DNA of 52,904 bases from a virus. The notes beneath the pieces were generated by a model. It searched no databases. It saw only the letters and a list, made by a program, of their open reading frames with translations, and was not told where the DNA came from. Shown piece after piece: positions 1 through 52,904 of the stretch. The translations under genes were made by a program, and so were the position numbers. Location of the stretch: the IMG/VR virus record IMGVR_UViG_3300013123_000008, positions 1 through 52,904 of that record, one strand, 5' to 3'. Every line of letters starts with the position of its first letter. Position 1 is the first letter of the stretch.

Positions 1-146
1 AAATATCGAGTTTCATTAAATGAAGTTAAATATAAATTTAATGTTTTTCAGCAAAATTCAACATTAAAAAGCATGATTTAAATTATGATTAATTATTTAA
101 TTTATTGGATTTTGTATTTTATAAAAATTAAATTTAAGGTATATTA
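1..146 (+). other. AT-rich leader before the first gene
   Basis: I see no gene in this stretch. It is almost pure A/T with no clear hairpin. An AAGG sequence at about 136-139 sits a few bases before the ATG at 147 and can serve as the ribosome binding site. The window may begin inside an intergenic gap. Confidence 0.5.
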
Positions 147-2282
147 ATGACATCAAAATATATTCTAAATAAACTTACTGATGAATTATCATATAGAGTG
201 CCTGATGGTCTTATTAATTTTAATAATAACGAACATTTAATTATCTTTTCTGATATTCTCACTGAATATAATATTCCAAATGAAGATGTTATTGACATAT
301 TGGCCAATATAATCTTAAATAGAGAAAAGAAAAAATTAAATGAACTTGATTTTAAATCATCAGATGAGTTTAATTTGTATGTGAGTCAACATGATATTAA
401 ACCTACAACACACGTAACAATTGACAATAAAACTTTAAATCAACAAGATGTACAGAATACTATTGATACCCATTCTGCTAAAAAACTAAAATCAAAATCA
501 ACTAGTTCAAAAGAAAAATCATCTGGTAACACTGATTCTAATGAAAAAACACCTGGAGAAAAACCACTGTCTGAAAAACAATTGGCAGATCATAAGAAGA
601 AAATGGAAGAAGTATTTAATAAAATATTATCTCATGTTAAACTAAATAGTGCAGATCAAGCTAAATACAAAACCGTAGCAAATTTATTAGCAAATAATAA
701 AGATATTAGTGCGGATCAAGCTAAATTCGTGTCTAATTATATTAGACCTTCAGAATCAAATGATTCTAAGTTTTATTTTACTATTAAAGAACCTGGAAAT
801 TTTAATCAATACGGAAATGCAAGAGGTGATATTGAAGGTGCAGTAGGAAAACGAATTAGTGATAAACTTAAAAAACATAATGTTCCACTTGCATACGGTA
901 AAACAACAAGTACTGGTAAGCCACTAGTTTTAGCTGGAAAAAAATTAGTACCTAATAAAATATTTGCAGATAATCACGGTGAAATATCTAAAGAAGCAGC
1001 TACAATAAAATTAAAAGATAATATATTAACTATTTATAATTCAAAAAATAAGCCATTACAACAGATGAAAAAAATTAAAGTATTGGATAAATCTACTATA
1101 CTTTCAGAAATAATGGTAGAATTAAAGAAAAAAAATCCAAATACTTCAGTTGATCAATTAGATAAACAAGCAAATCGCATTACAACTATTATAAACAGAC
1201 ATAATAAAACAATTGATATGTTAGCATCATCTGGAATACTTGAATATATAACTGATCCTGAACACTCTGATTTATCTCCACTAGATCCAAAGAATATAAA
1301 TCATTATCAACAACTTGCCGGTAAAAAAATATCTTCTAAAATACAAGAATTACTTGGTAGTGAATTTGATAATTCTCATAAAGTTGTGGCTCAAAGAATT
1401 AATAAGTTGGGTACATTAAAAAATGATGCATTTGATAAAGAATTGAATGATGTAATGAAATTAATAGATTCTGATGAACAATTAAAAGCAGGTACTGCAG
1501 ATTTAATAGAATCATTATCTTATATGAGACAATTATCTAAAGGTTATACATGTGTAATGCCAACTGCTGCTAATTTTGCAATAGCAGATATTTTAACTCT
1601 TAATCCTAATGTTAATTATGATAAATTATCAAGTACAAATATAAAGATTGACGATTTATTAGATGCAATAAATCTTATAGATGTTACATATGATGCGACC
1701 TCTATTAAAAGTGGGGTAGGTGGAGCTTCTGCATCTCCAACTAAAATAGATGCAAGTTCGTTTGCACCTAAACCACCAATTACTGAACAAGAAATAAAAG
1801 ATGATATGCATAAAATGATTAATATGAGTTTTATATTTAATGATAAGACTGACCAAATTAAATCTAGAAATGAATATATTAAGTTAGCAAAAAAATATGA
1901 TTATAATGTAGACAAAACTACACTTGCCGGTATTCAGTCTGACGCTAATAAATATGTTGATTTAATTATGAAACGTAATCCCACTTTAGATAGTAAAAAA
2001 TTACGAGAACAATGGACAAATTATATATTAACAGGTCGTGCATTTGAATATATGTATAATGATAACTTAAAGTCTCAAACATTTACAAATGAAAGTTGGA
2101 AAGTTTCAAAAAAAGATGGGTTACAAATTCATAGAACAGATGGAGTGGATAAGTTAGGATTTTTAAAATTTGAATATAGTGTAGGTTTTTCACCAACAGG
2201 TCGACCAACAAATTCACATCCTACTAGATTTGAAAATATGACTCGTGACGAATATAATGCTAAGAAATTAAAGAAGAAATAA
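147..2282 (+). CDS. Unrecognised 711-aa Lys/Ser-rich protein
   Basis: I do not recognise the family. The protein is hydrophilic, with no signal peptide or membrane segment. Residues about 110-150 form a low-complexity linker rich in Ser, Lys, Glu and Gly that separates a short N-terminal part from a long C-terminal part with helical stretches. The motif SADQAK occurs twice (around residues 168 and 191), suggesting a small internal repeat. It is followed without a gap by a 133-aa gene (TAATG overlap), so the two are probably translated together. A virion or scaffold role is possible from size and position, but nothing in the sequence proves it. Confidence 0.8.
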   Translation: MTSKYILNKLTDELSYRVPDGLINFNNNEHLIIFSDILTEYNIPNEDVIDILANIILNREKKKLNELDFKSSDEFNLYVSQHDIKPTTHVTIDNKTLNQQDVQNTIDTHSAKKLKSKSTSSKEKSSGNTDSNEKTPGEKPLSEKQLADHKKKMEEVFNKILSHVKLNSADQAKYKTVANLLANNKDISADQAKFVSNYIRPSESNDSKFYFTIKEPGNFNQYGNARGDIEGAVGKRISDKLKKHNVPLAYGKTTSTGKPLVLAGKKLVPNKIFADNHGEISKEAATIKLKDNILTIYNSKNKPLQQMKKIKVLDKSTILSEIMVELKKKNPNTSVDQLDKQANRITTIINRHNKTIDMLASSGILEYITDPEHSDLSPLDPKNINHYQQLAGKKISSKIQELLGSEFDNSHKVVAQRINKLGTLKNDAFDKELNDVMKLIDSDEQLKAGTADLIESLSYMRQLSKGYTCVMPTAANFAIADILTLNPNVNYDKLSSTNIKIDDLLDAINLIDVTYDATSIKSGVGGASASPTKIDASSFAPKPPITEQEIKDDMHKMINMSFIFNDKTDQIKSRNEYIKLAKKYDYNVDKTTLAGIQSDANKYVDLIMKRNPTLDSKKLREQWTNYILTGRAFEYMYNDNLKSQTFTNESWKVSKKDGLQIHRTDGVDKLGFLKFEYSVGFSPTGRPTNSHPTRFENMTRDEYNAKKLKKK

Positions 2283-2683
2283 TGAACTCACAACTACTAA
2301 TAACTTTTACAACTTCTAAAAATATTGATTCTGTAATTTCTAATATTATAGATGCATATAGTATTAATTTTAATAAAATATTTGTATTAAATAATGTAGA
2401 AAACAAAAATGAATTTATTGTAAGTTACAATATAAATTTAGATAATCAAATAAATGAAGAATACATTCCAAGTAATACAATTAGTGTTCATAGAAAAAAA
2501 CATACAAGTACATTGTATACAATTAATGCATTAAATTATTTGATAATGGCATTAAATAATGGTAAATTGGATAAACAATTTTCTTTACCTTGGGAAAATT
2601 ATAAGAATTGTATTCTTATAACTAATAATACAGAATTTAAAAAAATAAATACTACAATTAATAAAATTATAAAACTATATTAA
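2282..2683 (+). CDS. Unrecognised 133-aa protein
   Basis: The start codon overlaps the stop of the upstream 711-aa gene (TAATG), which implies translational coupling. The protein is rich in Asn, Ile and Lys and has no motif I can name. Its last codons (ending IIKLY) lie inside the first copy of the 63-bp tandem duplication, so the 3' end of this gene supplied the left edge of that duplication. Function unknown. Confidence 0.7.
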   Translation: MNSQLLITFTTSKNIDSVISNIIDAYSINFNKIFVLNNVENKNEFIVSYNINLDNQINEEYIPSNTISVHRKKHTSTLYTINALNYLIMALNNGKLDKQFSLPWENYKNCILITNNTEFKKINTTINKIIKLY

Positions 2684-2800
2684 TGAGGAGAAAAAATGTC
2701 AAAGATAACAATGGGTCAATTAAAACAAATTATAAAACTATATTAATGAGGAGAAAAAATGTCAAAGATAACAATGGGTCAATTAAAACAAATTATAAAA
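2664..2800 (+). repeat. 63-bp tandem duplication (two copies plus 11 bp)
   Basis: Positions 2664-2726 and 2727-2789 are identical, and the first 11 bases (aaattataaaa) occur a third time at 2790-2800. The period is 63 bp (21 codons). The unit contains the end of the upstream gene, a strong GAGGAG ribosome site, an ATG and the first codons of the downstream gene. The 11-bp direct repeats at the edges are the likely site of the slippage or recombination that produced it. Confidence 0.95.
2696..2746 (+). CDS. 16-codon leader ORF created by the duplication
   Basis: The first copy of the duplicated unit keeps a full ribosome site (gaggag, 2685-2690) and ATG, and reads MSKITMGQLKQIIKLY before a stop. 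It copies the N-terminus of the next protein and ends with the same residues as the previous one. It may be translated, but it is a by-product of the 63-bp duplication and may have no role of its own. Confidence 0.4.
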   Translation: MSKITMGQLKQIIKLY

Positions 2801-3271
2801 GAAGTACTTTATGAACAAAACGTTCGTATTGCACTTAGCAGTAAAACACATAAAAATAAATCAACACTTCACAATACTAGAATGTTAACTAAAAAATTAG
2901 TTAAAGAAGCAGCTGGTAATGTAGGTAAATTAATAAAAAATCCATTTTATGATTCAGATGGTTGGGATCCTAAAGACCCAGTTCAAGCTAAATATTTAAA
3001 ATTAGAAAAACAAAAACTAAGTGGTATTTATAGTGAACTTCGAAAATTACTTCGAGATTATGATATTAGTCGTCCTGAATCAAATGTAGATACTGATGGT
3101 TCATCTATAGCAATTATGAATGAAGATGGTGATGAATATGAAGTTCATAATAATGCAAAAACAAGTGAACTTTCACTATTTGATGTAGAAGATGCTAAAC
3201 TTTATAGTATAAAATCTGCAGCAGATGCTGTCGCAACTATTCAATATTTAAAATCAAAAAAAAATAAATAA
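2759..3271 (+). CDS. Unrecognised 170-aa protein with LKQIIKEVL N-terminal helix
   Basis: Translation starts at the second duplicated GAGGAG-ATG. The N-terminus (MSKITMGQLKQIIKEVL) is a short amphipathic helix of the kind seen at the start of many small phage proteins. Residues about 60-110 are charged and probably helical; the C-terminal third contains an acidic stretch followed by a short mixed domain. I cannot assign a function. A perfect hairpin follows at 3290-3319, so the three-gene unit probably ends here. Confidence 0.75.
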   Translation: MSKITMGQLKQIIKEVLYEQNVRIALSSKTHKNKSTLHNTRMLTKKLVKEAAGNVGKLIKNPFYDSDGWDPKDPVQAKYLKLEKQKLSGIYSELRKLLRDYDISRPESNVDTDGSSIAIMNEDGDEYEVHNNAKTSELSLFDVEDAKLYSIKSAADAVATIQYLKSKKNK

Positions 3272-3289
3272 ATAATTTATATAAATTAA

Positions 3290-3319
3290 AATAGGAATGT
3301 ATTTTTATGCATTCCTATT
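3290..3319 (+). terminator. Hairpin after the first three genes
   Basis: AATAGGAATG (3290-3299) pairs perfectly with CATTCCTATT (3310-3319) across a 10-nt loop. The downstream sequence is A/T-rich rather than a clean T run, so termination strength is uncertain. Confidence 0.6.
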
Positions 3320-3345
3320 ATATTTATATATAAGTGGTTATTATA
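3318..3345 (+). promoter_or_regulatory. Family-B promoter-like element before gene 32
   Basis: TTATATTTATATATAAG immediately follows the hairpin and precedes the gp32 gene. The core ATATTTATAnnTAAG recurs before the gp41, 10785 and 19779 genes. The assignment as a promoter rests only on this recurrence in gaps. Confidence 0.45.
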
Positions 3346-3397
3346 AAATAATTACTTATTAAACATTAAACATTAAAACATTACATGGAGTTAAATC

Positions 3398-4189
3398 ATG
3401 TCTACACAATCAAGTGATGCGCTACTTGCAAGCGTAAAAAACAAACTAAGAAATCTTCAAGACTCAAACAAAAGAACATCTGGGATATGGAAACCTACAG
3501 GTGAACATACTGTAAGATTATTGCCTTATAAATTTTCAGATTTTCCTTTTATTGAATTATATTTTCATTATGATTTAGGAAAAGATAATTTACTTTCTCC
3601 TACATCATTTGGTGATCCGGACCCTATTGTTCAATATTCTGATAAAATCAAGGCAGAGGGAACACGTGAGTCTTATATTTTAAGTAGAAAATTAATGCCC
3701 ACACTTCGTACTTATGCTGCAGTTATCGTCCGTGGTGAAGAAGACCAAGGTGTAAGATTCTGGGGTTTTGGTAAACAAACATACGAAGAAATTCTTAAAA
3801 CAATGGATGACCCGGAATATGGTAATATTCTTGACCCATATACTGGTACGGATTTAAAAGTATCATTTATGTCTGCTGAAGAAGCTGGAAATAAATATGG
3901 TAAAATTACAGTTAAGGGAGCACGTAATTCTAGTAAGTTAGCACCTAATGAAGAAACAATTCAGAAATGGTTAAATACCCAAAGACCTATTACTGATATT
4001 TATAAAGTAAAAACTTATGATGAACTAATGGAATCACTTAAAGCTTGGTTAGAGTCTAAAGACGATACAGAAGAAACATCTTCACGTGAAACTGCCGCGG
4101 CGAAATCTAAACCTACAGCTGAAGAAGCAAATACTGTCAGTAAAGCAACAGATGCATTTAAGAAATATTTTCCTAAAACATCAGCATAA
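3398..4189 (+). CDS. 32: Single-stranded DNA-binding protein, gp32-like
   Basis: The protein would coat single-stranded DNA at the fork and organise recombination and replication. It is 263 aa, close to the gp32 family. The N-terminal segment (SVKNKLRNLQ) is basic and helical, as expected for the cooperativity domain. A core reading WKPTGEHTVRLLPYK is typical of phage gp32 relatives, and WGFGKQTYEEIL belongs to the OB-fold core. The tail is acidic and Ser/Thr/Ala-rich and ends in a short helix (DAFKKYFPK), resembling the protein-interaction tail. I see no Cys/His zinc site of the T4 type. It lies 11 nt upstream of uvsX, so fork coating and strand exchange proteins are co-expressed. Confidence 0.85.
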   Translation: MSTQSSDALLASVKNKLRNLQDSNKRTSGIWKPTGEHTVRLLPYKFSDFPFIELYFHYDLGKDNLLSPTSFGDPDPIVQYSDKIKAEGTRESYILSRKLMPTLRTYAAVIVRGEEDQGVRFWGFGKQTYEEILKTMDDPEYGNILDPYTGTDLKVSFMSAEEAGNKYGKITVKGARNSSKLAPNEETIQKWLNTQRPITDIYKVKTYDELMESLKAWLESKDDTEETSSRETAAAKSKPTAEEANTVSKATDAFKKYFPKTSA

Positions 4190-4200
4190 TGGAATAAATC

Positions 4201-5388
4201 ATGGGAAAAAAAATAGTAGAAAAATATTCATCTCCTAATAGAGATGAATTAATAAGTAAAGTGTATGATGTTATTAATTCATCAGATGGAAATTATTCTG
4301 CGTTTTTTCTTGATGAAGATAAATCTGACTCTGAAATAGTTGACTGGATTTCTACCGGAGATCCAGTCACTGATTTATGTATAAGCAATAGAAAAAACGG
4401 CGGTATACCAGTTGGACGTATTACAGAAATTGCAGGTTTAGAAGGTACGGGCAAAAGTTTATTGATTGCGCATCTTATGGCTGAAACCCAAAAACGTGGA
4501 GGAATTGCAGTTATTATTGATACAGAATTTGCAACAGACAAAGACTTTTTGGCTGCGATTGGTGTTGATTTGAGTAAACTTATTTATATAAATGATTCTG
4601 TATTAGAAAATGCATTTGAAATAATAGAAAATATAGTTGAAACTGTTAGAAAAAATAATTCTGATAGATTAATTTGTATTGCTATCGATTCTATAATGGG
4701 CGCGACAGACGAGTCTGAAGATGAATCTGATTGGAGTAAAACGGGGTATGCAACCCAAAAAGCTAGAGTTTTAGGTAAAGCAATGAGAAAAATTACATCT
4801 CTTATTGCAAAACATCGTATTGCATTAGTTCTTACGAATCAATTGAGAGCTAAGTTAAATACTATGGCATTTGCAGATCCTTGGACTACAAGTGGTGGAA
4901 AGGCTGTACCATTTCACGCCTCATTAAGATTAAGATTACAGCAATTAAATAAACTTAAAATTAAAGATAAAGTTGTAGGTATTAAAACTAGGGTTAAAGT
5001 TGTTAAGAGTAGATTGGGTTCTATGTATAATACGTGTTCTTTTGACATATATTTTGATAGAGGAATAGACACCGTATCGACTTGGTTTGATGTAGGAAAA
5101 TTATATAAAGTTATTATACCTGCAAAAAAACTTGAAGATGAAACACAACCTGAATCTAAAACAAACAAATATAAAGATGTAAAGGGTCAATATATGATAG
5201 AAGGAGATCCTAAAATGACTAGGTTTCAATTACCGTCTTTTAAAGAATCTATTTTAGATGTACCCGAATTAAAACAAATATTATATGATGCTATAGCAGA
5301 CGCAGTTCTTCTGAAATATAGAGATATTAATCAAAACCCTATTAATAGAAATGAAATAGAATACGGAACAGGTCAAGACGAAGATTAA
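4201..5388 (+). CDS. uvsX: UvsX/RecA-like recombinase
   Basis: This is an ATP-dependent strand-exchange protein for phage recombination and recombination-primed replication. Walker A is GLEGTGKS (about residues 79-86). DTEF follows in the first core strand, and ICIAIDSIMG supplies Walker B. LVLTNQLRAK corresponds to the RecA motif before loop L2. At 395 aa it matches UvsX size. GGKAVPFHASLRLRL is typical of the RecA core after the L2 region. It sits between gp32 and RNase H, and a strong terminator directly follows. Confidence 0.92.
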   Translation: MGKKIVEKYSSPNRDELISKVYDVINSSDGNYSAFFLDEDKSDSEIVDWISTGDPVTDLCISNRKNGGIPVGRITEIAGLEGTGKSLLIAHLMAETQKRGGIAVIIDTEFATDKDFLAAIGVDLSKLIYINDSVLENAFEIIENIVETVRKNNSDRLICIAIDSIMGATDESEDESDWSKTGYATQKARVLGKAMRKITSLIAKHRIALVLTNQLRAKLNTMAFADPWTTSGGKAVPFHASLRLRLQQLNKLKIKDKVVGIKTRVKVVKSRLGSMYNTCSFDIYFDRGIDTVSTWFDVGKLYKVIIPAKKLEDETQPESKTNKYKDVKGQYMIEGDPKMTRFQLPSFKESILDVPELKQILYDAIADAVLLKYRDINQNPINRNEIEYGTGQDED

Positions 5389-5406
5389 TTTAATCAATTT
5401 AATTTA

Positions 5407-5433
5407 GGGCTACATGTGTAGCCCTTTATTTTT
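5407..5433 (+). terminator. Rho-independent terminator after uvsX
   Basis: GGGCTAC (5407-5413) and GTAGCCC (5418-5424) form a perfect 7-bp GC-rich stem with an ATGT loop, followed by TTTATTTTT. It ends only 3 nt before the RNase H start codon at 5437. That gene would therefore need read-through or a promoter inside uvsX. Confidence 0.9.
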
Positions 5434-5436
5434 ATC

Positions 5437-6492
5437 ATGAGCAATACATATCTAGATATATTAAATAAAATTAAACAAGAAAATATTCAATTAACAACAC
5501 AGACTAAAGATTCAAGAATTTTAATTTTAGATGGGTTAAATAATTATATCAGAACATGGGTAATGAATCCTACAACTAATGATGATGGAGTACATGTTGG
5601 TGGAATATCGGGGTTTTTACAAGCGCTTGGAGTTACAATAAGAGAGATTAAACCCACGAGGCTTGTCATAGTATTTGATGGTAAAGGTGGGTCAGTTAGA
5701 AGAAAAAAAATATTTCCTGGATATAAGGCAAACAGAGGTGGTGGAGTAAGATTAAATAGAGCTCATGATTGGGCAAGTGACGTTGAAGAAAATAAACAGA
5801 TGTTATATCAATTGTCTAGAGTTATTATATATTTAAAACAATTACCATGTACTGTAATTTCTATAGATAATATAGAGGCAGATGATACAATAGCATATAT
5901 TGCACACGAAATATGTGAAGCTAACTCTGCATGCGAAGAAGTTTATATTTCATCTACAGATAAAGATTTTTATCAATTGATAAGTAATAAAGTAAAAGTA
6001 TGGAACCCAGTAACTCATAAACGTATAGATAAAGATGCTATAATTAATGAGTATGGTATTCATCCTAATAATTTTATTTTATATAAATGCTTAAAAGGAG
6101 ATGGAAGTGATAACATACCGGGTTTGAAAGGATTTGGAGTAAAGACTTCTGTAAAATTATTTCCGTTTTTATCGGAACAGACAATTTATAGTGTAAATGA
6201 TGTAATTAATTATGCTAAGGATCATTTAGATGAATCCAGAATGCATCAATCGTTATTAGATAATAAAACAACATATTTAATGAATTATGATATTATGAAG
6301 CTTTCAAACGGAAACATCAAATCTTCAACCGGTTTAGTAATATCAAAACAATACAATAAATATGTGAAAAAATTAAATATTCACAAAATAGCCGAATTGT
6401 GCACCGAAGACAAACTTTGGTCTAAGTTTCCAAACTTAAATTCATGGGTCAATATTAATTTTTCACAATTGAACTATTTTATTGACAAGTAA
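5437..6492 (+). CDS. rnh: 5'-3' exonuclease / RNase H (flap endonuclease family)
   Basis: The enzyme removes RNA primers and 5' flaps from lagging-strand fragments. The PIN-type N-terminus shows ILDGLNNYI and FDGKGGSVRR. It is followed by IEADDTIAYIA and STDKDFYQL, the acidic metal-binding cluster. GDGSDNIPGLKGFG is the helix-hairpin-helix metal and DNA-binding motif of this family. Length 351 aa is slightly above T4 RNase H (305 aa). The ATG at 5437 directly follows the terminator hairpin, and no Shine-Dalgarno sequence is visible, so the gene may be translated weakly or from a processed message. Confidence 0.9.
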   Translation: MSNTYLDILNKIKQENIQLTTQTKDSRILILDGLNNYIRTWVMNPTTNDDGVHVGGISGFLQALGVTIREIKPTRLVIVFDGKGGSVRRKKIFPGYKANRGGGVRLNRAHDWASDVEENKQMLYQLSRVIIYLKQLPCTVISIDNIEADDTIAYIAHEICEANSACEEVYISSTDKDFYQLISNKVKVWNPVTHKRIDKDAIINEYGIHPNNFILYKCLKGDGSDNIPGLKGFGVKTSVKLFPFLSEQTIYSVNDVINYAKDHLDESRMHQSLLDNKTTYLMNYDIMKLSNGNIKSSTGLVISKQYNKYVKKLNIHKIAELCTEDKLWSKFPNLNSWVNINFSQLNYFIDK

Positions 6493-6501
6493 CACCATCA
6501 C

Positions 6502-6531
6502 ATATATTTATATTTAAGTTTAATTAATAAA
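6502..6531 (+). promoter_or_regulatory. Family-B promoter-like element before gene 41
   Basis: ATATTTATATTTAAGTTTAA at 6504-6523 closely matches ATATTTATAATTAAGTTTAA at 10744-10763, both in short intergenic gaps directly upstream of genes. An AAAGG ribosome site follows at about 6528-6532. Confidence 0.55.
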
Positions 6532-6541
6532 GGTTTTATAA

Positions 6542-7921
6542 ATGGAATTAGATAATTTGTCCAATTTAGGACAATCTTATCAATCTAAGACAATATATAG
6601 TTTAATAAGTGATAAGAGTTTTTTAGAAACTGTAGATGATATTCTATATCCAGATTATTTTGAATCTGAAGCAAATCAATGGATTGTTAAGGTAATCAAG
6701 AATTACTTTAATACATATAAGATTGGACCCACTATTGAAGTTTTTAAAGCTGAATATGAAAAAGAAAAAAATGATTTATTAAAAAATGAAATTCTATCAA
6801 AATTAAAAGATGTGTATGAAAGTGAAGTATCTACAGATTTGCAGTACATAAAAGATAATTTTATAAATTTTTGTATTAATCAACATTATAAAATATCTTT
6901 ATATCAATCTATAGATGATATTAAAAAGGGAGATTATGAATCTATTAAAAAGAGATTCGATGATGCATCTAAGGTTGGAAAAAATAAACATTTAGGTTTA
7001 GATTTATTAAAATTAAACCCATCTAATGTATTTAAAACTTTAAAACGAGATACAATAATTACACCGTGGGATACAATAAACAATATTACTGAAGGTGGAT
7101 TGGGTAAAGGTGAATTAATAATTGCAGTTGGTGGACCAGGTAGTGGTAAAACTTGGGCACTATGTGCAGTTGGAGTTCAGGCATTGAAATTAGGTTTAAC
7201 AGTTAATCACTATACATTAGAATTATCAGAAGGTATGGTGGCAAAAAGATATTATTCATTGTTGACCGATATATCATCTGCAGATTTAATGTATAGTTTA
7301 GACGAGATTGATCATAAAGTTGACGCATTACAGAAAAAAGGTTCTAATTTAGTTATAACAAATTATCCGACTAAAACTGCTACTGTTAATACAATTAAGG
7401 CTCATATAGATAAATGTATACAGCTTGGACAAAAACCTGATATGATAATTGTAGATTACGGTGACCTACTTAAAGCTCCAACTTTCTATAAAGAAAAAAG
7501 ATTAGAAATTGGAAATATATTTGAAGAGCTTAGAGGTTTAGCTGGTTTATATCAAATTCCGGTTTGGACAGCTAGTCAATCAAATCGTTCCGGTGCTGAA
7601 GGAGATTATATTTCTGGTGAACAAGTTAGTGAAGATTATTCTAAAATTATGATTGGCGATTTTATATTTTCTATATCTAGAAAATTAGAAGATACAGTAC
7701 ACAAGACTGCTAGGGTTTATATTATTAAAAATAGATTTGGTGCAGATAAGATTTTATTTCCTGCTAAATTTGATGTGTCAAACGGCAATTTAAATATTTA
7801 TGAGTCCGAATCTATGCAAGGTAAAGATGCAAAGACTCAAATGGAAGATAGTAAAAAATCAAATCTAAAACAATTGTTAAGAGAAAAAATATCAACAATA
7901 CATTTAGATAATAAAGAATAA
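6542..7921 (+). CDS. 41: Replicative DNA helicase, DnaB/gp41-like
   Basis: This ring helicase unwinds DNA at the fork. Residues 1-150 form the helical N-terminal domain. The RecA-like core begins at about residue 190 with ELIIAVGGPGSGKT (Walker A about 197-204). MIIVDYGDLLK is Walker B, and WTASQSNRSG is the motif-3 region typical of DnaB/gp41. SISRKLEDT and RVYIIKNRFG follow. Length 459 aa is close to T4 gp41 (475 aa). A weak AAGG-type ribosome site lies upstream and a family-B promoter-like element lies in the gap. No primase gene is recognisable in the window. Confidence 0.92.
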   Translation: MELDNLSNLGQSYQSKTIYSLISDKSFLETVDDILYPDYFESEANQWIVKVIKNYFNTYKIGPTIEVFKAEYEKEKNDLLKNEILSKLKDVYESEVSTDLQYIKDNFINFCINQHYKISLYQSIDDIKKGDYESIKKRFDDASKVGKNKHLGLDLLKLNPSNVFKTLKRDTIITPWDTINNITEGGLGKGELIIAVGGPGSGKTWALCAVGVQALKLGLTVNHYTLELSEGMVAKRYYSLLTDISSADLMYSLDEIDHKVDALQKKGSNLVITNYPTKTATVNTIKAHIDKCIQLGQKPDMIIVDYGDLLKAPTFYKEKRLEIGNIFEELRGLAGLYQIPVWTASQSNRSGAEGDYISGEQVSEDYSKIMIGDFIFSISRKLEDTVHKTARVYIIKNRFGADKILFPAKFDVSNGNLNIYESESMQGKDAKTQMEDSKKSNLKQLLREKISTIHLDNKE

Positions 7922-7931
7922 GGAAATAGTT

Positions 7932-8255
7932 GTGGAAATTTTAATAGACGAATGGGTGTTAACCAATATAATAATAAATGTAGAATTGCCATATTATTTA
8001 TAAATATGACCTAATAGATGATGGTAAAGGTCCAATAATCTATGGTAAAATTGAAGATGATAAATGTACAACAATTACAGAATATTATAAAATGATATTG
8101 TGCATCAATATACAATTCAGATAAAGAAATATATATCTGTAAAAACTTCAAATCAATCATGTTATTTTAAGCCTGTTTATAAGTCAAATAAAAAAGAATT
8201 TGAAGATACAATAAAAAGATTTAACAAATTTGTAAAAAACACAATAGGAGAATAG
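7932..8255 (+). pseudogene. Broken gene with two frameshifts (about 108 codons)
   Basis: Reading starts at GTG 7932 (AGGAAAT ribosome site at 7921-7927) with VEILIDEWVLTN. It shifts frame near 7990-7995 into YKYDLIDDGKGPIIYG. It shifts again near 8085-8100 into HQYTIQIKKYISV, then runs to a TAG at 8253-8255 with the charged tail KEFEDTIKRFNKFVKN. All three pieces look coding and join in order, so this is one gene interrupted by two indels. The family is not recognised. Assembly error is an alternative to genuine decay. Confidence 0.6.
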
Positions 8256-8256
8256 A

Positions 8257-8865
8257 ATGAAAAGAGATGGAAAATTTGTAGAATTAACATTAGATGAATT
8301 TAATCAATGGTTAAAAGATAATGATTATTCACGTAAAATAAACTTAATACAAAATCACCATACGTATTTACCTGACTTAACTATATATAAGAAAAATGCT
8401 ACAAAGGTTAGTAATATTCAATGGTGTAAAAATATGGAATCATTTCATATTAAGACAAATGGATGGAGTGAAATCGCACAAAACATTACTACATTTCCAG
8501 ATGGTAAAATAGTGTTATGTAGAGACTTCAATAAAGTTCCATCTGGAATTAGAGGTGCAAACTCAACTGGGTTATGTATAGAACACGTCGGTAATTTTGA
8601 CGTTGGTAAAGATGTAATGACAGATGAACATCGTAAAACAATTACCGGAGTTAATGCTTTATTGTGTAGAGAATTTAAGATTGAACCATCAGACAAAACA
8701 ATAGTATATCACCATTGGTATGACTTAGTATCTGGTAAACGATTAAATGGAAAAGGTAGTACTAAATCTTGTCCAGGTACTAATTTCTTTGGTGGCAATA
8801 CTGTCGAAAATTTTAATGAAACATTTTTACCACTAGTTAAATCATATTTAGCTATAATTAAATAG
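8257..8865 (+). CDS. N-acetylmuramoyl-L-alanine amidase (endolysin, Amidase_2)
   Basis: A zinc amidase that would cut the bond between N-acetylmuramic acid and L-alanine in peptidoglycan, probably for lysis. Zinc ligands are visible as His in NHHTYLPD (residues about 34-35), His in VYHHWYD and Cys in TKSCPGTNFFGG. GLCIEHVGNFD is the conserved central strand of Amidase_2/PGRP proteins. It is 202 aa with no signal peptide and no separate wall-binding domain, so export would need a holin that I do not see here. A GGAG ribosome site lies 6 nt upstream. Its place between helicase and reductase is unusual for a lysis gene. Confidence 0.88.
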   Translation: MKRDGKFVELTLDEFNQWLKDNDYSRKINLIQNHHTYLPDLTIYKKNATKVSNIQWCKNMESFHIKTNGWSEIAQNITTFPDGKIVLCRDFNKVPSGIRGANSTGLCIEHVGNFDVGKDVMTDEHRKTITGVNALLCREFKIEPSDKTIVYHHWYDLVSGKRLNGKGSTKSCPGTNFFGGNTVENFNETFLPLVKSYLAIIK

Positions 8866-8874
8866 GAGAAAAAA

Positions 8875-10725
8875 TTGATACTCTCTAGTAAAATTTTATC
8901 AGATGTTACTATTCATATGAAATATGCTAGGTTTTTACCGGAAAAAAAACGAAGAGAAAACTGGGAAGAAATAGTTACTAGAAATAAAGAAATGCATATC
9001 AAAAAATTTCCTCAATTAAAAGATGAAATTGATTCTGCTTATAAGTTTGTATATGATAAAAAAGTTTTACCTTCAATGCGCAGTCTACAATTTGCAGGTA
9101 AATCAATTGAAATGAGTCCTAATAGAATATATAACTGTGGATTCGCTCCAGCAGATAATTGGCATATATTCCATGAAACAATGTTTTTATTATTAGGTGG
9201 GTCAGGATTAGGTTATTCAGTTCAAAAACACCATGTTAAAAAATTACCTGAAATTAAAAAGGTAGGAAAACTTAGAAGATATTTAATAGGTGATTCTATT
9301 GAAGGATGGGCAGACGCTGTTAAAGTTTTATTGAAAGCATATATGTTTGGTGATTTTATGCCTAAATATGATTTTAGTGATATTAGACAAAAGGGTGCTC
9401 AACTTATAACAAGTGGTGGTAAAGCTCCAGGTCCTCAACCTTTATCAGATTGTTTGCACAATATTAAAAAGATTTTAGATACAGTTCCTGTTGGAGAAAA
9501 ATTACGTCCAATTCAAGTTCATGACATCATTTGCTTTATTGCAGATGCTGTTTTATCGGGTGGAATTAGACGTGCAGCATTAATTTGTTTATTTAGTTAT
9601 GATGATGATGAAATGTTAGCATCTAAATTCAATAATTGGTGGGAATTAAATCCACAACGTGCTAGAGCTAATAACAGTATTGTAATGTTACGACACAGAG
9701 TTAAAGAAGAAGACTTTTTTAATATATGGAAAAAAGTTGAATTGTCAAAGAGTGGTGAACCAGGTATATTCTTCAGTAATGATAAAGAATGGGGAACAAA
9801 TCCATGCGCAGAAATTGCATTAAGACCAAATCAGTTTTGTAACTTATGTGAAATAAATGCAAATGATATTACAGATCAAAATGACTTCAATACTCGCGCA
9901 AAAACTGCAGCTTTTATTGGTACACTTCAAGCTAGTTATACTGATTTTCATTACTTGAGAGATATATGGAAAGAAACTACTGAAAAAGAGGCCCTTATTG
10001 GTGTAGGAATAACTGGAATAGCAAGTGGAAAATTACAAAATTTAAATTTAATAGAAGCAAGTAAAGCGGTCATAGAAGAAAATAAAAGAGTATGTAAATT
10101 AATAGGTATTAATCCTGCAGCTAGAACAACTACAGTTAAACCAAGTGGTACGACTTCGTTGGTACTATGTACTGCTAGTGGTATACATGCTTGGCACGAT
10201 TACTTCTTTATTAGAAGAATACGTGTTGGAAAAAACGAAGCAATATATAGATATTTATCAAAGAAACATCCTGAATTAATAGAAGATGATTATTTTAAAC
10301 CTAAAGCACAAGCAATTATAAGTGTTCCACAACGCGCACCTGAAAATTCAATTATGCGAAATGAAGATGTGATGCATTTATTAGAAAGAACTAAAAGATA
10401 TAATTTGGAATGGATTAGAACCGGTCATATTAAGGGTTCAAATTCTCATAATGTAAGTGTAACGGTATCTATTAAAGATAACGAATGGGATAAAGTTGGA
10501 AAATGGATGTGGGACAATAGAAATAATTATACAGGTATAAGTGTATTAAATTATGATGGTGGTTCATATGTACAGGCACCATTTGAAAGTATTACAGAAG
10601 AAAAATTCAATGAAATGATGTTGACTCTTAAAGATGTAGATGTTAATAAGATAGTTGAAGTTGATGATAACACAAATTTACGTGGTGAAGTAGCATGCGC
10701 AGGAAATTCATGTGAAATAATTTAA
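8875..10725 (+). CDS. nrdJ: Class II (adenosylcobalamin) ribonucleotide reductase
   Basis: The enzyme reduces ribonucleotides to deoxyribonucleotides using coenzyme B12, with no oxygen requirement and no small subunit. NPCAEIALRPNQFCNLCEIN contains the active-site Cys and substrate-binding residues. VKPSGTTSLVLCTASGIHAW is the conserved phosphate-binding and barrel region. The C-terminus ends CAGNSCEII, the re-reduction cysteine pair. At 616 aa it fits the compact monomeric class II group. The start is TTG at 8875, placed 6 nt after AGGAG; no better ATG lies near. It supplies dNTPs for the adjacent replisome and, with gp42-like and Dut proteins, shapes the modified nucleotide pool. Confidence 0.88.
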   Translation: MILSSKILSDVTIHMKYARFLPEKKRRENWEEIVTRNKEMHIKKFPQLKDEIDSAYKFVYDKKVLPSMRSLQFAGKSIEMSPNRIYNCGFAPADNWHIFHETMFLLLGGSGLGYSVQKHHVKKLPEIKKVGKLRRYLIGDSIEGWADAVKVLLKAYMFGDFMPKYDFSDIRQKGAQLITSGGKAPGPQPLSDCLHNIKKILDTVPVGEKLRPIQVHDIICFIADAVLSGGIRRAALICLFSYDDDEMLASKFNNWWELNPQRARANNSIVMLRHRVKEEDFFNIWKKVELSKSGEPGIFFSNDKEWGTNPCAEIALRPNQFCNLCEINANDITDQNDFNTRAKTAAFIGTLQASYTDFHYLRDIWKETTEKEALIGVGITGIASGKLQNLNLIEASKAVIEENKRVCKLIGINPAARTTTVKPSGTTSLVLCTASGIHAWHDYFFIRRIRVGKNEAIYRYLSKKHPELIEDDYFKPKAQAIISVPQRAPENSIMRNEDVMHLLERTKRYNLEWIRTGHIKGSNSHNVSVTVSIKDNEWDKVGKWMWDNRNNYTGISVLNYDGGSYVQAPFESITEEKFNEMMLTLKDVDVNKIVEVDDNTNLRGEVACAGNSCEII

Positions 10726-10741
10726 TAAAATTTTATATTTT

Positions 10742-10772
10742 ACATATTTATAATTAAGTTTAATAATTTATA
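10742..10772 (+). promoter_or_regulatory. Family-B promoter-like element before 10785
   Basis: ATATTTATAATTAAGTTTAA (10744-10763) is nearly identical to the element before gene 41. The gap also holds a CGGAG ribosome site just before ATG 10785. Confidence 0.55.
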
Positions 10773-10784
10773 ACGGAGAAAGAA

Positions 10785-11333
10785 ATGTTTATAGAAGCTT
10801 TTGATAAATACTATGGTTCACTAACTAAGAAAAAAACTCTTAAAGAAGCTGAACATTTTTCTAAAGGTGGTCCATTAAAGTCTAAAAATACAAAAACATT
10901 TTATCATTGGACGTTTGACGAAAAGCCAGCAATTTTTGATGTAGATTTTAATTATAAAATTATATTTAATCCTAATGCAATTAAAGTTGATTATCCATCT
11001 GACTTGAGCACTAAGGAAATAGATTTTGATACATTTCAGTTTCATGTATTAAGAAAATATTTTATGGAGAAACAAGTATTAAATAAGGCCAAGGCTATTT
11101 CTCTTCCCGGGTTTGAAGCGATTTATGCTATATTCGGTACAGATTCGGATATTAAAACCTTAAATCCAAATAAAAAACTTAAATACCAATTTTCACATTC
11201 AATTACGATTCGTGCAACAGATAAAACTAAAATTTATAAAAAATCTGACATTGAAAAAGTAGCTCAAGAATTTGTTAATAAGGCCGAAGAAACTATTTTT
11301 AATAGTAATGATTATTTCAAAATAACCAAATAG
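10785..11333 (+). CDS. Unrecognised 182-aa protein
   Basis: The family is not recognised. The N-terminus MFIEAFDKYYGSLTKK is amphipathic and Lys-rich, similar in style to the helical N-termini of other small phage proteins in this window. The rest is a mixed alpha/beta sequence with no Cys cluster, membrane segment or nucleotide-binding motif. A strong CGGAGAAAG ribosome site precedes the ATG and a promoter-like element lies in the upstream gap, so the gene is probably well expressed with the next 80-aa gene. Confidence 0.7.
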   Translation: MFIEAFDKYYGSLTKKKTLKEAEHFSKGGPLKSKNTKTFYHWTFDEKPAIFDVDFNYKIIFNPNAIKVDYPSDLSTKEIDFDTFQFHVLRKYFMEKQVLNKAKAISLPGFEAIYAIFGTDSDIKTLNPNKKLKYQFSHSITIRATDKTKIYKKSDIEKVAQEFVNKAEETIFNSNDYFKITK

Positions 11334-11336
11334 GAA

Positions 11337-11579
11337 ATGATAATGAAAATGAAAAACTTATTGCTGATTAAAGAATCTAAAGTTGGAGATTACTTATTAG
11401 AAATTCAAGATTTATTGAATGACATTAATGAATATAAAACTAAGATGTATGACCTAATTAAAGAATTAGATACAAAGTTAAAGGTCTCTAAAGAAACAAA
11501 TTTTGGAATAACTATTAAAAAAATTAAAATAGATTTAGATGCTGCTATAAATGCAGTAAAAAATAAATTTTTAAAATAA
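11337..11579 (+). CDS. Unrecognised 80-aa coiled protein
   Basis: A short, highly charged, probably all-helical protein (heptad-like Leu/Ile pattern through IQDLLNDINEYKTKMYDLIKELDTKL cut here into two helices). It starts 3 nt after the previous stop. ATG codons at 11337, 11343 and 11349 are all in frame; I kept the first because it follows AGG closely. No function can be assigned. Confidence 0.6.
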   Translation: MIMKMKNLLLIKESKVGDYLLEIQDLLNDINEYKTKMYDLIKELDTKLKVSKETNFGITIKKIKIDLDAAINAVKNKFLK

Positions 11580-11580
11580 A

Positions 11581-11619
11581 CTATTTACTTTAACATAAAT
11601 TAATATTAAATTTACACTA
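11581..11619 (+). promoter_or_regulatory. Family-A promoter-like element before the DinG-like helicase
   Basis: CTATTTA (11581-11587), an 18-nt spacer, then TTAAATTTACACTA (11606-11619). The same two boxes at the same spacing occur at 43610, 48789 and 52158. It lies in a 62-nt gap, 22 nt before the next start codon. Confidence 0.5.
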
Positions 11620-11641
11620 TATAATAAAAGTTACAAAATAA

Positions 11642-13237
11642 ATGCAAATTCAAACGTCTGATTGGATAAAATATTTTCCACACAAATTGCCTCGACCTAT
11701 ACAAGTCGAGGCAATTAATTTTGCACTAAATTCATTCATAAATTCCAATAAGAAATATGTAATACTTGAAGCTCCAGTTGGTACTGGAAAATCGGCAATT
11801 GCAATTACACTTGCGAAATATTTTGAAGAAAATGTGTATTCCCCTGGTCAAAAATCTACATGGCTATTAACTACTCAGAAAATATTACAACAACAATATA
11901 AAGAAGAATTTCAATGGCTGGCTAATATATGGTCTAAAACTAATTATGAGTGTGTTACGAAAATTGGAGTATCATGCCAACTTGGGTCATGGATAAACAA
12001 AATTTTCAAAAGCACATATTGTGATTGTATTTATGTTAAAGATAGAAATGCATTTATTGAAAGTGAAGTATCGGTTACTAATATTCAATTCTTTTTAAAC
12101 CATGCCGAATACGCATCCGCGAATATTCAAAATAGAAAACTTTTAGTTATCGATGAAGCACATAATATTGAAAATAATATTACAGATTTTGTTTCTGTAA
12201 CTCTAGATAAATATATTATTACTTATTACGGATTAAACTGGATTGGTTATAATAGAACACTGCCTTATGTAGTAAATTGGTGTAAAGAAGTTTTATTACC
12301 TAAATTAGAACAAGTTAAAATTTCATTAGATATTAAAATAAAAAATATTGATAAAACTACTTTACTTAGTAGTGGTGAAGGAAAAACAATATTAAAACAA
12401 TTAGATGAAATTGATAGATATATACGTCAATTATATAGATGTATTAAATTATTTGTACCAAGTGAATGGGTTATGAGTAATGTTGAAGCAGAAAATAAAA
12501 TAATTATTAAACCATTATTTGCATCTAAATTTACACATGACCAATTATTTAGAACTGCAGATAAAATATTATTAATGAGTGGTACTATTTTAGATAAGAA
12601 TACATATTGTAAAAATATTGGTATTACACCATCAGATGTTGATTTTATATCTTTACCATCTCCATTTAAAGTTGAAAATAGGAGAATTTTTGTTATTAAG
12701 AGTGGGGCAATGACGTATAAAGAAATTGATAAATCATTACCTAACGTAACACGCGCTATTAAACAACTTGTCGAAAAAGAACATGCAAACCAAAAGGGGA
12801 TCATACATTGTAATTCTTATAAAATAGTAAATTATATTAACAAGAATTTTAAAAATAATAGAATTTTAAGTCATGATTCTTCTAATAGGATGGAAATGTA
12901 TAACATACATAAAAGTAGTCCAAAGCCTACTGTATTACTTTCTCCTTCATTAACCGAAGGTATTGACTTAGTAGATGAACTTTCGCGTTTTCAAATTATA
13001 GTAAAAGTTCCATATCCATATTTAGGGGACAATTATGTTAAAGAAAAAATGGAAAGAGTAGAAGGATGGTATGCATGGGAAACAGCAAAGACAATTATTC
13101 AAGCATACGGAAGATCTATTAGAAACGAAGATGATTTCAGTACAACATATATTTTAGATAGTAATTTTGAATATTTCTATAATAAAAATAATTATCTATT
13201 CCCGAAGTGGTTCAAAGATGCACTCTGTTTTATTTAA
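11642..13237 (+). CDS. DinG/XPD-type superfamily 2 DNA helicase
   Basis: An ATP-dependent 5'-3' DNA helicase of the Rad3/XPD/DinG family. Motif I is LEAPVGTGKSAIAI (about residues 43-56), motif II is VIDEAHNIENN, and later motifs are LMSGTILDKN, LSPSLTEGIDL and IIQAYGRSIRNEDD. Cysteines at CVTKIGVSCQ and YCDCIY lie between motifs Ia and II, where family members bind a 4Fe-4S cluster, so a cluster is plausible. Length 531 aa. It takes the place that Dda or UvsW-type helicases occupy in T4. The start ATG 11642 follows a family-A promoter-like element; the ribosome site is weak. Confidence 0.87.
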   Translation: MQIQTSDWIKYFPHKLPRPIQVEAINFALNSFINSNKKYVILEAPVGTGKSAIAITLAKYFEENVYSPGQKSTWLLTTQKILQQQYKEEFQWLANIWSKTNYECVTKIGVSCQLGSWINKIFKSTYCDCIYVKDRNAFIESEVSVTNIQFFLNHAEYASANIQNRKLLVIDEAHNIENNITDFVSVTLDKYIITYYGLNWIGYNRTLPYVVNWCKEVLLPKLEQVKISLDIKIKNIDKTTLLSSGEGKTILKQLDEIDRYIRQLYRCIKLFVPSEWVMSNVEAENKIIIKPLFASKFTHDQLFRTADKILLMSGTILDKNTYCKNIGITPSDVDFISLPSPFKVENRRIFVIKSGAMTYKEIDKSLPNVTRAIKQLVEKEHANQKGIIHCNSYKIVNYINKNFKNNRILSHDSSNRMEMYNIHKSSPKPTVLLSPSLTEGIDLVDELSRFQIIVKVPYPYLGDNYVKEKMERVEGWYAWETAKTIIQAYGRSIRNEDDFSTTYILDSNFEYFYNKNNYLFPKWFKDALCFI

Positions 13238-13287
13238 ACTATAGAAATTACTTTATTATTTATATACAACATTAAAAGGTTACAACT

Positions 13288-15837
13288 ATTTACACATCGA
13301 TATATTATGACCGTAATAAGAATCGCATCCATTTGTGGGATGATAAATTAGGATATAAAAATATTCCATATCGGAAGTATGCGTATATTTCAGATCCAGA
13401 TGGAAATTATTCTACTATATTTGGAAATACAGTATCTAGAATTACATCTTGGACTGATGATATGAAATCTCAGTTATGGGAATCAGATGTTTCTCCTGAA
13501 AATAGAACTTTAATAGATTTGTATTACAATTTTCCAGATAATGAATACCCTGAAAATAGAGTAATGACATTAGATATTGAAATTGAAACAAAACACGGTT
13601 TTGAAAATATGCATCTTGCACAAGATGTAGTAAATGCAATTTCAATTCACGATAGTCAAACAAATAAATACCATGCATTTATATTAGATTATGATGGGTC
13701 AATTGACACAAGCAAAATTTCTGAAAATAAAGATATTCATATTAATTTTTATAATAATGAAAAAGATCTATTATGTGATTGGTTAGATACTTTTGTATCA
13801 CTTAGACCCACAATTATTACTGGATGGAATATAGAATTCTTTGATATACCATATTTGGTCAGAAGAATTAGTAAACTTTTAGGTTCAGAATGGTTGAATA
13901 AATTATCACCAATTGGAATAATTAGATACTCAGAATTTAAAGAAAGATTTATAATAGCTGGGTTAAATACATTAGATTATTTATCTTTATATAAAAAGTT
14001 TACATTTTCAGAACAAGCAAATTATAGATTAGATTCAATAGCTAAAAACGAATTAGGTTATGGTAAAATTGAATTTGACGGAACATTAGAAACATTATAT
14101 CGAGATGATATTAATAAATTTTTGGAATATAATATTAATGATGTTAAGTTAGTTGTTGAAATTGATAATAAAAAGAAACTTATAGATTTAGCAATTGGTC
14201 TTTCTCATAAAGGAAAAATACCATATGAAGATGTTTTTTATCCATCTAAATATTTAGAAGGAGCAATATTAAGTTTTCTTAAAAAGGACAATTTAGTTGT
14301 TCCTAATAAACCACAGAAAGGTCAAACACTTCGTAAATTTGAAGGTGCATATGTTAAACGACCAATACCTGGATTATATGATTGGGTATTTGATTTAGAT
14401 TTAACATCTCTATATCCTTCAATAATTATGTCATTAAATATATCACCTGAAACTAAATTAGGTAAAGTAGTAAACTGGAATGAACTTGATTTTCATAGTA
14501 AAAAAGAACGTAAATGGACTGTTTCTGCTACACGGGCCGATGCATCATCTGATATAGAATTAAATACAGATGGATTAGTAGAATTATTAACTGATTCGAA
14601 ATGTTCAATTTCATCTAACGGAATTATTTATAAACCACATTCTGAATACGGTGTTATTCCTAGTATTTTATCAAAATGGTTCGACGAAAGAGTTGAATAT
14701 AAAAACCTAATGAAAAAATACGGTAAGTCTAATAATAAAGAAAAATATGACTTTTATGATAAATTACAAAATATCCAAAAGGTATTGTTAAATTCATTAT
14801 ATGGAGTACTAGGATTACCTGTATTTAGATTCTATGATTTAGATAATGCTACTGCAGTTACACTTACAGGCCAGACTATAATTAAATCTTCTGCAGCTAA
14901 GGTTAATGAATATTATAAAAATATATTGAGTACTAATGAAGATCATGTAGTATATATAGATACTGATTCTGTATTTGTTAGTGCTAAGCCATTATTAGAT
15001 AAATTATATCCAGATGCAGACCCAACAGATACAAAGAAAACTATTACAAATGTGGCCGAAATAGTTAATAATGTTCAAAAATATATAAATGATAGTTATG
15101 ATTTATTAGCTACTGACCAGTTATTTATAACATCAGGTAAACATAGGTTTCAAATTAAACAAGAATTAATATGTTTATCAGGGTTATGGACAGCTAAAAA
15201 ACGATATGCATTATTCGTTTTAAGTAGAGAAGGTATATTAATTAATAAATTAAAAGTAACTGGATTAGATACAGTTAGATCTTCTTTCCCACCGGCATTT
15301 GCTGGATTTATGGAAAAGACAATTAAGAATATTTTAGAAAAAATTCCTAAGGAACAAATTGACGCTGAAATATTATCTTTAGAAGATAATCTTATTAATA
15401 TTGAAGTAAGTAAAATATGTAAAAATACTTCTATAAGTGATATTACAAAATATTCTTCTTCATCGACAGATTTATTCTATAATGAAAGAATATTTAGTCC
15501 AATTAAAAAGGGTACACCTGCACATGTAAAAGCTGCTATAGCTTATAATGATTTAATTAGACATTATAATTTAGAAACAAAATATAATTTTATTAGAAAT
15601 AAAGATAAAGTTAAATGGTGTTATCTTAGAAAAAATAGGCTTGGGTTAGATAAAATAGCATTTAAAGGATTCAATGATCCACCTGAAATCATAAAGTTCA
15701 TTGATCAATATATAGATAAGCAAGCTATGTATGAATGTGAATTGAAATCAAAATTAGAAAATATTTTTGAAGCAATGAATTGGAAATTTCCAAATAAAAT
15801 GCAAGTCAAAGCAAGTAGATTTTTTAATATAAATTAA
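13288..15837 (+). CDS. 43: Family B DNA polymerase, gp43-like
   Basis: This is the replicative polymerase with 3'-5' proofreading. Exonuclease motifs are LDIEIETKHG, GWNIEFFDIPYL and YNINDVKLV. Polymerase motifs are DLTSLYPSII, LLNSLYGVLG and YIDTDSVFV. The nearest ordinary start (TTG 13333) would cut off IYTSIYYDRNKNRIHL, which matches the first beta strands of phage B-family polymerases. The frame is open back to 13276. I therefore place the start at ATT 13288, 8 nt after AAAAGG (13274-13279), giving about 849 aa. ATT starts are rare but known (E. coli infC). The exact start is inferred; the gene identity is not in doubt. Confidence 0.93.
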   Translation: MYTSIYYDRNKNRIHLWDDKLGYKNIPYRKYAYISDPDGNYSTIFGNTVSRITSWTDDMKSQLWESDVSPENRTLIDLYYNFPDNEYPENRVMTLDIEIETKHGFENMHLAQDVVNAISIHDSQTNKYHAFILDYDGSIDTSKISENKDIHINFYNNEKDLLCDWLDTFVSLRPTIITGWNIEFFDIPYLVRRISKLLGSEWLNKLSPIGIIRYSEFKERFIIAGLNTLDYLSLYKKFTFSEQANYRLDSIAKNELGYGKIEFDGTLETLYRDDINKFLEYNINDVKLVVEIDNKKKLIDLAIGLSHKGKIPYEDVFYPSKYLEGAILSFLKKDNLVVPNKPQKGQTLRKFEGAYVKRPIPGLYDWVFDLDLTSLYPSIIMSLNISPETKLGKVVNWNELDFHSKKERKWTVSATRADASSDIELNTDGLVELLTDSKCSISSNGIIYKPHSEYGVIPSILSKWFDERVEYKNLMKKYGKSNNKEKYDFYDKLQNIQKVLLNSLYGVLGLPVFRFYDLDNATAVTLTGQTIIKSSAAKVNEYYKNILSTNEDHVVYIDTDSVFVSAKPLLDKLYPDADPTDTKKTITNVAEIVNNVQKYINDSYDLLATDQLFITSGKHRFQIKQELICLSGLWTAKKRYALFVLSREGILINKLKVTGLDTVRSSFPPAFAGFMEKTIKNILEKIPKEQIDAEILSLEDNLINIEVSKICKNTSISDITKYSSSSTDLFYNERIFSPIKKGTPAHVKAAIAYNDLIRHYNLETKYNFIRNKDKVKWCYLRKNRLGLDKIAFKGFNDPPEIIKFIDQYIDKQAMYECELKSKLENIFEAMNWKFPNKMQVKASRFFNIN

Positions 15838-15847
15838 TAGGAACACA

Positions 15848-16609
15848 ATGTCAAAAATAAAAAAATCAGATTTTATTTCACTTATAAAGAAATATAATCT
15901 TAATTCAACAATTGAATCTGCAATTATTAATATCGATAATAATATGATGACTACTAATTTTATCTTAGATGATTATTCATTGAAAGGTAGAATAGTAAAT
16001 AAAGATTTTCAATATGATAATTCAAATTTTGCAATTACAGATACTTCTCAATTATTAAAAGTATTGACTATTTTAGATGAAGATGTTGAATTTAGTTTAA
16101 AAAAATCTGGTGATAGATGTAAAATTTTAGAATTAAATGATGAAAAAGTTTTACTTAAAATTGTTCTTGCAGATCCGGCATTAGTAAACTCAGTAGATCC
16201 AAACGTAAATAAACCAAACAATAATTTTATTAAATTAAATTTAACATCTGATATTTTATCTAAAATCAGTAAGTGTGTTGCATCATTAAATAAATGTGAA
16301 AAATTTAGTATTACAACAGATTCACTGGAAGGTAAAGTTATATTATCATTTAAAGAAAATTCTACAATAGGTTCAGTATACTCTAATTCTATAGATGATA
16401 ATACAGTTGCCTTTTCTTTTAATGTTCCAGACGTGGACATAGATATTAGTGCTATTGAATTTTTTTCTAATACACTTAAAAATATTATAGATGCAAATAG
16501 AGAATATGATTCATGTGATGTAATTATTTATAACGTAGGTCTTATGAGTTTAAAATTTAGTAACACTTTAACAGATGCAGACTATTATTTAGTAGCATTG
16601 AGTAATTAA
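15848..16609 (+). CDS. 45: Sliding clamp, gp45-like
   Basis: A DNA polymerase processivity clamp, 253 aa (T4 gp45 is 228 aa). It begins MSKIKKSDFISLIKKY and contains LADPALVNSVD-type and VLSFKENSTIGSV-type strands consistent with the clamp fold. It ends with a strand pair (LKFSNTLTDADYYLVALSN), as clamps do. The call rests partly on position: it lies 10 nt after the polymerase and 1 nt before the clamp loader ATPase. In T4-type clusters the clamp may also tie late transcription to replication, but no late sigma factor is visible here. Confidence 0.82.
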   Translation: MSKIKKSDFISLIKKYNLNSTIESAIINIDNNMMTTNFILDDYSLKGRIVNKDFQYDNSNFAITDTSQLLKVLTILDEDVEFSLKKSGDRCKILELNDEKVLLKIVLADPALVNSVDPNVNKPNNNFIKLNLTSDILSKISKCVASLNKCEKFSITTDSLEGKVILSFKENSTIGSVYSNSIDDNTVAFSFNVPDVDIDISAIEFFSNTLKNIIDANREYDSCDVIIYNVGLMSLKFSNTLTDADYYLVALSN

Positions 16610-16610
16610 T

Positions 16611-17525
16611 ATGACAAAAGAAAATACATTATTCGTAGAAAAATATAGACCACATACATTAGAAGATTTTGTTGGTAATGAAAATGTAATTAAACTGTTA
16701 TTTAATTATATTAAATCAAAAGATATTCCTCATCTGTTGTTATATGGTGGTCCAGGTACAGGAAAAACAACTGCAGCTAAATTATTAGTTGAACAAATTG
16801 GGTGTGATTATTTATATATAAATGCTTCTGATGAAAATGATGTTGAGACTGTTAGAACTAAAGTAAAACGATTTGCAATGTCAATGTCAGAATCTCATAT
16901 TAAAATTGTCATTTTAGATGAAGCAGATTATTTATCTTTAAGTTCACAAGCAGCTCTTAGAAATTTAATGGAATCAACTTCGGTTAATACTAGATTTATT
17001 CTTACTGCAAATTACCAAAATAGAATAATTGAACCATTAAGATCTAGATGTGTAATGTTAGAACTTAGACCATTATCTAAACCTTTAGTAATGGCCAGAT
17101 TAGATACAATATTAAAATTGGAATCAATATCATATAATCCTGAAGATTTGGTTCCTATAATTAATTCTCATTTTCCAGATTTGAGAAGAATTATAAATGA
17201 AGTACAAAAATGCACAATAGATAATAAATTGAATGTAGATGTTAATTTAATTATTGAATCAGATTATAGACTTAAAATATTAGATATATTAATATCTAAA
17301 TCTCCTATGAAAGATAAGTTTGAAAAAATCAGAAAACTTGTATTAAATAATCAAGTAAAAGAATTTAATGATATATACAGACTGTTATATGATAATATTG
17401 ATAGTATAGTATCAGACGTCGGGGATGGTATATTAATTATATCAGATCAACAATACAGAGATGCTCTTGTGATAGATAAAGAAATTTGCTTTATGTCGTG
17501 TATTGTAAGGTTATTGGATATATAA
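16611..17525 (+). CDS. 44: Clamp loader ATPase subunit, gp44/RFC-like
   Basis: The AAA+ ATPase loads the clamp onto primer ends. It opens with the RFC signature VEKYRPHTLEDFVGNE. Walker A is GGPGTGKT (about 46-53), Walker B is VILDEADYL (DEAD about 103-106), sensor 1 is ILTANYQNRI, and the arginine finger is SRC (about 145-147). Length 304 aa is close to T4 gp44 (319 aa). It starts 1 nt after the clamp stop codon. A 9-codon ORF overlaps the stop (TAATG) and is probably meaningless. Confidence 0.93.
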   Translation: MTKENTLFVEKYRPHTLEDFVGNENVIKLLFNYIKSKDIPHLLLYGGPGTGKTTAAKLLVEQIGCDYLYINASDENDVETVRTKVKRFAMSMSESHIKIVILDEADYLSLSSQAALRNLMESTSVNTRFILTANYQNRIIEPLRSRCVMLELRPLSKPLVMARLDTILKLESISYNPEDLVPIINSHFPDLRRIINEVQKCTIDNKLNVDVNLIIESDYRLKILDILISKSPMKDKFEKIRKLVLNNQVKEFNDIYRLLYDNIDSIVSDVGDGILIISDQQYRDALVIDKEICFMSCIVRLLDI

Positions 17526-17562
17526 TGGAAATATATGATGATTTTAGCATATAAGAAAAATT

Positions 17563-17751
17563 ATGCCATTTTATGATTATAAATGTGATGATTGTAATTA
17601 TGTCATTGAAGTAGTTAAAAGTATTAAAGATGAATCTCCTGTCAATTGTAAAAAATGTAAAAAACAAATGAGAAAATTAATAACTAACGTTTCATTTAAA
17701 TTAAATGGAAGTGGTTGGTTTAAAGATGGATATTCAAAACCAAAAAAATAA
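17563..17751 (+). CDS. FmdB-type zinc ribbon protein
   Basis: A 62-aa protein beginning MPFYDYKCDDCNY with a second CKKCKKQMRK pair, giving one CxxC...CxxC zinc ribbon, and ending FKLNGSGWFKDGY. This layout, including the SGWF ending, is typical of the FmdB/zinc-ribbon regulatory protein family common in phages and bacteria. The partner is unknown. It sits between the clamp loader ATPase and a candidate anti-defence gene. Confidence 0.8.
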   Translation: MPFYDYKCDDCNYVIEVVKSIKDESPVNCKKCKKQMRKLITNVSFKLNGSGWFKDGYSKPKK

Positions 17752-17761
17752 AGGAACCAAT

Positions 17762-18070
17762 ATGAATGTAGTTACTCCTGGACATCTATATATTTTAGAG
17801 TCATTAGAAGATACTAATCCTCAATATCTACAATTTATTCAAAAAGAAAAAATAGAAGATAAATTTGTCACAATTAAAGATGGAACAACAAATGAAGAAG
17901 TATTAAAGGTAATGATTGATCGTCTTAAAACCCTTGATGAAAAATTACCAAGTAGAGAAAATGCAATAGTAATTACTAAATTAGAAGAAGCGTTGATGTG
18001 GGTTGAAAAGAGAAGTAATATTAGAAAAACACAAGGTGTATATGGTACACCACTTCCACATAAATCATAA
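17762..18070 (+). CDS. Acb2/Tad1-like hairpin protein (candidate anti-CBASS/anti-Thoeris sponge)
   Basis: This 102-aa protein has the pattern DGTTNEEVLKVMIDRLKTL...LPSRENAIVITKLEEALMW...KRSNIRKTQGVYG. The (P/C)RENAIxITKLEEALMW segment and the preceding DGTTNEEVL segment are, to my recollection, shared with a common phage family whose hairpin domain includes Acb2/Tad1-type proteins. Those bind the cyclic nucleotide signals of CBASS and Thoeris. The ATG at 17762 is chosen over an upstream in-frame start at 17705 because it follows AAGGA and clears the zinc-ribbon gene. It is embedded in the replisome operon. The family call is from memory of the motif; sponge activity is inference. Confidence 0.62.
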   Translation: MNVVTPGHLYILESLEDTNPQYLQFIQKEKIEDKFVTIKDGTTNEEVLKVMIDRLKTLDEKLPSRENAIVITKLEEALMWVEKRSNIRKTQGVYGTPLPHKS

Positions 18071-18078
18071 GGAATAAT

Positions 18079-18339
18079 ATGCAACAGAAAATGAATTTAG
18101 ATCCTCGTACATTACCATCTGAGTATTGTGAAAAATGTAATGGTATGACCTTCAAGGTTGTTTATATTATGAAACGTGTATCACCTATATTATCTGGTCA
18201 AGCACGTGTTCAATTTTTTCCAGTAGAATTATTTGCATGTGAAACTTGTGGGCATGTAAACAAAGAATTTGATTCGCTTGGAATATTAACCAATACTACA
18301 GTTGAACCAGAAATTCCTAAGAGTAGTCTTACATTATAA
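18079..18339 (+). CDS. Small two-CxxC protein
   Basis: An 86-aa protein with CEKC near residue 17 and CETC near residue 55, a spacing that can hold one zinc ion. The segment FFPVELFACETCGHVN is strand-like. The stop overlaps the next start (TAATG). A zinc-ribbon role in nucleic acid or protein contact is likely; no specific family is recognised. Confidence 0.7.
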   Translation: MQQKMNLDPRTLPSEYCEKCNGMTFKVVYIMKRVSPILSGQARVQFFPVELFACETCGHVNKEFDSLGILTNTTVEPEIPKSSLTL

Positions 18340-18782
18340 TGAGTAAAAATTTCTTTGATCATCTCAACCAGGTTACTAAAATTCAAGATAAAAATTATTG
18401 GAAAACTTTAGATGAACCAAGTAGAAAAAATTGGAATACTTATATGATGTTAAGATATTTATCTATGAATCCAGACTGGATTAATATTGTAGATATTTTA
18501 CAAACACATTGTCATTCATTAGAAGATGAACATGTTTATAAATTGTTAATATCTTATATTCCTAAAGGAAATAGGTTCATTAAGTATATTAAGAGAGATA
18601 AAGGTGATGATAACATAAATAACATCTTACACATATTATGTAAATATTATGAATGCTCTAAACGCGAAGCAAAAGATATTTATAAAATATTAGATCAAAC
18701 AACAATTTCTAATATTATAGAAATAATGGGTGGTGAAATTGAAACTAAAAAACTTAAACCTAAAAAGAAAAAGAAACGATGA
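18339..18782 (+). CDS. 62: Clamp loader small subunit, probable gp62-like
   Basis: The sequence FFDHLNQVTK...YWKTLDEPSRKNWNTYMMLRYLSMNPDWI...YKLLISYIPKGNRFIKYIKRD resembles the small clamp loader subunit of T4-related marine phages. That subunit bridges the AAA+ ring to the clamp. Length 147 aa (T4 gp62 is 187 aa). The Lys-rich tail is unusual. Position after gp45 and gp44 supports the call, although three small genes intervene. It overlaps the upstream and downstream genes by 1 and 4 nt. Similarity is recalled rather than computed. Confidence 0.65.
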   Translation: MSKNFFDHLNQVTKIQDKNYWKTLDEPSRKNWNTYMMLRYLSMNPDWINIVDILQTHCHSLEDEHVYKLLISYIPKGNRFIKYIKRDKGDDNINNILHILCKYYECSKREAKDIYKILDQTTISNIIEIMGGEIETKKLKPKKKKKR

Positions 18783-19240
18783 AAGAACTAGAAATAGATA
18801 TACGTGAACTTTGGAAAAATAAAAAATGGACATGTATAACTACAAATGGTTATGTAACTACATCAGGTAAATGTGTTATGGGCAGAGGAGTTGCATTAGA
18901 GGCAAAAAATCGATATTCGAATTTACCCACACAACTTGGATCCGCTATTAAAAAATACAATAACAGAGTATTTGTATTTCCGGACTATAAAATTATAACA
19001 TTTCCAGTTAAACATTTTTGGTATGAGACGGCAGATATAGAATTAATTAAGAAATCGTTTAATGAATTAAAAAACATTTTAAATTCACCTTTATTTAATA
19101 TAAAAGAAATTTATTTACCCCGTCCTGGATGTTCAAACGGAAAATTAAAATGGTCAGAAGTTAAAAAAGAATTAGAACCTATTTACGATGATCGAATTAT
19201 ATTTATAAATAAAAAGAAAGAAAAAAATGAAAATAGTTAA
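18779..19240 (+). CDS. Macrodomain (ADP-ribose-binding) protein
   Basis: A 153-aa single macrodomain. ITTNGYVTTSGKCVMGRGVA carries the first ADP-ribose loop with the catalytic-type Asn/Gly region, and LPRPGCSNGKLKWSEVK is the second phosphate loop. Family members bind or hydrolyse ADP-ribose conjugates. In DarTG systems the DarG macrodomain removes ADP-ribose from thymidine in DNA. A phage copy could reverse DarT-type or other ADP-ribosylation defence, or process NAD breakdown products; this is inference. It overlaps gp62-like by 4 nt and dut by 14 nt, so it is co-expressed with replication genes. Confidence 0.82.
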   Translation: MKELEIDIRELWKNKKWTCITTNGYVTTSGKCVMGRGVALEAKNRYSNLPTQLGSAIKKYNNRVFVFPDYKIITFPVKHFWYETADIELIKKSFNELKNILNSPLFNIKEIYLPRPGCSNGKLKWSEVKKELEPIYDDRIIFINKKKEKNENS

Positions 19241-19736
19241 AGTTAGAAATGTTAAAACTCCTCATAGAGGAACACCTGGGTCTGCGGGCTTGGATTTTTT
19301 TGTTCCTGAATTTGATCAAAAATTTAAGGATGATTTTAAAGCTAAAAATCCTACAGTTGACATACGCTTTGATATTGATATTAATTCAGAATGTATAGAA
19401 CTTAAACCTCACACACGTGTATTAATTCCATCTGGTGTACATGTGAAATTTCCTAAATCATATGCCCTTATTGCATTTAATAAAAGTGGGGTATCAGTTA
19501 AAACCGGATTAGATCATGGGGCAGAAGTAGTTGACGATGATTATCAAGGTGAAATACATTTAAGTCTTGTTAATACAAGTTTAGAAAATGTATTAATAAA
19601 ACCGAATGATAAAATAATTCAATTTATTTTAATACCTGTATTAATAGAAGATGTATTTGAATTAACTTCATTAGATGAATTATATCCGGCTAAATCTGAA
19701 CGAGGTACAGGTGGTTTTGGTTCAACAAATAAGTAA
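19227..19736 (+). CDS. dut: dUTPase
   Basis: The enzyme hydrolyses dUTP to dUMP, keeping uracil out of DNA and feeding dTMP synthesis. Motif 1 is GSAGLDFFVPE, motif 2 region AFNKSGVSVKTG, motif 3 GLDHGAEVVDDDYQGEIHL and motif 5 ERGTGGFGST at the C-terminus. All five conserved blocks of trimeric dUTPases are present or recognisable. At 169 aa it is slightly long because of an insertion near residues 30-55. The start overlaps the macrodomain gene by 14 nt. Confidence 0.92.
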   Translation: MKIVKVRNVKTPHRGTPGSAGLDFFVPEFDQKFKDDFKAKNPTVDIRFDIDINSECIELKPHTRVLIPSGVHVKFPKSYALIAFNKSGVSVKTGLDHGAEVVDDDYQGEIHLSLVNTSLENVLIKPNDKIIQFILIPVLIEDVFELTSLDELYPAKSERGTGGFGSTNK

Positions 19737-19750
19737 TATTGGATATATCA

Positions 19751-19773
19751 GACATATTTATATACATAAGGAA
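19751..19773 (+). promoter_or_regulatory. Family-B promoter-like element before 19779
   Basis: CATATTTATATACATAAGG resembles the other ATATTTATA elements and here also contains the AAGG ribosome site. Because the two overlap, the match may partly reflect the ribosome site. Confidence 0.35.
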
Positions 19774-19778
19774 ATTAA

Positions 19779-20336
19779 ATGGTTATTATAATTGAAGGAC
19801 CTGATAACGTAGGTAAATCAACTCAAATAAAATTATTAATGAAAAACTTAATAAAACATCCAACATATACCATTCATTTTTCTAACGTACTCGGTATATC
19901 TAATGATGAATCTAAACAATTTAGTAGAATATTATATAATGATATGTTTCATCTGGTGGATGAAGCATTTAAGTTTAATAGAAATATCATATTTGATAGA
20001 GCTCATTTAGGAGAATATGTTTATTCACCTATTTACAGAAACTATTCAGGCGAATTTATTTTTGAAATTGAAAATAGATTTTTAAATACTAGTGGATTTA
20101 AAAGTATAGTTTTGTTTTTAATGGTTGATGATCCAAATAAATTAATTGAAAGAGAAGATGGTAAATCATTTTCTAACAAACTCCATTCTAAAATATTAGA
20201 AAAAAATATGTTTATAGAAGCATATTTTAAAAGTCAAATAAAAAATAAATTTTTAATAGATGTAAATGGTAGGTCTATTACTGAAATTCATAATGAAATA
20301 TTAAATGATTTAAATGGAATAACAAGTGAAGAATAA
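19779..20336 (+). CDS. Thymidylate/deoxynucleotide kinase-like P-loop protein
   Basis: The N-terminus VIIIEGPDNVGKSTQIKLL is the P-loop of the thymidylate kinase family, and IIFDRAHLGEYVY corresponds to the DR(Y/W) substrate loop. A region before KSFSNKLHSKILEKN acts as the lid. At 185 aa it is near kinase size. Because the phage makes hydroxymethyl-dCMP, this kinase could phosphorylate dTMP, hm-dCMP or both, as T4 gp1 does; the substrate is inferred. It starts 42 nt after dut and ends 1 nt before the glucosyltransferase-like gene. Confidence 0.8.
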   Translation: MVIIIEGPDNVGKSTQIKLLMKNLIKHPTYTIHFSNVLGISNDESKQFSRILYNDMFHLVDEAFKFNRNIIFDRAHLGEYVYSPIYRNYSGEFIFEIENRFLNTSGFKSIVLFLMVDDPNKLIEREDGKSFSNKLHSKILEKNMFIEAYFKSQIKNKFLIDVNGRSITEIHNEILNDLNGITSEE

Positions 20337-20337
20337 A

Positions 20338-21453
20338 ATGAAACTTGCCGTAATTAAATTCGGTGGAAGAATTAATGGTAATGGTGATGGCGCTATAGGT
20401 GGAGAAGTATTAATTGCTGTAGATCTTTTAGTAAAAGGTGGTAACGAAGTACATTGTTATACAAAATTGTGTAATAAAGACATCTTAATTAAAGATGTTA
20501 TATTTCATGATTCTTCTACATTTGACCCAAATACTCAATATGATGCTCTAATTGTTATAAATGGTAATATTAATTTTTATGGTGGTTTAACTTCAACTGT
20601 TGAAATGGACAATTTAAAAATTATAAATTCATTTAAAGGTAAAGTTATTTACATGTTATTTGATCCTATGTTACCACTAAAACAATACTGGGATGGCATT
20701 AAAATTAAACAAGATAAATATAACTGGTCAGATAAATACACAGAAAAAGAAATGTTTATAGAACGAGATGATATTATTTATATTTCTCAACCTTATAATC
20801 TTCAGGCAGTAGATACAATTTTACAAAAGACTGGAGTCAAACACAAATACATAGTACACTATCCTTTATATAAGATGCATTTGGCATACTATGATAGATT
20901 AACATTTAATAATAATCCTAGACTTGTAGATTTATCATACGGTGGAACATTTAGAAATAAAAAACGCGAAGATAAACTTATAAAATTTTATTTTGGATAT
21001 CCAGATAACTATAACATAGACATATTTGGTAAAATTAAACTTGATAATTTTACTTCTAAAAAAATTATAAATCTAACAAGTCCTAAATTTACTTCTGGAG
21101 TACCTCATAATCATGTAAGATATAGAATGGAAAAATCTTTAGGTACAGTAGTCATAGGAGATAAATGGTATGAAGGTAAAAATTTAGCACAAAGAGTATA
21201 TGAGAATATTTTATCAAACACTATTAATTTTATCGATTTAGATTTAGATCCTATGAGGTTAGTATATAGTCATGATACTTTTTTTGATATGCTGTATGTC
21301 AAAGACAGAGAAGAAGTTATACGTGTTTTAGATATGATAAAAGAACATCCCGACAGATTAAAAGATATTTGTGATGCCCAATATGATTGTGTATCAATTA
21401 ATAAACAACAATATATAGATGATTTAACAGACATGATAGGAAATTTAACATAA
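20338..21453 (+). CDS. T4 beta-glucosyltransferase-like DNA glycosyltransferase
   Basis: The protein would add a sugar to 5-hydroxymethylcytosine in phage DNA. Landmarks line up in order with T4 BGT: MKLAVIKFGG, YDALIVINGNINFYGG, KVIYMLFDPMLPLKQYW, YTEKEMFI then ISQPYNL, LSYGGTFRNKKREDK, DIFGKIK, FTSGVPHNHV, VVIGDKWYEG, and RVYENILSN. At 371 aa it is slightly longer than BGT (351 aa). I chose ATG 20338 over GTG 20326, which would overlap the kinase. The adjacent isomerase, phosphatase-fusion and nucleotidyltransferase genes suggest the donor may be a sugar other than UDP-glucose. Homology is strong by eye; donor identity is unknown. Confidence 0.87.
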   Translation: MKLAVIKFGGRINGNGDGAIGGEVLIAVDLLVKGGNEVHCYTKLCNKDILIKDVIFHDSSTFDPNTQYDALIVINGNINFYGGLTSTVEMDNLKIINSFKGKVIYMLFDPMLPLKQYWDGIKIKQDKYNWSDKYTEKEMFIERDDIIYISQPYNLQAVDTILQKTGVKHKYIVHYPLYKMHLAYYDRLTFNNNPRLVDLSYGGTFRNKKREDKLIKFYFGYPDNYNIDIFGKIKLDNFTSKKIINLTSPKFTSGVPHNHVRYRMEKSLGTVVIGDKWYEGKNLAQRVYENILSNTINFIDLDLDPMRLVYSHDTFFDMLYVKDREEVIRVLDMIKEHPDRLKDICDAQYDCVSINKQQYIDDLTDMIGNLT

Positions 21454-22028
21454 TGAAATTTAATACATATATTGAATACATGAATAAGATTTATACTGAT
21501 TCATTATTTGAAACTGCAGTTGATAATTTTATAGTAGATGCAAAAATGGCAAAACGTATATTTTTTATAGGTAACGGTGGTTCTGCATCATTAGCATCTC
21601 ATTTTGCTCAAGATATTAATAAAGCAACACAACCTAGTTTAAAAATATTTTCAATTCAGAGGACTACTGCTATTTCATTATGTGATAATACTGCATTTAT
21701 TACAGCTTTAGCTAATGATGATGGGTATGAAACAATATTTACACAACAACTTGAAGCTCATAACTTTGATCCATCCCATGATTTATTATTTGCAATATCA
21801 TGTAGTGGTAATTCTAAAAATGTTGTTAATGCAATAAAATATATTCCTTATGAATTACGACAATGTGTTTATATAATGACAGCGTTTAATGGTGGTGAAA
21901 TATGCACATTAGTATCTCCACACCATCATATGCACATCCATACTAATGATATTTATACTGCCGAATCTCTACACTCAGTTTTACATCATTATATTATAAT
22001 TAGATTGATAGAAGGTTATAATGATTAA
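21453..22028 (+). CDS. SIS-domain sugar-phosphate isomerase, GmhA-like
   Basis: IFFIGNGGSASLASHFAQDI and LLFAISCSGNSKNVVNAI are the two phosphosugar-binding loops of GmhA/DiaA-type SIS proteins, and HHHMHIHTNDIYTAESLHSVLHH supplies metal and base residues near the C-terminus. GmhA converts sedoheptulose 7-phosphate to D-glycero-D-manno-heptose 7-phosphate. A pentose or other ketose phosphate substrate is equally possible. At 191 aa it matches GmhA (192 aa in E. coli). It overlaps both neighbours (1 and 8 nt), placing it in one unit with the glucosyltransferase-like gene. Confidence 0.82.
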   Translation: MKFNTYIEYMNKIYTDSLFETAVDNFIVDAKMAKRIFFIGNGGSASLASHFAQDINKATQPSLKIFSIQRTTAISLCDNTAFITALANDDGYETIFTQQLEAHNFDPSHDLLFAISCSGNSKNVVNAIKYIPYELRQCVYIMTAFNGGEICTLVSPHHHMHIHTNDIYTAESLHSVLHHYIIIRLIEGYND

Positions 22029-23865
22029 TATTCCAAAAGATTTTTTTACTAGTTCTAAACATCCATTTAAAATTTTATTAATTTCAGGCGGGCATGGGTC
22101 ATCTGATTTTATTAAGAAGATATGGGAAAAAGAAGTATATAAAAAGAATATTCAAATTAAAGTATTATTTAATCCATTTGACGACGGTGCTTCTTATGGT
22201 ATAGTTAGAGATAAACTTGGTGTATCATGTTTAGGTGATGGTAGAAAAAATCAATATAATATGTTTTTACAATTATATGGTGATAAATTACCAGATTATG
22301 TAAGAGAAATTTATTATCTTTTATTTGAAAAGCGTCACTCGTTTGCTAGTAGTACAATATACATAGATACATTAGCAACACATATTTGGACTTTACTGGA
22401 AGCACACAAACATCATATAAATGAACCATATCACTTTACAACAGATGGTATTAAAATATTACATATTATTATTGATTCATTAAAACATTTTGCTGAAAAA
22501 GTATATACAAATACCCCGCATGACAGTTTTAATTTATCAAATATGTTTTATGGTATAATGGAGTTATATTCTACAAGTAGTCTTCAGGATTTATTAGATT
22601 CAATTTCACATTCTATATTTTGTTTAGGACCCAATAGTGTCATAACGTCATTAAATGATAGTGCTAGATTAATATCTAGGACAGAAAGAGGTATGACACT
22701 TTCACGTGAAACCCCAGATGTCATTGATTTTAAAAATCATTATAAAGTTGTAGGATATGATAATATTGTTGAACAGAGTATTGACTCATTTGAACAACAT
22801 AAAACTCCATTAAATTATTATATAGATAATAATGTTAAAAATTATATTTTAAATTGTGATTTAATGTTAATATGTCCAGGCACATTGTATAGTTCATTAA
22901 ATCCTACATTCTTAAATTACAATATTTTAGATTTGGTTACAAGATCAAATAGTAAAAAGTATATGTATATTAATGATATACCAGATACTGATTTTATGAC
23001 TAGTGATTATAGTAATTTAGATGAATACTATCGTAACTCGGTATTTAATAAAAACAAAGGTTTAATAGATAAATTTACACTATTACACAAAACCCATACT
23101 AATATTATTAGTGGTAAACAAATATTAAAAGTTGACTATGATAAATTTTTATATAGTTTATTATCTTATTACTTCTTTGATAGGTTAGTAGATTTAAATG
23201 AAATTCACAAGTTAAATTTAATTTTAGATTATGATGGCACAATATATTCATTAACTGATCCAGAAAGTACTGATACAATTGTTACTATAATTAATGATAG
23301 AATAGATTCTGACAAGTTGTTTATATCAACTGGTAACTATGTTATTAGAGAACATACCGTTAAATTAAAGGAACATAAAAATATTTTCCTTTCTAATGTA
23401 TATAATCCCGACCACACCCGTGACGACATTGATTTTTACGCCGGGTTTTTATTGAACAAGGACATAGTTTCACAATTAGATAAATATGAAAAATTGTATC
23501 CAATAGAAAATTTATTATTAAGTGATAGACATAATGATATAATATCTACAATTAAACATGTTAATACACATACTAGACACTTGATAAGTTCTGATTTAAA
23601 TAGAAAATTACTAAATTATGATATTGCACATGGACAACAACATATTCTAACATATTGTTTAGGTAAGACATCAATTGATTTTATTTATTCAGATTATTTA
23701 AAACAAAATTTAGATAAGTTTATAAATTTAAAATTTTCAATTTATATTGGAGATGGAGTAAATAACCCGTATTCAAATGACAGTAAAATTGCAAAAAAAT
23801 GTAAATACGGAGTTAATGTAAAAAGTTTAGTAGAAACATTATTATTTATTGAGGCATGTAATTGA
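22021..23865 (+). CDS. CofD/YvcK-like domain fused to a HAD phosphatase
   Basis: The N-terminal two thirds resemble the CofD/YvcK (UPF0052) fold: ILLISGGHGSSDFIKKIW, then NPFDDGASYGIVRDKLG with LGDGRKN, and later LMLICPGTLYSSLNP. YvcK proteins bind UDP-sugars; CofD transfers a phospho-lactyl group. The C-terminal third is a HAD hydrolase: LNLILDYDGTIYS (DxDGT), LFISTGN and IYIGDGVNN. The fusion is 614 aa in an unbroken frame. It lies between a sugar-phosphate isomerase and a nucleotidyltransferase, overlapping both, so a dephosphorylation step in activated-sugar synthesis is a reasonable inference. I do not recall this domain pairing. Confidence 0.75.
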   Translation: MINIPKDFFTSSKHPFKILLISGGHGSSDFIKKIWEKEVYKKNIQIKVLFNPFDDGASYGIVRDKLGVSCLGDGRKNQYNMFLQLYGDKLPDYVREIYYLLFEKRHSFASSTIYIDTLATHIWTLLEAHKHHINEPYHFTTDGIKILHIIIDSLKHFAEKVYTNTPHDSFNLSNMFYGIMELYSTSSLQDLLDSISHSIFCLGPNSVITSLNDSARLISRTERGMTLSRETPDVIDFKNHYKVVGYDNIVEQSIDSFEQHKTPLNYYIDNNVKNYILNCDLMLICPGTLYSSLNPTFLNYNILDLVTRSNSKKYMYINDIPDTDFMTSDYSNLDEYYRNSVFNKNKGLIDKFTLLHKTHTNIISGKQILKVDYDKFLYSLLSYYFFDRLVDLNEIHKLNLILDYDGTIYSLTDPESTDTIVTIINDRIDSDKLFISTGNYVIREHTVKLKEHKNIFLSNVYNPDHTRDDIDFYAGFLLNKDIVSQLDKYEKLYPIENLLLSDRHNDIISTIKHVNTHTRHLISSDLNRKLLNYDIAHGQQHILTYCLGKTSIDFIYSDYLKQNLDKFINLKFSIYIGDGVNNPYSNDSKIAKKCKYGVNVKSLVETLLFIEACN

Positions 23866-24578
23866 CATCATTTGCAATAATTTTGGCAGCAGGTAAACAA
23901 ACCCGGTTTGATTCTAATATACCTAAGTGTTTATACCCATATAAAAAAGATACTACAAAAACTATTTTAGAAAAAAATATAGAAATTGCGCACGCGTGGG
24001 GGTGTCACGTTGTAGTAGTATTAAATAGTGAAACTGATAATAGTAATATTATAAAAATTTTAAAATTACATAATAATATTAATATTACAATTGTTGATAT
24101 TATATCGGGCAAAGGTACTGGTCATGCAGTATACGAGGCGATAAAGCATTTATATATAAATGATGATGACAAGTGTTTTTTAATGTGGGGTGATTCAATA
24201 CAAGATAATATTGATTTATATAGGTTAACAGACAATGCGTATAATAATATAATGACTGTACCATTAAAAAGAGAAGATAAATGTTATATGAAATTTGTCG
24301 TTGATCCACATACAAGTTTGATTACAGGCGCCTATCACCCTTCAGGTATTGAATCAGGTTATCATGATTATTCATTTTTTTTATTTAATATAAAACATAT
24401 ATTTAACTTATTGTCTATATATGTATCGAAGAGTACTTCTACTATATTTAATAATATATATCCTGAAATAGATTTTATCCAATTATTTAATTTTTATCCA
24501 AATACGTTTAATTCAATTTTTCCAGAATATTCATCTATAAATGCGTTTAATACTATTAAGGAATATGAAGAATTATGA
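23862..24578 (+). CDS. Sugar nucleotidyltransferase
   Basis: The enzyme would join a sugar phosphate to a nucleotide. FAIILAAGKQTRFDSNIPKCL is the G-x-G-T-R-like NTP-binding signature of the family, GKGTGHAVYEAI binds the base, and FLMWGDSIQ carries the metal-binding Asp. The start is TTG 23862 in a TTGA overlap with the previous stop, an arrangement used by two other genes here. At 238 aa it is single-domain. With the SIS isomerase and HAD fusion it completes a possible NDP-sugar route feeding the BGT-like transferase. Nucleotide and sugar specificity cannot be read by eye. Confidence 0.82.
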   Translation: MTSFAIILAAGKQTRFDSNIPKCLYPYKKDTTKTILEKNIEIAHAWGCHVVVVLNSETDNSNIIKILKLHNNINITIVDIISGKGTGHAVYEAIKHLYINDDDKCFLMWGDSIQDNIDLYRLTDNAYNNIMTVPLKREDKCYMKFVVDPHTSLITGAYHPSGIESGYHDYSFFLFNIKHIFNLLSIYVSKSTSTIFNNIYPEIDFIQLFNFYPNTFNSIFPEYSSINAFNTIKEYEEL

Positions 24579-25441
24579 AAATACAAGGTAGTACATTTGC
24601 AGAAATTTATGAACAATTAATAAAAAGTATTTATTTAAATCCAGAATATATTTCATCACCTCGAGGTATGAAAATAAAAGAACAAACTAATTTAGAAATT
24701 ACATTAACTGATCCAACATCAAATTTATTTACCAATGTACATAGAAGTCCAAACCCAAATTATTTATATCCAGAATTACTTTGGTATTTTTTAGGTCGTA
24801 ATGATTTAGATTTTATATCAAATTATTCTAAATTTTGGAATAAACTAACAAACGACGGAATTTTGAATAGCGCATATGGTAATTTATTATTTACTCAGAA
24901 AAATGAACATGGATATTCTGAATATGGGTGGGCACTTGAGTCCTTAATTAATGATAAGGATTCCAGACAATCAATTCTACGATTTAATAAACCTGTTCAT
25001 TCATATAAAGGTAATAAAGATTTTGTATGTACGTTAAATGGAATATTTAATATTAGAAATAATAAATTAAATTTTACTACAACAATGAGGTCACAAGATG
25101 TATGGTTTGGAATAACATATGATATGCCATTTTTTACTATATTAATGCAGCAAGTGTTATTACATTTACAGGAATATTATCCTGATTTGACTTTAGGTAA
25201 GTACGTACACTATGTATTAAGTGAACATATTTATGAAAAAGATTTTAATAATATAGAACAAATGTTATTACATCCTTTTATTCCAGATTCAACACCACTC
25301 GTGAAATATAATCTGATAGATAAATATTGTAAACCATCCGATAAATTGTTATACGCATTAAATACACGTAATGTATTACTTCCTGAATACACTAATGACG
25401 ATCTTATAAATAATATTATTAAGTATTTAAAAATCAAATGA
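24575..25441 (+). CDS. 42: dCMP hydroxymethylase (thymidylate synthase family), gp42-like
   Basis: The enzyme would make 5-hydroxymethyl-dCMP from dCMP and methylene-tetrahydrofolate. The thymidylate synthase fold shows the nucleophile in DFVCTLNG (C152) and MRSQDVWFGITYDMPFF. Residue D183 stands 31 residues after the Cys. That is the same spacing as T4 gp42 C148/D179 and as TS C146/N177. Asp instead of Asn at this place selects cytosine over uracil. It is 288 aa (T4 gp42 is 246). It overlaps the nucleotidyltransferase and dCMP deaminase genes by 4 nt each. The cytosine specificity is inferred from this single residue plus the neighbouring BGT-like gene. Confidence 0.82.
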   Translation: MKIQGSTFAEIYEQLIKSIYLNPEYISSPRGMKIKEQTNLEITLTDPTSNLFTNVHRSPNPNYLYPELLWYFLGRNDLDFISNYSKFWNKLTNDGILNSAYGNLLFTQKNEHGYSEYGWALESLINDKDSRQSILRFNKPVHSYKGNKDFVCTLNGIFNIRNNKLNFTTTMRSQDVWFGITYDMPFFTILMQQVLLHLQEYYPDLTLGKYVHYVLSEHIYEKDFNNIEQMLLHPFIPDSTPLVKYNLIDKYCKPSDKLLYALNTRNVLLPEYTNDDLINNIIKYLKIK

Positions 25442-25929
25442 CAACAGATAAACAAATTAAACTTGATCATGTGTTTATGAATATTGCGTATCAATTTGCA
25501 TCTTTATCAAATTGTGTATCACACAAAGTTGGTGCTATCGCGGTTAAAGATGGAAGAATTGTTTCAACCGGATATAATGGAAGTTTGGTGGGAATGATGA
25601 ACTGTTGTGAGTTATTTCCTAATTATAATAAATTAACAGATAGAAATTTACATCATTGTTGGAGTAATGACCATGAAATACATGCAGAGATGAATGTGAT
25701 TTTATATGCAAGTAAACATGGTATATCTTTAGATGGGTCGACATTATATACAACTGTTCATCCTTGTAATCAGTGTTTAAAAAATATATTACATGTTGGA
25801 ATAACAACGATTAATTATGATGTTGATTATGATCTAAGTACAAAAAGTAATATGATGCAAGATTATATAACAAAAAATAAAATTAAAATACGCAAATTAA
25901 TTAAAATACGCGGAGACTCAAATGAATAA
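25438..25929 (+). CDS. cd: Deoxycytidylate deaminase
   Basis: The enzyme converts dCMP to dUMP for dTMP synthesis. HEIHAEMNVI carries the zinc His and catalytic Glu, and VHPCNQCLKNI supplies the two zinc cysteines. The N-terminal SHKVGAIAVKDGRIVSTGYNGSL is the family strand-turn. An extra Cys pair and His (NCCE and HHCW) before the HAE motif match a second zinc site seen in T4-type dCMP deaminases. It is 163 aa. Together with gp42-like and Dut it partitions dCMP between hydroxymethyl-C and T synthesis. No thymidylate synthase proper is seen in the window. Confidence 0.9.
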   Translation: MTTDKQIKLDHVFMNIAYQFASLSNCVSHKVGAIAVKDGRIVSTGYNGSLVGMMNCCELFPNYNKLTDRNLHHCWSNDHEIHAEMNVILYASKHGISLDGSTLYTTVHPCNQCLKNILHVGITTINYDVDYDLSTKSNMMQDYITKNKIKIRKLIKIRGDSNE

Positions 25930-26425
25930 ACAAATAAGAAATAATGTTAATACAAGCATAACAGGTGTACTTGAATTTGATTCAGATTGTAAAGTAAATT
26001 CTAATGTTGATAATAATTTACAATCTACCCAACTTCATACATTACCAAGTGATGAATTTGTAAATTTTAAATTATCATTATCACCGGAGGATATTGAACT
26101 CGTCCACAATATGGAAACTAAATATCCACAGATGACGGAAGAATTTAAACGTATTTGCACAACTCAATATTTAATGTTCCTCAGAAAACAAAATGACTAT
26201 GGTCCAAGTAATATTACATTTAATTCAGATTTAAACGATGAACAAGATCTTAGATTAAGTTTAACAGGTATTGTTGTAAGATTGAATGATAAAATTAATA
26301 GATTAGTTAATTTAATTCTTAAAAAAAATAAAACCTTAAACGAATCTGTTGAAGATTCTTTTTTGGACATGAGTGTTTATTCTAAAATAGCTCTTATAGT
26401 GTCGTCTAAGAAATGGGGTAAATAG
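25922..26425 (+). CDS. Nmad1-like (DUF1599) protein
   Basis: The C-terminal half has the Nmad1 pattern: FLRKQNDYGPSNI, LTGIVVRLNDKINRLVNLI, then NESVEDSFLDMSVYSKIALIV. Nucleotide modification associated domain 1 was named because it clusters with modified-base genes in phages; its activity is not established. The first 60 residues are polar and probably disordered. It sits directly after dCMP hydroxymethylase and dCMP deaminase, which fits the domain's known context. It overlaps the deaminase by 8 nt and the next gene by 1 nt. Confidence 0.75.
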   Translation: MNKQIRNNVNTSITGVLEFDSDCKVNSNVDNNLQSTQLHTLPSDEFVNFKLSLSPEDIELVHNMETKYPQMTEEFKRICTTQYLMFLRKQNDYGPSNITFNSDLNDEQDLRLSLTGIVVRLNDKINRLVNLILKKNKTLNESVEDSFLDMSVYSKIALIVSSKKWGK

Positions 26426-27291
26426 TGATACGCCTATCCTATTCTCAATTTAATACATGGAAGGCATGCCCATATCATTGGAAAGTAGCTTATATAGATA
26501 AAGTAAAAACCAAAACTCAGAACATACATTCATTATTTGGTACTGCACTTCATATAACGTTACAAGATTATCTTACATTTTATTATAATAAAACCATTAG
26601 AGAATCAAATGAATTAAATCTTCATGAAATGCTTCTTAAGAACATGTTGAAAGAAATGGAAATATGTGAGACGGAAGGAATAGAAAATTCTATTACTCAG
26701 GCAGAATTGATGGAATTTTATGAAGATGGTATGAAAATTCTAACTTGGTTTAGAAAAAATGTTTCTTTATATTTTGGTAAAAAAAATATGGTCTTACACG
26801 GATGTGAAATACCATTAGAAACTGATTTAGGGAATGGTAGTCAATTTATTGGTAAAATGGATATAGTTATTGAGGATAGAGACCAAAGTGTAATAAAGAT
26901 TATTGATTTTAAAAAATCATATAGGGGATGGCATGAAAATGCAAAAAAAGATCTAATGAAAAAAGGACAATTACAACTTTATAAATACATGTATTCTATG
27001 CAATTTGGTACACCTATTAAAAACATAGATATAGAATTTTTAATATTAAAACAAAAGGTAAATGAACTATCGGAATTTGCAAATGCTAGAAAACGAGTAC
27101 AAAAATTTGAACCGCCGTCTGGTAAAATTGTACTTAATAAAATATTTGACGAATTTATGAATTTTTCTAATACTGTTACTAAGAATGGTGAATACAACGT
27201 TGATATTGAATATCTTCCAACCCCTTCTAAAAAATCGTGTGAATATTGTCCATTTAAAAACAACAAAGAAATTTGTAATGTAGGAGTATAA
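26425..27291 (+). CDS. PD-(D/E)XK nuclease, Cas4/AddB-like
   Basis: A RecB-family nuclease. IRLSYSQFNTWKACPYHWK is the N-terminal motif with the first Cys and GTALHITLQDYL the conserved His helix. GKMDIVIEDRDQSVIKIIDF leads into KKS, forming the D...(D/E)xK active site, and QLQLYKYMY is the QhxxY motif. CEYCPFKNNKEIC at the C-terminus gives three more Cys, so a 4Fe-4S cluster as in Cas4 and AddB is likely. The start is GTG 26425 in a TAGTG overlap. At 288 aa it stands alone without cas1, so a role in recombination or DNA processing is more likely than spacer capture. Confidence 0.85.
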   Translation: MIRLSYSQFNTWKACPYHWKVAYIDKVKTKTQNIHSLFGTALHITLQDYLTFYYNKTIRESNELNLHEMLLKNMLKEMEICETEGIENSITQAELMEFYEDGMKILTWFRKNVSLYFGKKNMVLHGCEIPLETDLGNGSQFIGKMDIVIEDRDQSVIKIIDFKKSYRGWHENAKKDLMKKGQLQLYKYMYSMQFGTPIKNIDIEFLILKQKVNELSEFANARKRVQKFEPPSGKIVLNKIFDEFMNFSNTVTKNGEYNVDIEYLPTPSKKSCEYCPFKNNKEICNVGV

Positions 27292-27758
27292 TGAATAAAA
27301 ATGTAATTACAATCAGAATAGAAATAATAAGTAATGTAGTAAATAATACTGAATTTTTACAATATATAGAATATTTTTTAGAAGGTTTAGAGTCAACTAT
27401 ACCTGTTAAATTTATATTGTATTTAGATACTATTAACTCTATTTATAATAATATACGCGACCAAATTATTAATAAAAATATTGTAATTACAAATAATATA
27501 GATTATAGTTTATATACATTCGATTTACATCATGATACAAATAATGAGTATAGTCATTCATCTAAATTCTATTTTACTTATACAGATTACAATTCGTTTA
27601 TTACTAATTTAGTACAACTTTTTAGTGCTATTAAAGCGTTATTAAATCACAAGGAATCTATTAATGAAAATCGGAATGATGGGAAGCATATATTTTACAA
27701 AAAGGCAGGAAGTAAAAGATATGATGTGGATGATAAAAAGCGAACTTCCAACAGATGA
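27291..27758 (+). CDS. Unrecognised 155-aa protein
   Basis: The first 120 residues are an Ile/Asn-rich alpha/beta sequence with no motif I can name. The last 32 codons overlap the next gene in another frame and read like out-of-frame sequence (Asn/Lys/Arg-rich), so the genuine end may have been extended by a lost stop or an indel. It starts with a TAATG overlap to the nuclease gene. Confidence 0.6.
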   Translation: MNKNVITIRIEIISNVVNNTEFLQYIEYFLEGLESTIPVKFILYLDTINSIYNNIRDQIINKNIVITNNIDYSLYTFDLHHDTNNEYSHSSKFYFTYTDYNSFITNLVQLFSAIKALLNHKESINENRNDGKHIFYKKAGSKRYDVDDKKRTSNR

Positions 27759-28071
27759 TACTCAAATTATATGCACAGGAAAAAAATTTGGAGCAGACAA
27801 ATTTATCAAAGAATATTCTTTATTTTTTGATTTAAAATATAGTGAAATACTTCCATACCACGAGAGATGGAATCAATATTGTCGTGAACAACCTTTTATG
27901 TATAATAAACAGTTTAATAGTAAATATTACTTTATTGCATACAATAAGTTTGTAAAAGTATCTGATAACATTATTATATTTGATTATTCTAAACAATTAG
28001 ATCCTACGGTTACTAATATAATAGAATTATGTAAAAAGAATAATAAAAAATATGTTATTGTTAAAATATAG
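27664..28071 (+). CDS. SLOG/DprA-like nucleotide-binding protein (YspA-type)
   Basis: The pattern CTGKKFGADKFIKEYSLFF, then KYSEILPYHERWNQY, then SDNIIIFD resembles the YspA/DUF2493 branch of the SLOG Rossmann fold. That branch binds nucleotides or nucleotide-derived ligands. It is 135 aa. The ATG at 27664 follows AAGGA (27652-27656) and overlaps the previous gene by 95 nt. Function unknown; some SLOG proteins act in ligand sensing for defence. Confidence 0.6.
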   Translation: MKIGMMGSIYFTKRQEVKDMMWMIKSELPTDDTQIICTGKKFGADKFIKEYSLFFDLKYSEILPYHERWNQYCREQPFMYNKQFNSKYYFIAYNKFVKVSDNIIIFDYSKQLDPTVTNIIELCKKNNKKYVIVKI

Positions 28072-28081
28072 AAATACCTAT

Positions 28082-28112
28082 CATATTTATTATTAAAATC
28101 GGAGTTATATAA
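28082..28112 (+). promoter_or_regulatory. Gap with family-B-like box before the glycan locus
   Basis: CATATTTATTATTAAAATCGGAG: the first half matches the ATATTTATA element, and CGGAG is the ribosome site for ATG 28113. This is the only real gap at the head of the 13-kb sugar operon. Confidence 0.35.
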
Positions 28113-28664
28113 ATGATTAATGGTTACGAACATATACCTAAATTACAAAGAAAAAATATACTTTTATTGTCTGATGACTTGAGATTGTTTTCTGGTATAG
28201 GTACAATGTCTAGACAATTTGTTCTAGGTACTGCACATAGATACAATTGGTATCAAGTTGGTGCAGCAATTAATCATCCAGACACAGGCAAACGGATAGA
28301 TATATCTGAAGATGTAAATAAACATATAGGTATAAATGATTCTCAAATATATATTCAACCATATAATGGATATGGTGATCCTGATTTAATTAGAGCATTG
28401 ATGACTGAATTTAAATTTGATGCACTAATGCATTTTACAGATCCTAGACAATTTATTTGGTTATATCAGATGGCTCATGAAATTAGACAAAAGATTCCTA
28501 TTCTTTATTATAATATATGGGATAATTTACCATACCCAATGTATAATAAAGCGTATTATGAATCATGTGATGCATTGTTTTCAATATCGCGTCAAACATT
28601 TAATATTAATAAAGTTGTTCTAGGTGAAGATAATTTTACAATTATAAGGGATGTCAATGAGTAA
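28113..28664 (+). CDS. Glycosyltransferase GT-B fold, N-terminal half (split)
   Basis: The sequence begins NILLLSDDLRLFSGIGTMSR, a Rossmann start with the acceptor-side glycine loop of GT4-type enzymes, and continues to YNIWDNLPYPMYNKAYYESC and ALFSISRQT. It stops after 183 aa, where a full GT4 protein would run on to its donor-binding half. The next gene supplies that half in the +1 frame, overlapping by 14 nt. Either one gene is broken by an indel near 28655, or the two domains are made separately and coupled. Confidence 0.7.
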   Translation: MINGYEHIPKLQRKNILLLSDDLRLFSGIGTMSRQFVLGTAHRYNWYQVGAAINHPDTGKRIDISEDVNKHIGINDSQIYIQPYNGYGDPDLIRALMTEFKFDALMHFTDPRQFIWLYQMAHEIRQKIPILYYNIWDNLPYPMYNKAYYESCDALFSISRQTFNINKVVLGEDNFTIIRDVNE

Positions 28665-29538
28665 GCCATATCTATCATATATACCACATGGTATTAACCC
28701 AACTGAATATTATAAAATTCAACCTGAAGATTTAGAATATAAAGAATTAATAGAATTTAGAAATAAACTATTCAATAATAAAGATTATGAATTTGTTATT
28801 CTTTTTAATAACAGAAATATAAGAAGAAAAAATACAAGTAATATAATATTAGCATTTAATGATTTTTGTAAAAAATATTCTAAAGAAATAAATAGTAAGT
28901 TTGCATTAGTATTACATACTCAGACAATAGATCCTAATGGTACTGATTTATTTGCAGTTAAAAATGCAGTATGTAAAGACTATAATGTTATTTTTCATGA
29001 AGATAGATTACATCCTAAAGAATTAAATTTTCTTTATAATATTAGTGATGTAACTATTAATGTAGCTTTTGCTGAAGGTTTTGGTTTATCCACTGCCGAA
29101 TCACTTATGGCCGAAACAATGATAATTGCTACGGTTACTGGAGGTCTTCAAGACCAAATGGGATTTAGAGATGACGCAGGGCATTTGTTATGTTTTACAA
29201 AAACTTGGCCATCTAATCATAATGCATTAATAAAAACTCACGGCGATTGGGCAATACCCATATATCCGGTTGTACACAATTTAACAGGTTCTCCACCAAC
29301 CCCTTATATATTTGATGACCATACTTCAATACATGATATAACCTTTGCATTAGATAATGTATTTTCTATAGGAAAACAGGTTAGAGATAAAAACGGTAAA
29401 GAAGGTCGCAAATTTATGTTATCTAAAGAATCTAAAATGAGTACAGAATCAATGTGTAATACATTTATGTCTGATATAGAATTTGTGTTAAATAATTGGA
29501 CACCACAACCCCGATATGAAATGTTGAGGTTTGAATGA
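28651..29538 (+). CDS. Glycosyltransferase GT-B fold, C-terminal half (split)
   Basis: A 295-aa protein starting MSMSKPYLSYIPHGINPTEYY, which is the inter-domain linker region of GT4 enzymes. EFVILFNNRNIRRKN starts the donor domain, and FAEGFGLSTAESLMAETMII is the E-x7-E-type donor loop. Removing one base at GAGTAAG (28654-28660) would fuse it to the upstream half as ...VNEKPYLSYIPHGIN, a natural-looking junction. Separate translation is still possible because ATG 28651 lies before the upstream stop. Confidence 0.72.
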   Translation: MSMSKPYLSYIPHGINPTEYYKIQPEDLEYKELIEFRNKLFNNKDYEFVILFNNRNIRRKNTSNIILAFNDFCKKYSKEINSKFALVLHTQTIDPNGTDLFAVKNAVCKDYNVIFHEDRLHPKELNFLYNISDVTINVAFAEGFGLSTAESLMAETMIIATVTGGLQDQMGFRDDAGHLLCFTKTWPSNHNALIKTHGDWAIPIYPVVHNLTGSPPTPYIFDDHTSIHDITFALDNVFSIGKQVRDKNGKEGRKFMLSKESKMSTESMCNTFMSDIEFVLNNWTPQPRYEMLRFE

Positions 29539-29780
29539 AAAAAAAATTAAGTGAAAAATTAAAAAATGTTTGGTTATATATAACTTTTAATTTATTACAC
29601 ATGTCTATTAAATTTAAAGTATATAAATGGTTGTATTTTATTAAATGTATATTTAGTTTAAATAATAAATTGGACCCAATTATAAATATCCAAAATTTAG
29701 AAATAACAGATCTTAACAAAACATTAAATAAATTAATAAATAACCCATCAGTAATATTGGACAGAAAATATGATAACTAA
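29535..29780 (+). CDS. Unrecognised 81-aa basic protein
   Basis: It starts in an ATGA overlap with the split glycosyltransferase. The first half is Lys- and aromatic-rich (LYITFNLLHMSIKFKVYKWLYFI cut: LYITFNLLHMS, FKVYKWLYFIK), amphipathic, and could touch a membrane. No family recognised. It overlaps the next glycosyltransferase by 11 nt. Confidence 0.5.
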   Translation: MKKKLSEKLKNVWLYITFNLLHMSIKFKVYKWLYFIKCIFSLNNKLDPIINIQNLEITDLNKTLNKLINNPSVILDRKYDN

Positions 29781-31107
29781 ACAACTATTACTTTTTATTG
29801 CACCTGTAAATTCTAGATCTGGATATGGGGAACATTCTCGTGATATTTTGAGGTCATTGATAAAAATAAATAAAAAAACTGATAAATATGAAATACATGT
29901 TTTACCTATTAAATGGGGTATGACTCCATTAAATGTACTTAAAGAAGGTATAGATGATGATATATTAAATTTAATTTTAAAGATACCACATTTAGATAGA
30001 AAACCCGATATATCTATTCAACTAACTGTACCAAATGAATTTAACTCTGGCATTGCAAATTTTAATATTGGAATTACAGCAGGTATTGAAACTACGATGT
30101 GTTCAGCTCAATGGATTGAAGGTATGAACCGTATGAATTTTAATATTGTCCCATCAAATTTTGCTAAAAGTGTATTTGAAAATACAAATTATATAAAGCA
30201 AATTAATGGTAAAAATGTTGGAGAAACACTAAAATGTGTTAAACCTATCTTTGTTTTATTTGAAGGTGTAGACGATAAGGTATATGGTAAATCAAATAAT
30301 ACTGTAACTGATATTAAATTTGATTTGAATAAAATTAAAGAAGACTTTGTATTTTTATTTGTAGGGCATTGGTTAAATGGTGATATAGGACAAGATAGAA
30401 AAGATGTTGGAATGTTAATTAAAGTATTTATGGAAACATTTAAGATTACTCCTAACCCGCCTGCATTATTATTAAAAACTGGATCTGTATTTTCTAAAAT
30501 AGAAAGAGAAGAAATATATACAAAAATAAATGCAATTAAGTCAAGTGTGAAATTGGAAAATAATCAACATATACCTAATGTTTATGTTATTTTTGGTGAT
30601 TTAACTTCAAATGAAATAAATTCACTATATAATCATTCTAAAGTTAAAGCACATGTTACCTTTACTAAAGGCGAAGGTTTTGGCAGACCGTTATTAGAAG
30701 CAAGTTTAAGTGAGAAAATTATAATAGCTAGTGGGTTTAGTGGTCACACAGACTTCTTACCATCTACTGATTGTATTTTATTACCAGGTTCTGTTGAACC
30801 AGTTCATTCGTCGGCAGTTTGGCAAGGTGTTATTGAAAAAGATTCAACGTGGTTTACTGTTAATTATCAAGTTGCATCTAATGCATTACGCCAAGTATGG
30901 AAAAATCCTAGTTCATTCACACACAGAGCTAAAAATTTAGCTAAAAATACATTAAATAAATTTACATTAGATAAAATGACAGACGAACTTGAAAGAATAT
31001 TAAATGAAAATATAAAAAATATACCTGTATTCCAAGAGATGATACTACCTGAACTCAAATTTCCTAAACTTCCAAAACTAACTAAAATAGAGAAAATAAA
31101 TGAATAA
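29770..31107 (+). CDS. Glycosyltransferase, GT4-like
   Basis: Transfers a sugar from a nucleotide donor with a GT-B fold. The N-terminus reads LLLFIAPVNSRSGYGEHSRD. The donor domain starts DFVFLFVGHWLNGDIG and carries KGEGFGRPLLEASLSEKIII, the GT4 E-x7-E loop, then GFSGHTDFL. At 445 aa it is complete and single-frame, unlike the previous split copy. The acceptor could be a virion protein, DNA or host glycan; nothing in the sequence decides this. Confidence 0.82.
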   Translation: MITKQLLLFIAPVNSRSGYGEHSRDILRSLIKINKKTDKYEIHVLPIKWGMTPLNVLKEGIDDDILNLILKIPHLDRKPDISIQLTVPNEFNSGIANFNIGITAGIETTMCSAQWIEGMNRMNFNIVPSNFAKSVFENTNYIKQINGKNVGETLKCVKPIFVLFEGVDDKVYGKSNNTVTDIKFDLNKIKEDFVFLFVGHWLNGDIGQDRKDVGMLIKVFMETFKITPNPPALLLKTGSVFSKIEREEIYTKINAIKSSVKLENNQHIPNVYVIFGDLTSNEINSLYNHSKVKAHVTFTKGEGFGRPLLEASLSEKIIIASGFSGHTDFLPSTDCILLPGSVEPVHSSAVWQGVIEKDSTWFTVNYQVASNALRQVWKNPSSFTHRAKNLAKNTLNKFTLDKMTDELERILNENIKNIPVFQEMILPELKFPKLPKLTKIEKINE

Positions 31108-31348
31108 ACTAAAATATAAACATTTAACAACTAATGCAGTTGTATATGCTGAAAGAATATTAACAAAACGTACTATAAAGATGATTCTAAATGAATCACA
31201 AGACTCGAATGAAGTAGTTGCAAATGAAGATGATATATTAGTAAGCTATTTTAATGCATCAACAGATACAATAATCAAACAAGTATTATTAAAAGAAAAT
31301 GTTTTTATATCACAATATGTACCAATAAAACAATTATTAATGGATTAA
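31100..31348 (+). CDS. Unrecognised 82-aa protein
   Basis: A small charged protein overlapping the preceding glycosyltransferase by 8 nt. The N-terminal half is basic and the middle acidic (ESQDSNEVVANEDD). No motif recognised. It is followed 1 nt later by a zinc-ribbon gene. Confidence 0.55.
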   Translation: MNKLKYKHLTTNAVVYAERILTKRTIKMILNESQDSNEVVANEDDILVSYFNASTDTIIKQVLLKENVFISQYVPIKQLLMD

Positions 31349-31349
31349 T

Positions 31350-31814
31350 ATGGAAAAAACATTATGCCCGTGTTGTTCCACTAATAATGTTATAACAGAA
31401 GAAGTAAAACACAAATCTAATACTAGTGTTGTATATAGTTATTTATGTGTTAAGTGTGGATATAGTTCTAATTCATTATTTACAATTGGTAGTGAATCTT
31501 TAAATTCATTTTTTACAACTAATGATAAACAATTAGTTGTTAACCTGAATTATTTTGATGAGTCTACAGGTCTTTATTGGTTTCCTGTTATATTTTTGCA
31601 TGTAACAGGTGCCTTATTTCCAGAAGGCACTGTTGATAATTGGTATTGGGCTTATGTACCAATTATAAAAATAGAAGAAGATGAAAAAGAAAAATATGGT
31701 ACAGAATATAAGACTAGATTTGCAGTTGATAAAATGGAAAAATTTGATAAACTAGATTTTTTAGAAGCATGCAAGAAATTATTTACAATAGATAAAATGA
31801 TAACAGTAGATTAA
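31350..31814 (+). CDS. N-terminal zinc-ribbon protein
   Basis: MEKTLCPCCSTNNVI and YLCVKCGYSSN form a CxxC...CxxC ribbon within the first 45 residues. The remaining 110 aa contain WFPVIFLHVTGALFPEG and YWAYVPIIKI, a compact hydrophobic core. I recall related small proteins in T4-like phages, without known function. It is 154 aa, in a run of three unknown genes inside the sugar locus. Confidence 0.65.
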   Translation: MEKTLCPCCSTNNVITEEVKHKSNTSVVYSYLCVKCGYSSNSLFTIGSESLNSFFTTNDKQLVVNLNYFDESTGLYWFPVIFLHVTGALFPEGTVDNWYWAYVPIIKIEEDEKEKYGTEYKTRFAVDKMEKFDKLDFLEACKKLFTIDKMITVD

Positions 31815-31815
31815 T

Positions 31816-32268
31816 ATGAATAGTTTTATTAATGAACACAGGACTAAGATTAAAGGATATACAGTATCTAAATTTAATTACATTAAAATGGGAAATGTAA
31901 TTCGGTTTTCATATCCAAGCGAAACAAATAAATACCCACATGTATTCGTTTTAAATCCGCGATATCAGGGAAAATTGCATGGTCTTGTTGTTGATTATAT
32001 AAATCCAAGGTTATTTAATAAATTAAAAGATTTTATTATATCTGAAGCTGAAGAAGTAGAACCTGGTACACCAAATGATTTGGTTATATCATTGAGAGAG
32101 TTAAGTAAAAATTCTCAAACTCCAATGTCATTTTATGATATTAGATTAAAACCATTTATTAAAAAATATTTAAATGGTATTAATTGTTATAGAACATATG
32201 ATATTGTTAAAATTGGTAATCTTAATAAAGTAAATTATGTATTTAGTAAATACAAAGAAGTATTATGA
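31816..32268 (+). CDS. Unrecognised 150-aa phage protein
   Basis: The core reads GNVIRFSYPSE...HVFVLNPRYQGKLHGLVVDYINP, then MSFYDIRLKPFIKKYLNGINCYRTY. This order (a barrel-like strand pair with LNPxYxGKLHGL, later YRTY) is one I have seen in uncharacterised proteins of T4-related marine phages, but no function is known to me. It overlaps the next gene by 4 nt. Confidence 0.6.
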   Translation: MNSFINEHRTKIKGYTVSKFNYIKMGNVIRFSYPSETNKYPHVFVLNPRYQGKLHGLVVDYINPRLFNKLKDFIISEAEEVEPGTPNDLVISLRELSKNSQTPMSFYDIRLKPFIKKYLNGINCYRTYDIVKIGNLNKVNYVFSKYKEVL

Positions 32269-32882
32269 GTATCAGTTTTGCAATAACTGTTAAAGATGAA
32301 ATAGATGAAATTAAAGCACTAGTTGAATTATTATTAAGATATAAATCAACTGATGATGAAATAGTAATCCTTCAAGATATAACTACACATGATCGTAGTG
32401 TTAGAGAATATCTGGCTAATGAAGAACGAGTTACAAAATACATATTTAAATTTGATAATGATTTTTCTAAAATGAAAAATTATATGAATTCAGTTTGTGT
32501 GAAAGATTGGATATTTAATATTGACGCAGATGAATTACCACATGAGTGGTTATTAACAAATTTACCTAAAATATTAAGTAATAATACTACATTAGATGCA
32601 ATATGGGTACCAAGAATTAATATTGTAACTGGAATTACAGAAGAACATATTAGTAAATGGGGTTGGAAGGTTAACAGCCAAGGTTGGATAAACTGGCCGA
32701 ATGATCCGCAATGCAGAATATATAAAAATAGAGCAGATATATATTGGGATAAGAAAGTTCACGAACAACTTATGGGTGGGCGTGTGATAGGTAAATTACC
32801 AGATTTAGAAGAATATTCTATATATCATATTAAAGATATTAAACGACAAGAACAACAAAATAATTTTTATAATACATTATGA
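32265..32882 (+). CDS. Glycosyltransferase, GT2/GT-A-like
   Basis: FAITVKDEIDEIKALVELLL is the nucleotide-binding start, and WIFNIDADELPHEWLL carries the metal-binding DxD with the WaaE/KdtX-like DADE pattern. PQCRIYKNRADIYWDKKVHEQ follows. At 205 aa it is a compact GT-A domain. It overlaps both neighbours by 4 nt. Confidence 0.78.
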   Translation: MSISFAITVKDEIDEIKALVELLLRYKSTDDEIVILQDITTHDRSVREYLANEERVTKYIFKFDNDFSKMKNYMNSVCVKDWIFNIDADELPHEWLLTNLPKILSNNTTLDAIWVPRINIVTGITEEHISKWGWKVNSQGWINWPNDPQCRIYKNRADIYWDKKVHEQLMGGRVIGKLPDLEEYSIYHIKDIKRQEQQNNFYNTL

Positions 32883-33724
32883 ATGATTTAACATTTTGCA
32901 TATCAACTTATAATAATCTAGAATATCTAAAAATAGCAATTAAATCGGTTAGAAAAAATAGTTATTTTAAAGATGCACCTTTTATTATTCATGCTGAAAA
33001 TTGTACAGATGGTACAGATGAATGGTTAGGCGAATATTGTGGTCAATACAATTTACAATATTACATAGAAAAAAATGAAATACCAGTTGGTATTGGTGGA
33101 GGTATGAATTTTTGTGCAGATAAAGTTAAAACTAAATATATAAATTTTCTACATTCAGATTTTTATGTAACTAGAGATTGGGATTTAGAATTATTAAAAA
33201 TACATGACAAATATCCAGATGAAAAGCTATGGGTAAATTCGTTTAGAGTTGAACCTAATATATTTAATTCAACAATTAGACCTGGTACATATTTTGTAGA
33301 TAGAGATGTATTTGGTTCATATTGGTATAATTTTAATTCATCTTTATTTGATGAATGGTCTATTAATCTGACTAATATGGGTGATTTTGAAATACCTAAG
33401 GGTGAGGGTGTTAGTGGTTTAGTTAAAAAATCTGTTTGGGATGAAGTTGGTGGAAATGACCCAATATTTGCACCAACAAGTTGGGATGACATGGATTTAT
33501 TTTTACGTATGTTACAACGCGGAGTTAGGTTTATAATGCCAATTAAATCGGTAGTGTGGCATTTTGGTGGAAGAGGTTCTCATAGACTTGAAGAAAATAA
33601 TGGCGTAACGTCTGAAAGACAAAAAATTTCAGAAAATAGAAATTATGTTAAGTTTATACATAAATGGGATGGAAAACCTATATTTGATAAATATGGTATG
33701 ATTGCCGGGATAGAAAAATTTTGA
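32879..33724 (+). CDS. Glycosyltransferase family 2
   Basis: A GT-A enzyme: LTFCISTYNNLEYLKIAIKS at the start, HAENCTDGTDEWL for base binding, FLHSDFYVTRDWDLELL with the metal-binding pair, and FAPTSWDDMDLFLRMLQRG as the catalytic (E/D)D(D)xD region. C-terminal VVWHFGGRGSHR is a common ending in this group. 281 aa, complete. Related in layout to the 40238 gene, suggesting a local paralogue family. Confidence 0.83.
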   Translation: MNDLTFCISTYNNLEYLKIAIKSVRKNSYFKDAPFIIHAENCTDGTDEWLGEYCGQYNLQYYIEKNEIPVGIGGGMNFCADKVKTKYINFLHSDFYVTRDWDLELLKIHDKYPDEKLWVNSFRVEPNIFNSTIRPGTYFVDRDVFGSYWYNFNSSLFDEWSINLTNMGDFEIPKGEGVSGLVKKSVWDEVGGNDPIFAPTSWDDMDLFLRMLQRGVRFIMPIKSVVWHFGGRGSHRLEENNGVTSERQKISENRNYVKFIHKWDGKPIFDKYGMIAGIEKF

Positions 33725-34212
33725 AAACTTTAATTTATAAAAATAAAAAATATCCACTATTCCAGTCTAGTGGTTATGCTGCTAAATTTGCAATACCATA
33801 CGCGCAAACAATGTGTAATGGTAAAGGGTATGATATTGGGTGTATGAAAAAAGAATGGGCATTTCCTACTTCTATACCAATAGATTTAAATTTTAATAAC
33901 GGGTTTAATGCAACCAATTTACCGGAAAATAATGTTGATTATATATTTTCAAGTCATTGTTTAGAACATATTCCAAACTGGGTATATGTTATGGAATATT
34001 GGTATAGTGTTTTACGTGTCGGCGGTATACTTTTTTTATATTTACCAGATTATTCTCAAGAGTATTGGAGACCATGGAATAATAAAAAACATTTACATAT
34101 ATTTTCACCTCAGATAATCGAAGATGTTATGATACATTTAAGTTATATAAATATATTTAAATCTGGGATTGATTTAAATAATTCATTTATGATATGTGGT
34201 GAAAAAGCATGA
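33721..34212 (+). CDS. SAM-dependent methyltransferase (class I, short)
   Basis: GYDIGCMKKEWAFP corresponds to motif I (DxGC), IPIDLN to motif II, and VDYIFSSHCLEHIPNWVYVM with VLRVGGILFLYLPD to motifs IV-VI of the methyltransferase 11 family. The start is TTG 33721 in a TTGA overlap. At 163 aa it is short but complete. The substrate is probably a sugar or glycan made by the surrounding genes. Confidence 0.75.
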   Translation: MKTLIYKNKKYPLFQSSGYAAKFAIPYAQTMCNGKGYDIGCMKKEWAFPTSIPIDLNFNNGFNATNLPENNVDYIFSSHCLEHIPNWVYVMEYWYSVLRVGGILFLYLPDYSQEYWRPWNNKKHLHIFSPQIIEDVMIHLSYINIFKSGIDLNNSFMICGEKA

Positions 34213-35036
34213 ATGTCGTAATAACTGGTTATACGGGGTTTTTGGGTAAAAATATTTTAGAATATTTTCAATATTTCGATAATACTAATTTTTTATTAAT
34301 AGATAGAGATTATAATAAAATTAAAGATATAAAAAAATTTAAACCAGATTACATATTTCATTTCGGTGCAGAAATATACGATTATACTAAAATGTTTTCA
34401 GCAAATATCGAATTTACATATCTACTATTAGAAGAAATTAAAGATATAGATTTTAAATTATTTGTTAATTGTGGTTCATCATCAGAATATGGTAATAAAA
34501 TAAAACCAATGTCAGAACATGATGTCATAATACCACAGAATTTATATGATGCTACAAAATCTTCTGCTACATTATTAAGTACAGCTTTTGCTAAAATGTA
34601 TAATAAACCTATTATTACAATACGTCCATTTTCTGTATATGGCAAATATGAAAAAGAACATAGATTTATTCCTACAATTTTTAGAAAATTTTTTAATAAT
34701 GAAGAAATTACAATATATGACGGTGTACATGATTTTATACATATAAATGATTTTATTAATTCAATTGATTTAATACTTAAATCAAATAATACAATAGGCG
34801 ATATAATTAATATAGGAACAGGTATACAGCATAGTAATATGTATGTATATGACACAATGTGTAATATTTTTTCATACACAATTCCTATTATACACTATAA
34901 TTACAAATTAAAAAATACTGATTCTGATGTATGGGTATCAGATACATCATACTGTATAAATAAATATAATTTTAGTCCAAAATATAATTTATATGAAGGG
35001 TTAATGCTGGAATATGCACGTAGAAGTAATACATAA
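34209..35036 (+). CDS. NAD-dependent sugar epimerase/dehydratase
   Basis: An extended SDR enzyme acting on nucleotide sugars. VVITGYTGFLGKNILEYF is the GxxGxxG cofactor site, VNCGSSSEYGN the catalytic Ser strand, and YDATKSSATLL the YxxxK pair; IRPFSVYGKYE and FIHINDFINSI follow. It is 275 aa, slightly shorter than GalE/RmlB types, with a reduced C-terminal substrate domain. It overlaps the transketolase-like gene by 23 nt. Confidence 0.85.
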   Translation: MNVVITGYTGFLGKNILEYFQYFDNTNFLLIDRDYNKIKDIKKFKPDYIFHFGAEIYDYTKMFSANIEFTYLLLEEIKDIDFKLFVNCGSSSEYGNKIKPMSEHDVIIPQNLYDATKSSATLLSTAFAKMYNKPIITIRPFSVYGKYEKEHRFIPTIFRKFFNNEEITIYDGVHDFIHINDFINSIDLILKSNNTIGDIINIGTGIQHSNMYVYDTMCNIFSYTIPIIHYNYKLKNTDSDVWVSDTSYCINKYNFSPKYNLYEGLMLEYARRSNT

Positions 35037-35634
35037 ATTAAATAGACGTGTATTAGAACTTAGTATTAAATATAAACTTTCTCATCTAGGAAGTTGTTTA
35101 ACGTCATTACCAATTATATATAACATATATTTAACAAAAAAATTTGACGATAAGTTTGTATTATCAAACGGACATGCCGGTTTAGCTTTATATGTTGTAT
35201 TAGAATATTTTTATAATGTAAATGCAGAACAATTATTAATATTATACGGCATACACCCTGAACGTGATTTAAATAATCATATAGACGTTTCTACTGGTAG
35301 TTTAGGATTAGGTATTACAATTGCTACTGGGATTGCATTAACAAACCCAAATATTAAAGTATATTGCTTAATATCTGACGGTGAGAGTACTGAGGGTAGT
35401 GTATGGGAATCACTTAGATTCATAGATGAATTTAATATAACTAATATAGAAGTATACGTGAATATAAATGGTTGGTCTGCATATAAACAAATAGATATAA
35501 ATAAACTGGTTAATAGGCTTAAAACATTTTTACCCAGTATCCATATTGTATATACTAATACAGATGATATAATTCAGTTTGATACACCACTAGCTGCACA
35601 TTACACACCAGCTAATATTAATATGAGAATATAA
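35014..35634 (+). CDS. Transketolase N-terminal (thiamine diphosphate) subunit
   Basis: FVLSNGHAGLALYVVLEYF and STGSLGLGITIATGIAL are the conserved transketolase segments. SDGESTEGSVWESLRFIDEF, with Asn further on (YVNINGW), is the thiamine diphosphate and metal motif, here SDG rather than GDG. The half is 206 aa, shorter than bacterial split subunits. The C-terminal partner lies at 36325, after an intervening methyltransferase. Together they may move two-carbon units to make ketose phosphates, possibly substrate for the GmhA-like isomerase. Confidence 0.78.
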   Translation: MHVEVIHKLNRRVLELSIKYKLSHLGSCLTSLPIIYNIYLTKKFDDKFVLSNGHAGLALYVVLEYFYNVNAEQLLILYGIHPERDLNNHIDVSTGSLGLGITIATGIALTNPNIKVYCLISDGESTEGSVWESLRFIDEFNITNIEVYVNINGWSAYKQIDINKLVNRLKTFLPSIHIVYTNTDDIIQFDTPLAAHYTPANINMRI

Positions 35635-35636
35635 TA

Positions 35637-35909
35637 ATGAATACACGTCAATTAAAATGTAATAACGGACAAATTTATACACTTAATTTAGATACACCTG
35701 AATTAATAGAACATTTTAATAATCCTAGATGTTGTACTATACCCATATTAAACCAAATAAATAATAATTATTATAATAGATTTATAGATATTACTGATAA
35801 TATAATATTAGACTTAGGGGCAAATATAGGGTTGGTATCAATCTATATGTCTTCGTACGCAAATAAAATAATATCGATAGAACCAACCCCATCACATTTA
35901 ATATGTTAA
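35637..35909 (+). pseudogene. FkbM-type methyltransferase, 5' part (frameshifted)
   Basis: The 90-aa piece ends just after motif I (ILDLGANIGLVSIYMSS) and motif II (KIISIEPTPSH). It terminates at 35909 within the FkbM fold. The remaining motifs continue in another frame from 35903. If one T is restored in the run at 35897-35899, the joint reads EPTPSHFNMLKHIT, a normal FkbM sequence. Together the parts make about 229 aa, the usual size. Confidence 0.7.
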
Positions 35910-36322
35910 AACATATTACAAAAGATTTTCATAATATAGAATGTGTAAATTGTGCAATATCTGATATAAATGAAGTTACAAATTTTTATTTGTTAAGTGA
36001 TACGACTGAAAATTCATTATGTTCAGACAAAGGTGGTACTGCAATAAAAGTACAAACATATACCTTAAAAAATATTATTGATATGTTTAATTTGGAATTT
36101 ATAGATTTTGTTAAAATTGATATAGAAGGTTCCGAAATTAAATTTTTAAGTAATGAGAATATAGAATGTATGAATAAATATGTAAAGAAATTTTTTATAG
36201 AATTTCATACAACTAATAATATCAATTATATAGAATACAGAAATAAATATAATACGATTTTTTCTAATTTAGGATGGATAACAGAAAATGTGAATGAAGA
36301 TTCATTATACTGTCACAAATAA
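35903..36322 (+). pseudogene. FkbM-type methyltransferase, 3' part (frameshifted)
   Basis: The 139-aa piece carries IECVNCAISD, TYTLKNIIDMF and FVKIDIEGSEIKFL, the C-terminal FkbM motifs. It cannot bind SAM alone because motif I lies in the preceding frame. ATG 35903 overlaps the upstream stop (ATGTTAA), so re-initiation could make it, but the single-base homopolymer explanation is simpler. FkbM enzymes O-methylate sugars, fitting the locus. Confidence 0.7.
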
Positions 36323-36324
36323 AT

Positions 36325-36798
36325 ATGAGAAGAATATTTGTTAAATTTTTAGAAAATAGAATTAAAAGTGATAATTCAATTTTAGTTATATCTGCCGATT
36401 TGGGTTATGGCATGTTTGACTCAATACGAGATAAATACCCAACTAATTTTATAAATTGTGGTGCTTCAGAACAATTAATGATAGGGTTATGTATCGGTGC
36501 TGCGTATAGTGGGAAAAAACCAATTGCATATTCGATAACACCGTTTTTATTATATAGACCATTCGAACTAATTCGAAATTACATTAACAGAGAAAAATTA
36601 AATATTAAATTGGTTGGGGCAGGAAGAGACAAAGATTATCTAGATGATGGGTTTAGTCACTGGGCTGAAGATGATAGTATTATTATGAACTCATTTAAAA
36701 ATATAAAATCGTATTGGCCAGAGATTACAGATATTGACCGAACATTATCTTTAGTATTTGATTCATATGAACCATGCTATATTAATTTAAGGAGATAA
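36325..36798 (+). CDS. Transketolase C-terminal (pyrimidine-binding) subunit
   Basis: LVISADLGYGMFDSIRDKYP, FINCGASEQLMIGLCIGAAY and KPIAYSITPFLLYRPFELI match the pyrimidine domain of transketolase-like enzymes; the Glu of GASEQ is the catalytic residue that activates thiamine. At 157 aa it lacks the third transketolase domain. It pairs logically with the 35014 subunit, giving a minimal two-domain enzyme. Confidence 0.78.
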   Translation: MRRIFVKFLENRIKSDNSILVISADLGYGMFDSIRDKYPTNFINCGASEQLMIGLCIGAAYSGKKPIAYSITPFLLYRPFELIRNYINREKLNIKLVGAGRDKDYLDDGFSHWAEDDSIIMNSFKNIKSYWPEITDIDRTLSLVFDSYEPCYINLRR

Positions 36799-36800
36799 TA

Positions 36801-37400
36801 TTGGGTAATCCACTAAACAAATTAGATTTACAATTATTATGCGATAAATATAATATTCAAGTATATGTAGAAACAGGTACTGGCGAAGGTAATAGTTTAA
36901 TTTCTGCATTAAAATTAAATAGAATTAATAAATTTTATACTATTGATTTAGATACAGATATATTAAAATCTACATCTAATAAAATAGGAAATTTACATAA
37001 TATAATTTATATAAATGATAATTCTATAAATGCATTAAATACAATTTTATTAGAATTAAAAAACGTATCTAATATATTATTTTTTTTAGATGCGCATTTC
37101 CCATTTGCAGATTTTAAAAAAATATCATATGAAGAGTCAATAACCAAGTATCATAATTATGCTACTCCATTAAAAAATGAATTAGAGTTAATTTATGAAT
37201 TTAGACACAATAATAATGATCTTATAATCTTAGATGATTTGAGAATTTATAAAGATGATAATTTTTCAGATGGAAATTGGGAAAACAGAATTAAATATAA
37301 TATTGGAAATGAACAATTTATATATAATATTTTTTCAGATAGAATTATAACGGAATATTATACCGAACAGGGATTTATTTTAATAGAACCTAAGATATGA
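36801..37400 (+). CDS. Probable class I methyltransferase
   Basis: VYVETGTGEGNSLISALKL resembles SAM motif I (E/DxGxGxG), KFYTIDLDTDIL motif II, and ILFFLDAHFPFADF motif IV; a later LIILDDLRIYKDD pairs an acidic metal site, as in TylF-type or methyltransferase 24 proteins. The start is TTG 36801, after AGGAGATAA. 199 aa. Substrate unknown, probably a sugar. Confidence 0.62.
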   Translation: MGNPLNKLDLQLLCDKYNIQVYVETGTGEGNSLISALKLNRINKFYTIDLDTDILKSTSNKIGNLHNIIYINDNSINALNTILLELKNVSNILFFLDAHFPFADFKKISYEESITKYHNYATPLKNELELIYEFRHNNNDLIILDDLRIYKDDNFSDGNWENRIKYNIGNEQFIYNIFSDRIITEYYTEQGFILIEPKI

Positions 37401-38161
37401 AAGATATAGTATTTTGCACACATGTATCTGATCATTTGTATAATACAATTGGTGCAAATAAATTTGTAAAATCTGCAAGATTTTTTCATCCAGAAATAGA
37501 TTTAGTTGTATTTGATAATAAAATATTAATTCCGTTAATGCAGAATGATAATAGAATTAACTGGAACAATATACACCCCATAGTATCTCGTACACTAGCT
37601 AATCAATATAAAACAGTAATTCATTTTGATGCAGATTCAATGTTAACTGGTAAATTAACTGAATTATTAGATGCAATTAAACAATATGACGTAGTAGGTG
37701 TTAGAAATAATAATGATTTTCAAAAAGCAGGAAAAGATTCACCTATATCTTGCCACGGTGTACCATATAACAAATATTTAAATGCTGGATTAGTTGCTGT
37801 ATCTAACCCTGGATTTTATGAAGATTGGATTAAATTAAATTTTGAAAAATCTGATTTTCTTCCGTTCGGTGAAAATGATGTATTGAATATGTTAATTTAT
37901 AATTCTGATATATATAGCAGTTTTATTATAGACGATATTGATTCTAAAGTTCATTATGGTGTATCAGGTTTATACGGAAATAATACACATTGGGATTCAT
38001 GGAAAGATATAACTATAGACAATAATAATTTAATACTTAACAACAAAATAGTTAAAGTATTACATCACGCTGGTGGTTTTAATTCTAATAAGTTAAATTT
38101 TGATATGTTTTCAAACGAGGTTAAAACTAGGTTAACCGAAATATATGAATGTAATAATTGA
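37397..38161 (+). CDS. Glycosyltransferase, GT-A (GT8-like)
   Basis: IVFCTHVSDHLYNTIGANKF starts the fold. YKTVIHFDADSMLTGKLTEL carries the DxD donor-metal motif in the GT8 style, and KYLNAGLVAVSNPGFYEDW plus FLPFGENDVLN match the downstream GT8-like blocks (NAG..., xxDQ/NDVLN). KVLHHAGG near the end supplies the third metal His. 254 aa. Confidence 0.74.
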   Translation: MKDIVFCTHVSDHLYNTIGANKFVKSARFFHPEIDLVVFDNKILIPLMQNDNRINWNNIHPIVSRTLANQYKTVIHFDADSMLTGKLTELLDAIKQYDVVGVRNNNDFQKAGKDSPISCHGVPYNKYLNAGLVAVSNPGFYEDWIKLNFEKSDFLPFGENDVLNMLIYNSDIYSSFIIDDIDSKVHYGVSGLYGNNTHWDSWKDITIDNNNLILNNKIVKVLHHAGGFNSNKLNFDMFSNEVKTRLTEIYECNN

Positions 38162-38819
38162 CCAACCATTTGGTATTGGAGATATATTATTTCTTTCACC
38201 ATTAGTAAAATATTTGAATTTTAAAAATACAATTTGGCCGGTGGTTGATCATTATATTTGGATTAAAGATTATATTAAAATTAAGAATTTAAACTTTATA
38301 GAAATGTCAAAACATAATAATACTAAAAATTTTATTAATATTCCATTTAAAGATGCGTGGCTAATTAATAGATATGCATCTGATTGTATGATAGCTAAGT
38401 ATATGTTATTTAAAGATGTCGATTTTAATATATGGAAGACATTATCTTTCGATAGAAATTTAGAAAAAGAAAACAAATTAAAATCTTATTTAGGTATTAA
38501 TTATGATATACCATATATATTTATTAATAATAATTTTGCATCTCGTGAATATAATTATCAAATCGATATTAAAGTAAAAGATAATATTAATATTGTAAAA
38601 TTAGAATATATTGAGGGGTATACTTTATTAGATTGGTGTGGTATTATAGAAAATGCGATTGAAATACACACAGTATCAACTGCGTTATTCTTTATGATTG
38701 AATATTTAACTTTAAAAACTAATAAATTACACTTATATCCTAGAAAACCATTAGATACAGATTTTAGTTCGATTTATAGTTTAATACAAAATAATAATAA
38801 ATGGATATATCATGAGTAA
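38145..38819 (+). CDS. GT9-like (heptosyltransferase-fold) protein
   Basis: The N-terminus VIIDQPFGIGDILFLSPLVK matches the GxGDxLxxxP start of GT9 heptosyltransferases. The C-terminal DWCGIIENAIEIHTVSTALFF resembles the part where GT9 enzymes read (D/S)-G-x-x-H-L-A. At 224 aa it is short and low-complexity in the middle, so it could be reduced or inactive. If functional it suggests ADP-heptose-like donors, fitting the GmhA-like isomerase. Overlaps the previous gene by 17 nt. Confidence 0.55.
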   Translation: MNVIIDQPFGIGDILFLSPLVKYLNFKNTIWPVVDHYIWIKDYIKIKNLNFIEMSKHNNTKNFINIPFKDAWLINRYASDCMIAKYMLFKDVDFNIWKTLSFDRNLEKENKLKSYLGINYDIPYIFINNNFASREYNYQIDIKVKDNINIVKLEYIEGYTLLDWCGIIENAIEIHTVSTALFFMIEYLTLKTNKLHLYPRKPLDTDFSSIYSLIQNNNKWIYHE

Positions 38820-39519
38820 ACTGAAAGTATTTCTTAGACAAAATAATACATCTAATTTATCAAAACACAGTATAAGACCTCGATGGTTCTCATATGAAGC
38901 ATGTTATAAATCTATAAAAAAATCTAATGATATAGAATTGACAGTATTAATAGATGGTACTGAAGCAAATCATCATTTTAAATTTAATAATGATAAAATA
39001 ATAGAACTTACAGGTGGTAGTGATGCCGCAAGTTTATTAAAGGCGTTTGAATATATAAAATCACTTAATTTAGATGATAATGATATTGTATATTTAGTAG
39101 AAGATGATTATCTACACGCGCCCGGGTGGGATAAAATATTATTAGAAGTATTAGACGACATAAATGGAATTGATTATGCAACATTATACGATCACAATGA
39201 CAAATACACATTTGATATGTATAGATCATTGCAATCTTCTGTATTCTATACCAAATCTACACATTGGAGAAGTACACCTTCAACATGTAATACATACGCA
39301 GGCAAATGGAAAACATTTAAAAAACACTGGGATGATTATCATATAAAATGGTGCATGCCACAATATACTCATGGTGGATATGACCATACTAAATTTTTAA
39401 AATTATGGGAAAATGGGTCAAATTTAGTATCAAGTATTCCCGGGTATAGTACTCACTGCCATATACCGTTTTTGTCTCCGATAATAGATTGGGAAAAAAT
39501 TAATGATTTATTTATATAG
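38812..39519 (+). CDS. Probable GT-A glycosyltransferase
   Basis: The segment DIVYLVEDDYLHAPGWDKIL resembles a DxD-bearing strand (EDD) of GT-A folds, preceded by LTGGSDAASLLKAFEYIKS, a donor-binding loop arrangement. C-terminal WCMPQYTHGGYDHTKFLKLW could carry the acceptor base. 235 aa. I recall similar unassigned sugar-transferase-like proteins next to GT2 genes in phages. Overlap of 8 nt with the upstream gene. Confidence 0.6.
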   Translation: MSKLKVFLRQNNTSNLSKHSIRPRWFSYEACYKSIKKSNDIELTVLIDGTEANHHFKFNNDKIIELTGGSDAASLLKAFEYIKSLNLDDNDIVYLVEDDYLHAPGWDKILLEVLDDINGIDYATLYDHNDKYTFDMYRSLQSSVFYTKSTHWRSTPSTCNTYAGKWKTFKKHWDDYHIKWCMPQYTHGGYDHTKFLKLWENGSNLVSSIPGYSTHCHIPFLSPIIDWEKINDLFI

Positions 39520-39525
39520 ATTGTT

Positions 39526-40269
39526 ATGTTATTAGCAACTTTAAACCATAATTTACCAGATTTAACTGATAATTTAGTTAATCAGTTATCTAAAGATCTA
39601 TTATTTTCTGAATGTGAATTAATGGTAGTAGATAACGGTTCTACAGAACCGTATGCTAAATCTACTACACATAAATTAAGTGAAAATGTATTTTTTGGTG
39701 GTGGAATTAATACTGTACTAGAATATTTTTTAACCACTACACATGATTATCTATATTTCTTAAATAATGATTTAATATTTCATGGACCTAGTTTTTTAAC
39801 TACTTCCTTAAAAGAAGCAATAAATAGTAACGCATCAGTTTATTCACCTTCTATTATAAATGCTGAACCATCCCAATGCCATTGGAAACAAATGTGGAAT
39901 TGGGGTCATGAATTACGGAATGTAAAATGGATAGATTTTCAAAGTCCGTTGCTTAGAAGAGATGTATTGGAATTAATAGTTCAATACCCTTCAGAATTAA
40001 TATATGGGTGGGGTATAGATTTCTATACAGGGTGTATAACTGAAACACATAATTTAAAAACTGTAGTTTCAGATACAAACACTATATGTCATTTAAATTC
40101 ACAAACATTTAAGCAAAACAAAATTAATATTGGAACAAAACAGTTTTGTTCAAACGCAGAATATGCAATGCTTAATTATTTTTCAAATTCAACATTTCAA
40201 GATTTATATTTTTATTTAAGAAAATATGGAGAAACATATGGCAGAAATAACATATTGTATACCAAGTAA
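39526..40269 (+). CDS. Glycosyltransferase family 2-like
   Basis: LLATLNHNLPDLTDNLVNQL, CELMVVDNGSTEPY and YLYFLNNDLIFHGPSFL are the first strand, base-binding loop and acidic metal motif (NND) of GT2 enzymes of the rhamnosyltransferase type. LIYGWGIDFYTG is the later Asp region. 247 aa. The ATG at 39526 has only a weak ribosome site. It overlaps the next gene. Confidence 0.75.
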   Translation: MLLATLNHNLPDLTDNLVNQLSKDLLFSECELMVVDNGSTEPYAKSTTHKLSENVFFGGGINTVLEYFLTTTHDYLYFLNNDLIFHGPSFLTTSLKEAINSNASVYSPSIINAEPSQCHWKQMWNWGHELRNVKWIDFQSPLLRRDVLELIVQYPSELIYGWGIDFYTGCITETHNLKTVVSDTNTICHLNSQTFKQNKINIGTKQFCSNAEYAMLNYFSNSTFQDLYFYLRKYGETYGRNNILYTK

Positions 40270-41389
40270 GAATAATTTAAGATATTTAAAACAGTGTATT
40301 GCTTCTATTAAAGAAAATAGTACAAAAGAATATTCAATTATTGTTTATATTGATTCTGATACAGATGGTACAGAAACATGGTTACTTCAAAATAATATAC
40401 GATATATTAAAAATCCCGAATCTGAACCTAAGGGAATTGCATACGCATTTAATAGATGTGTAGAAAAAAGTATTACTCCAATTGTGTGTATATTTCATGC
40501 TGATATGTATATGGCAAAAGGATTTGATGTTGGCATATTAGACATAATTAAACCTGGAAAAGTAGTTAGTGCCACGCGAATAGAACCACCATTACACCCA
40601 GAAGGTAAAGAAAAAATAATTAAAAATTTTGGAATGTACCCTGAAGATTTTAAAAAAAATGAATTTGATAATTATGTTAAAGAATTATGTAAGTCGTCAT
40701 CATCAAATATAACACATGGAATATTTGCGCCATGGGCCATATATAAAGATGATATAATTAAAATAGGAATGCATGACGAAACATTTAATACATATTATGA
40801 AGACAGTGATATATTTAATAGATTTATATTAGAAGGATATGAATGTATTCAGACCTGGGTTTCATATGTATATCATTTAACGTGTAGAGGTGGTCAATTT
40901 AAAGATGGAATAGATAAAATCACTACTGACCCTGAATTTCATAGAAGAAAATTAAACTCAGGTAGAAATTATATTAGAAAATGGGGTTCGTGGATTAAAA
41001 ATGATGAATTTCAACACCCTATAATTATTCCTAAATATGATATAGGTATAGTTGTTAAAAATTGTAATCCATCAATACTGGCAGAATTGGAAATATGGTG
41101 TAACAACATATATATTGATGATCCTGTATTACGTACTAATTATATTCAGTCTGAACAACCTAACACACCATATAATTTAAGTGAGCGGGTATTATTGGGA
41201 ACTGATATAATTACAAATGATATAATTGTAGGATTTGATGCTCTATATTTAAATAAAGAAAATCATAAATTTATTCAATTGTTACAGGAAATTTTACAAG
41301 ATACGGGTGAAATTGGTGATATGGAATGGAATATATTTAAATTAAAAATACGTAAATTACGTAACGAATTAAACAAGGAAATTTTATGA
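40238..41389 (+). CDS. Glycosyltransferase family 2
   Basis: AEITYCIPSKNNLRYLKQCI, IIVYIDSDTDGTETWLL, CIFHADMYMAKGFD and FNTYYEDSDIFNRFILEGYE are the GT2 start, base-binding loop, metal motif and catalytic ED pair. At about 383 aa it has an extra C-terminal region (residues 270-380) with IGIVVKNCNPSILAEL, perhaps a second substrate or oligomer domain. I chose ATG 40238, which follows GGAG by 6 nt, over ATG 40226. Last glycosyltransferase of the locus. Confidence 0.82.
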   Translation: MAEITYCIPSKNNLRYLKQCIASIKENSTKEYSIIVYIDSDTDGTETWLLQNNIRYIKNPESEPKGIAYAFNRCVEKSITPIVCIFHADMYMAKGFDVGILDIIKPGKVVSATRIEPPLHPEGKEKIIKNFGMYPEDFKKNEFDNYVKELCKSSSSNITHGIFAPWAIYKDDIIKIGMHDETFNTYYEDSDIFNRFILEGYECIQTWVSYVYHLTCRGGQFKDGIDKITTDPEFHRRKLNSGRNYIRKWGSWIKNDEFQHPIIIPKYDIGIVVKNCNPSILAELEIWCNNIYIDDPVLRTNYIQSEQPNTPYNLSERVLLGTDIITNDIIVGFDALYLNKENHKFIQLLQEILQDTGEIGDMEWNIFKLKIRKLRNELNKEIL

Positions 41390-42201
41390 CAACTATTAAT
41401 ATGTTAAAATTGGCTGCTATAATTATTGTAGTAACTACTATTGGTTATTTTATTAATGATTATGTTTCAACTAAAAATGAATTAGAAAAAATTAAAGTTG
41501 AAAATGTAATTAAAGATCAAAATACCAGGTGGTATAAAGATAGTTTACAAATGAAAGCTAGAATTATACAAAATTATTCAATAGCAGTTGGTAATTTAAA
41601 TACTCAGCTAAAAGATTCTAAAACTGAATATAGAATATTACAATCAAAATATAAAATAATATTTGATTCTCTTAATGTCCTAAATGGTTCAGTTCGGGTT
41701 GAATTTATGGATTCTTCTCATTTAACAATATACTTTAAAGGAGATAAAAAGAAAATTCACTATGACGGAAATGTAATCTATAATATAGATAATAGAAGTG
41801 CAGTACATTCCATTACAATTAATGTCGACCCTACGGAAATTCAAAGTTTTATATTTGCAGATAGTTTAGGTAAAATTAGAAATACTGTATTTGCTGATAG
41901 TGTATTAATTGATAGTGCATACACAATAATAGACGAAAGTGTTTATAAATTAATAACAGGAAAAGTTAAACCTGGAGAAAATCCAACATCACTTACTACC
42001 TATGACGGAATATGGTCTAAAATTAAGTTTGGTGGGTCACTATTAATAGGAAAAGATTTAACTCAGTTTAATGTAATAAGTGGATTCACACTAAATAATT
42101 ATATTATGTTATTAGGTAAATATGATTTATTTAATAAAGGAATAACTGTAGAATTATTTTATATGACAGATTTTTATCATACTTATAAATTAGTATTTTA
42201 A
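41386..42201 (+). CDS. Membrane-anchored protein with coiled coil
   Basis: Residues about 5-24 (MLKLAAIIIVVTTIGYFIN) form one membrane helix. Residues 30-100 are heptad-like coiled coil (ELEKIKVENVIK, LKDSKTEYRILQSKYKIIF). The rest is beta-rich, with an OmpA- or autotransporter-like ending (INGFTLNNYIMLL-type strands). It could be an inner-membrane spanin, an envelope protein or a tail-associated factor. 271 aa; overlaps the last glycosyltransferase by 4 nt. The family is not recognised. Confidence 0.65.
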   Translation: MTTINMLKLAAIIIVVTTIGYFINDYVSTKNELEKIKVENVIKDQNTRWYKDSLQMKARIIQNYSIAVGNLNTQLKDSKTEYRILQSKYKIIFDSLNVLNGSVRVEFMDSSHLTIYFKGDKKKIHYDGNVIYNIDNRSAVHSITINVDPTEIQSFIFADSLGKIRNTVFADSVLIDSAYTIIDESVYKLITGKVKPGENPTSLTTYDGIWSKIKFGGSLLIGKDLTQFNVISGFTLNNYIMLLGKYDLFNKGITVELFYMTDFYHTYKLVF

Positions 42202-42206
42202 ACAAT

Positions 42207-42683
42207 ATGAAAAAAGAATTAGAACAAAACTTATATAATAAATATCCTAAAATATTTAGACAGACAAATTTAAGCCCAGAAGAAACGTCAATGTGTTGGG
42301 GATTTACATGTGGGGATGGTTGGTACAAAATAATAGATACCCTATGTGAAAGATTACAATATGATATAGATCATAACTTTGAGCCTCAACTAGAAGCTGT
42401 ACAGGTGAAAGAAAAGTTTGGTACACTAAGATTCTATGTTAATAGTTCTACTGATACTCAAGATATAATTATTGCAACTGCAGAATCATTATCTAGATAT
42501 ACGTGTGAAGATTGTGGATTGTTAAGTGAACCAAATAGTAATGATGTAAGACATTGGGGTGGATATTATATTAGACACATATGTAGAAAATGTCATTACA
42601 AAAGAGTTATAAAATTGAAGTTTAATAGTTTTAAATATTTTTTAAAAAAATGGTTTAAAAGGTTATTTAGTAATATATATTAG
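42207..42683 (+). CDS. Phage zinc-finger protein of unknown role
   Basis: A common phage/prophage family by pattern: YPKIFRQ...CGDGWYKIIDTLCERLQ...VQVKEKFGTLRFYV. It is followed by a four-Cys zinc site, CEDCG and CRKC. At 158 aa it has a basic hydrophobic tail (LKFNSFKYFLKKWFKRLF) not usual for the family. Starts 5 nt after the previous stop. Confidence 0.72.
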   Translation: MKKELEQNLYNKYPKIFRQTNLSPEETSMCWGFTCGDGWYKIIDTLCERLQYDIDHNFEPQLEAVQVKEKFGTLRFYVNSSTDTQDIIIATAESLSRYTCEDCGLLSEPNSNDVRHWGGYYIRHICRKCHYKRVIKLKFNSFKYFLKKWFKRLFSNIY

Positions 42684-42769
42684 TATGTTAGTCGACGGCA
42701 CATAATTATAGCCGTTGAATTGTTAATAGCAATAATTCGATTAGCATGAACTCTTAATAGGAGAATACA
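42684..42769 (+). other. Intergenic leader with two small hairpins
   Basis: ACGGC and GCCGT (about 42695-42714) form one short stem. GAATT and AATTC (about 42718-42740) form a second. An AGGAG ribosome site follows at about 42760. It may be a mRNA leader controlling the zinc-ribbon gene; no known riboswitch class is recognised. Confidence 0.35.
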
Positions 42770-43549
42770 ATGATTACTTCCAATAATATCCCATACGTGT
42801 GGTTAAATACTTATCAACCTATATTAAACCCTTCGGTTAATTTATTAATTCATAATAACCAACTTAAGCAATATCCTAATAATACTTTTTATTTAAAAGA
42901 TAAAACTGAATTTTCAATAATGTTTACTAATTCAAATCAATGTAAGATTGCATGTGAATTAAGTTTCAATGGAAAATCTCAATCTAATCGATTAGTATTA
43001 TTACCTAATTCTACTGTAAAGCTGGATAGATATTTAGATGATAATAAAAAGTTCGTTTTTGATATTTATCAAGTTGATAACAATGAAGTTGTAAAAACTA
43101 TTATCAAAGATAATGGAACTTTAAGAATTAGATTTTTTTCAGAAAATGTACTGACCTTTGTATCAAGTTCAATGCCTAGATATACATACTTAAATAATAC
43201 CTTTGATGAAATGAATTCTCGATGTGATTTATATACCCAGTGTTGTTCTTCAAATACATTGAGTACTGGAAACTCTAATAGTAGAAGTACAATTAAAACT
43301 AATTCATCTCAAATCGAAACAGGAAGAATTGCTATTGGCTCTGAGTCTAACCAATTATTTGATACTGATTATTCTACTTATAATACAGTACCATATGGAT
43401 CTATAGATTTTAATTTATTACCTGTAAATAAAGAACCTAAACCTGAATCTAAAAATGTAGTTTTTAATTCAAGAGTTTATTGTACTGGTTGTGGAAAACG
43501 ATTAAAATCTAGTTGGGCATATTGTCCTCAATGTGGTCAGAAAAACTGA
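42770..43549 (+). CDS. C-terminal zinc-ribbon protein of a viral family
   Basis: Residues 1-120 form a beta-rich domain including CELSFNGKSQSNRLVLLPNS, then KLDRYLDDNKKFVFDIYQV. GRIAIGSESNQLF occurs in the middle, and YCTGCGKRLKSSWAYCPQCG forms a zinc ribbon at the end. This order (LxPGxxxxLDRYxDxxKFxF-type core, TGRIxxGSxSxQxF linker, terminal ribbon) is one I recall from uncharacterised viral proteins. AGGAG lies 6 nt before the ATG. The stop codon sits inside an 8-bp tandem repeat. Confidence 0.72.
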   Translation: MITSNNIPYVWLNTYQPILNPSVNLLIHNNQLKQYPNNTFYLKDKTEFSIMFTNSNQCKIACELSFNGKSQSNRLVLLPNSTVKLDRYLDDNKKFVFDIYQVDNNEVVKTIIKDNGTLRIRFFSENVLTFVSSSMPRYTYLNNTFDEMNSRCDLYTQCCSSNTLSTGNSNSRSTIKTNSSQIETGRIAIGSESNQLFDTDYSTYNTVPYGSIDFNLLPVNKEPKPESKNVVFNSRVYCTGCGKRLKSSWAYCPQCGQKN

Positions 43550-43570
43550 TAAACTGATAAACTGATAAAC
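43543..43570 (+). repeat. 8-bp tandem repeat (3.5 copies)
   Basis: AAACTGAT is repeated three times (43543-43566) plus AAAC. The zinc-ribbon gene's TGA stop lies in the first copy and further TGA triplets lie in the others. Confidence 0.95.
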
Positions 43571-43575
43571 CAGTA

Positions 43576-43605
43576 ATAACCTAGAAATTCTCTAGGTTAT
43601 TTTTA
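43576..43605 (+). terminator. Rho-independent terminator
   Basis: ATAACCTAGA (43576-43585) pairs perfectly with TCTAGGTTAT (43591-43600) across a 5-nt loop, followed by TTTTATATTC. It ends the long sugar/zinc-ribbon transcription unit. Confidence 0.85.
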
Positions 43606-43609
43606 TATT

Positions 43610-43648
43610 CTATGTATTTTATAGGATATTTTAGTTATATTTATTATA
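43610..43648 (+). promoter_or_regulatory. Family-A promoter-like element before the RNA ligase
   Basis: CTATGTA (43610-43616), 18 nt, TTATATTTATTATA (43635-43648), directly after a terminator and 25 nt before the RNA ligase ATG. Box sequence and spacing match 52158-52196 exactly except within the A/T box. Position after a terminator makes promoter function likely. Confidence 0.65.
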
Positions 43649-43672
43649 CAAATTAAAATAAAGATTACTATA

Positions 43673-44719
43673 ATGTTAAACAAAGAACTTCTTCAAAAAA
43701 TGGTTGATGAGAAATTCGTATCAGTTAAAAAACACCCTACTGAAGAATTGTGGATTTATAATTATACTCCATCTGCGGCTTATAGTCGTGTTTGGAACGA
43801 AGTCACTCTTATATGCAGAGGATTAGTTTTGGATGTTGAATATAATATTATAGCTCGTCCATTTAGAAAATTCTTTAATGTTGAGGAATTAGATCCAGAA
43901 ATAATTCCAAAATTACCATTTGATGTGTATGAAAAAATGGATGGGTCATTAGGAATAGTATTTTGTTGGAAAAATAGATGGATAATAGCAACTAGAGGTT
44001 CATTTGAATCTGAACAAGCTATTAAAGGACAAGAAATTTTAAATAGATCTAATATAAGTGCATTGTCTCCTGACTATACATATATGTTTGAAATAATTTA
44101 TCCTGAAAATAGAATCGTGATAAATTATGATTTTGAAGATTTAGTATTATTGGCGTGTATTGAACCTAAAAGTGGAATAGAAGTAGATATCCACAATGAT
44201 TATTATACTTCACGTTTTAGAGTTGTAAAAAAATATAATGGTCTTAAAGATTTTTCAACTTTAACATCTTTACAAGAAGATAATAAAGAAGGATTTGTTA
44301 TTAAATTTGAAAATAATTTTCGTATGAAAGTTAAGTTCGAAGAATATAAAAGACTTCATAGAATATTAACTGGGATATCTAATGTGACAGTCTGGGAATA
44401 TTTGTCTGACCATAAAGATATAAACGAACTATTAGAAAAAATACCAGATGAATTTTATATGTGGTTAAAAGATATAATAGTGGATTTGCGTTACAAATAC
44501 ACGACTGTTCAAGAATATGCTAGCAAATGTTTTGATGGTTTATTAGAAAACTTAAATGGTAAATTACCAATTAGAAAAGAATATGCTAAATGGGTAATGA
44601 AACATGAAAAATATATTCACGGAATATTATTCAGAATGTATGATAAAAAAGATTATTCAGAAATTATATGGAAAATAGTTAAACCTAAATGGTCAAAAGT
44701 ATTTAAATGCAGTGAATAA
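43673..44719 (+). CDS. rnlA: RNA ligase, T4 Rnl1-like
   Basis: An ATP-dependent ligase that seals broken RNA. The nucleotidyl-transfer lysine is in YEKMDGSLGIVF (K about 88); CRGLVLDVEYNIIARPFRKF, FEIIYPENRIVINYD, KEGFVIKFE and RMKVKFEEYKRLH are the other conserved motifs in order. 348 aa (T4 Rnl1 is 374 aa). With the PNKP gene 130 nt downstream and a large tRNA array nearby, its likely job is repair of tRNAs cut by host anticodon nucleases such as PrrC. Confidence 0.9.
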   Translation: MLNKELLQKMVDEKFVSVKKHPTEELWIYNYTPSAAYSRVWNEVTLICRGLVLDVEYNIIARPFRKFFNVEELDPEIIPKLPFDVYEKMDGSLGIVFCWKNRWIIATRGSFESEQAIKGQEILNRSNISALSPDYTYMFEIIYPENRIVINYDFEDLVLLACIEPKSGIEVDIHNDYYTSRFRVVKKYNGLKDFSTLTSLQEDNKEGFVIKFENNFRMKVKFEEYKRLHRILTGISNVTVWEYLSDHKDINELLEKIPDEFYMWLKDIIVDLRYKYTTVQEYASKCFDGLLENLNGKLPIRKEYAKWVMKHEKYIHGILFRMYDKKDYSEIIWKIVKPKWSKVFKCSE

Positions 44720-44849
44720 ATTTAATTAACAATATCACTTTTTAGTTTAATTATTGTTTTAATAAATATGTTAGAGCGAATTACATTCAAACAAATGAAC
44801 ATTGGACTAAACGTTGGAAAAAAGTAAAATTAATTAATGAAAGTGCAAA
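44720..44849 (+). other. Gap between RNA ligase and PNKP
   Basis: No confident gene. A 19-codon ORF (ATG 44769) and an overlapping start-less frame reading TNEHWTKRWKKVKLINES look coding-like and may be remnants. No terminator is visible, so PNKP may be read from the ligase promoter. Confidence 0.4.
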
Positions 44850-45740
44850 ATGAAAGAGATTATTTTATTAATAGGATTACCTGGAAGTGGTAAAGATACT
44901 TGGTCATTAGAACAAATAAGAAAGTATCCAGGAAAATATAAACGTATTACTAAAGATATGTTGCGTGAAATGATGGATGATTCCAGATTTTCAAATGACA
45001 ATGAAAAAATGACATTAGAAGTTAGAGATGAAATAGTAAAAAAATCTTTAAGTAGAGGTTATTCAGTTATTATATCTGATACTAACTTTCCAGTAGGTGG
45101 AAAACATTTTAAAAGAATGTGTGAAATCGCGAAGTTGGTTGGTAATGTTAGAGTGTGGGAAAAATATTTTGATGTTGATATTAAAGAATGTAAAAGAAGA
45201 AATTTGTTGAGATCTAGAATTGTGCCTGAAGAAGTTATTGACCGAATGTTTGAAAAATATATTAAAGGAAGATCTTTTACTTTAGGTGATGAATATTTTC
45301 CAAAGTATGAAAAAATACCATATAATTTTGATTTGCCGGATTGTGTAATTTTTGATATTGATGGAACTTTGGCTCATATGAATGATAGAAGTCCATACGA
45401 ATGGTCAAAGGTAGGTGAAGATAAAAGTGATGTTTATTTATCTATTATTAGTAAATATTTAAAAACAGATACTAATTTGTTTATTTTTACTGGCAGGGAC
45501 GGGTCATGCTTAAATGAAACTAAAAACTGGTTAGATTTAGCTAATATAGGTTATGATAAGATTTTTATAAGACCTGCCGGAAATATGGAGAAAGATTCTT
45601 TAATAAAAGAAAGAATGTATAATGAGAATATTAAAGGTAAGTACAATGTTCTTTCAATTTTTGATGATAGAAACCAAGTAGTAGAAATGTGGAGATTATT
45701 AGGATTAACATGTTGCCAAGTCAATTATGGTGATTTTTGA
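44850..45740 (+). CDS. pseT: Polynucleotide 5'-kinase/3'-phosphatase, PseT-like
   Basis: The enzyme heals RNA ends by phosphorylating 5'-OH and removing 3'-phosphate, preparing them for RNA ligase. The kinase P-loop is IILLIGLPGSGKDTWSLEQ (about residues 4-22) with RITKDMLREMM, and RRNLLRSRIVPEEVIDRMF forms the lid. The phosphatase half begins CVIFDIDGTLAHMNDRSPYE (DxDGT) with FIFTGRDGS and FDDRNQVVEMW. 296 aa against 301 in T4, with the same domain order. It overlaps Dam by 4 nt in a TTGA arrangement. Confidence 0.95.
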   Translation: MKEIILLIGLPGSGKDTWSLEQIRKYPGKYKRITKDMLREMMDDSRFSNDNEKMTLEVRDEIVKKSLSRGYSVIISDTNFPVGGKHFKRMCEIAKLVGNVRVWEKYFDVDIKECKRRNLLRSRIVPEEVIDRMFEKYIKGRSFTLGDEYFPKYEKIPYNFDLPDCVIFDIDGTLAHMNDRSPYEWSKVGEDKSDVYLSIISKYLKTDTNLFIFTGRDGSCLNETKNWLDLANIGYDKIFIRPAGNMEKDSLIKERMYNENIKGKYNVLSIFDDRNQVVEMWRLLGLTCCQVNYGDF

Positions 45741-46567
45741 AATATAATCGTATATTTAGATATAGTGGTTCTAAATATAAATATATAAATTGTATTAATG
45801 GAACTATCAATTTTTCAAAAAAGAAAATTTTTGTTGAACCATTTGTCGGTAGTGGAGTAATTTTCTTAAATGTTAATAATTTTAAAAAATTTATTATAAA
45901 TGATATTGATAGAAATATTATTAGAATATTCAAGTCATTTAAAGAAATTTCATTTGATTATTATCAGACAAAATTAAATGACGTATATGATATGTTTGGG
46001 TCTATAAAAGATAATAAACACGCATATTATGAATTTAGAAACTGGTTTAATGATAATCATTGGAATACAGATACAATTGATGAAGGAATATATTTAATGT
46101 TTCTAGCAAATTCATGTATAAATTCTTTTTTAAGATTCGGTCCAAACGGAATGAATCAATCATATGGAAATAGAGCATATCAATATAATTATAAATATGA
46201 TATGCATAATAGAATATATGAACGATTACAAAATACAGAAATTTATAATTTAGATTATTTAAAATTTTTAAAAGTACTAAATTTACCTGTGTCTGAATAC
46301 GCATTCGTTTTGGATCCACCTTATATTAAAAAGAAAAGTTCATATGATACTTTAAATGAAAATTATTATAATTTTTTCTTAAGTAGTTTAGAATATTTAG
46401 AATATTACTATACTGATATTTATGACCCAGAAATTTTAGATAAATTAAAATGTTCATATAAAGTATTAAGAGAAAAAATGATTAATACGGGTCCTTTAAC
46501 TCATAAAAAACGGAATAATAATACTGAATGCATGTTTTTTAATTCTATGTACTTTGATGAAAAATAA
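45737..46567 (+). CDS. dam: DNA adenine methyltransferase, Dam-like
   Basis: An N6-adenine methyltransferase of the alpha (D12) class. IFRYSGSKYKYI is the N-terminal SAM-contact motif (YxGSK), IFVEPFVGSGVIFLN motif I, FIINDIDRNII motif II and FVLDPPY motif IV. The target may be GATC as for T4 Dam, but the target-recognition region is not readable by eye. The start is TTG 45737 in a TTGA overlap with PNKP. 276 aa. It may protect DNA from restriction in addition to cytosine hypermodification. Confidence 0.9.
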   Translation: MKYNRIFRYSGSKYKYINCINGTINFSKKKIFVEPFVGSGVIFLNVNNFKKFIINDIDRNIIRIFKSFKEISFDYYQTKLNDVYDMFGSIKDNKHAYYEFRNWFNDNHWNTDTIDEGIYLMFLANSCINSFLRFGPNGMNQSYGNRAYQYNYKYDMHNRIYERLQNTEIYNLDYLKFLKVLNLPVSEYAFVLDPPYIKKKSSYDTLNENYYNFFLSSLEYLEYYYTDIYDPEILDKLKCSYKVLREKMINTGPLTHKKRNNNTECMFFNSMYFDEK

Positions 46568-46583
46568 GATTATATTTGTATAT
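46545..46583 (+). promoter_or_regulatory. Family-A-like boxes overlapping the next start
   Basis: CTATGTA (46545-46551), 18 nt, TTATATTTGTATAT (46570-46583). The spacing is exact, but the downstream box covers the start codon of the metallophosphoesterase gene, so it cannot serve that gene simply. It may be chance. Confidence 0.25.
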
Positions 46584-47313
46584 GTTAAATATAACTAAAA
46601 ATAGTAGATTTTTCGTGTGTGGTGATACTCATGGAAATCATGATATATCTAAACTTAATACTACATTATGGCCTGAACAAAAAGATTTAACTGAAAATGA
46701 TGTTCTTATTCAAGTAGGTGATTTTGGATTAATCTGGCAACAAGAACAAGATAGTGAAGAGAGATTCTGGTTAGAATGGTTAGATTCAAAACCATTTTTC
46801 ACTTTATTCATTGCTGGAAATCATGAAAACCATTGGAGATTAAATTCATACCCAGATGTACCATTTTATGGTGGTAGAGCTTCTTTCATATCACGCAAGG
46901 TTATTTTATTGAAAGATGGTTATGTATATACTTTTGGTGATAAGAAATTTTTTATGTTTGGAGGTGCATATTCACCAGATAAAGAATTTAGAGTATTAGG
47001 TCGTTCTTGGTGGCCAGAAGAAATTCCATCTTATAAAACAATGTTAGCAGGTATTATTAATTTGGAAAAAGAAAACTATAATATAGATTATATAATAACA
47101 CACACAATACCAAGTAGTATAATTTCTGTTCTTGGAGTACAAGATATTTATAATGATCCTGTATCTGTGTATTTAGAAAATATTAGAATGCAATTTATTG
47201 AAAGAAATAAGTTGTATAAGCATTGGTTTGCCGGTCATTGGCATATTGATAAAACGTTTGATGATTTTAATTTTAGTATAACATATAATAATAAACCTAT
47301 GGAAATAAAATGA
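46582..47313 (+). CDS. Metallophosphoesterase
   Basis: A two-metal phosphoesterase. FFVCGDTHGNHD, LIQVGDFGLIW, LFIAGNHENHWR, YIITHTIPS and HWFAGHWHID are the five metal-binding motifs in order. 244 aa from ATG 46582; an in-frame TTG lies 6 nt upstream. Family members include RNA phosphodiesterases, nucleotidases and phosphatases; next to PNKP and RNA ligase, a role in RNA end processing or in degrading cyclic nucleotides is possible but inferred. Confidence 0.85.
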   Translation: MLNITKNSRFFVCGDTHGNHDISKLNTTLWPEQKDLTENDVLIQVGDFGLIWQQEQDSEERFWLEWLDSKPFFTLFIAGNHENHWRLNSYPDVPFYGGRASFISRKVILLKDGYVYTFGDKKFFMFGGAYSPDKEFRVLGRSWWPEEIPSYKTMLAGIINLEKENYNIDYIITHTIPSSIISVLGVQDIYNDPVSVYLENIRMQFIERNKLYKHWFAGHWHIDKTFDDFNFSITYNNKPMEIK

Positions 47314-47840
47314 ATAAGTTATTAAGAGATAAATGTTTATCTTCGAACAGAAAATTTAATATTTTATCTAAAGAAGAAGTAAAAAAAGAATTAGATAAAA
47401 TTCCAATTAATAAACCAACTAAATGTGTCGGTATAATAGAAGATGAATTTTATTCAACTATTACACCGGTATGTAAAGTTGTATACGCCCACTTAAACGG
47501 AGATTTTATTGTAGATCAATTTCATGACGATTTTGATAGACCTGGAGTTAGATTACAATCTGACAAATGTGGAAGTTATGTAGATATTTTATTTGAAACT
47601 CCTACTGATAAATTTATATTTATGAATGAGTTACAATCATCTAAACCTATTAAATATGAAGATAGAATCAATGATAATGGTAAAATTTATATTCCAGATG
47701 ATGTTTTACATAATACAAAATCAAAGTTGAAAGACATAACTATTAAGAACAAATTTAAATTCGCATTAGGAATATTAGCAGGTTTTTCTGTATTTAAGTT
47801 ATATAAAAATAAAAAGAAAGATTTAGGTCGGTTATTGTGA
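47310..47840 (+). CDS. Unrecognised 176-aa protein with C-terminal membrane helix
   Basis: Residues about 150-166 (FALGILAGFSVFKLY) form one short membrane helix followed by a Lys-rich tail, so the protein is probably tail-anchored. The N-terminal domain contains several conserved-looking strands (VCKVVYAHLNGDFIV) but no known motif. Overlaps the phosphoesterase by 4 nt. Confidence 0.6.
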   Translation: MNKLLRDKCLSSNRKFNILSKEEVKKELDKIPINKPTKCVGIIEDEFYSTITPVCKVVYAHLNGDFIVDQFHDDFDRPGVRLQSDKCGSYVDILFETPTDKFIFMNELQSSKPIKYEDRINDNGKIYIPDDVLHNTKSKLKDITIKNKFKFALGILAGFSVFKLYKNKKKDLGRLL

Positions 47841-47900
47841 TTTTCGTAAAATGAAATATTTGGAAAAATTAAATATGTAAAGTTTATATTTCACTATATA

Positions 47901-47919
47901 TAAAAGATACTATCTTTTA
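47901..47919 (+). terminator. Short hairpin before 47940
   Basis: TAAAAGAT and ATCTTTTA form an 8-bp A/T-rich stem with an ACT loop. The GC content is too low for a strong terminator; it might instead be a leader hairpin of the 47940 gene. Confidence 0.4.
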
Positions 47920-47939
47920 ATTTTAACGGGAATATAAAT

Positions 47940-48212
47940 ATGAAAAAATATTTCGGTAAACTAAAATGTTTTATAGGTATACATAATTTTGTTATTAAAA
48001 GACGTATGAGTTTGTCGAATTGTATTTTCAGATTTTTAAGAATAAATAACCTAAATCCTAAGATTTATAAAGTTTTTATTTCTAAAGATAGAATGTTAAT
48101 TGATAAAAAGTGTTCTAGGTGTGAGGTTACAATAAATGAAATATTTGACTTTAACCAACTATTAAAAAAGGAATTAATAATTAATAAAAAAAATAAAATA
48201 AATTTAAATTAA
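47940..48212 (+). CDS. Unrecognised 90-aa basic protein
   Basis: A small Lys/Ile-rich protein with CSRC near residue 58 and LKCFIGIHNF near the N-terminus, a pattern (KCxxGxHx...CxxC) that may bind one zinc. An ACGGG ribosome site lies 8 nt upstream. It is the last intact gene before the RNA array. Confidence 0.55.
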   Translation: MKKYFGKLKCFIGIHNFVIKRRMSLSNCIFRFLRINNLNPKIYKVFISKDRMLIDKKCSRCEVTINEIFDFNQLLKKELIINKKNKINLN

Positions 48213-48407
48213 AGTTATTTTCTCTATATATATAATATATGAAAATGTATAATTTTATATCACTCAATTTACATAAATTCACCCAAATGGAGATTAAATG
48301 GAATATGTGTGATTATAGAACATCGGCATTTTCACCCGAATATAGTTTATAATCATATCTAAAAGATTAGATTGATTATGGACTTCACAAAAGGTCTAAT
48401 CTTTTAT
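48213..48407 (+). other. Intergenic region with an 11-bp inverted repeat
   Basis: No convincing gene; a GGAG-ATG at 48293-48300 opens only a 4-codon frame. AAAAGATTAGA (48361-48371) pairs with TCTAATCTTTT (48395-48405) across 23 nt, and may act as a terminator or processing hairpin. Confidence 0.5.
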
Positions 48408-48559
48408 ATGCGAAAACTAAAATATATTTGTGATACATGTCGTCATTTAATATGTGTTCCATATTCAATTGAAAACTTACATAAATGGTGCATGATTTAG
48501 GTATCAAACGGATTTGGTTTAATAAAAATCGTTATGATATACCTAAAAAGAATTATTGA
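48408..48559 (+). pseudogene. Small DUF4031-like protein, frameshifted
   Basis: ATG 48408 reads MRKLKYICDTCRHLICVPYS...ENLHKW and stops after 30 codons. One frame over, the sequence continues as VHDLGIKRIWFNKNRYDIP. If one A is added to the run near 48482-48485, the joint reads LHKMVHDLGIKRIWF. The CHLIC...ELH...LGIxRxWF...YDIP order matches DUF4031, a small phage/bacterial family of unknown function. Single-base homopolymer loss or sequencing error. Confidence 0.62.
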
Positions 48560-48627
48560 GATTTTAGTAAATGTGAAATATGAGTAATAGGATATAGTAA
48601 ACATTATTCTAAAAGAATTTTAATATT

Positions 48628-48664
48628 CTATGTACATTTACGAAAAAATATGATATTTTTAATA
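48628..48664 (+). promoter_or_regulatory. Family-A promoter-like element before tRNA-Trp
   Basis: CTATGTA (48628-48634), 16 nt, TGATATTTTTAATA (48651-48664), 33 nt before the first tRNA gene. The spacing is 2 nt shorter than in the other copies. Confidence 0.5.
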
Positions 48665-48696
48665 TGTTAAAAAATTAATATCTAAGATGAGTGTAC

Positions 48697-48770
48697 GCGT
48701 TCTAATGTTCCAAGGTTAGGCGAATTGGTCTCCAAAACCGATTGGGAGAGTTCGATTCTCTCAGGACGTG
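48697..48770 (+). tRNA. tRNA-Trp (CCA)
   Basis: Acceptor gcgttct/aggacgt (first pair G-U), anticodon stem ttggt/accga with loop ctCCAaa (anticodon 48732-48734), T arm gagag-ttcgatt-ctctc, discriminator G as in bacterial tRNA-Trp. No CCA end encoded. Confidence 0.88.
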
Positions 48771-48788
48771 CAAAATTTATTTTTAATT

Positions 48789-48827
48789 CTATGTACAATT
48801 ATAAAAAAAATGATTAAATTTACATAT
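48789..48827 (+). promoter_or_regulatory. Family-A promoter-like element after tRNA-Trp
   Basis: CTATGTA (48789-48795), 18 nt, TTAAATTTACATAT (48814-48827). It would drive the boxA-like leader and the main tRNA array. Confidence 0.55.
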
Positions 48828-48920
48828 AATTAAAATATAAAAACTGAAATTAAGAGTTCCTGTTTCAATTTATAAATTGGGAATTAATAATTCTCTAAAA
48901 AGATGAACTGAATACATTAA

Positions 48921-49166
48921 TGTTCTTTAAATTTATGGGCGCGAAATAAGATTGGATAGATATACAATGCGGTTATTAATATTTGAGAGGATAGGTTCTT
49001 TAGAATATTAATGACAGAAAATAGGTTAACCTCCTAAGTCGGTGGAATTCCGATCGCGTCTTCCCTTTTTTCAACATATAATATCTGAAAATTTATTTTT
49101 AGATACTGTTTACTTTAATATACATATATGTATATTTAAATGTTAAATTAAATAGGTTCTTTGACA
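48921..49166 (+). promoter_or_regulatory. Three boxA-like sites in the tRNA leader
   Basis: TGTTCTTTAA (48921-48930), GGTTCTTTAGAA (48994-49005) and GGTTCTTTGACA (49155-49166) resemble the boxA antitermination element of bacterial rRNA leaders (TGCTCTTTAACA in E. coli). The last two share the context ATAGGTTCTTT. They flank a structured RNA that ends in a T run. Confidence 0.4.
48937..49068 (+). ncRNA. Unassigned structured RNA with T-run end
   Basis: GGGCGCGA (48937-48944) pairs with TCGCGTCT (49054-49061). Inside, ATTAATATT and AATATTAAT (about 48974-48982 and 49003-49011) form a perfect 9-bp stem. A T-arm-like hairpin gtcgg-tggaatt-ccgat directly abuts the closing stem, as in tRNA, but the loop is not canonical. 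A CTCCTAA stretch looks like an Arg(CCT) anticodon loop without a stem. A T6 run follows. It may be a small RNA, an attenuator or a degenerate tRNA. Confidence 0.4.
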
Positions 49167-49181
49167 TATTGAAAACCATAA

Positions 49182-49254
49182 GTATAAGATAGCATAATGG
49201 AAATGCGCTGGATGTTTCGTCCGGAGTATATGGGTTCGATTCCCATCTTATACT
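49182..49254 (+). tRNA. tRNA, anticodon irregular (TTT by position)
   Basis: Acceptor gtataag/cttatac and T arm atggg-ttcgatt-cccat are perfect; anticodon stem ctgga/tccgg. The loop is tgTTTcg, with G at position 33 and C at 37, which no normal tRNA has. Discriminator is T. Identity is uncertain (Lys by position); the loop may carry an error or the gene may be degenerate. Confidence 0.65.
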
Positions 49255-49262
49255 CAATATTT

Positions 49263-49331
49263 GCTAGTGACTTAGAGTAAGACGACCATTTATAAAATGG
49301 AAAGTAGGAGGTTAGAATCCTTCCATTAGTA
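49263..49331 (+). tRNA. Divergent tRNA, anticodon unclear (ATA by position)
   Basis: Acceptor gctagtg/cattagt and a T-arm-like hairpin ggagg-ttagaat-ccttc are present. The anticodon stem ccat/atgg has only four pairs, with loop ttATAaa. The D arm lacks the GG pair and the gene is only 69 nt. Possibly degenerate. Confidence 0.45.
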
Positions 49332-49337
49332 AATCAT

Positions 49338-49414
49338 GTGTCAATGATTGCAATTTGGTAGACATCTGGTCCTTAGAAGACCGGTTTTTGAGAGTTCGAG
49401 CCTCTCTTGACACA
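49338..49414 (+). tRNA. tRNA-Leu (TAG), short variable loop
   Basis: Acceptor gtgtcaa/ttgacac, anticodon stem tggtc/gaccg with loop ctTAGaa (49374-49376), T arm gagag-ttcgagc-ctctc, discriminator A. The D arm (ttggtagac) is Leu-like, but the variable region is only about 6 nt instead of the long arm of bacterial tRNA-Leu. Confidence 0.85.
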
Positions 49415-49544
49415 CAAAATAAAACATGTAAAACATGATAAAATATAATTTTATAATATGACGAAACATATGAATGTAATTCATTAATTGATAAATATAA
49501 TTTATATATTAGAATGAAATACAATTTGTATTTTAAAACTTAGT

Positions 49545-49619
49545 GGTCTTATATCCCAATTGGTAGAGGAGGCGGTTTAAGAAATCGTTAAAGTCTTAGT
49601 TCGAATCTGAGTAGGACTA
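49545..49619 (+). tRNA. tRNA-Leu (AAG by position)
   Basis: Acceptor ggtctta/taggact, T arm cttag-ttcgaat-ctgag, anticodon stem gcggt/atcgt (wobble-rich) with loop ttAAGaa (49579-49581), discriminator A. A34 anticodons are uncommon in bacteria, and the variable region is short for Leu. Confidence 0.75.
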
Positions 49620-49634
49620 CTGAAAAATTTATAT

Positions 49635-49709
49635 GTGCCTCTGTTGCTGGTCTGGAGACAGCTTCTGGTTGAAGCCCAGAGGAGTTCGGTTCAATCCCGA
49701 AGGGGCGCA
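49635..49709 (+). tRNA. tRNA-Phe (GAA)
   Basis: Acceptor gtgcctc/ggggcgc, D arm gctg/cagc with GG in the loop, perfect anticodon stem tctgg/ccaga with loop ttGAAgc (49671-49673), T arm ttcgg-ttcaatc-ccgaa, discriminator A. Four rather than two bases separate acceptor and D stem. Confidence 0.82.
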
Positions 49710-49714
49710 CATAT

Positions 49715-49787
49715 TGACTAATAGTTTAATTGGTAAAATACTCGGTTGTTACCCGAGAGAGTTCTGGTTCGAAGCCGGATTAGTCAG
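49715..49787 (+). tRNA. tRNA-Asn (GTT)
   Basis: Acceptor tgactaa/ttagtca, anticodon stem ctcgg/ccgag with loop ttGTTac (49748-49750), T arm tctgg-ttcgaag-ccgga, discriminator G as expected for Asn. It is followed at 49791-49810 by a 7-bp hairpin (tggatta/taatcca) that may guide processing. Confidence 0.9.
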
Positions 49788-49822
49788 CACTGGATTATTT
49801 AGTTAATCCATTATATTTATAA

Positions 49823-49898
49823 GTACAGTGTGCTCTTCTGGTGATGGGGTCGGTCTGCAAAACCGATTAAATTAGGAGTTCGATTCTCCCACTGTACT
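49823..49898 (+). tRNA. tRNA-Cys (GCA)
   Basis: Acceptor gtacagt/actgtac, anticodon stem tcggt/accga with loop ctGCAaa (49857-49859), T loop ttcgatt, discriminator T, the Cys identity base. Confidence 0.9.
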
Positions 49899-49971
49899 CA
49901 ACCTAAATATGAAATAAATGAATATGTTGGTTAAATTTTTAAAAAACTATTTAGTATTTAATGATATTAAT

Positions 49972-50045
49972 GCGGGTGTAGTATAACGGTTTTATTATAG
50001 GTGGCTTCCAACCATTAGATCCGAGTTCGACTCTCGGTATCCGCT
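49972..50045 (+). tRNA. tRNA-Gly (TCC)
   Basis: Acceptor gcgggtg/tatccgc, anticodon loop ctTCCaa (50007-50009), T arm ccgag-ttcgact-ctcgg, discriminator T, the usual Gly base. Its D arm (gtagtataacggtttta) is almost the same as that of the next tRNA, so the two arose by duplication. Confidence 0.92.
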
Positions 50046-50051
50046 CTTTAT

Positions 50052-50124
50052 GCAGATGTAGTATAACGGTTTATTATGTGACATTGCCAATGTTAAGATC
50101 CGAGTTCGATTCTCGGTATTTGCA
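50052..50124 (+). tRNA. tRNA-Gly (GCC)
   Basis: Acceptor gcagatg/tatttgc, anticodon stem tgaca/tgtta with loop ttGCCaa (50086-50088), T arm ccgag-ttcgatt-ctcgg. Discriminator A is followed by an encoded CCA (50125-50127), the only clear case in the array. Paralogue of the preceding Gly gene. Confidence 0.9.
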
Positions 50125-50167
50125 CCACGATTTTAATTGTTACTAAATATATTACAAAATGAAATTT

Positions 50168-50244
50168 GGTCTATGGGACTGTTTGGGATGGTCGTCTCCT
50201 TGTCACGGAGTACAAACAGAGGGGTTCGAATCCCCTATAGACCG
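50168..50244 (+). tRNA. tRNA-Asp (GTC)
   Basis: Acceptor ggtctat/atagacc, anticodon loop ttGTCac (50202-50204) on ctcc/ggag, T arm agggg-ttcgaat-cccct, discriminator G as in Asp. The D region (gggactg...ggtcgtc) is shared with the following Ala gene. Confidence 0.9.
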
Positions 50245-50318
50245 CATGGATGACAATAACAGACAACGATAACACAACGTGACAATAGCATGTGACGATA
50301 ATCCAGTATTTATAATAT

Positions 50319-50395
50319 GGGACATGGGACTGCATAGGGGTGGTCGTCGCACTTGCAATGCGAATACCAGGCCGGATCGTTACCGACATGTTCCA
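50319..50395 (+). tRNA. tRNA-Ala (TGC)
   Basis: Acceptor gggacat/atgttcc, perfect anticodon stem tcgca/tgcga with loop ctTGCaa (50354-50356), discriminator A. The T arm gccgg-atcgtta-ccgac has A in place of the first T and one mismatch. The acceptor lacks the G3-U70 pair at the usual place only if numbered loosely; position 3 is G opposite T, so the Ala identity pair is present. Confidence 0.85.
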
Positions 50396-50405
50396 CTTAG
50401 GAAAT

Positions 50406-50480
50406 ATAAGTTCAAATCTTATTATGATGAATATATTCATCTGTCGTCTAATTGGTTAGGACACCTGACGTTTATTAGTA
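50406..50480 (+). other. tRNA fragments in swapped order
   Basis: A canonical T arm (ataag-ttcaaat-cttat, 50406-50422) has no 5' half upstream of it. It is followed by a 5-bp hairpin gatga/tcatc and then a tRNA 5' half (tctgtcgtctaattggttaggacacctga, split: TCGTCTAATTGGTTAGGAC at about 50444-50462). It could be remnants of two tRNAs or a permuted gene; no anticodon arm can be completed. Confidence 0.35.
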
Positions 50481-50543
50481 ACATGAAATTTAAGTTATTA
50501 TTTAAATGTTGCGTAAGTTGAAAGTATCATATTAATAATTTAT

Positions 50544-50942
50544 GGGGATGAAAAGGTATCGATTAGTATTGTTAAGTATATGAGTGCAAATGGACATGAT
50601 GAAGTCCTAAAATTGATCAACAAAATAAGTGCAGAAAAATCAAATACATTCGTTACACCAACTGGAGAACTAGTTCGTGAATATGAATACGCCTTAGCAG
50701 CTTAATAAGCTCTAAGTCATTTCAAAGTGGATTCTCAATTAAATTTTGAAGTGTAACTATTTGAGATTAGCTGAGATTAGAAAATTATTACAGCGAATAT
50801 AAAAAATAAATTTATCTGTTTATAAGTATCGGAATTAAACTTATCGTTTTTGATAAATAATTCGTAATAAAATTTATCTATATTTGTAAATGACTTATAT
50901 ATTTTTAATGTTAAGACGTGGGTTCGACTCCCACCATCTCCA
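50544..50942 (+). ncRNA. ssrA: tmRNA (ssrA)
   Basis: The 5' end ggggatg pairs with catctcc at 50935-50941, next to a perfect T arm gtggg-ttcgact-cccac (50918-50934), with discriminator A. The 5' GGTATCGATTA region matches the tmRNA D-analogue. The tag frame begins at GCA 50631 and ends at TAATAA (50703-50708). It encodes 24 residues, starting AEKSNTFVTPTG and finishing EYEYALAA, the degron type read by ClpXP. TACGCCTTAGCAGCTTAATAA is nearly the E. coli ssrA sequence at this point. 399 nt is normal for one-piece tmRNA. It would rescue ribosomes stalled on degraded messages and tag their products. Confidence 0.93.
50631..50705 (+). CDS. tmRNA proteolysis-tag reading frame
   Basis: 24 codons from the resume codon GCA (preceded by AAATAAGT, as E. 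coli has TTAAGTC before GCA) to TAA, with a second TAA immediately after. It is about twice the length of the E. coli tag (10 encoded residues). Translated only when tmRNA enters a stalled ribosome, so it has no start codon. Confidence 0.85.
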   Translation, partial: AEKSNTFVTPTGELVREYEYALAA

Positions 50943-50947
50943 CACAT

Positions 50948-51020
50948 GCTACTGTCGTCTAATGGTTTAAGGCACTTGACTGATACTCAGGATACGAAAG
51001 TTCAATTCTTTCCAGTAGTA
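50948..51020 (+). tRNA. tRNA-Ile (GAT)
   Basis: Acceptor gctactg/cagtagt, anticodon stem cttga/tcagg with loop ctGATac (50982-50984), T arm gaaag-ttcaatt-ctttc, discriminator A. Confidence 0.9.
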
Positions 51021-51027
51021 CACAATT

Positions 51028-51082
51028 TTGAAGTAGTGCGATATTATGATCCGTCTCAGTACATTCCAAGTAACTACTTCAA
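51028..51082 (+). other. 10-bp inverted repeat between tRNA-Ile and tRNA-Val
   Basis: TTGAAGTAGT (51028-51037) pairs with ACTACTTCAA (51073-51082) around a 35-nt loop, followed by TTTTATTTATTT. It may be a terminator or a processing structure; no tRNA arms fit inside. Confidence 0.5.
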
Positions 51083-51090
51083 TTTTATTT

Positions 51091-51163
51091 ATTTCTATAG
51101 TTCAATGGTTTAGAACTCTGGTGTTACATATCGGTAATATTTGTTCAAGTCAAATTGGGAGTA
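51091..51163 (+). tRNA. tRNA-Val (TAC)
   Basis: Acceptor atttcta/tgggagt with three G-U pairs, D stem gttc/gaac, anticodon stem ctggt/atcgg with loop gtTACat (51125-51127), T arm atttg-ttcaagt-caaat, discriminator A. Confidence 0.85.
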
Positions 51164-51233
51164 CTAGATTAAACGTTAAGAAGGTTAGATTTCTACTAAT
51201 AAAATGGACTAATTATTTTAACATTTAATTTAT

Positions 51234-51307
51234 GCATCTGTAGCAAAACTGGATAATGCAACTGCCTTTTGAGCAGTTTGGTCCGAGTTCGAATCTCGGC
51301 AGATGCA
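51234..51307 (+). tRNA. tRNA-Lys (TTT)
   Basis: Acceptor gcatctg/cagatgc, anticodon stem actgc/gcagt with loop ctTTTga (51268-51270), T arm ccgag-ttcgaat-ctcgg, discriminator A. All stems are perfect. Confidence 0.93.
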
Positions 51308-51321
51308 CATTTAATTTATTC

Positions 51322-51406
51322 GGAAAGTTTAAGGATAATGGTAATCCCCTGGTCTTGAAAACCAGTTAGCCACAAGGTTATGAGAGTTCGACCCCCTCAC
51401 TTTCCG
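51322..51406 (+). tRNA. tRNA-Ser (TGA)
   Basis: Acceptor ggaaagt/actttcc, anticodon stem ctggt/accag with loop ctTGAaa (51356-51358), long variable arm (agcc/ggtt), T loop ttcgacc, discriminator G. Proper type II Ser layout. Confidence 0.9.
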
Positions 51407-51518
51407 CTCTATAATTCTTGATGAAGAGCCAAAATTCAACCAGTAATCATTTGACAGTAATGATATACTAGATGTAGGTTAAATGAAAAGATGGTGAATG
51501 TGATACAGAATTATTTTA

Positions 51519-51609
51519 TGGGGATTGTTGCAATAATTTATGATGGTTTAACGTTACTGTTTTAATATTATTTTCCTGAATATTTGAGGCAACATATAAG
51601 GTATCCCCA
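51519..51609 (+). ncRNA. Unassigned rod-like structured RNA
   Basis: TGGGGAT/ATCCCCA closes the element. TGTTGC/GCAACA extends it after an 8-nt 3' bulge, and AATAAT/ATTATT continues inward. No T arm or anticodon arm fits in either strand. Its 91-nt size and place between two Ser tRNAs suggest it is a co-transcribed RNA or a degenerate type II tRNA. Confidence 0.35.
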
Positions 51610-51623
51610 CCCTTTGAAAAGTA

Positions 51624-51705
51624 GGTAGATATCCGAGTGGTTAGGAAGCTGTTTGCTAAACAGTAAGCTTGTAAGGGCTGACAAGTTCGAATCTTGTATC
51701 TACCG
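51624..51705 (+). tRNA. tRNA-Ser (GCT)
   Basis: Acceptor ggtagat/atctacc, anticodon stem gctgt/acagt with loop ttGCTaa (51655-51657), long variable arm, T arm acaag-ttcgaat-cttgt, discriminator G. Confidence 0.92.
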
Positions 51706-51745
51706 CCATAACAGATAACAAATAATTGTAAATATTGAATTTTAT

Positions 51746-51816
51746 GGTGATGACAGCTGAGGTAGCGGATTCGTTTCATATGCGAATTATAATTGGTTCA
51801 ATTCCAATCATCACCA
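51746..51816 (+). tRNA. tRNA-Met (CAT), elongator type
   Basis: Acceptor ggtgatg/catcacc fully paired, anticodon stem ttcgt/gcgaa with loop ttCATat (51777-51779), T arm attgg-ttcaatt-ccaat, discriminator A. It lacks the GGG/CCC stem of initiators. CAT could also become Ile(LAT) by lysidine modification. Confidence 0.87.
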
Positions 51817-51820
51817 CAAT

Positions 51821-51892
51821 ATTCCTATAGTGTAATGGATAACATGTTAGTTTCCTAAACTGACGATAAGAGTTCAATTCTCTTTAGGAATA
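51821..51892 (+). tRNA. tRNA-Arg (CCT)
   Basis: Acceptor attccta/taggaat, anticodon stem ttagt/actga with loop ttCCTaa (51854-51856), T arm aagag-ttcaatt-ctctt, discriminator A. Confidence 0.9.
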
Positions 51893-51901
51893 CAATAATA
51901 T

Positions 51902-51973
51902 GCTGTCGTAGTGTAGTGGATGCACAAGATCCTTCTAAGGTCTTTAGTGAGGGTTCGAATCCTTCCGACAGTA
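51902..51973 (+). tRNA. tRNA-Arg (TCT)
   Basis: Acceptor gctgtcg/cgacagt, anticodon stem agatc/ggtct with loop ctTCTaa (51934-51936), T arm gaggg-ttcgaat-ccttc, discriminator A. Reads AGA, a very frequent Arg codon in this genome. Confidence 0.92.
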
Positions 51974-51976
51974 CAA

Positions 51977-52060
51977 TAGAAAATCAGTAGGGAAGTCTGT
52001 AACACCGGTCCTTTCAAAGTCGCAGTAAACTTGCAGATAACTGACGGTGCTGATTTTCTA
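51977..52060 (+). ncRNA. Unassigned structured RNA with an 11-bp closing stem
   Basis: TAGAAAATCAG (51977-51987) pairs perfectly with CTGATTTTCTA (52050-52060). CACCG (52003-52007) pairs with CGGTG (52045-52049), directly stacked on the closing stem. A Glu-like loop ctTTCaa lies inside, but its stem is poor and there is no T loop. At 84 nt it resembles a heavily altered tRNA or another small RNA. Confidence 0.4.
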
Positions 52061-52067
52061 ATTTGTT

Positions 52068-52139
52068 GGATATGTAACTTAATGGTAGAGAATCTGTCTC
52101 TTAAACAGAACGGTTTGGGTTCGAGTCCCAACATATCCA
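52068..52139 (+). tRNA. tRNA-Lys (CTT)
   Basis: Acceptor ggatatg/catatcc, anticodon stem tctgt/acaga with loop ctCTTaa (52100-52102), T arm ttggg-ttcgagt-cccaa, discriminator A. Confidence 0.92.
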
Positions 52140-52157
52140 CTTAAATATTTTTATAAA

Positions 52158-52196
52158 CTATGTACACTTAAAGATATTTGTTTTATATTTATAATA
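52158..52196 (+). promoter_or_regulatory. Family-A promoter-like element before tRNA-Glu
   Basis: CTATGTA (52158-52164), 18 nt, TTATATTTATAATA (52183-52196), 16 nt before tRNA-Glu. It is the cleanest copy of the family. Confidence 0.6.
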
Positions 52197-52211
52197 ATAA
52201 AAAATAAAATT

Positions 52212-52284
52212 GTTCTCGTCTTATAAGAGGTTAGTAAATCGGACTTTCAATCCGACAATACGGGTTCGATTCCCGTCGAGAGCA
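52212..52284 (+). tRNA. tRNA-Glu (TTC)
   Basis: Acceptor gttctcg/cgagagc, perfect anticodon stem tcgga/tccga with loop ctTTCaa (52246-52248), T arm acggg-ttcgatt-cccgt, discriminator A. Confidence 0.93.
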
Positions 52285-52290
52285 CTACAC

Positions 52291-52372
52291 GCGACAATTC
52301 TGTGTTAATATATAGTGTCTGCTTTGTACAAATAAGAGATCATCAGCATATATAATAATTTCAGATAGTCGC
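52291..52372 (+). other. Possible structured RNA before tRNA-fMet
   Basis: GCGAC/GTCGC and CTG/CAG pair at the ends of an 82-nt stretch, but the inside is A/T-rich and shows no tRNA arms. Another T-loop-like TTCGAGA near 52406 has no paired stem. The 180-nt gap otherwise holds nothing I recognise. Confidence 0.25.
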
Positions 52373-52465
52373 ATCTATTAGATAATGAGATAACAATAGT
52401 GACAGTTCGAGAGTTTTATAGGCTTTATTAAGTTGGTTTTATTTTATCATCAATTACAATTAAAT

Positions 52466-52552
52466 TGCGGGTTCCCATTAGAGGTCTAGATGGCGGGGCT
52501 CATAACCCTAGGGATCAAAAGTCCGTCGGAGGTTCGAATCCTTCACCCGCTA
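52466..52552 (+). tRNA. Initiator-type tRNA-fMet (CAT) with enlarged variable region
   Basis: Acceptor tgcgggt/acccgct has a T-T mismatch at 1-72, the position left unpaired in bacterial initiators. The anticodon stem carries GGG/CCC around loop ctCATaa (52501-52503). T arm ggagg-ttcgaat-ccttc. The variable region is about 17 nt (with gga/tcc), far longer than the 5 nt of normal tRNA-fMet. Confidence 0.8.
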
Positions 52553-52663
52553 CTAAAAGTCCTAATATATTTCGTATAACGAAAAATATAAAGGATATAA
52601 TAGAAACGAAAACATAGTAACATATAATTGGCTATGGCATTTAATAAAAGTAAAAAGGTTAAT

Positions 52664-52904
52664 ATGAATACACATTGGTTAGATAGAAATAATTTATTTG
52701 GATATTCAATAGGTGATATAGTTTGGTCATTTATTTTAATATTGTTTTTATTTATAACAACATATAAAGTAGGTGAAATGATGTTTGCCGACAAATATGT
52801 TAAACAATATTATCTAAGTGGTGGCGAGTCAGGTAATTGGACAATTAAAGTAGATATTGAAAATTGTGCCGATGACATTATTAAAATTAGTGGAATGACA
52901 TATG
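52664..52904 (+). CDS. Partial membrane protein, cut by the window end
   Basis: Reads MNTHWLDRNNLFGYSIGDIV, then one hydrophobic helix (WSFILILFLFITTYK), then a polar domain with GGESGNWTIKVDIENC, and runs off the right edge. AAAAGG lies 5 nt before ATG 52664; an in-frame ATG at 52634 has no ribosome site. A single-pass inner-membrane protein by appearance; family not recognised. Confidence 0.65.
   Translation, partial: MNTHWLDRNNLFGYSIGDIVWSFILILFLFITTYKVGEMMFADKYVKQYYLSGGESGNWTIKVDIENCADDIIKISGMTY

Follow-up and report, generated by a model that had tools for sequence, protein, structure and literature searches.

Genes at the locus

The window, by which I mean the whole stretch of viral DNA analysed (52,904 nucleotides), carries at positions 20338-25441 five intact open reading frames whose neighbours overlap by 1-8 nt. 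All five genes claimed in the original prediction were found there: a T4-type DNA beta-glucosyltransferase (BGT), a SIS isomerase, a fusion of a CofD/YvcK domain with a HAD domain, a sugar nucleotidyltransferase (NTase) and an enzyme of the dCMP hydroxymethylase type (HMase). They are listed here with adjoining genes and the E-values of their matches.

19779..20336, + strand: dNMP (thymidylate-type) kinase (PF02223, 6e-9; phrog_761, 3e-14)
20338..21453, + strand: T4-type DNA beta-glucosyltransferase (BGT, GT-B) (PF09198, 1.7e-17; 1bgt, 2.3e-33)
21453..22028, + strand: SIS sugar-phosphate isomerase, GmhA-like (PF13580, 1.6e-8)
22021..23865, + strand: CofD/YvcK(GlmR)-like domain fused to a HAD-IIB phosphomannomutase-like domain (PF01933, 5.1e-11)
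23862..24578, + strand: sugar-1-phosphate nucleotidyltransferase of GlmU/IspD fold (PF12804, 1.3e-8)
24575..25441, + strand: dCMP hydroxymethylase, thymidylate-synthase superfamily (5b6d, 3.5e-22; 1b49, 4e-13)
25438..25929, + strand: dCMP deaminase (PF00383, 2.6e-20; phrog_174, 3e-48)
25922..26425, + strand: DUF1599, nucleotide modification associated domain 1, weak match (PF07659, 1.1e-4)

The last of these scores 22.8 bits, below the cut-off of 25, and its homologue in contig L002 scores alike. The grouping is not due to chance, since the same genes recur jointly in dozens of independent contigs. Elsewhere in the window, at roughly 28-38 kb, lies a cluster of glycan type.

The glucosyltransferase and the hydroxymethylase

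The match of BGT to PF09198 amounts to 64.1 bits, against a curated cut-off of 27, and that to phrog_7922 has an E-value of 6.7e-51. I prefer the ATG at 20338 to the mechanically chosen GTG at 20326 as its start, because its relatives begin with the same MKxAVIK. Residues E22, D100, R191, R195, D258, R269 and E272 of T4 BGT are all present, and these, apart from D258, I take to be the catalytic and UDP-site residues of the T4 enzyme. Since every T4 catalytic residue checked is kept, UDP-glucose could still be the donor. What varies, with the presence of the cassette described below, is the loop preceding Glu22 (T4 numbering). The equivalent of T4 V18 is Gly in 27 of 27 BGTs with the cassette and Val or Thr in all 13 others, the Gly in the window's own clade being alignment-dependent (ungapped, it is Ala). 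A statistical test of loop against cassette was not significant, with only one or two independent contrasts to draw on, and the tree data are compatible with the cassette-free BGTs forming a single clade (p-AU 0.083). The remodelled loop, the sole sign within BGT of another donor, hints at one.

The closest PDB matches of the HMase, which has the thymidylate synthase (TS) fold, are (d)CMP hydroxymethylases (5b6d/5jnh, and T4 gp42, 1b49). The catalytic cysteine, C152, and the cytosine-selecting D183 lie exactly where they had been claimed to be; D183 stands in place of the Asn of TS, and the Asp is kept in 27/27 aligned homologues. The enzyme is a putative dCMP hydroxymethylase; its Mosigvirus homologue makes hydroxy-dCMP, not hydroxymethyl-dCMP (PMC13390438). 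The dNMP kinase, a homologue of which adjoins BGT/HMase in most relatives, likely activates the modified dCMP.

The candidate sugar-supply genes

The fusion protein consists of a CofD/YvcK(GlmR)-like domain (residues 16-345, approximately) and a HAD-IIB domain resembling phosphomannomutase (PMM; about 395-614). The former scores 42.7 bits against PF01933 (cut-off 30), a family matched by 12/12 members of the fusion set, and retains the motifs GGxG, DDG and GTxxSS. The family profile finds YvcK structures at 1e-24 to 4e-26, and in the structural model the domain aligns with YvcK (2o2z, Z 23.6), FbiA (Z 19) and CofD (Z 17). Listeria GlmR, a YvcK relative, converts UTP and GlcNAc-1-P to UDP-GlcNAc (PMC10128056). 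For the HAD domain, single sequences reach the phosphomannomutase family PF03332 in only 1 of 12 members (E 0.002); the family profile finds PMM2 with an E-value of 2e-12 and the model matches PMM with Z about 13, its PMM-like relatives including the alpha-phosphoglucomutase 4bnd. On these profile and model matches, the phosphatase originally proposed was set aside for a PMM/alpha-phosphoglucomutase-like domain: mutase and phosphatase are inseparable by sequence, and a mutase fits better because the domain is PMM-like. Of the full-length members of its set, none diverges further than the window's copy (477 bits, as against about 600-690).

The NTase model (pLDDT 86) aligns with the uridyltransferase domain of GlmU over 225 residues (Z 25) and also with UDP-glucose pyrophosphorylases (Z 22), and the NTP- and metal-site motifs are retained. 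What it has in common with GlmU is the uridyltransferase fold only: at 238 aa it is without the C-terminal acetyltransferase domain, and its 40.5 bits do not reach the GlmU equivalog (366.9).

The SIS protein finds phosphoheptose isomerases in PDB (E 1.5e-14) and in NCBIfam (E 5e-21, yet far below cut-off), reaching neither of two GmhA equivalogs (75 bits with a cut-off of 276, and 71.5 with 209). At what are presumably the active-site positions of GmhA (E. coli numbering), H61 and H180 are kept, E65 is replaced by D and Q172 by E. Among 20 records searched, SIS exceeds its cut-off in the window only. It was therefore rejected as part of the cassette core, relatives in those records having the cassette without it, and appears to be a local addition. 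Because the HAD domain is PMM-like and SIS is local, the combination of isomerase, phosphatase and nucleotidyltransferase, offered earlier as the enzyme classes for making an NDP-sugar from a ketose phosphate, is not a conserved one.

Distribution of the cassette

Neither a viral scan with the window's CofD-HAD sequence alone nor a contig scan with three sequences gave any matches, and the carriers described here were found by a 12-sequence profile. Thirty-four distinct phage contigs carry the fusion; in 33 of them the NTase is present too, directly adjoining it in 31. The conserved core of the cassette, judged by this co-occurrence, is the CofD/YvcK-PMM and NTase pair. BGT is present in 28 of the 34 contigs, mostly within 1.5 kb. 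Three of the remaining six have, adjoining the cassette, TAGT (TET-associated glycosyltransferase), a DNA glycosyltransferase unrelated to BGT; it lies on both sides in L006 and also adjoins in L124 and L118. In L115, TAGT is found elsewhere in the record, and in L008 and L134 neither enzyme is nearby. TAGT is absent from all BGT-holding records tested. Searches of the TAGT phages for the TS family gave no match, nor did a search for TET/JBP (PF12851), for which the control gave none either. Four large phage records (190-336 kb) with a related BGT and no fusion are missing the NTase as well.

The phage pair sits inside a nucleotide-modification operon, near BGT or TAGT. Bacterial homologues sit in polysaccharide clusters: those of clostridia follow a GT2 glycosyltransferase, and in a cluster from Dysosmobacter a SIS of 38% identity lies upstream of NTase-CofD-PMM.

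Comparison with known systems

BGT and gp42 of T4 agree with the window's enzymes in glycosyltransferase family, catalytic residues, HMase family, and Cys and Asp, and their genes are likewise close together. Unlike the window, T4 draws on host UDP-glucose and employs neither CofD-PMM nor NTase nor SIS for this role, and its loop before Glu22 is different.

The arabinosyl-dC genes of RB69/Mosigvirus (ORF003c, ORF053_052c, ORF055c) also place a sugar-supply set, in this case isomerase, NTP-transferase, kinase and epimerase, close to both a DNA glycosyltransferase and a pyrimidine enzyme of the TS family (PMC6024577, PMC13390438). They differ in the glycosyltransferase, in having a kinase in place of CofD-PMM and in putting the sugar on 5-hydroxy-dC. 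The precedent drawn from RB69 holds in that a different sugar-supply set exists there (PMC6024577, PMC13390438) and fails in that, according to recent work, the arabinose is not on hmC. RB69-type phages were not among the matches listed when the window's SIS and NTase were compared by tblastn with 50,697 phage records. The window's cassette is best read as a variant of the RB69-type sugar supply, carried out with other genes. Shewanella phage Thanatos, whose cytosine carries a deoxypentose (TH1_060, TH1_063), similarly uses a phage sugar nucleotidyltransferase for its DNA sugar, a UDP-xylose pyrophosphorylase in vitro (PMC12838424); TH1_060, however, is a homologue of RB69 ORF053_052c, and no CofD-PMM fusion is reported.

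For the separate domains, YvcK/GlmR, known to bind UDP-GlcNAc and as an accessory uridyltransferase in Listeria, appears closest to the CofD domain in fold and motifs, at 16-18% identity, whereas the window's domain shares a chain with a PMM-like HAD and has an NTase as its partner. Eukaryotic-type phosphomannomutase and Lactococcus alpha-phosphoglucomutase share with the HAD domain the HAD-IIB fold, the DxD pair, the motif III Lys and a GDxxxxND-type motif; the window's domain, a predicted mutase, is very divergent, fused and shorter in its cap. F420 synthesis (CofC/CofD, FbiA) likewise combines an NTase with a CofD-fold protein, the window's domain being apparently nearer YvcK; no F420 genes were seen among the window genes scanned. 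In the library searched, no paper linked CofD to PMM, to polysaccharide NTases or to the modification of phage DNA, and no function was described for YvcK-PMM fusions.

Interpretation

The locus is likely to be a T4-related phage DNA-glycosylation operon with its own, portable donor-supply cassette. The pairing of CofD-PMM and NTase tracks BGT or TAGT across phages, which bears out the claim that the extra genes are tied to DNA glycosylation and makes sugar supply the best reading; and because the cassette recurs, in dozens of uncultured phages, next to DNA glycosyltransferases of two unrelated kinds, the virus probably produces a sugar donor of its own, more likely than not one that differs from plain, unmodified glucose. 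Homology suggests the reactions and their order. HMase and dNMP kinase would provide hydroxymethyl-dCTP for replication. SIS may first isomerise a ketose phosphate to a sugar 6(7)-phosphate, which the PMM-like domain would convert to the 1-phosphate and the NTase to an NDP-sugar, with the nucleotide bound or handled by the YvcK/GlmR-like part of the fusion. BGT would then transfer the sugar from the NDP-sugar to hmC in DNA.

The cassette might instead top up UDP-glucose, by way of glucose-6-P and glucose-1-P, leaving ordinary beta-glucosyl-hmC in the DNA. The alpha-phosphoglucomutase among the PMM-like relatives, the alignment of NTase with UDP-glucose pyrophosphorylases and the conserved catalytic residues of BGT would all suit this, but hosts normally make UDP-glucose, the four large BGT phages manage without the cassette, SIS has no place in the scheme and the BGT loop near Glu22 varies with the cassette, so that I regard it as unlikely. 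I consider equally improbable a hypermodification in the manner of CofC/CofD, in which BGT glucosylates hmC from host UDP-glucose, the NTase activates a sugar or acid as its NDP derivative, and the phospho-moiety of this product is joined by the CofD domain, as a phosphodiester, to the DNA-bound sugar, HAD trimming or preparing the phosphate. NTase and CofD are in kind the F420 pair, the CofD domain with its three motifs does align to FbiA and CofD, and the BGT residues are T4-like; yet the nearest match of that domain in fold and sequence appears to be YvcK, bacterial cassettes accompany glycosyltransferases of the nucleotide-sugar type, and the scheme has no need for a PMM-like domain.

That SIS, CofD-PMM and NTase act on surface glycans, their location being coincidental, is very improbable: the bacterial homologues in polysaccharide clusters and the window's own glycan-type genes speak for it, but the phage pair goes with BGT or TAGT inside a nucleotide-modification operon. 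Within the preferred reading of a dedicated sugar supply, an NDP-heptose donor is a special case, SIS making heptose-7-P from sedoheptulose-7-P for activation by mutase and NTase. The best matches of SIS and the Dysosmobacter arrangement favour it, but the GmhA cut-offs are far from reached, two of four active-site positions are changed and cassette-bearing relatives have no SIS; heptose is a guess, and a doubtful one. Somewhat less doubtful, though still rather unlikely, is a portable module, joined to unrelated DNA glycosyltransferases, that decorates hmC with an activated sugar, possibly as a sugar phosphodiester of CofD type; such a DNA modification would be chemically new.

Sugar on phage DNA stops restriction and Cas nucleases and is also a target of defence, and new sugars therefore matter to both sides. 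The conserved two-gene cassette, which phages with BGT, phages with TAGT and glycan clusters of bacteria have in common, can serve as a sequence marker of DNA likely to bear an unusual sugar; its sharing suggests where phages obtained it, and it supplies enzymes for direct assay. If true, the DNA-glycosylation reading would give YvcK-PMM fusions a role.

Gene Content of the Window

The 52,904-base IMG/VR record carries a T4-like replication set, consisting of a gp32-like protein, RecA/UvsX, a 5'-3' exonuclease, a DnaB-type helicase, a family B polymerase, RNA ligase and polynucleotide kinase. Eight genes, overlapping or almost abutting, occupy 19779-26425 in this order:

dNMP kinase
T4-type DNA beta-glucosyltransferase (BGT)
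sugar-phosphate isomerase (SIS)
CofD-HAD fusion (here CofD-PMM, PMM being phosphomannomutase)
sugar nucleotidyltransferase (NTase)
dCMP-hydroxymethylase-type enzyme (HMase)
dCMP deaminase
protein with a weak match to DUF1599 (nucleotide modification associated)

The original prediction named the five genes from BGT to HMase in this order, and each was confirmed. The BGT matches PF09198 and T4 BGT, and retains E22, D100, R191, R195, D258, R269 and E272 of the latter. The HMase, closest to CMP and dCMP hydroxymethylases, does possess the predicted C152 and D183.

A glycan-type cluster lies at 28113-38161:

28113-28664 and 28651-29538, GT4-like glycosyltransferase, apparently split over two frames
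29770-31107, further glycosyltransferase
32265-32882, GT2
33721 and 35903 (one at each), methyltransferases
34209-35036, NAD-dependent nucleotide-sugar epimerase

The epimerase could have the DNA sugar donor as an additional substrate.

The N-terminal half of the fusion is a CofD domain of the YvcK/GlmR type: a profile comparison gives E-values of 1e-24 to 4e-26 for the top YvcK structures, and the model aligns to 2o2z with Z 23.6, to FbiA with Z 19 and to CofD with Z 17. The C-terminal half is a HAD-IIB domain whose top matches are to phosphomannomutases and one alpha-phosphoglucomutase (E 2e-12 by profile; structural Z about 13). With a mean pLDDT of 68, the whole-fusion model is to be trusted for domain folds only. 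GlmR, a YvcK relative of Listeria, Bacillus and Staphylococcus, converts UTP and GlcNAc-1-P to UDP-GlcNAc in vitro (PMC10128056), which fits a putative nucleotide-sugar role for the CofD domain. The NTase model (pLDDT 86) aligns over its full length to the uridyltransferase domain of GlmU (Z 25), with Z 22 to UDP-glucose pyrophosphorylases; the acetyltransferase half of GlmU is missing. The SIS is phosphoheptose-isomerase-like, with two GmhA active-site positions conservatively altered, and scores under all equivalog cut-offs; it may contribute a heptose.

Distribution in Phages and Bacteria

Phage contigs were collected by scans with BGT and with the fusion, and duplicates were removed. The fusion occurs in 34 contigs; all have the NTase except L002, a 22.6-kb fragment, and in 31 of the 33 it directly adjoins the fusion. 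BGT lies on the same fetched stretch in 28 of the 34, mostly within 1.5 kb, accompanied by HMase in 22 of the 28. In a huge phage (LR756500.1, 462 kb), fusion, NTase, BGT and HMase fall inside 9 kb. The NTase is also missing from four large fusion-free records with a related BGT (190, 260, 311 and 336 kb). Among 20 records searched, the window alone has an SIS over the cut-off. Enterococcus phage VPE25 may supply its sugar in a different way: its cassette-free BGT (L146:2524-6437) lies beside a thymidylate-synthase-family gene, a dUTPase gene and one whose annotation reads nucleotide-sugar synthetase-like.

Six fusion carriers lack BGT, as judged on the fetched stretch. A TET-associated glycosyltransferase (TAGT, PF20691) adjoins the cassette in three: L124 (E 3e-24), L118 (E 9e-26) and L006, where two TAGT genes (E 6e-31 and 9e-35) flank the CofD-PMM and NTase pair at 1531-6140. 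TAGT is present but distant in the L115 record, was not detected in L008 or L134, and is absent from all tested BGT-bearing records. A search of the L006 record found neither a TET/JBP nor a TS-family enzyme, the TET/JBP control matching nowhere either. The strongest argument that the CofD-PMM and NTase pair serves DNA glycosylation is that it accompanies both TAGT and BGT, two unrelated DNA glycosyltransferases.

In bacterial genomes, a 12-sequence profile picked up 75 loci, though some MAG contigs may be of phage origin. In one binned as a Firmicutes MAG (L041:80-3351), genes for dUTPase and dCMP deaminase come directly after the cassette; this contig is probably from a phage. Gut Clostridia MAGs show the order glycosyltransferase, CofD-PMM, NTase, the first, where checked (L031 and L037), being an EpsU/PgaC-like membrane GT2. 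Lachnospiraceae and relatives have NTase and CofD-PMM amid GT2 and GT8 genes. Bacterial and phage NTases share the motif GxHDxSxF...FNT. A glycan cluster of Dysosmobacter (L044:4410-14350) holds the CofD-PMM and NTase pair, with:

4410 and 11795 (one at each), NTases
5937-6617, GmhA-like SIS isomerase
13302-13931, KdsD-like SIS isomerase

In a second group, 25 loci in polysaccharide clusters combine a CofD protein and an NTase with a HAD_2 protein (beta-phosphoglucomutase-like) that is encoded separately. The second lineage of the cassette, with these three components (bacterial loci L046, L050-L057, L059-L103), has marine and environmental hosts (SAR86, Prochlorococcus, Pelagibacteraceae, Acidobacteria), and in some cases its CofD forms one protein with either the NTase or a GT2. 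A HAD related to sugar-phosphate mutases, CofD and NTase thus seem to have been united on two or more occasions, with glycosyltransferases as neighbours in each case.

The Sugar Donor

Two lines, neither a proof, point to an altered donor for the cassette BGTs: T4-type glucose phages get by without such genes, and the loop preceding the invariant Glu22 differs. At the alignment position of T4 V18, all 27 cassette BGTs have Gly (in the window's clade the loop alignment is ambiguous, and the ungapped residue is Ala), and all 13 others, including T4, CC31, PS2, S16, KMB26 and VPE25, have Val or Thr. The BGT tree requires at least two changes of cassette, and a single clade of cassette-free BGTs was not rejected (p-AU 0.083); no significance was attainable in a paired test of loop residue against cassette.

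RB69 and other Mosigviruses supply their own DNA sugar through an isomerase, NTP-transferase, kinase and epimerase (PMC6024577; PMC13390438), and Thanatos uses a UDP-xylose pyrophosphorylase (PMC12838424). The window's enzymes differ, its glycosyltransferase is a BGT, and its cassette is also found in TAGT phages. Mosigvirus arabinose is now located on 5-hydroxy-dC, the product of an HMase homologue (PMC13390438), and the HMase label alone is therefore no proof of hydroxymethylcytosine in the window's phage.

The cassette is real, conserved and apparently undescribed, and probably supplies the donor for phage DNA glycosylation. Self-supply of a DNA sugar was already known from other phages; what is apparently new is the enzyme set, paired with BGT or TAGT.
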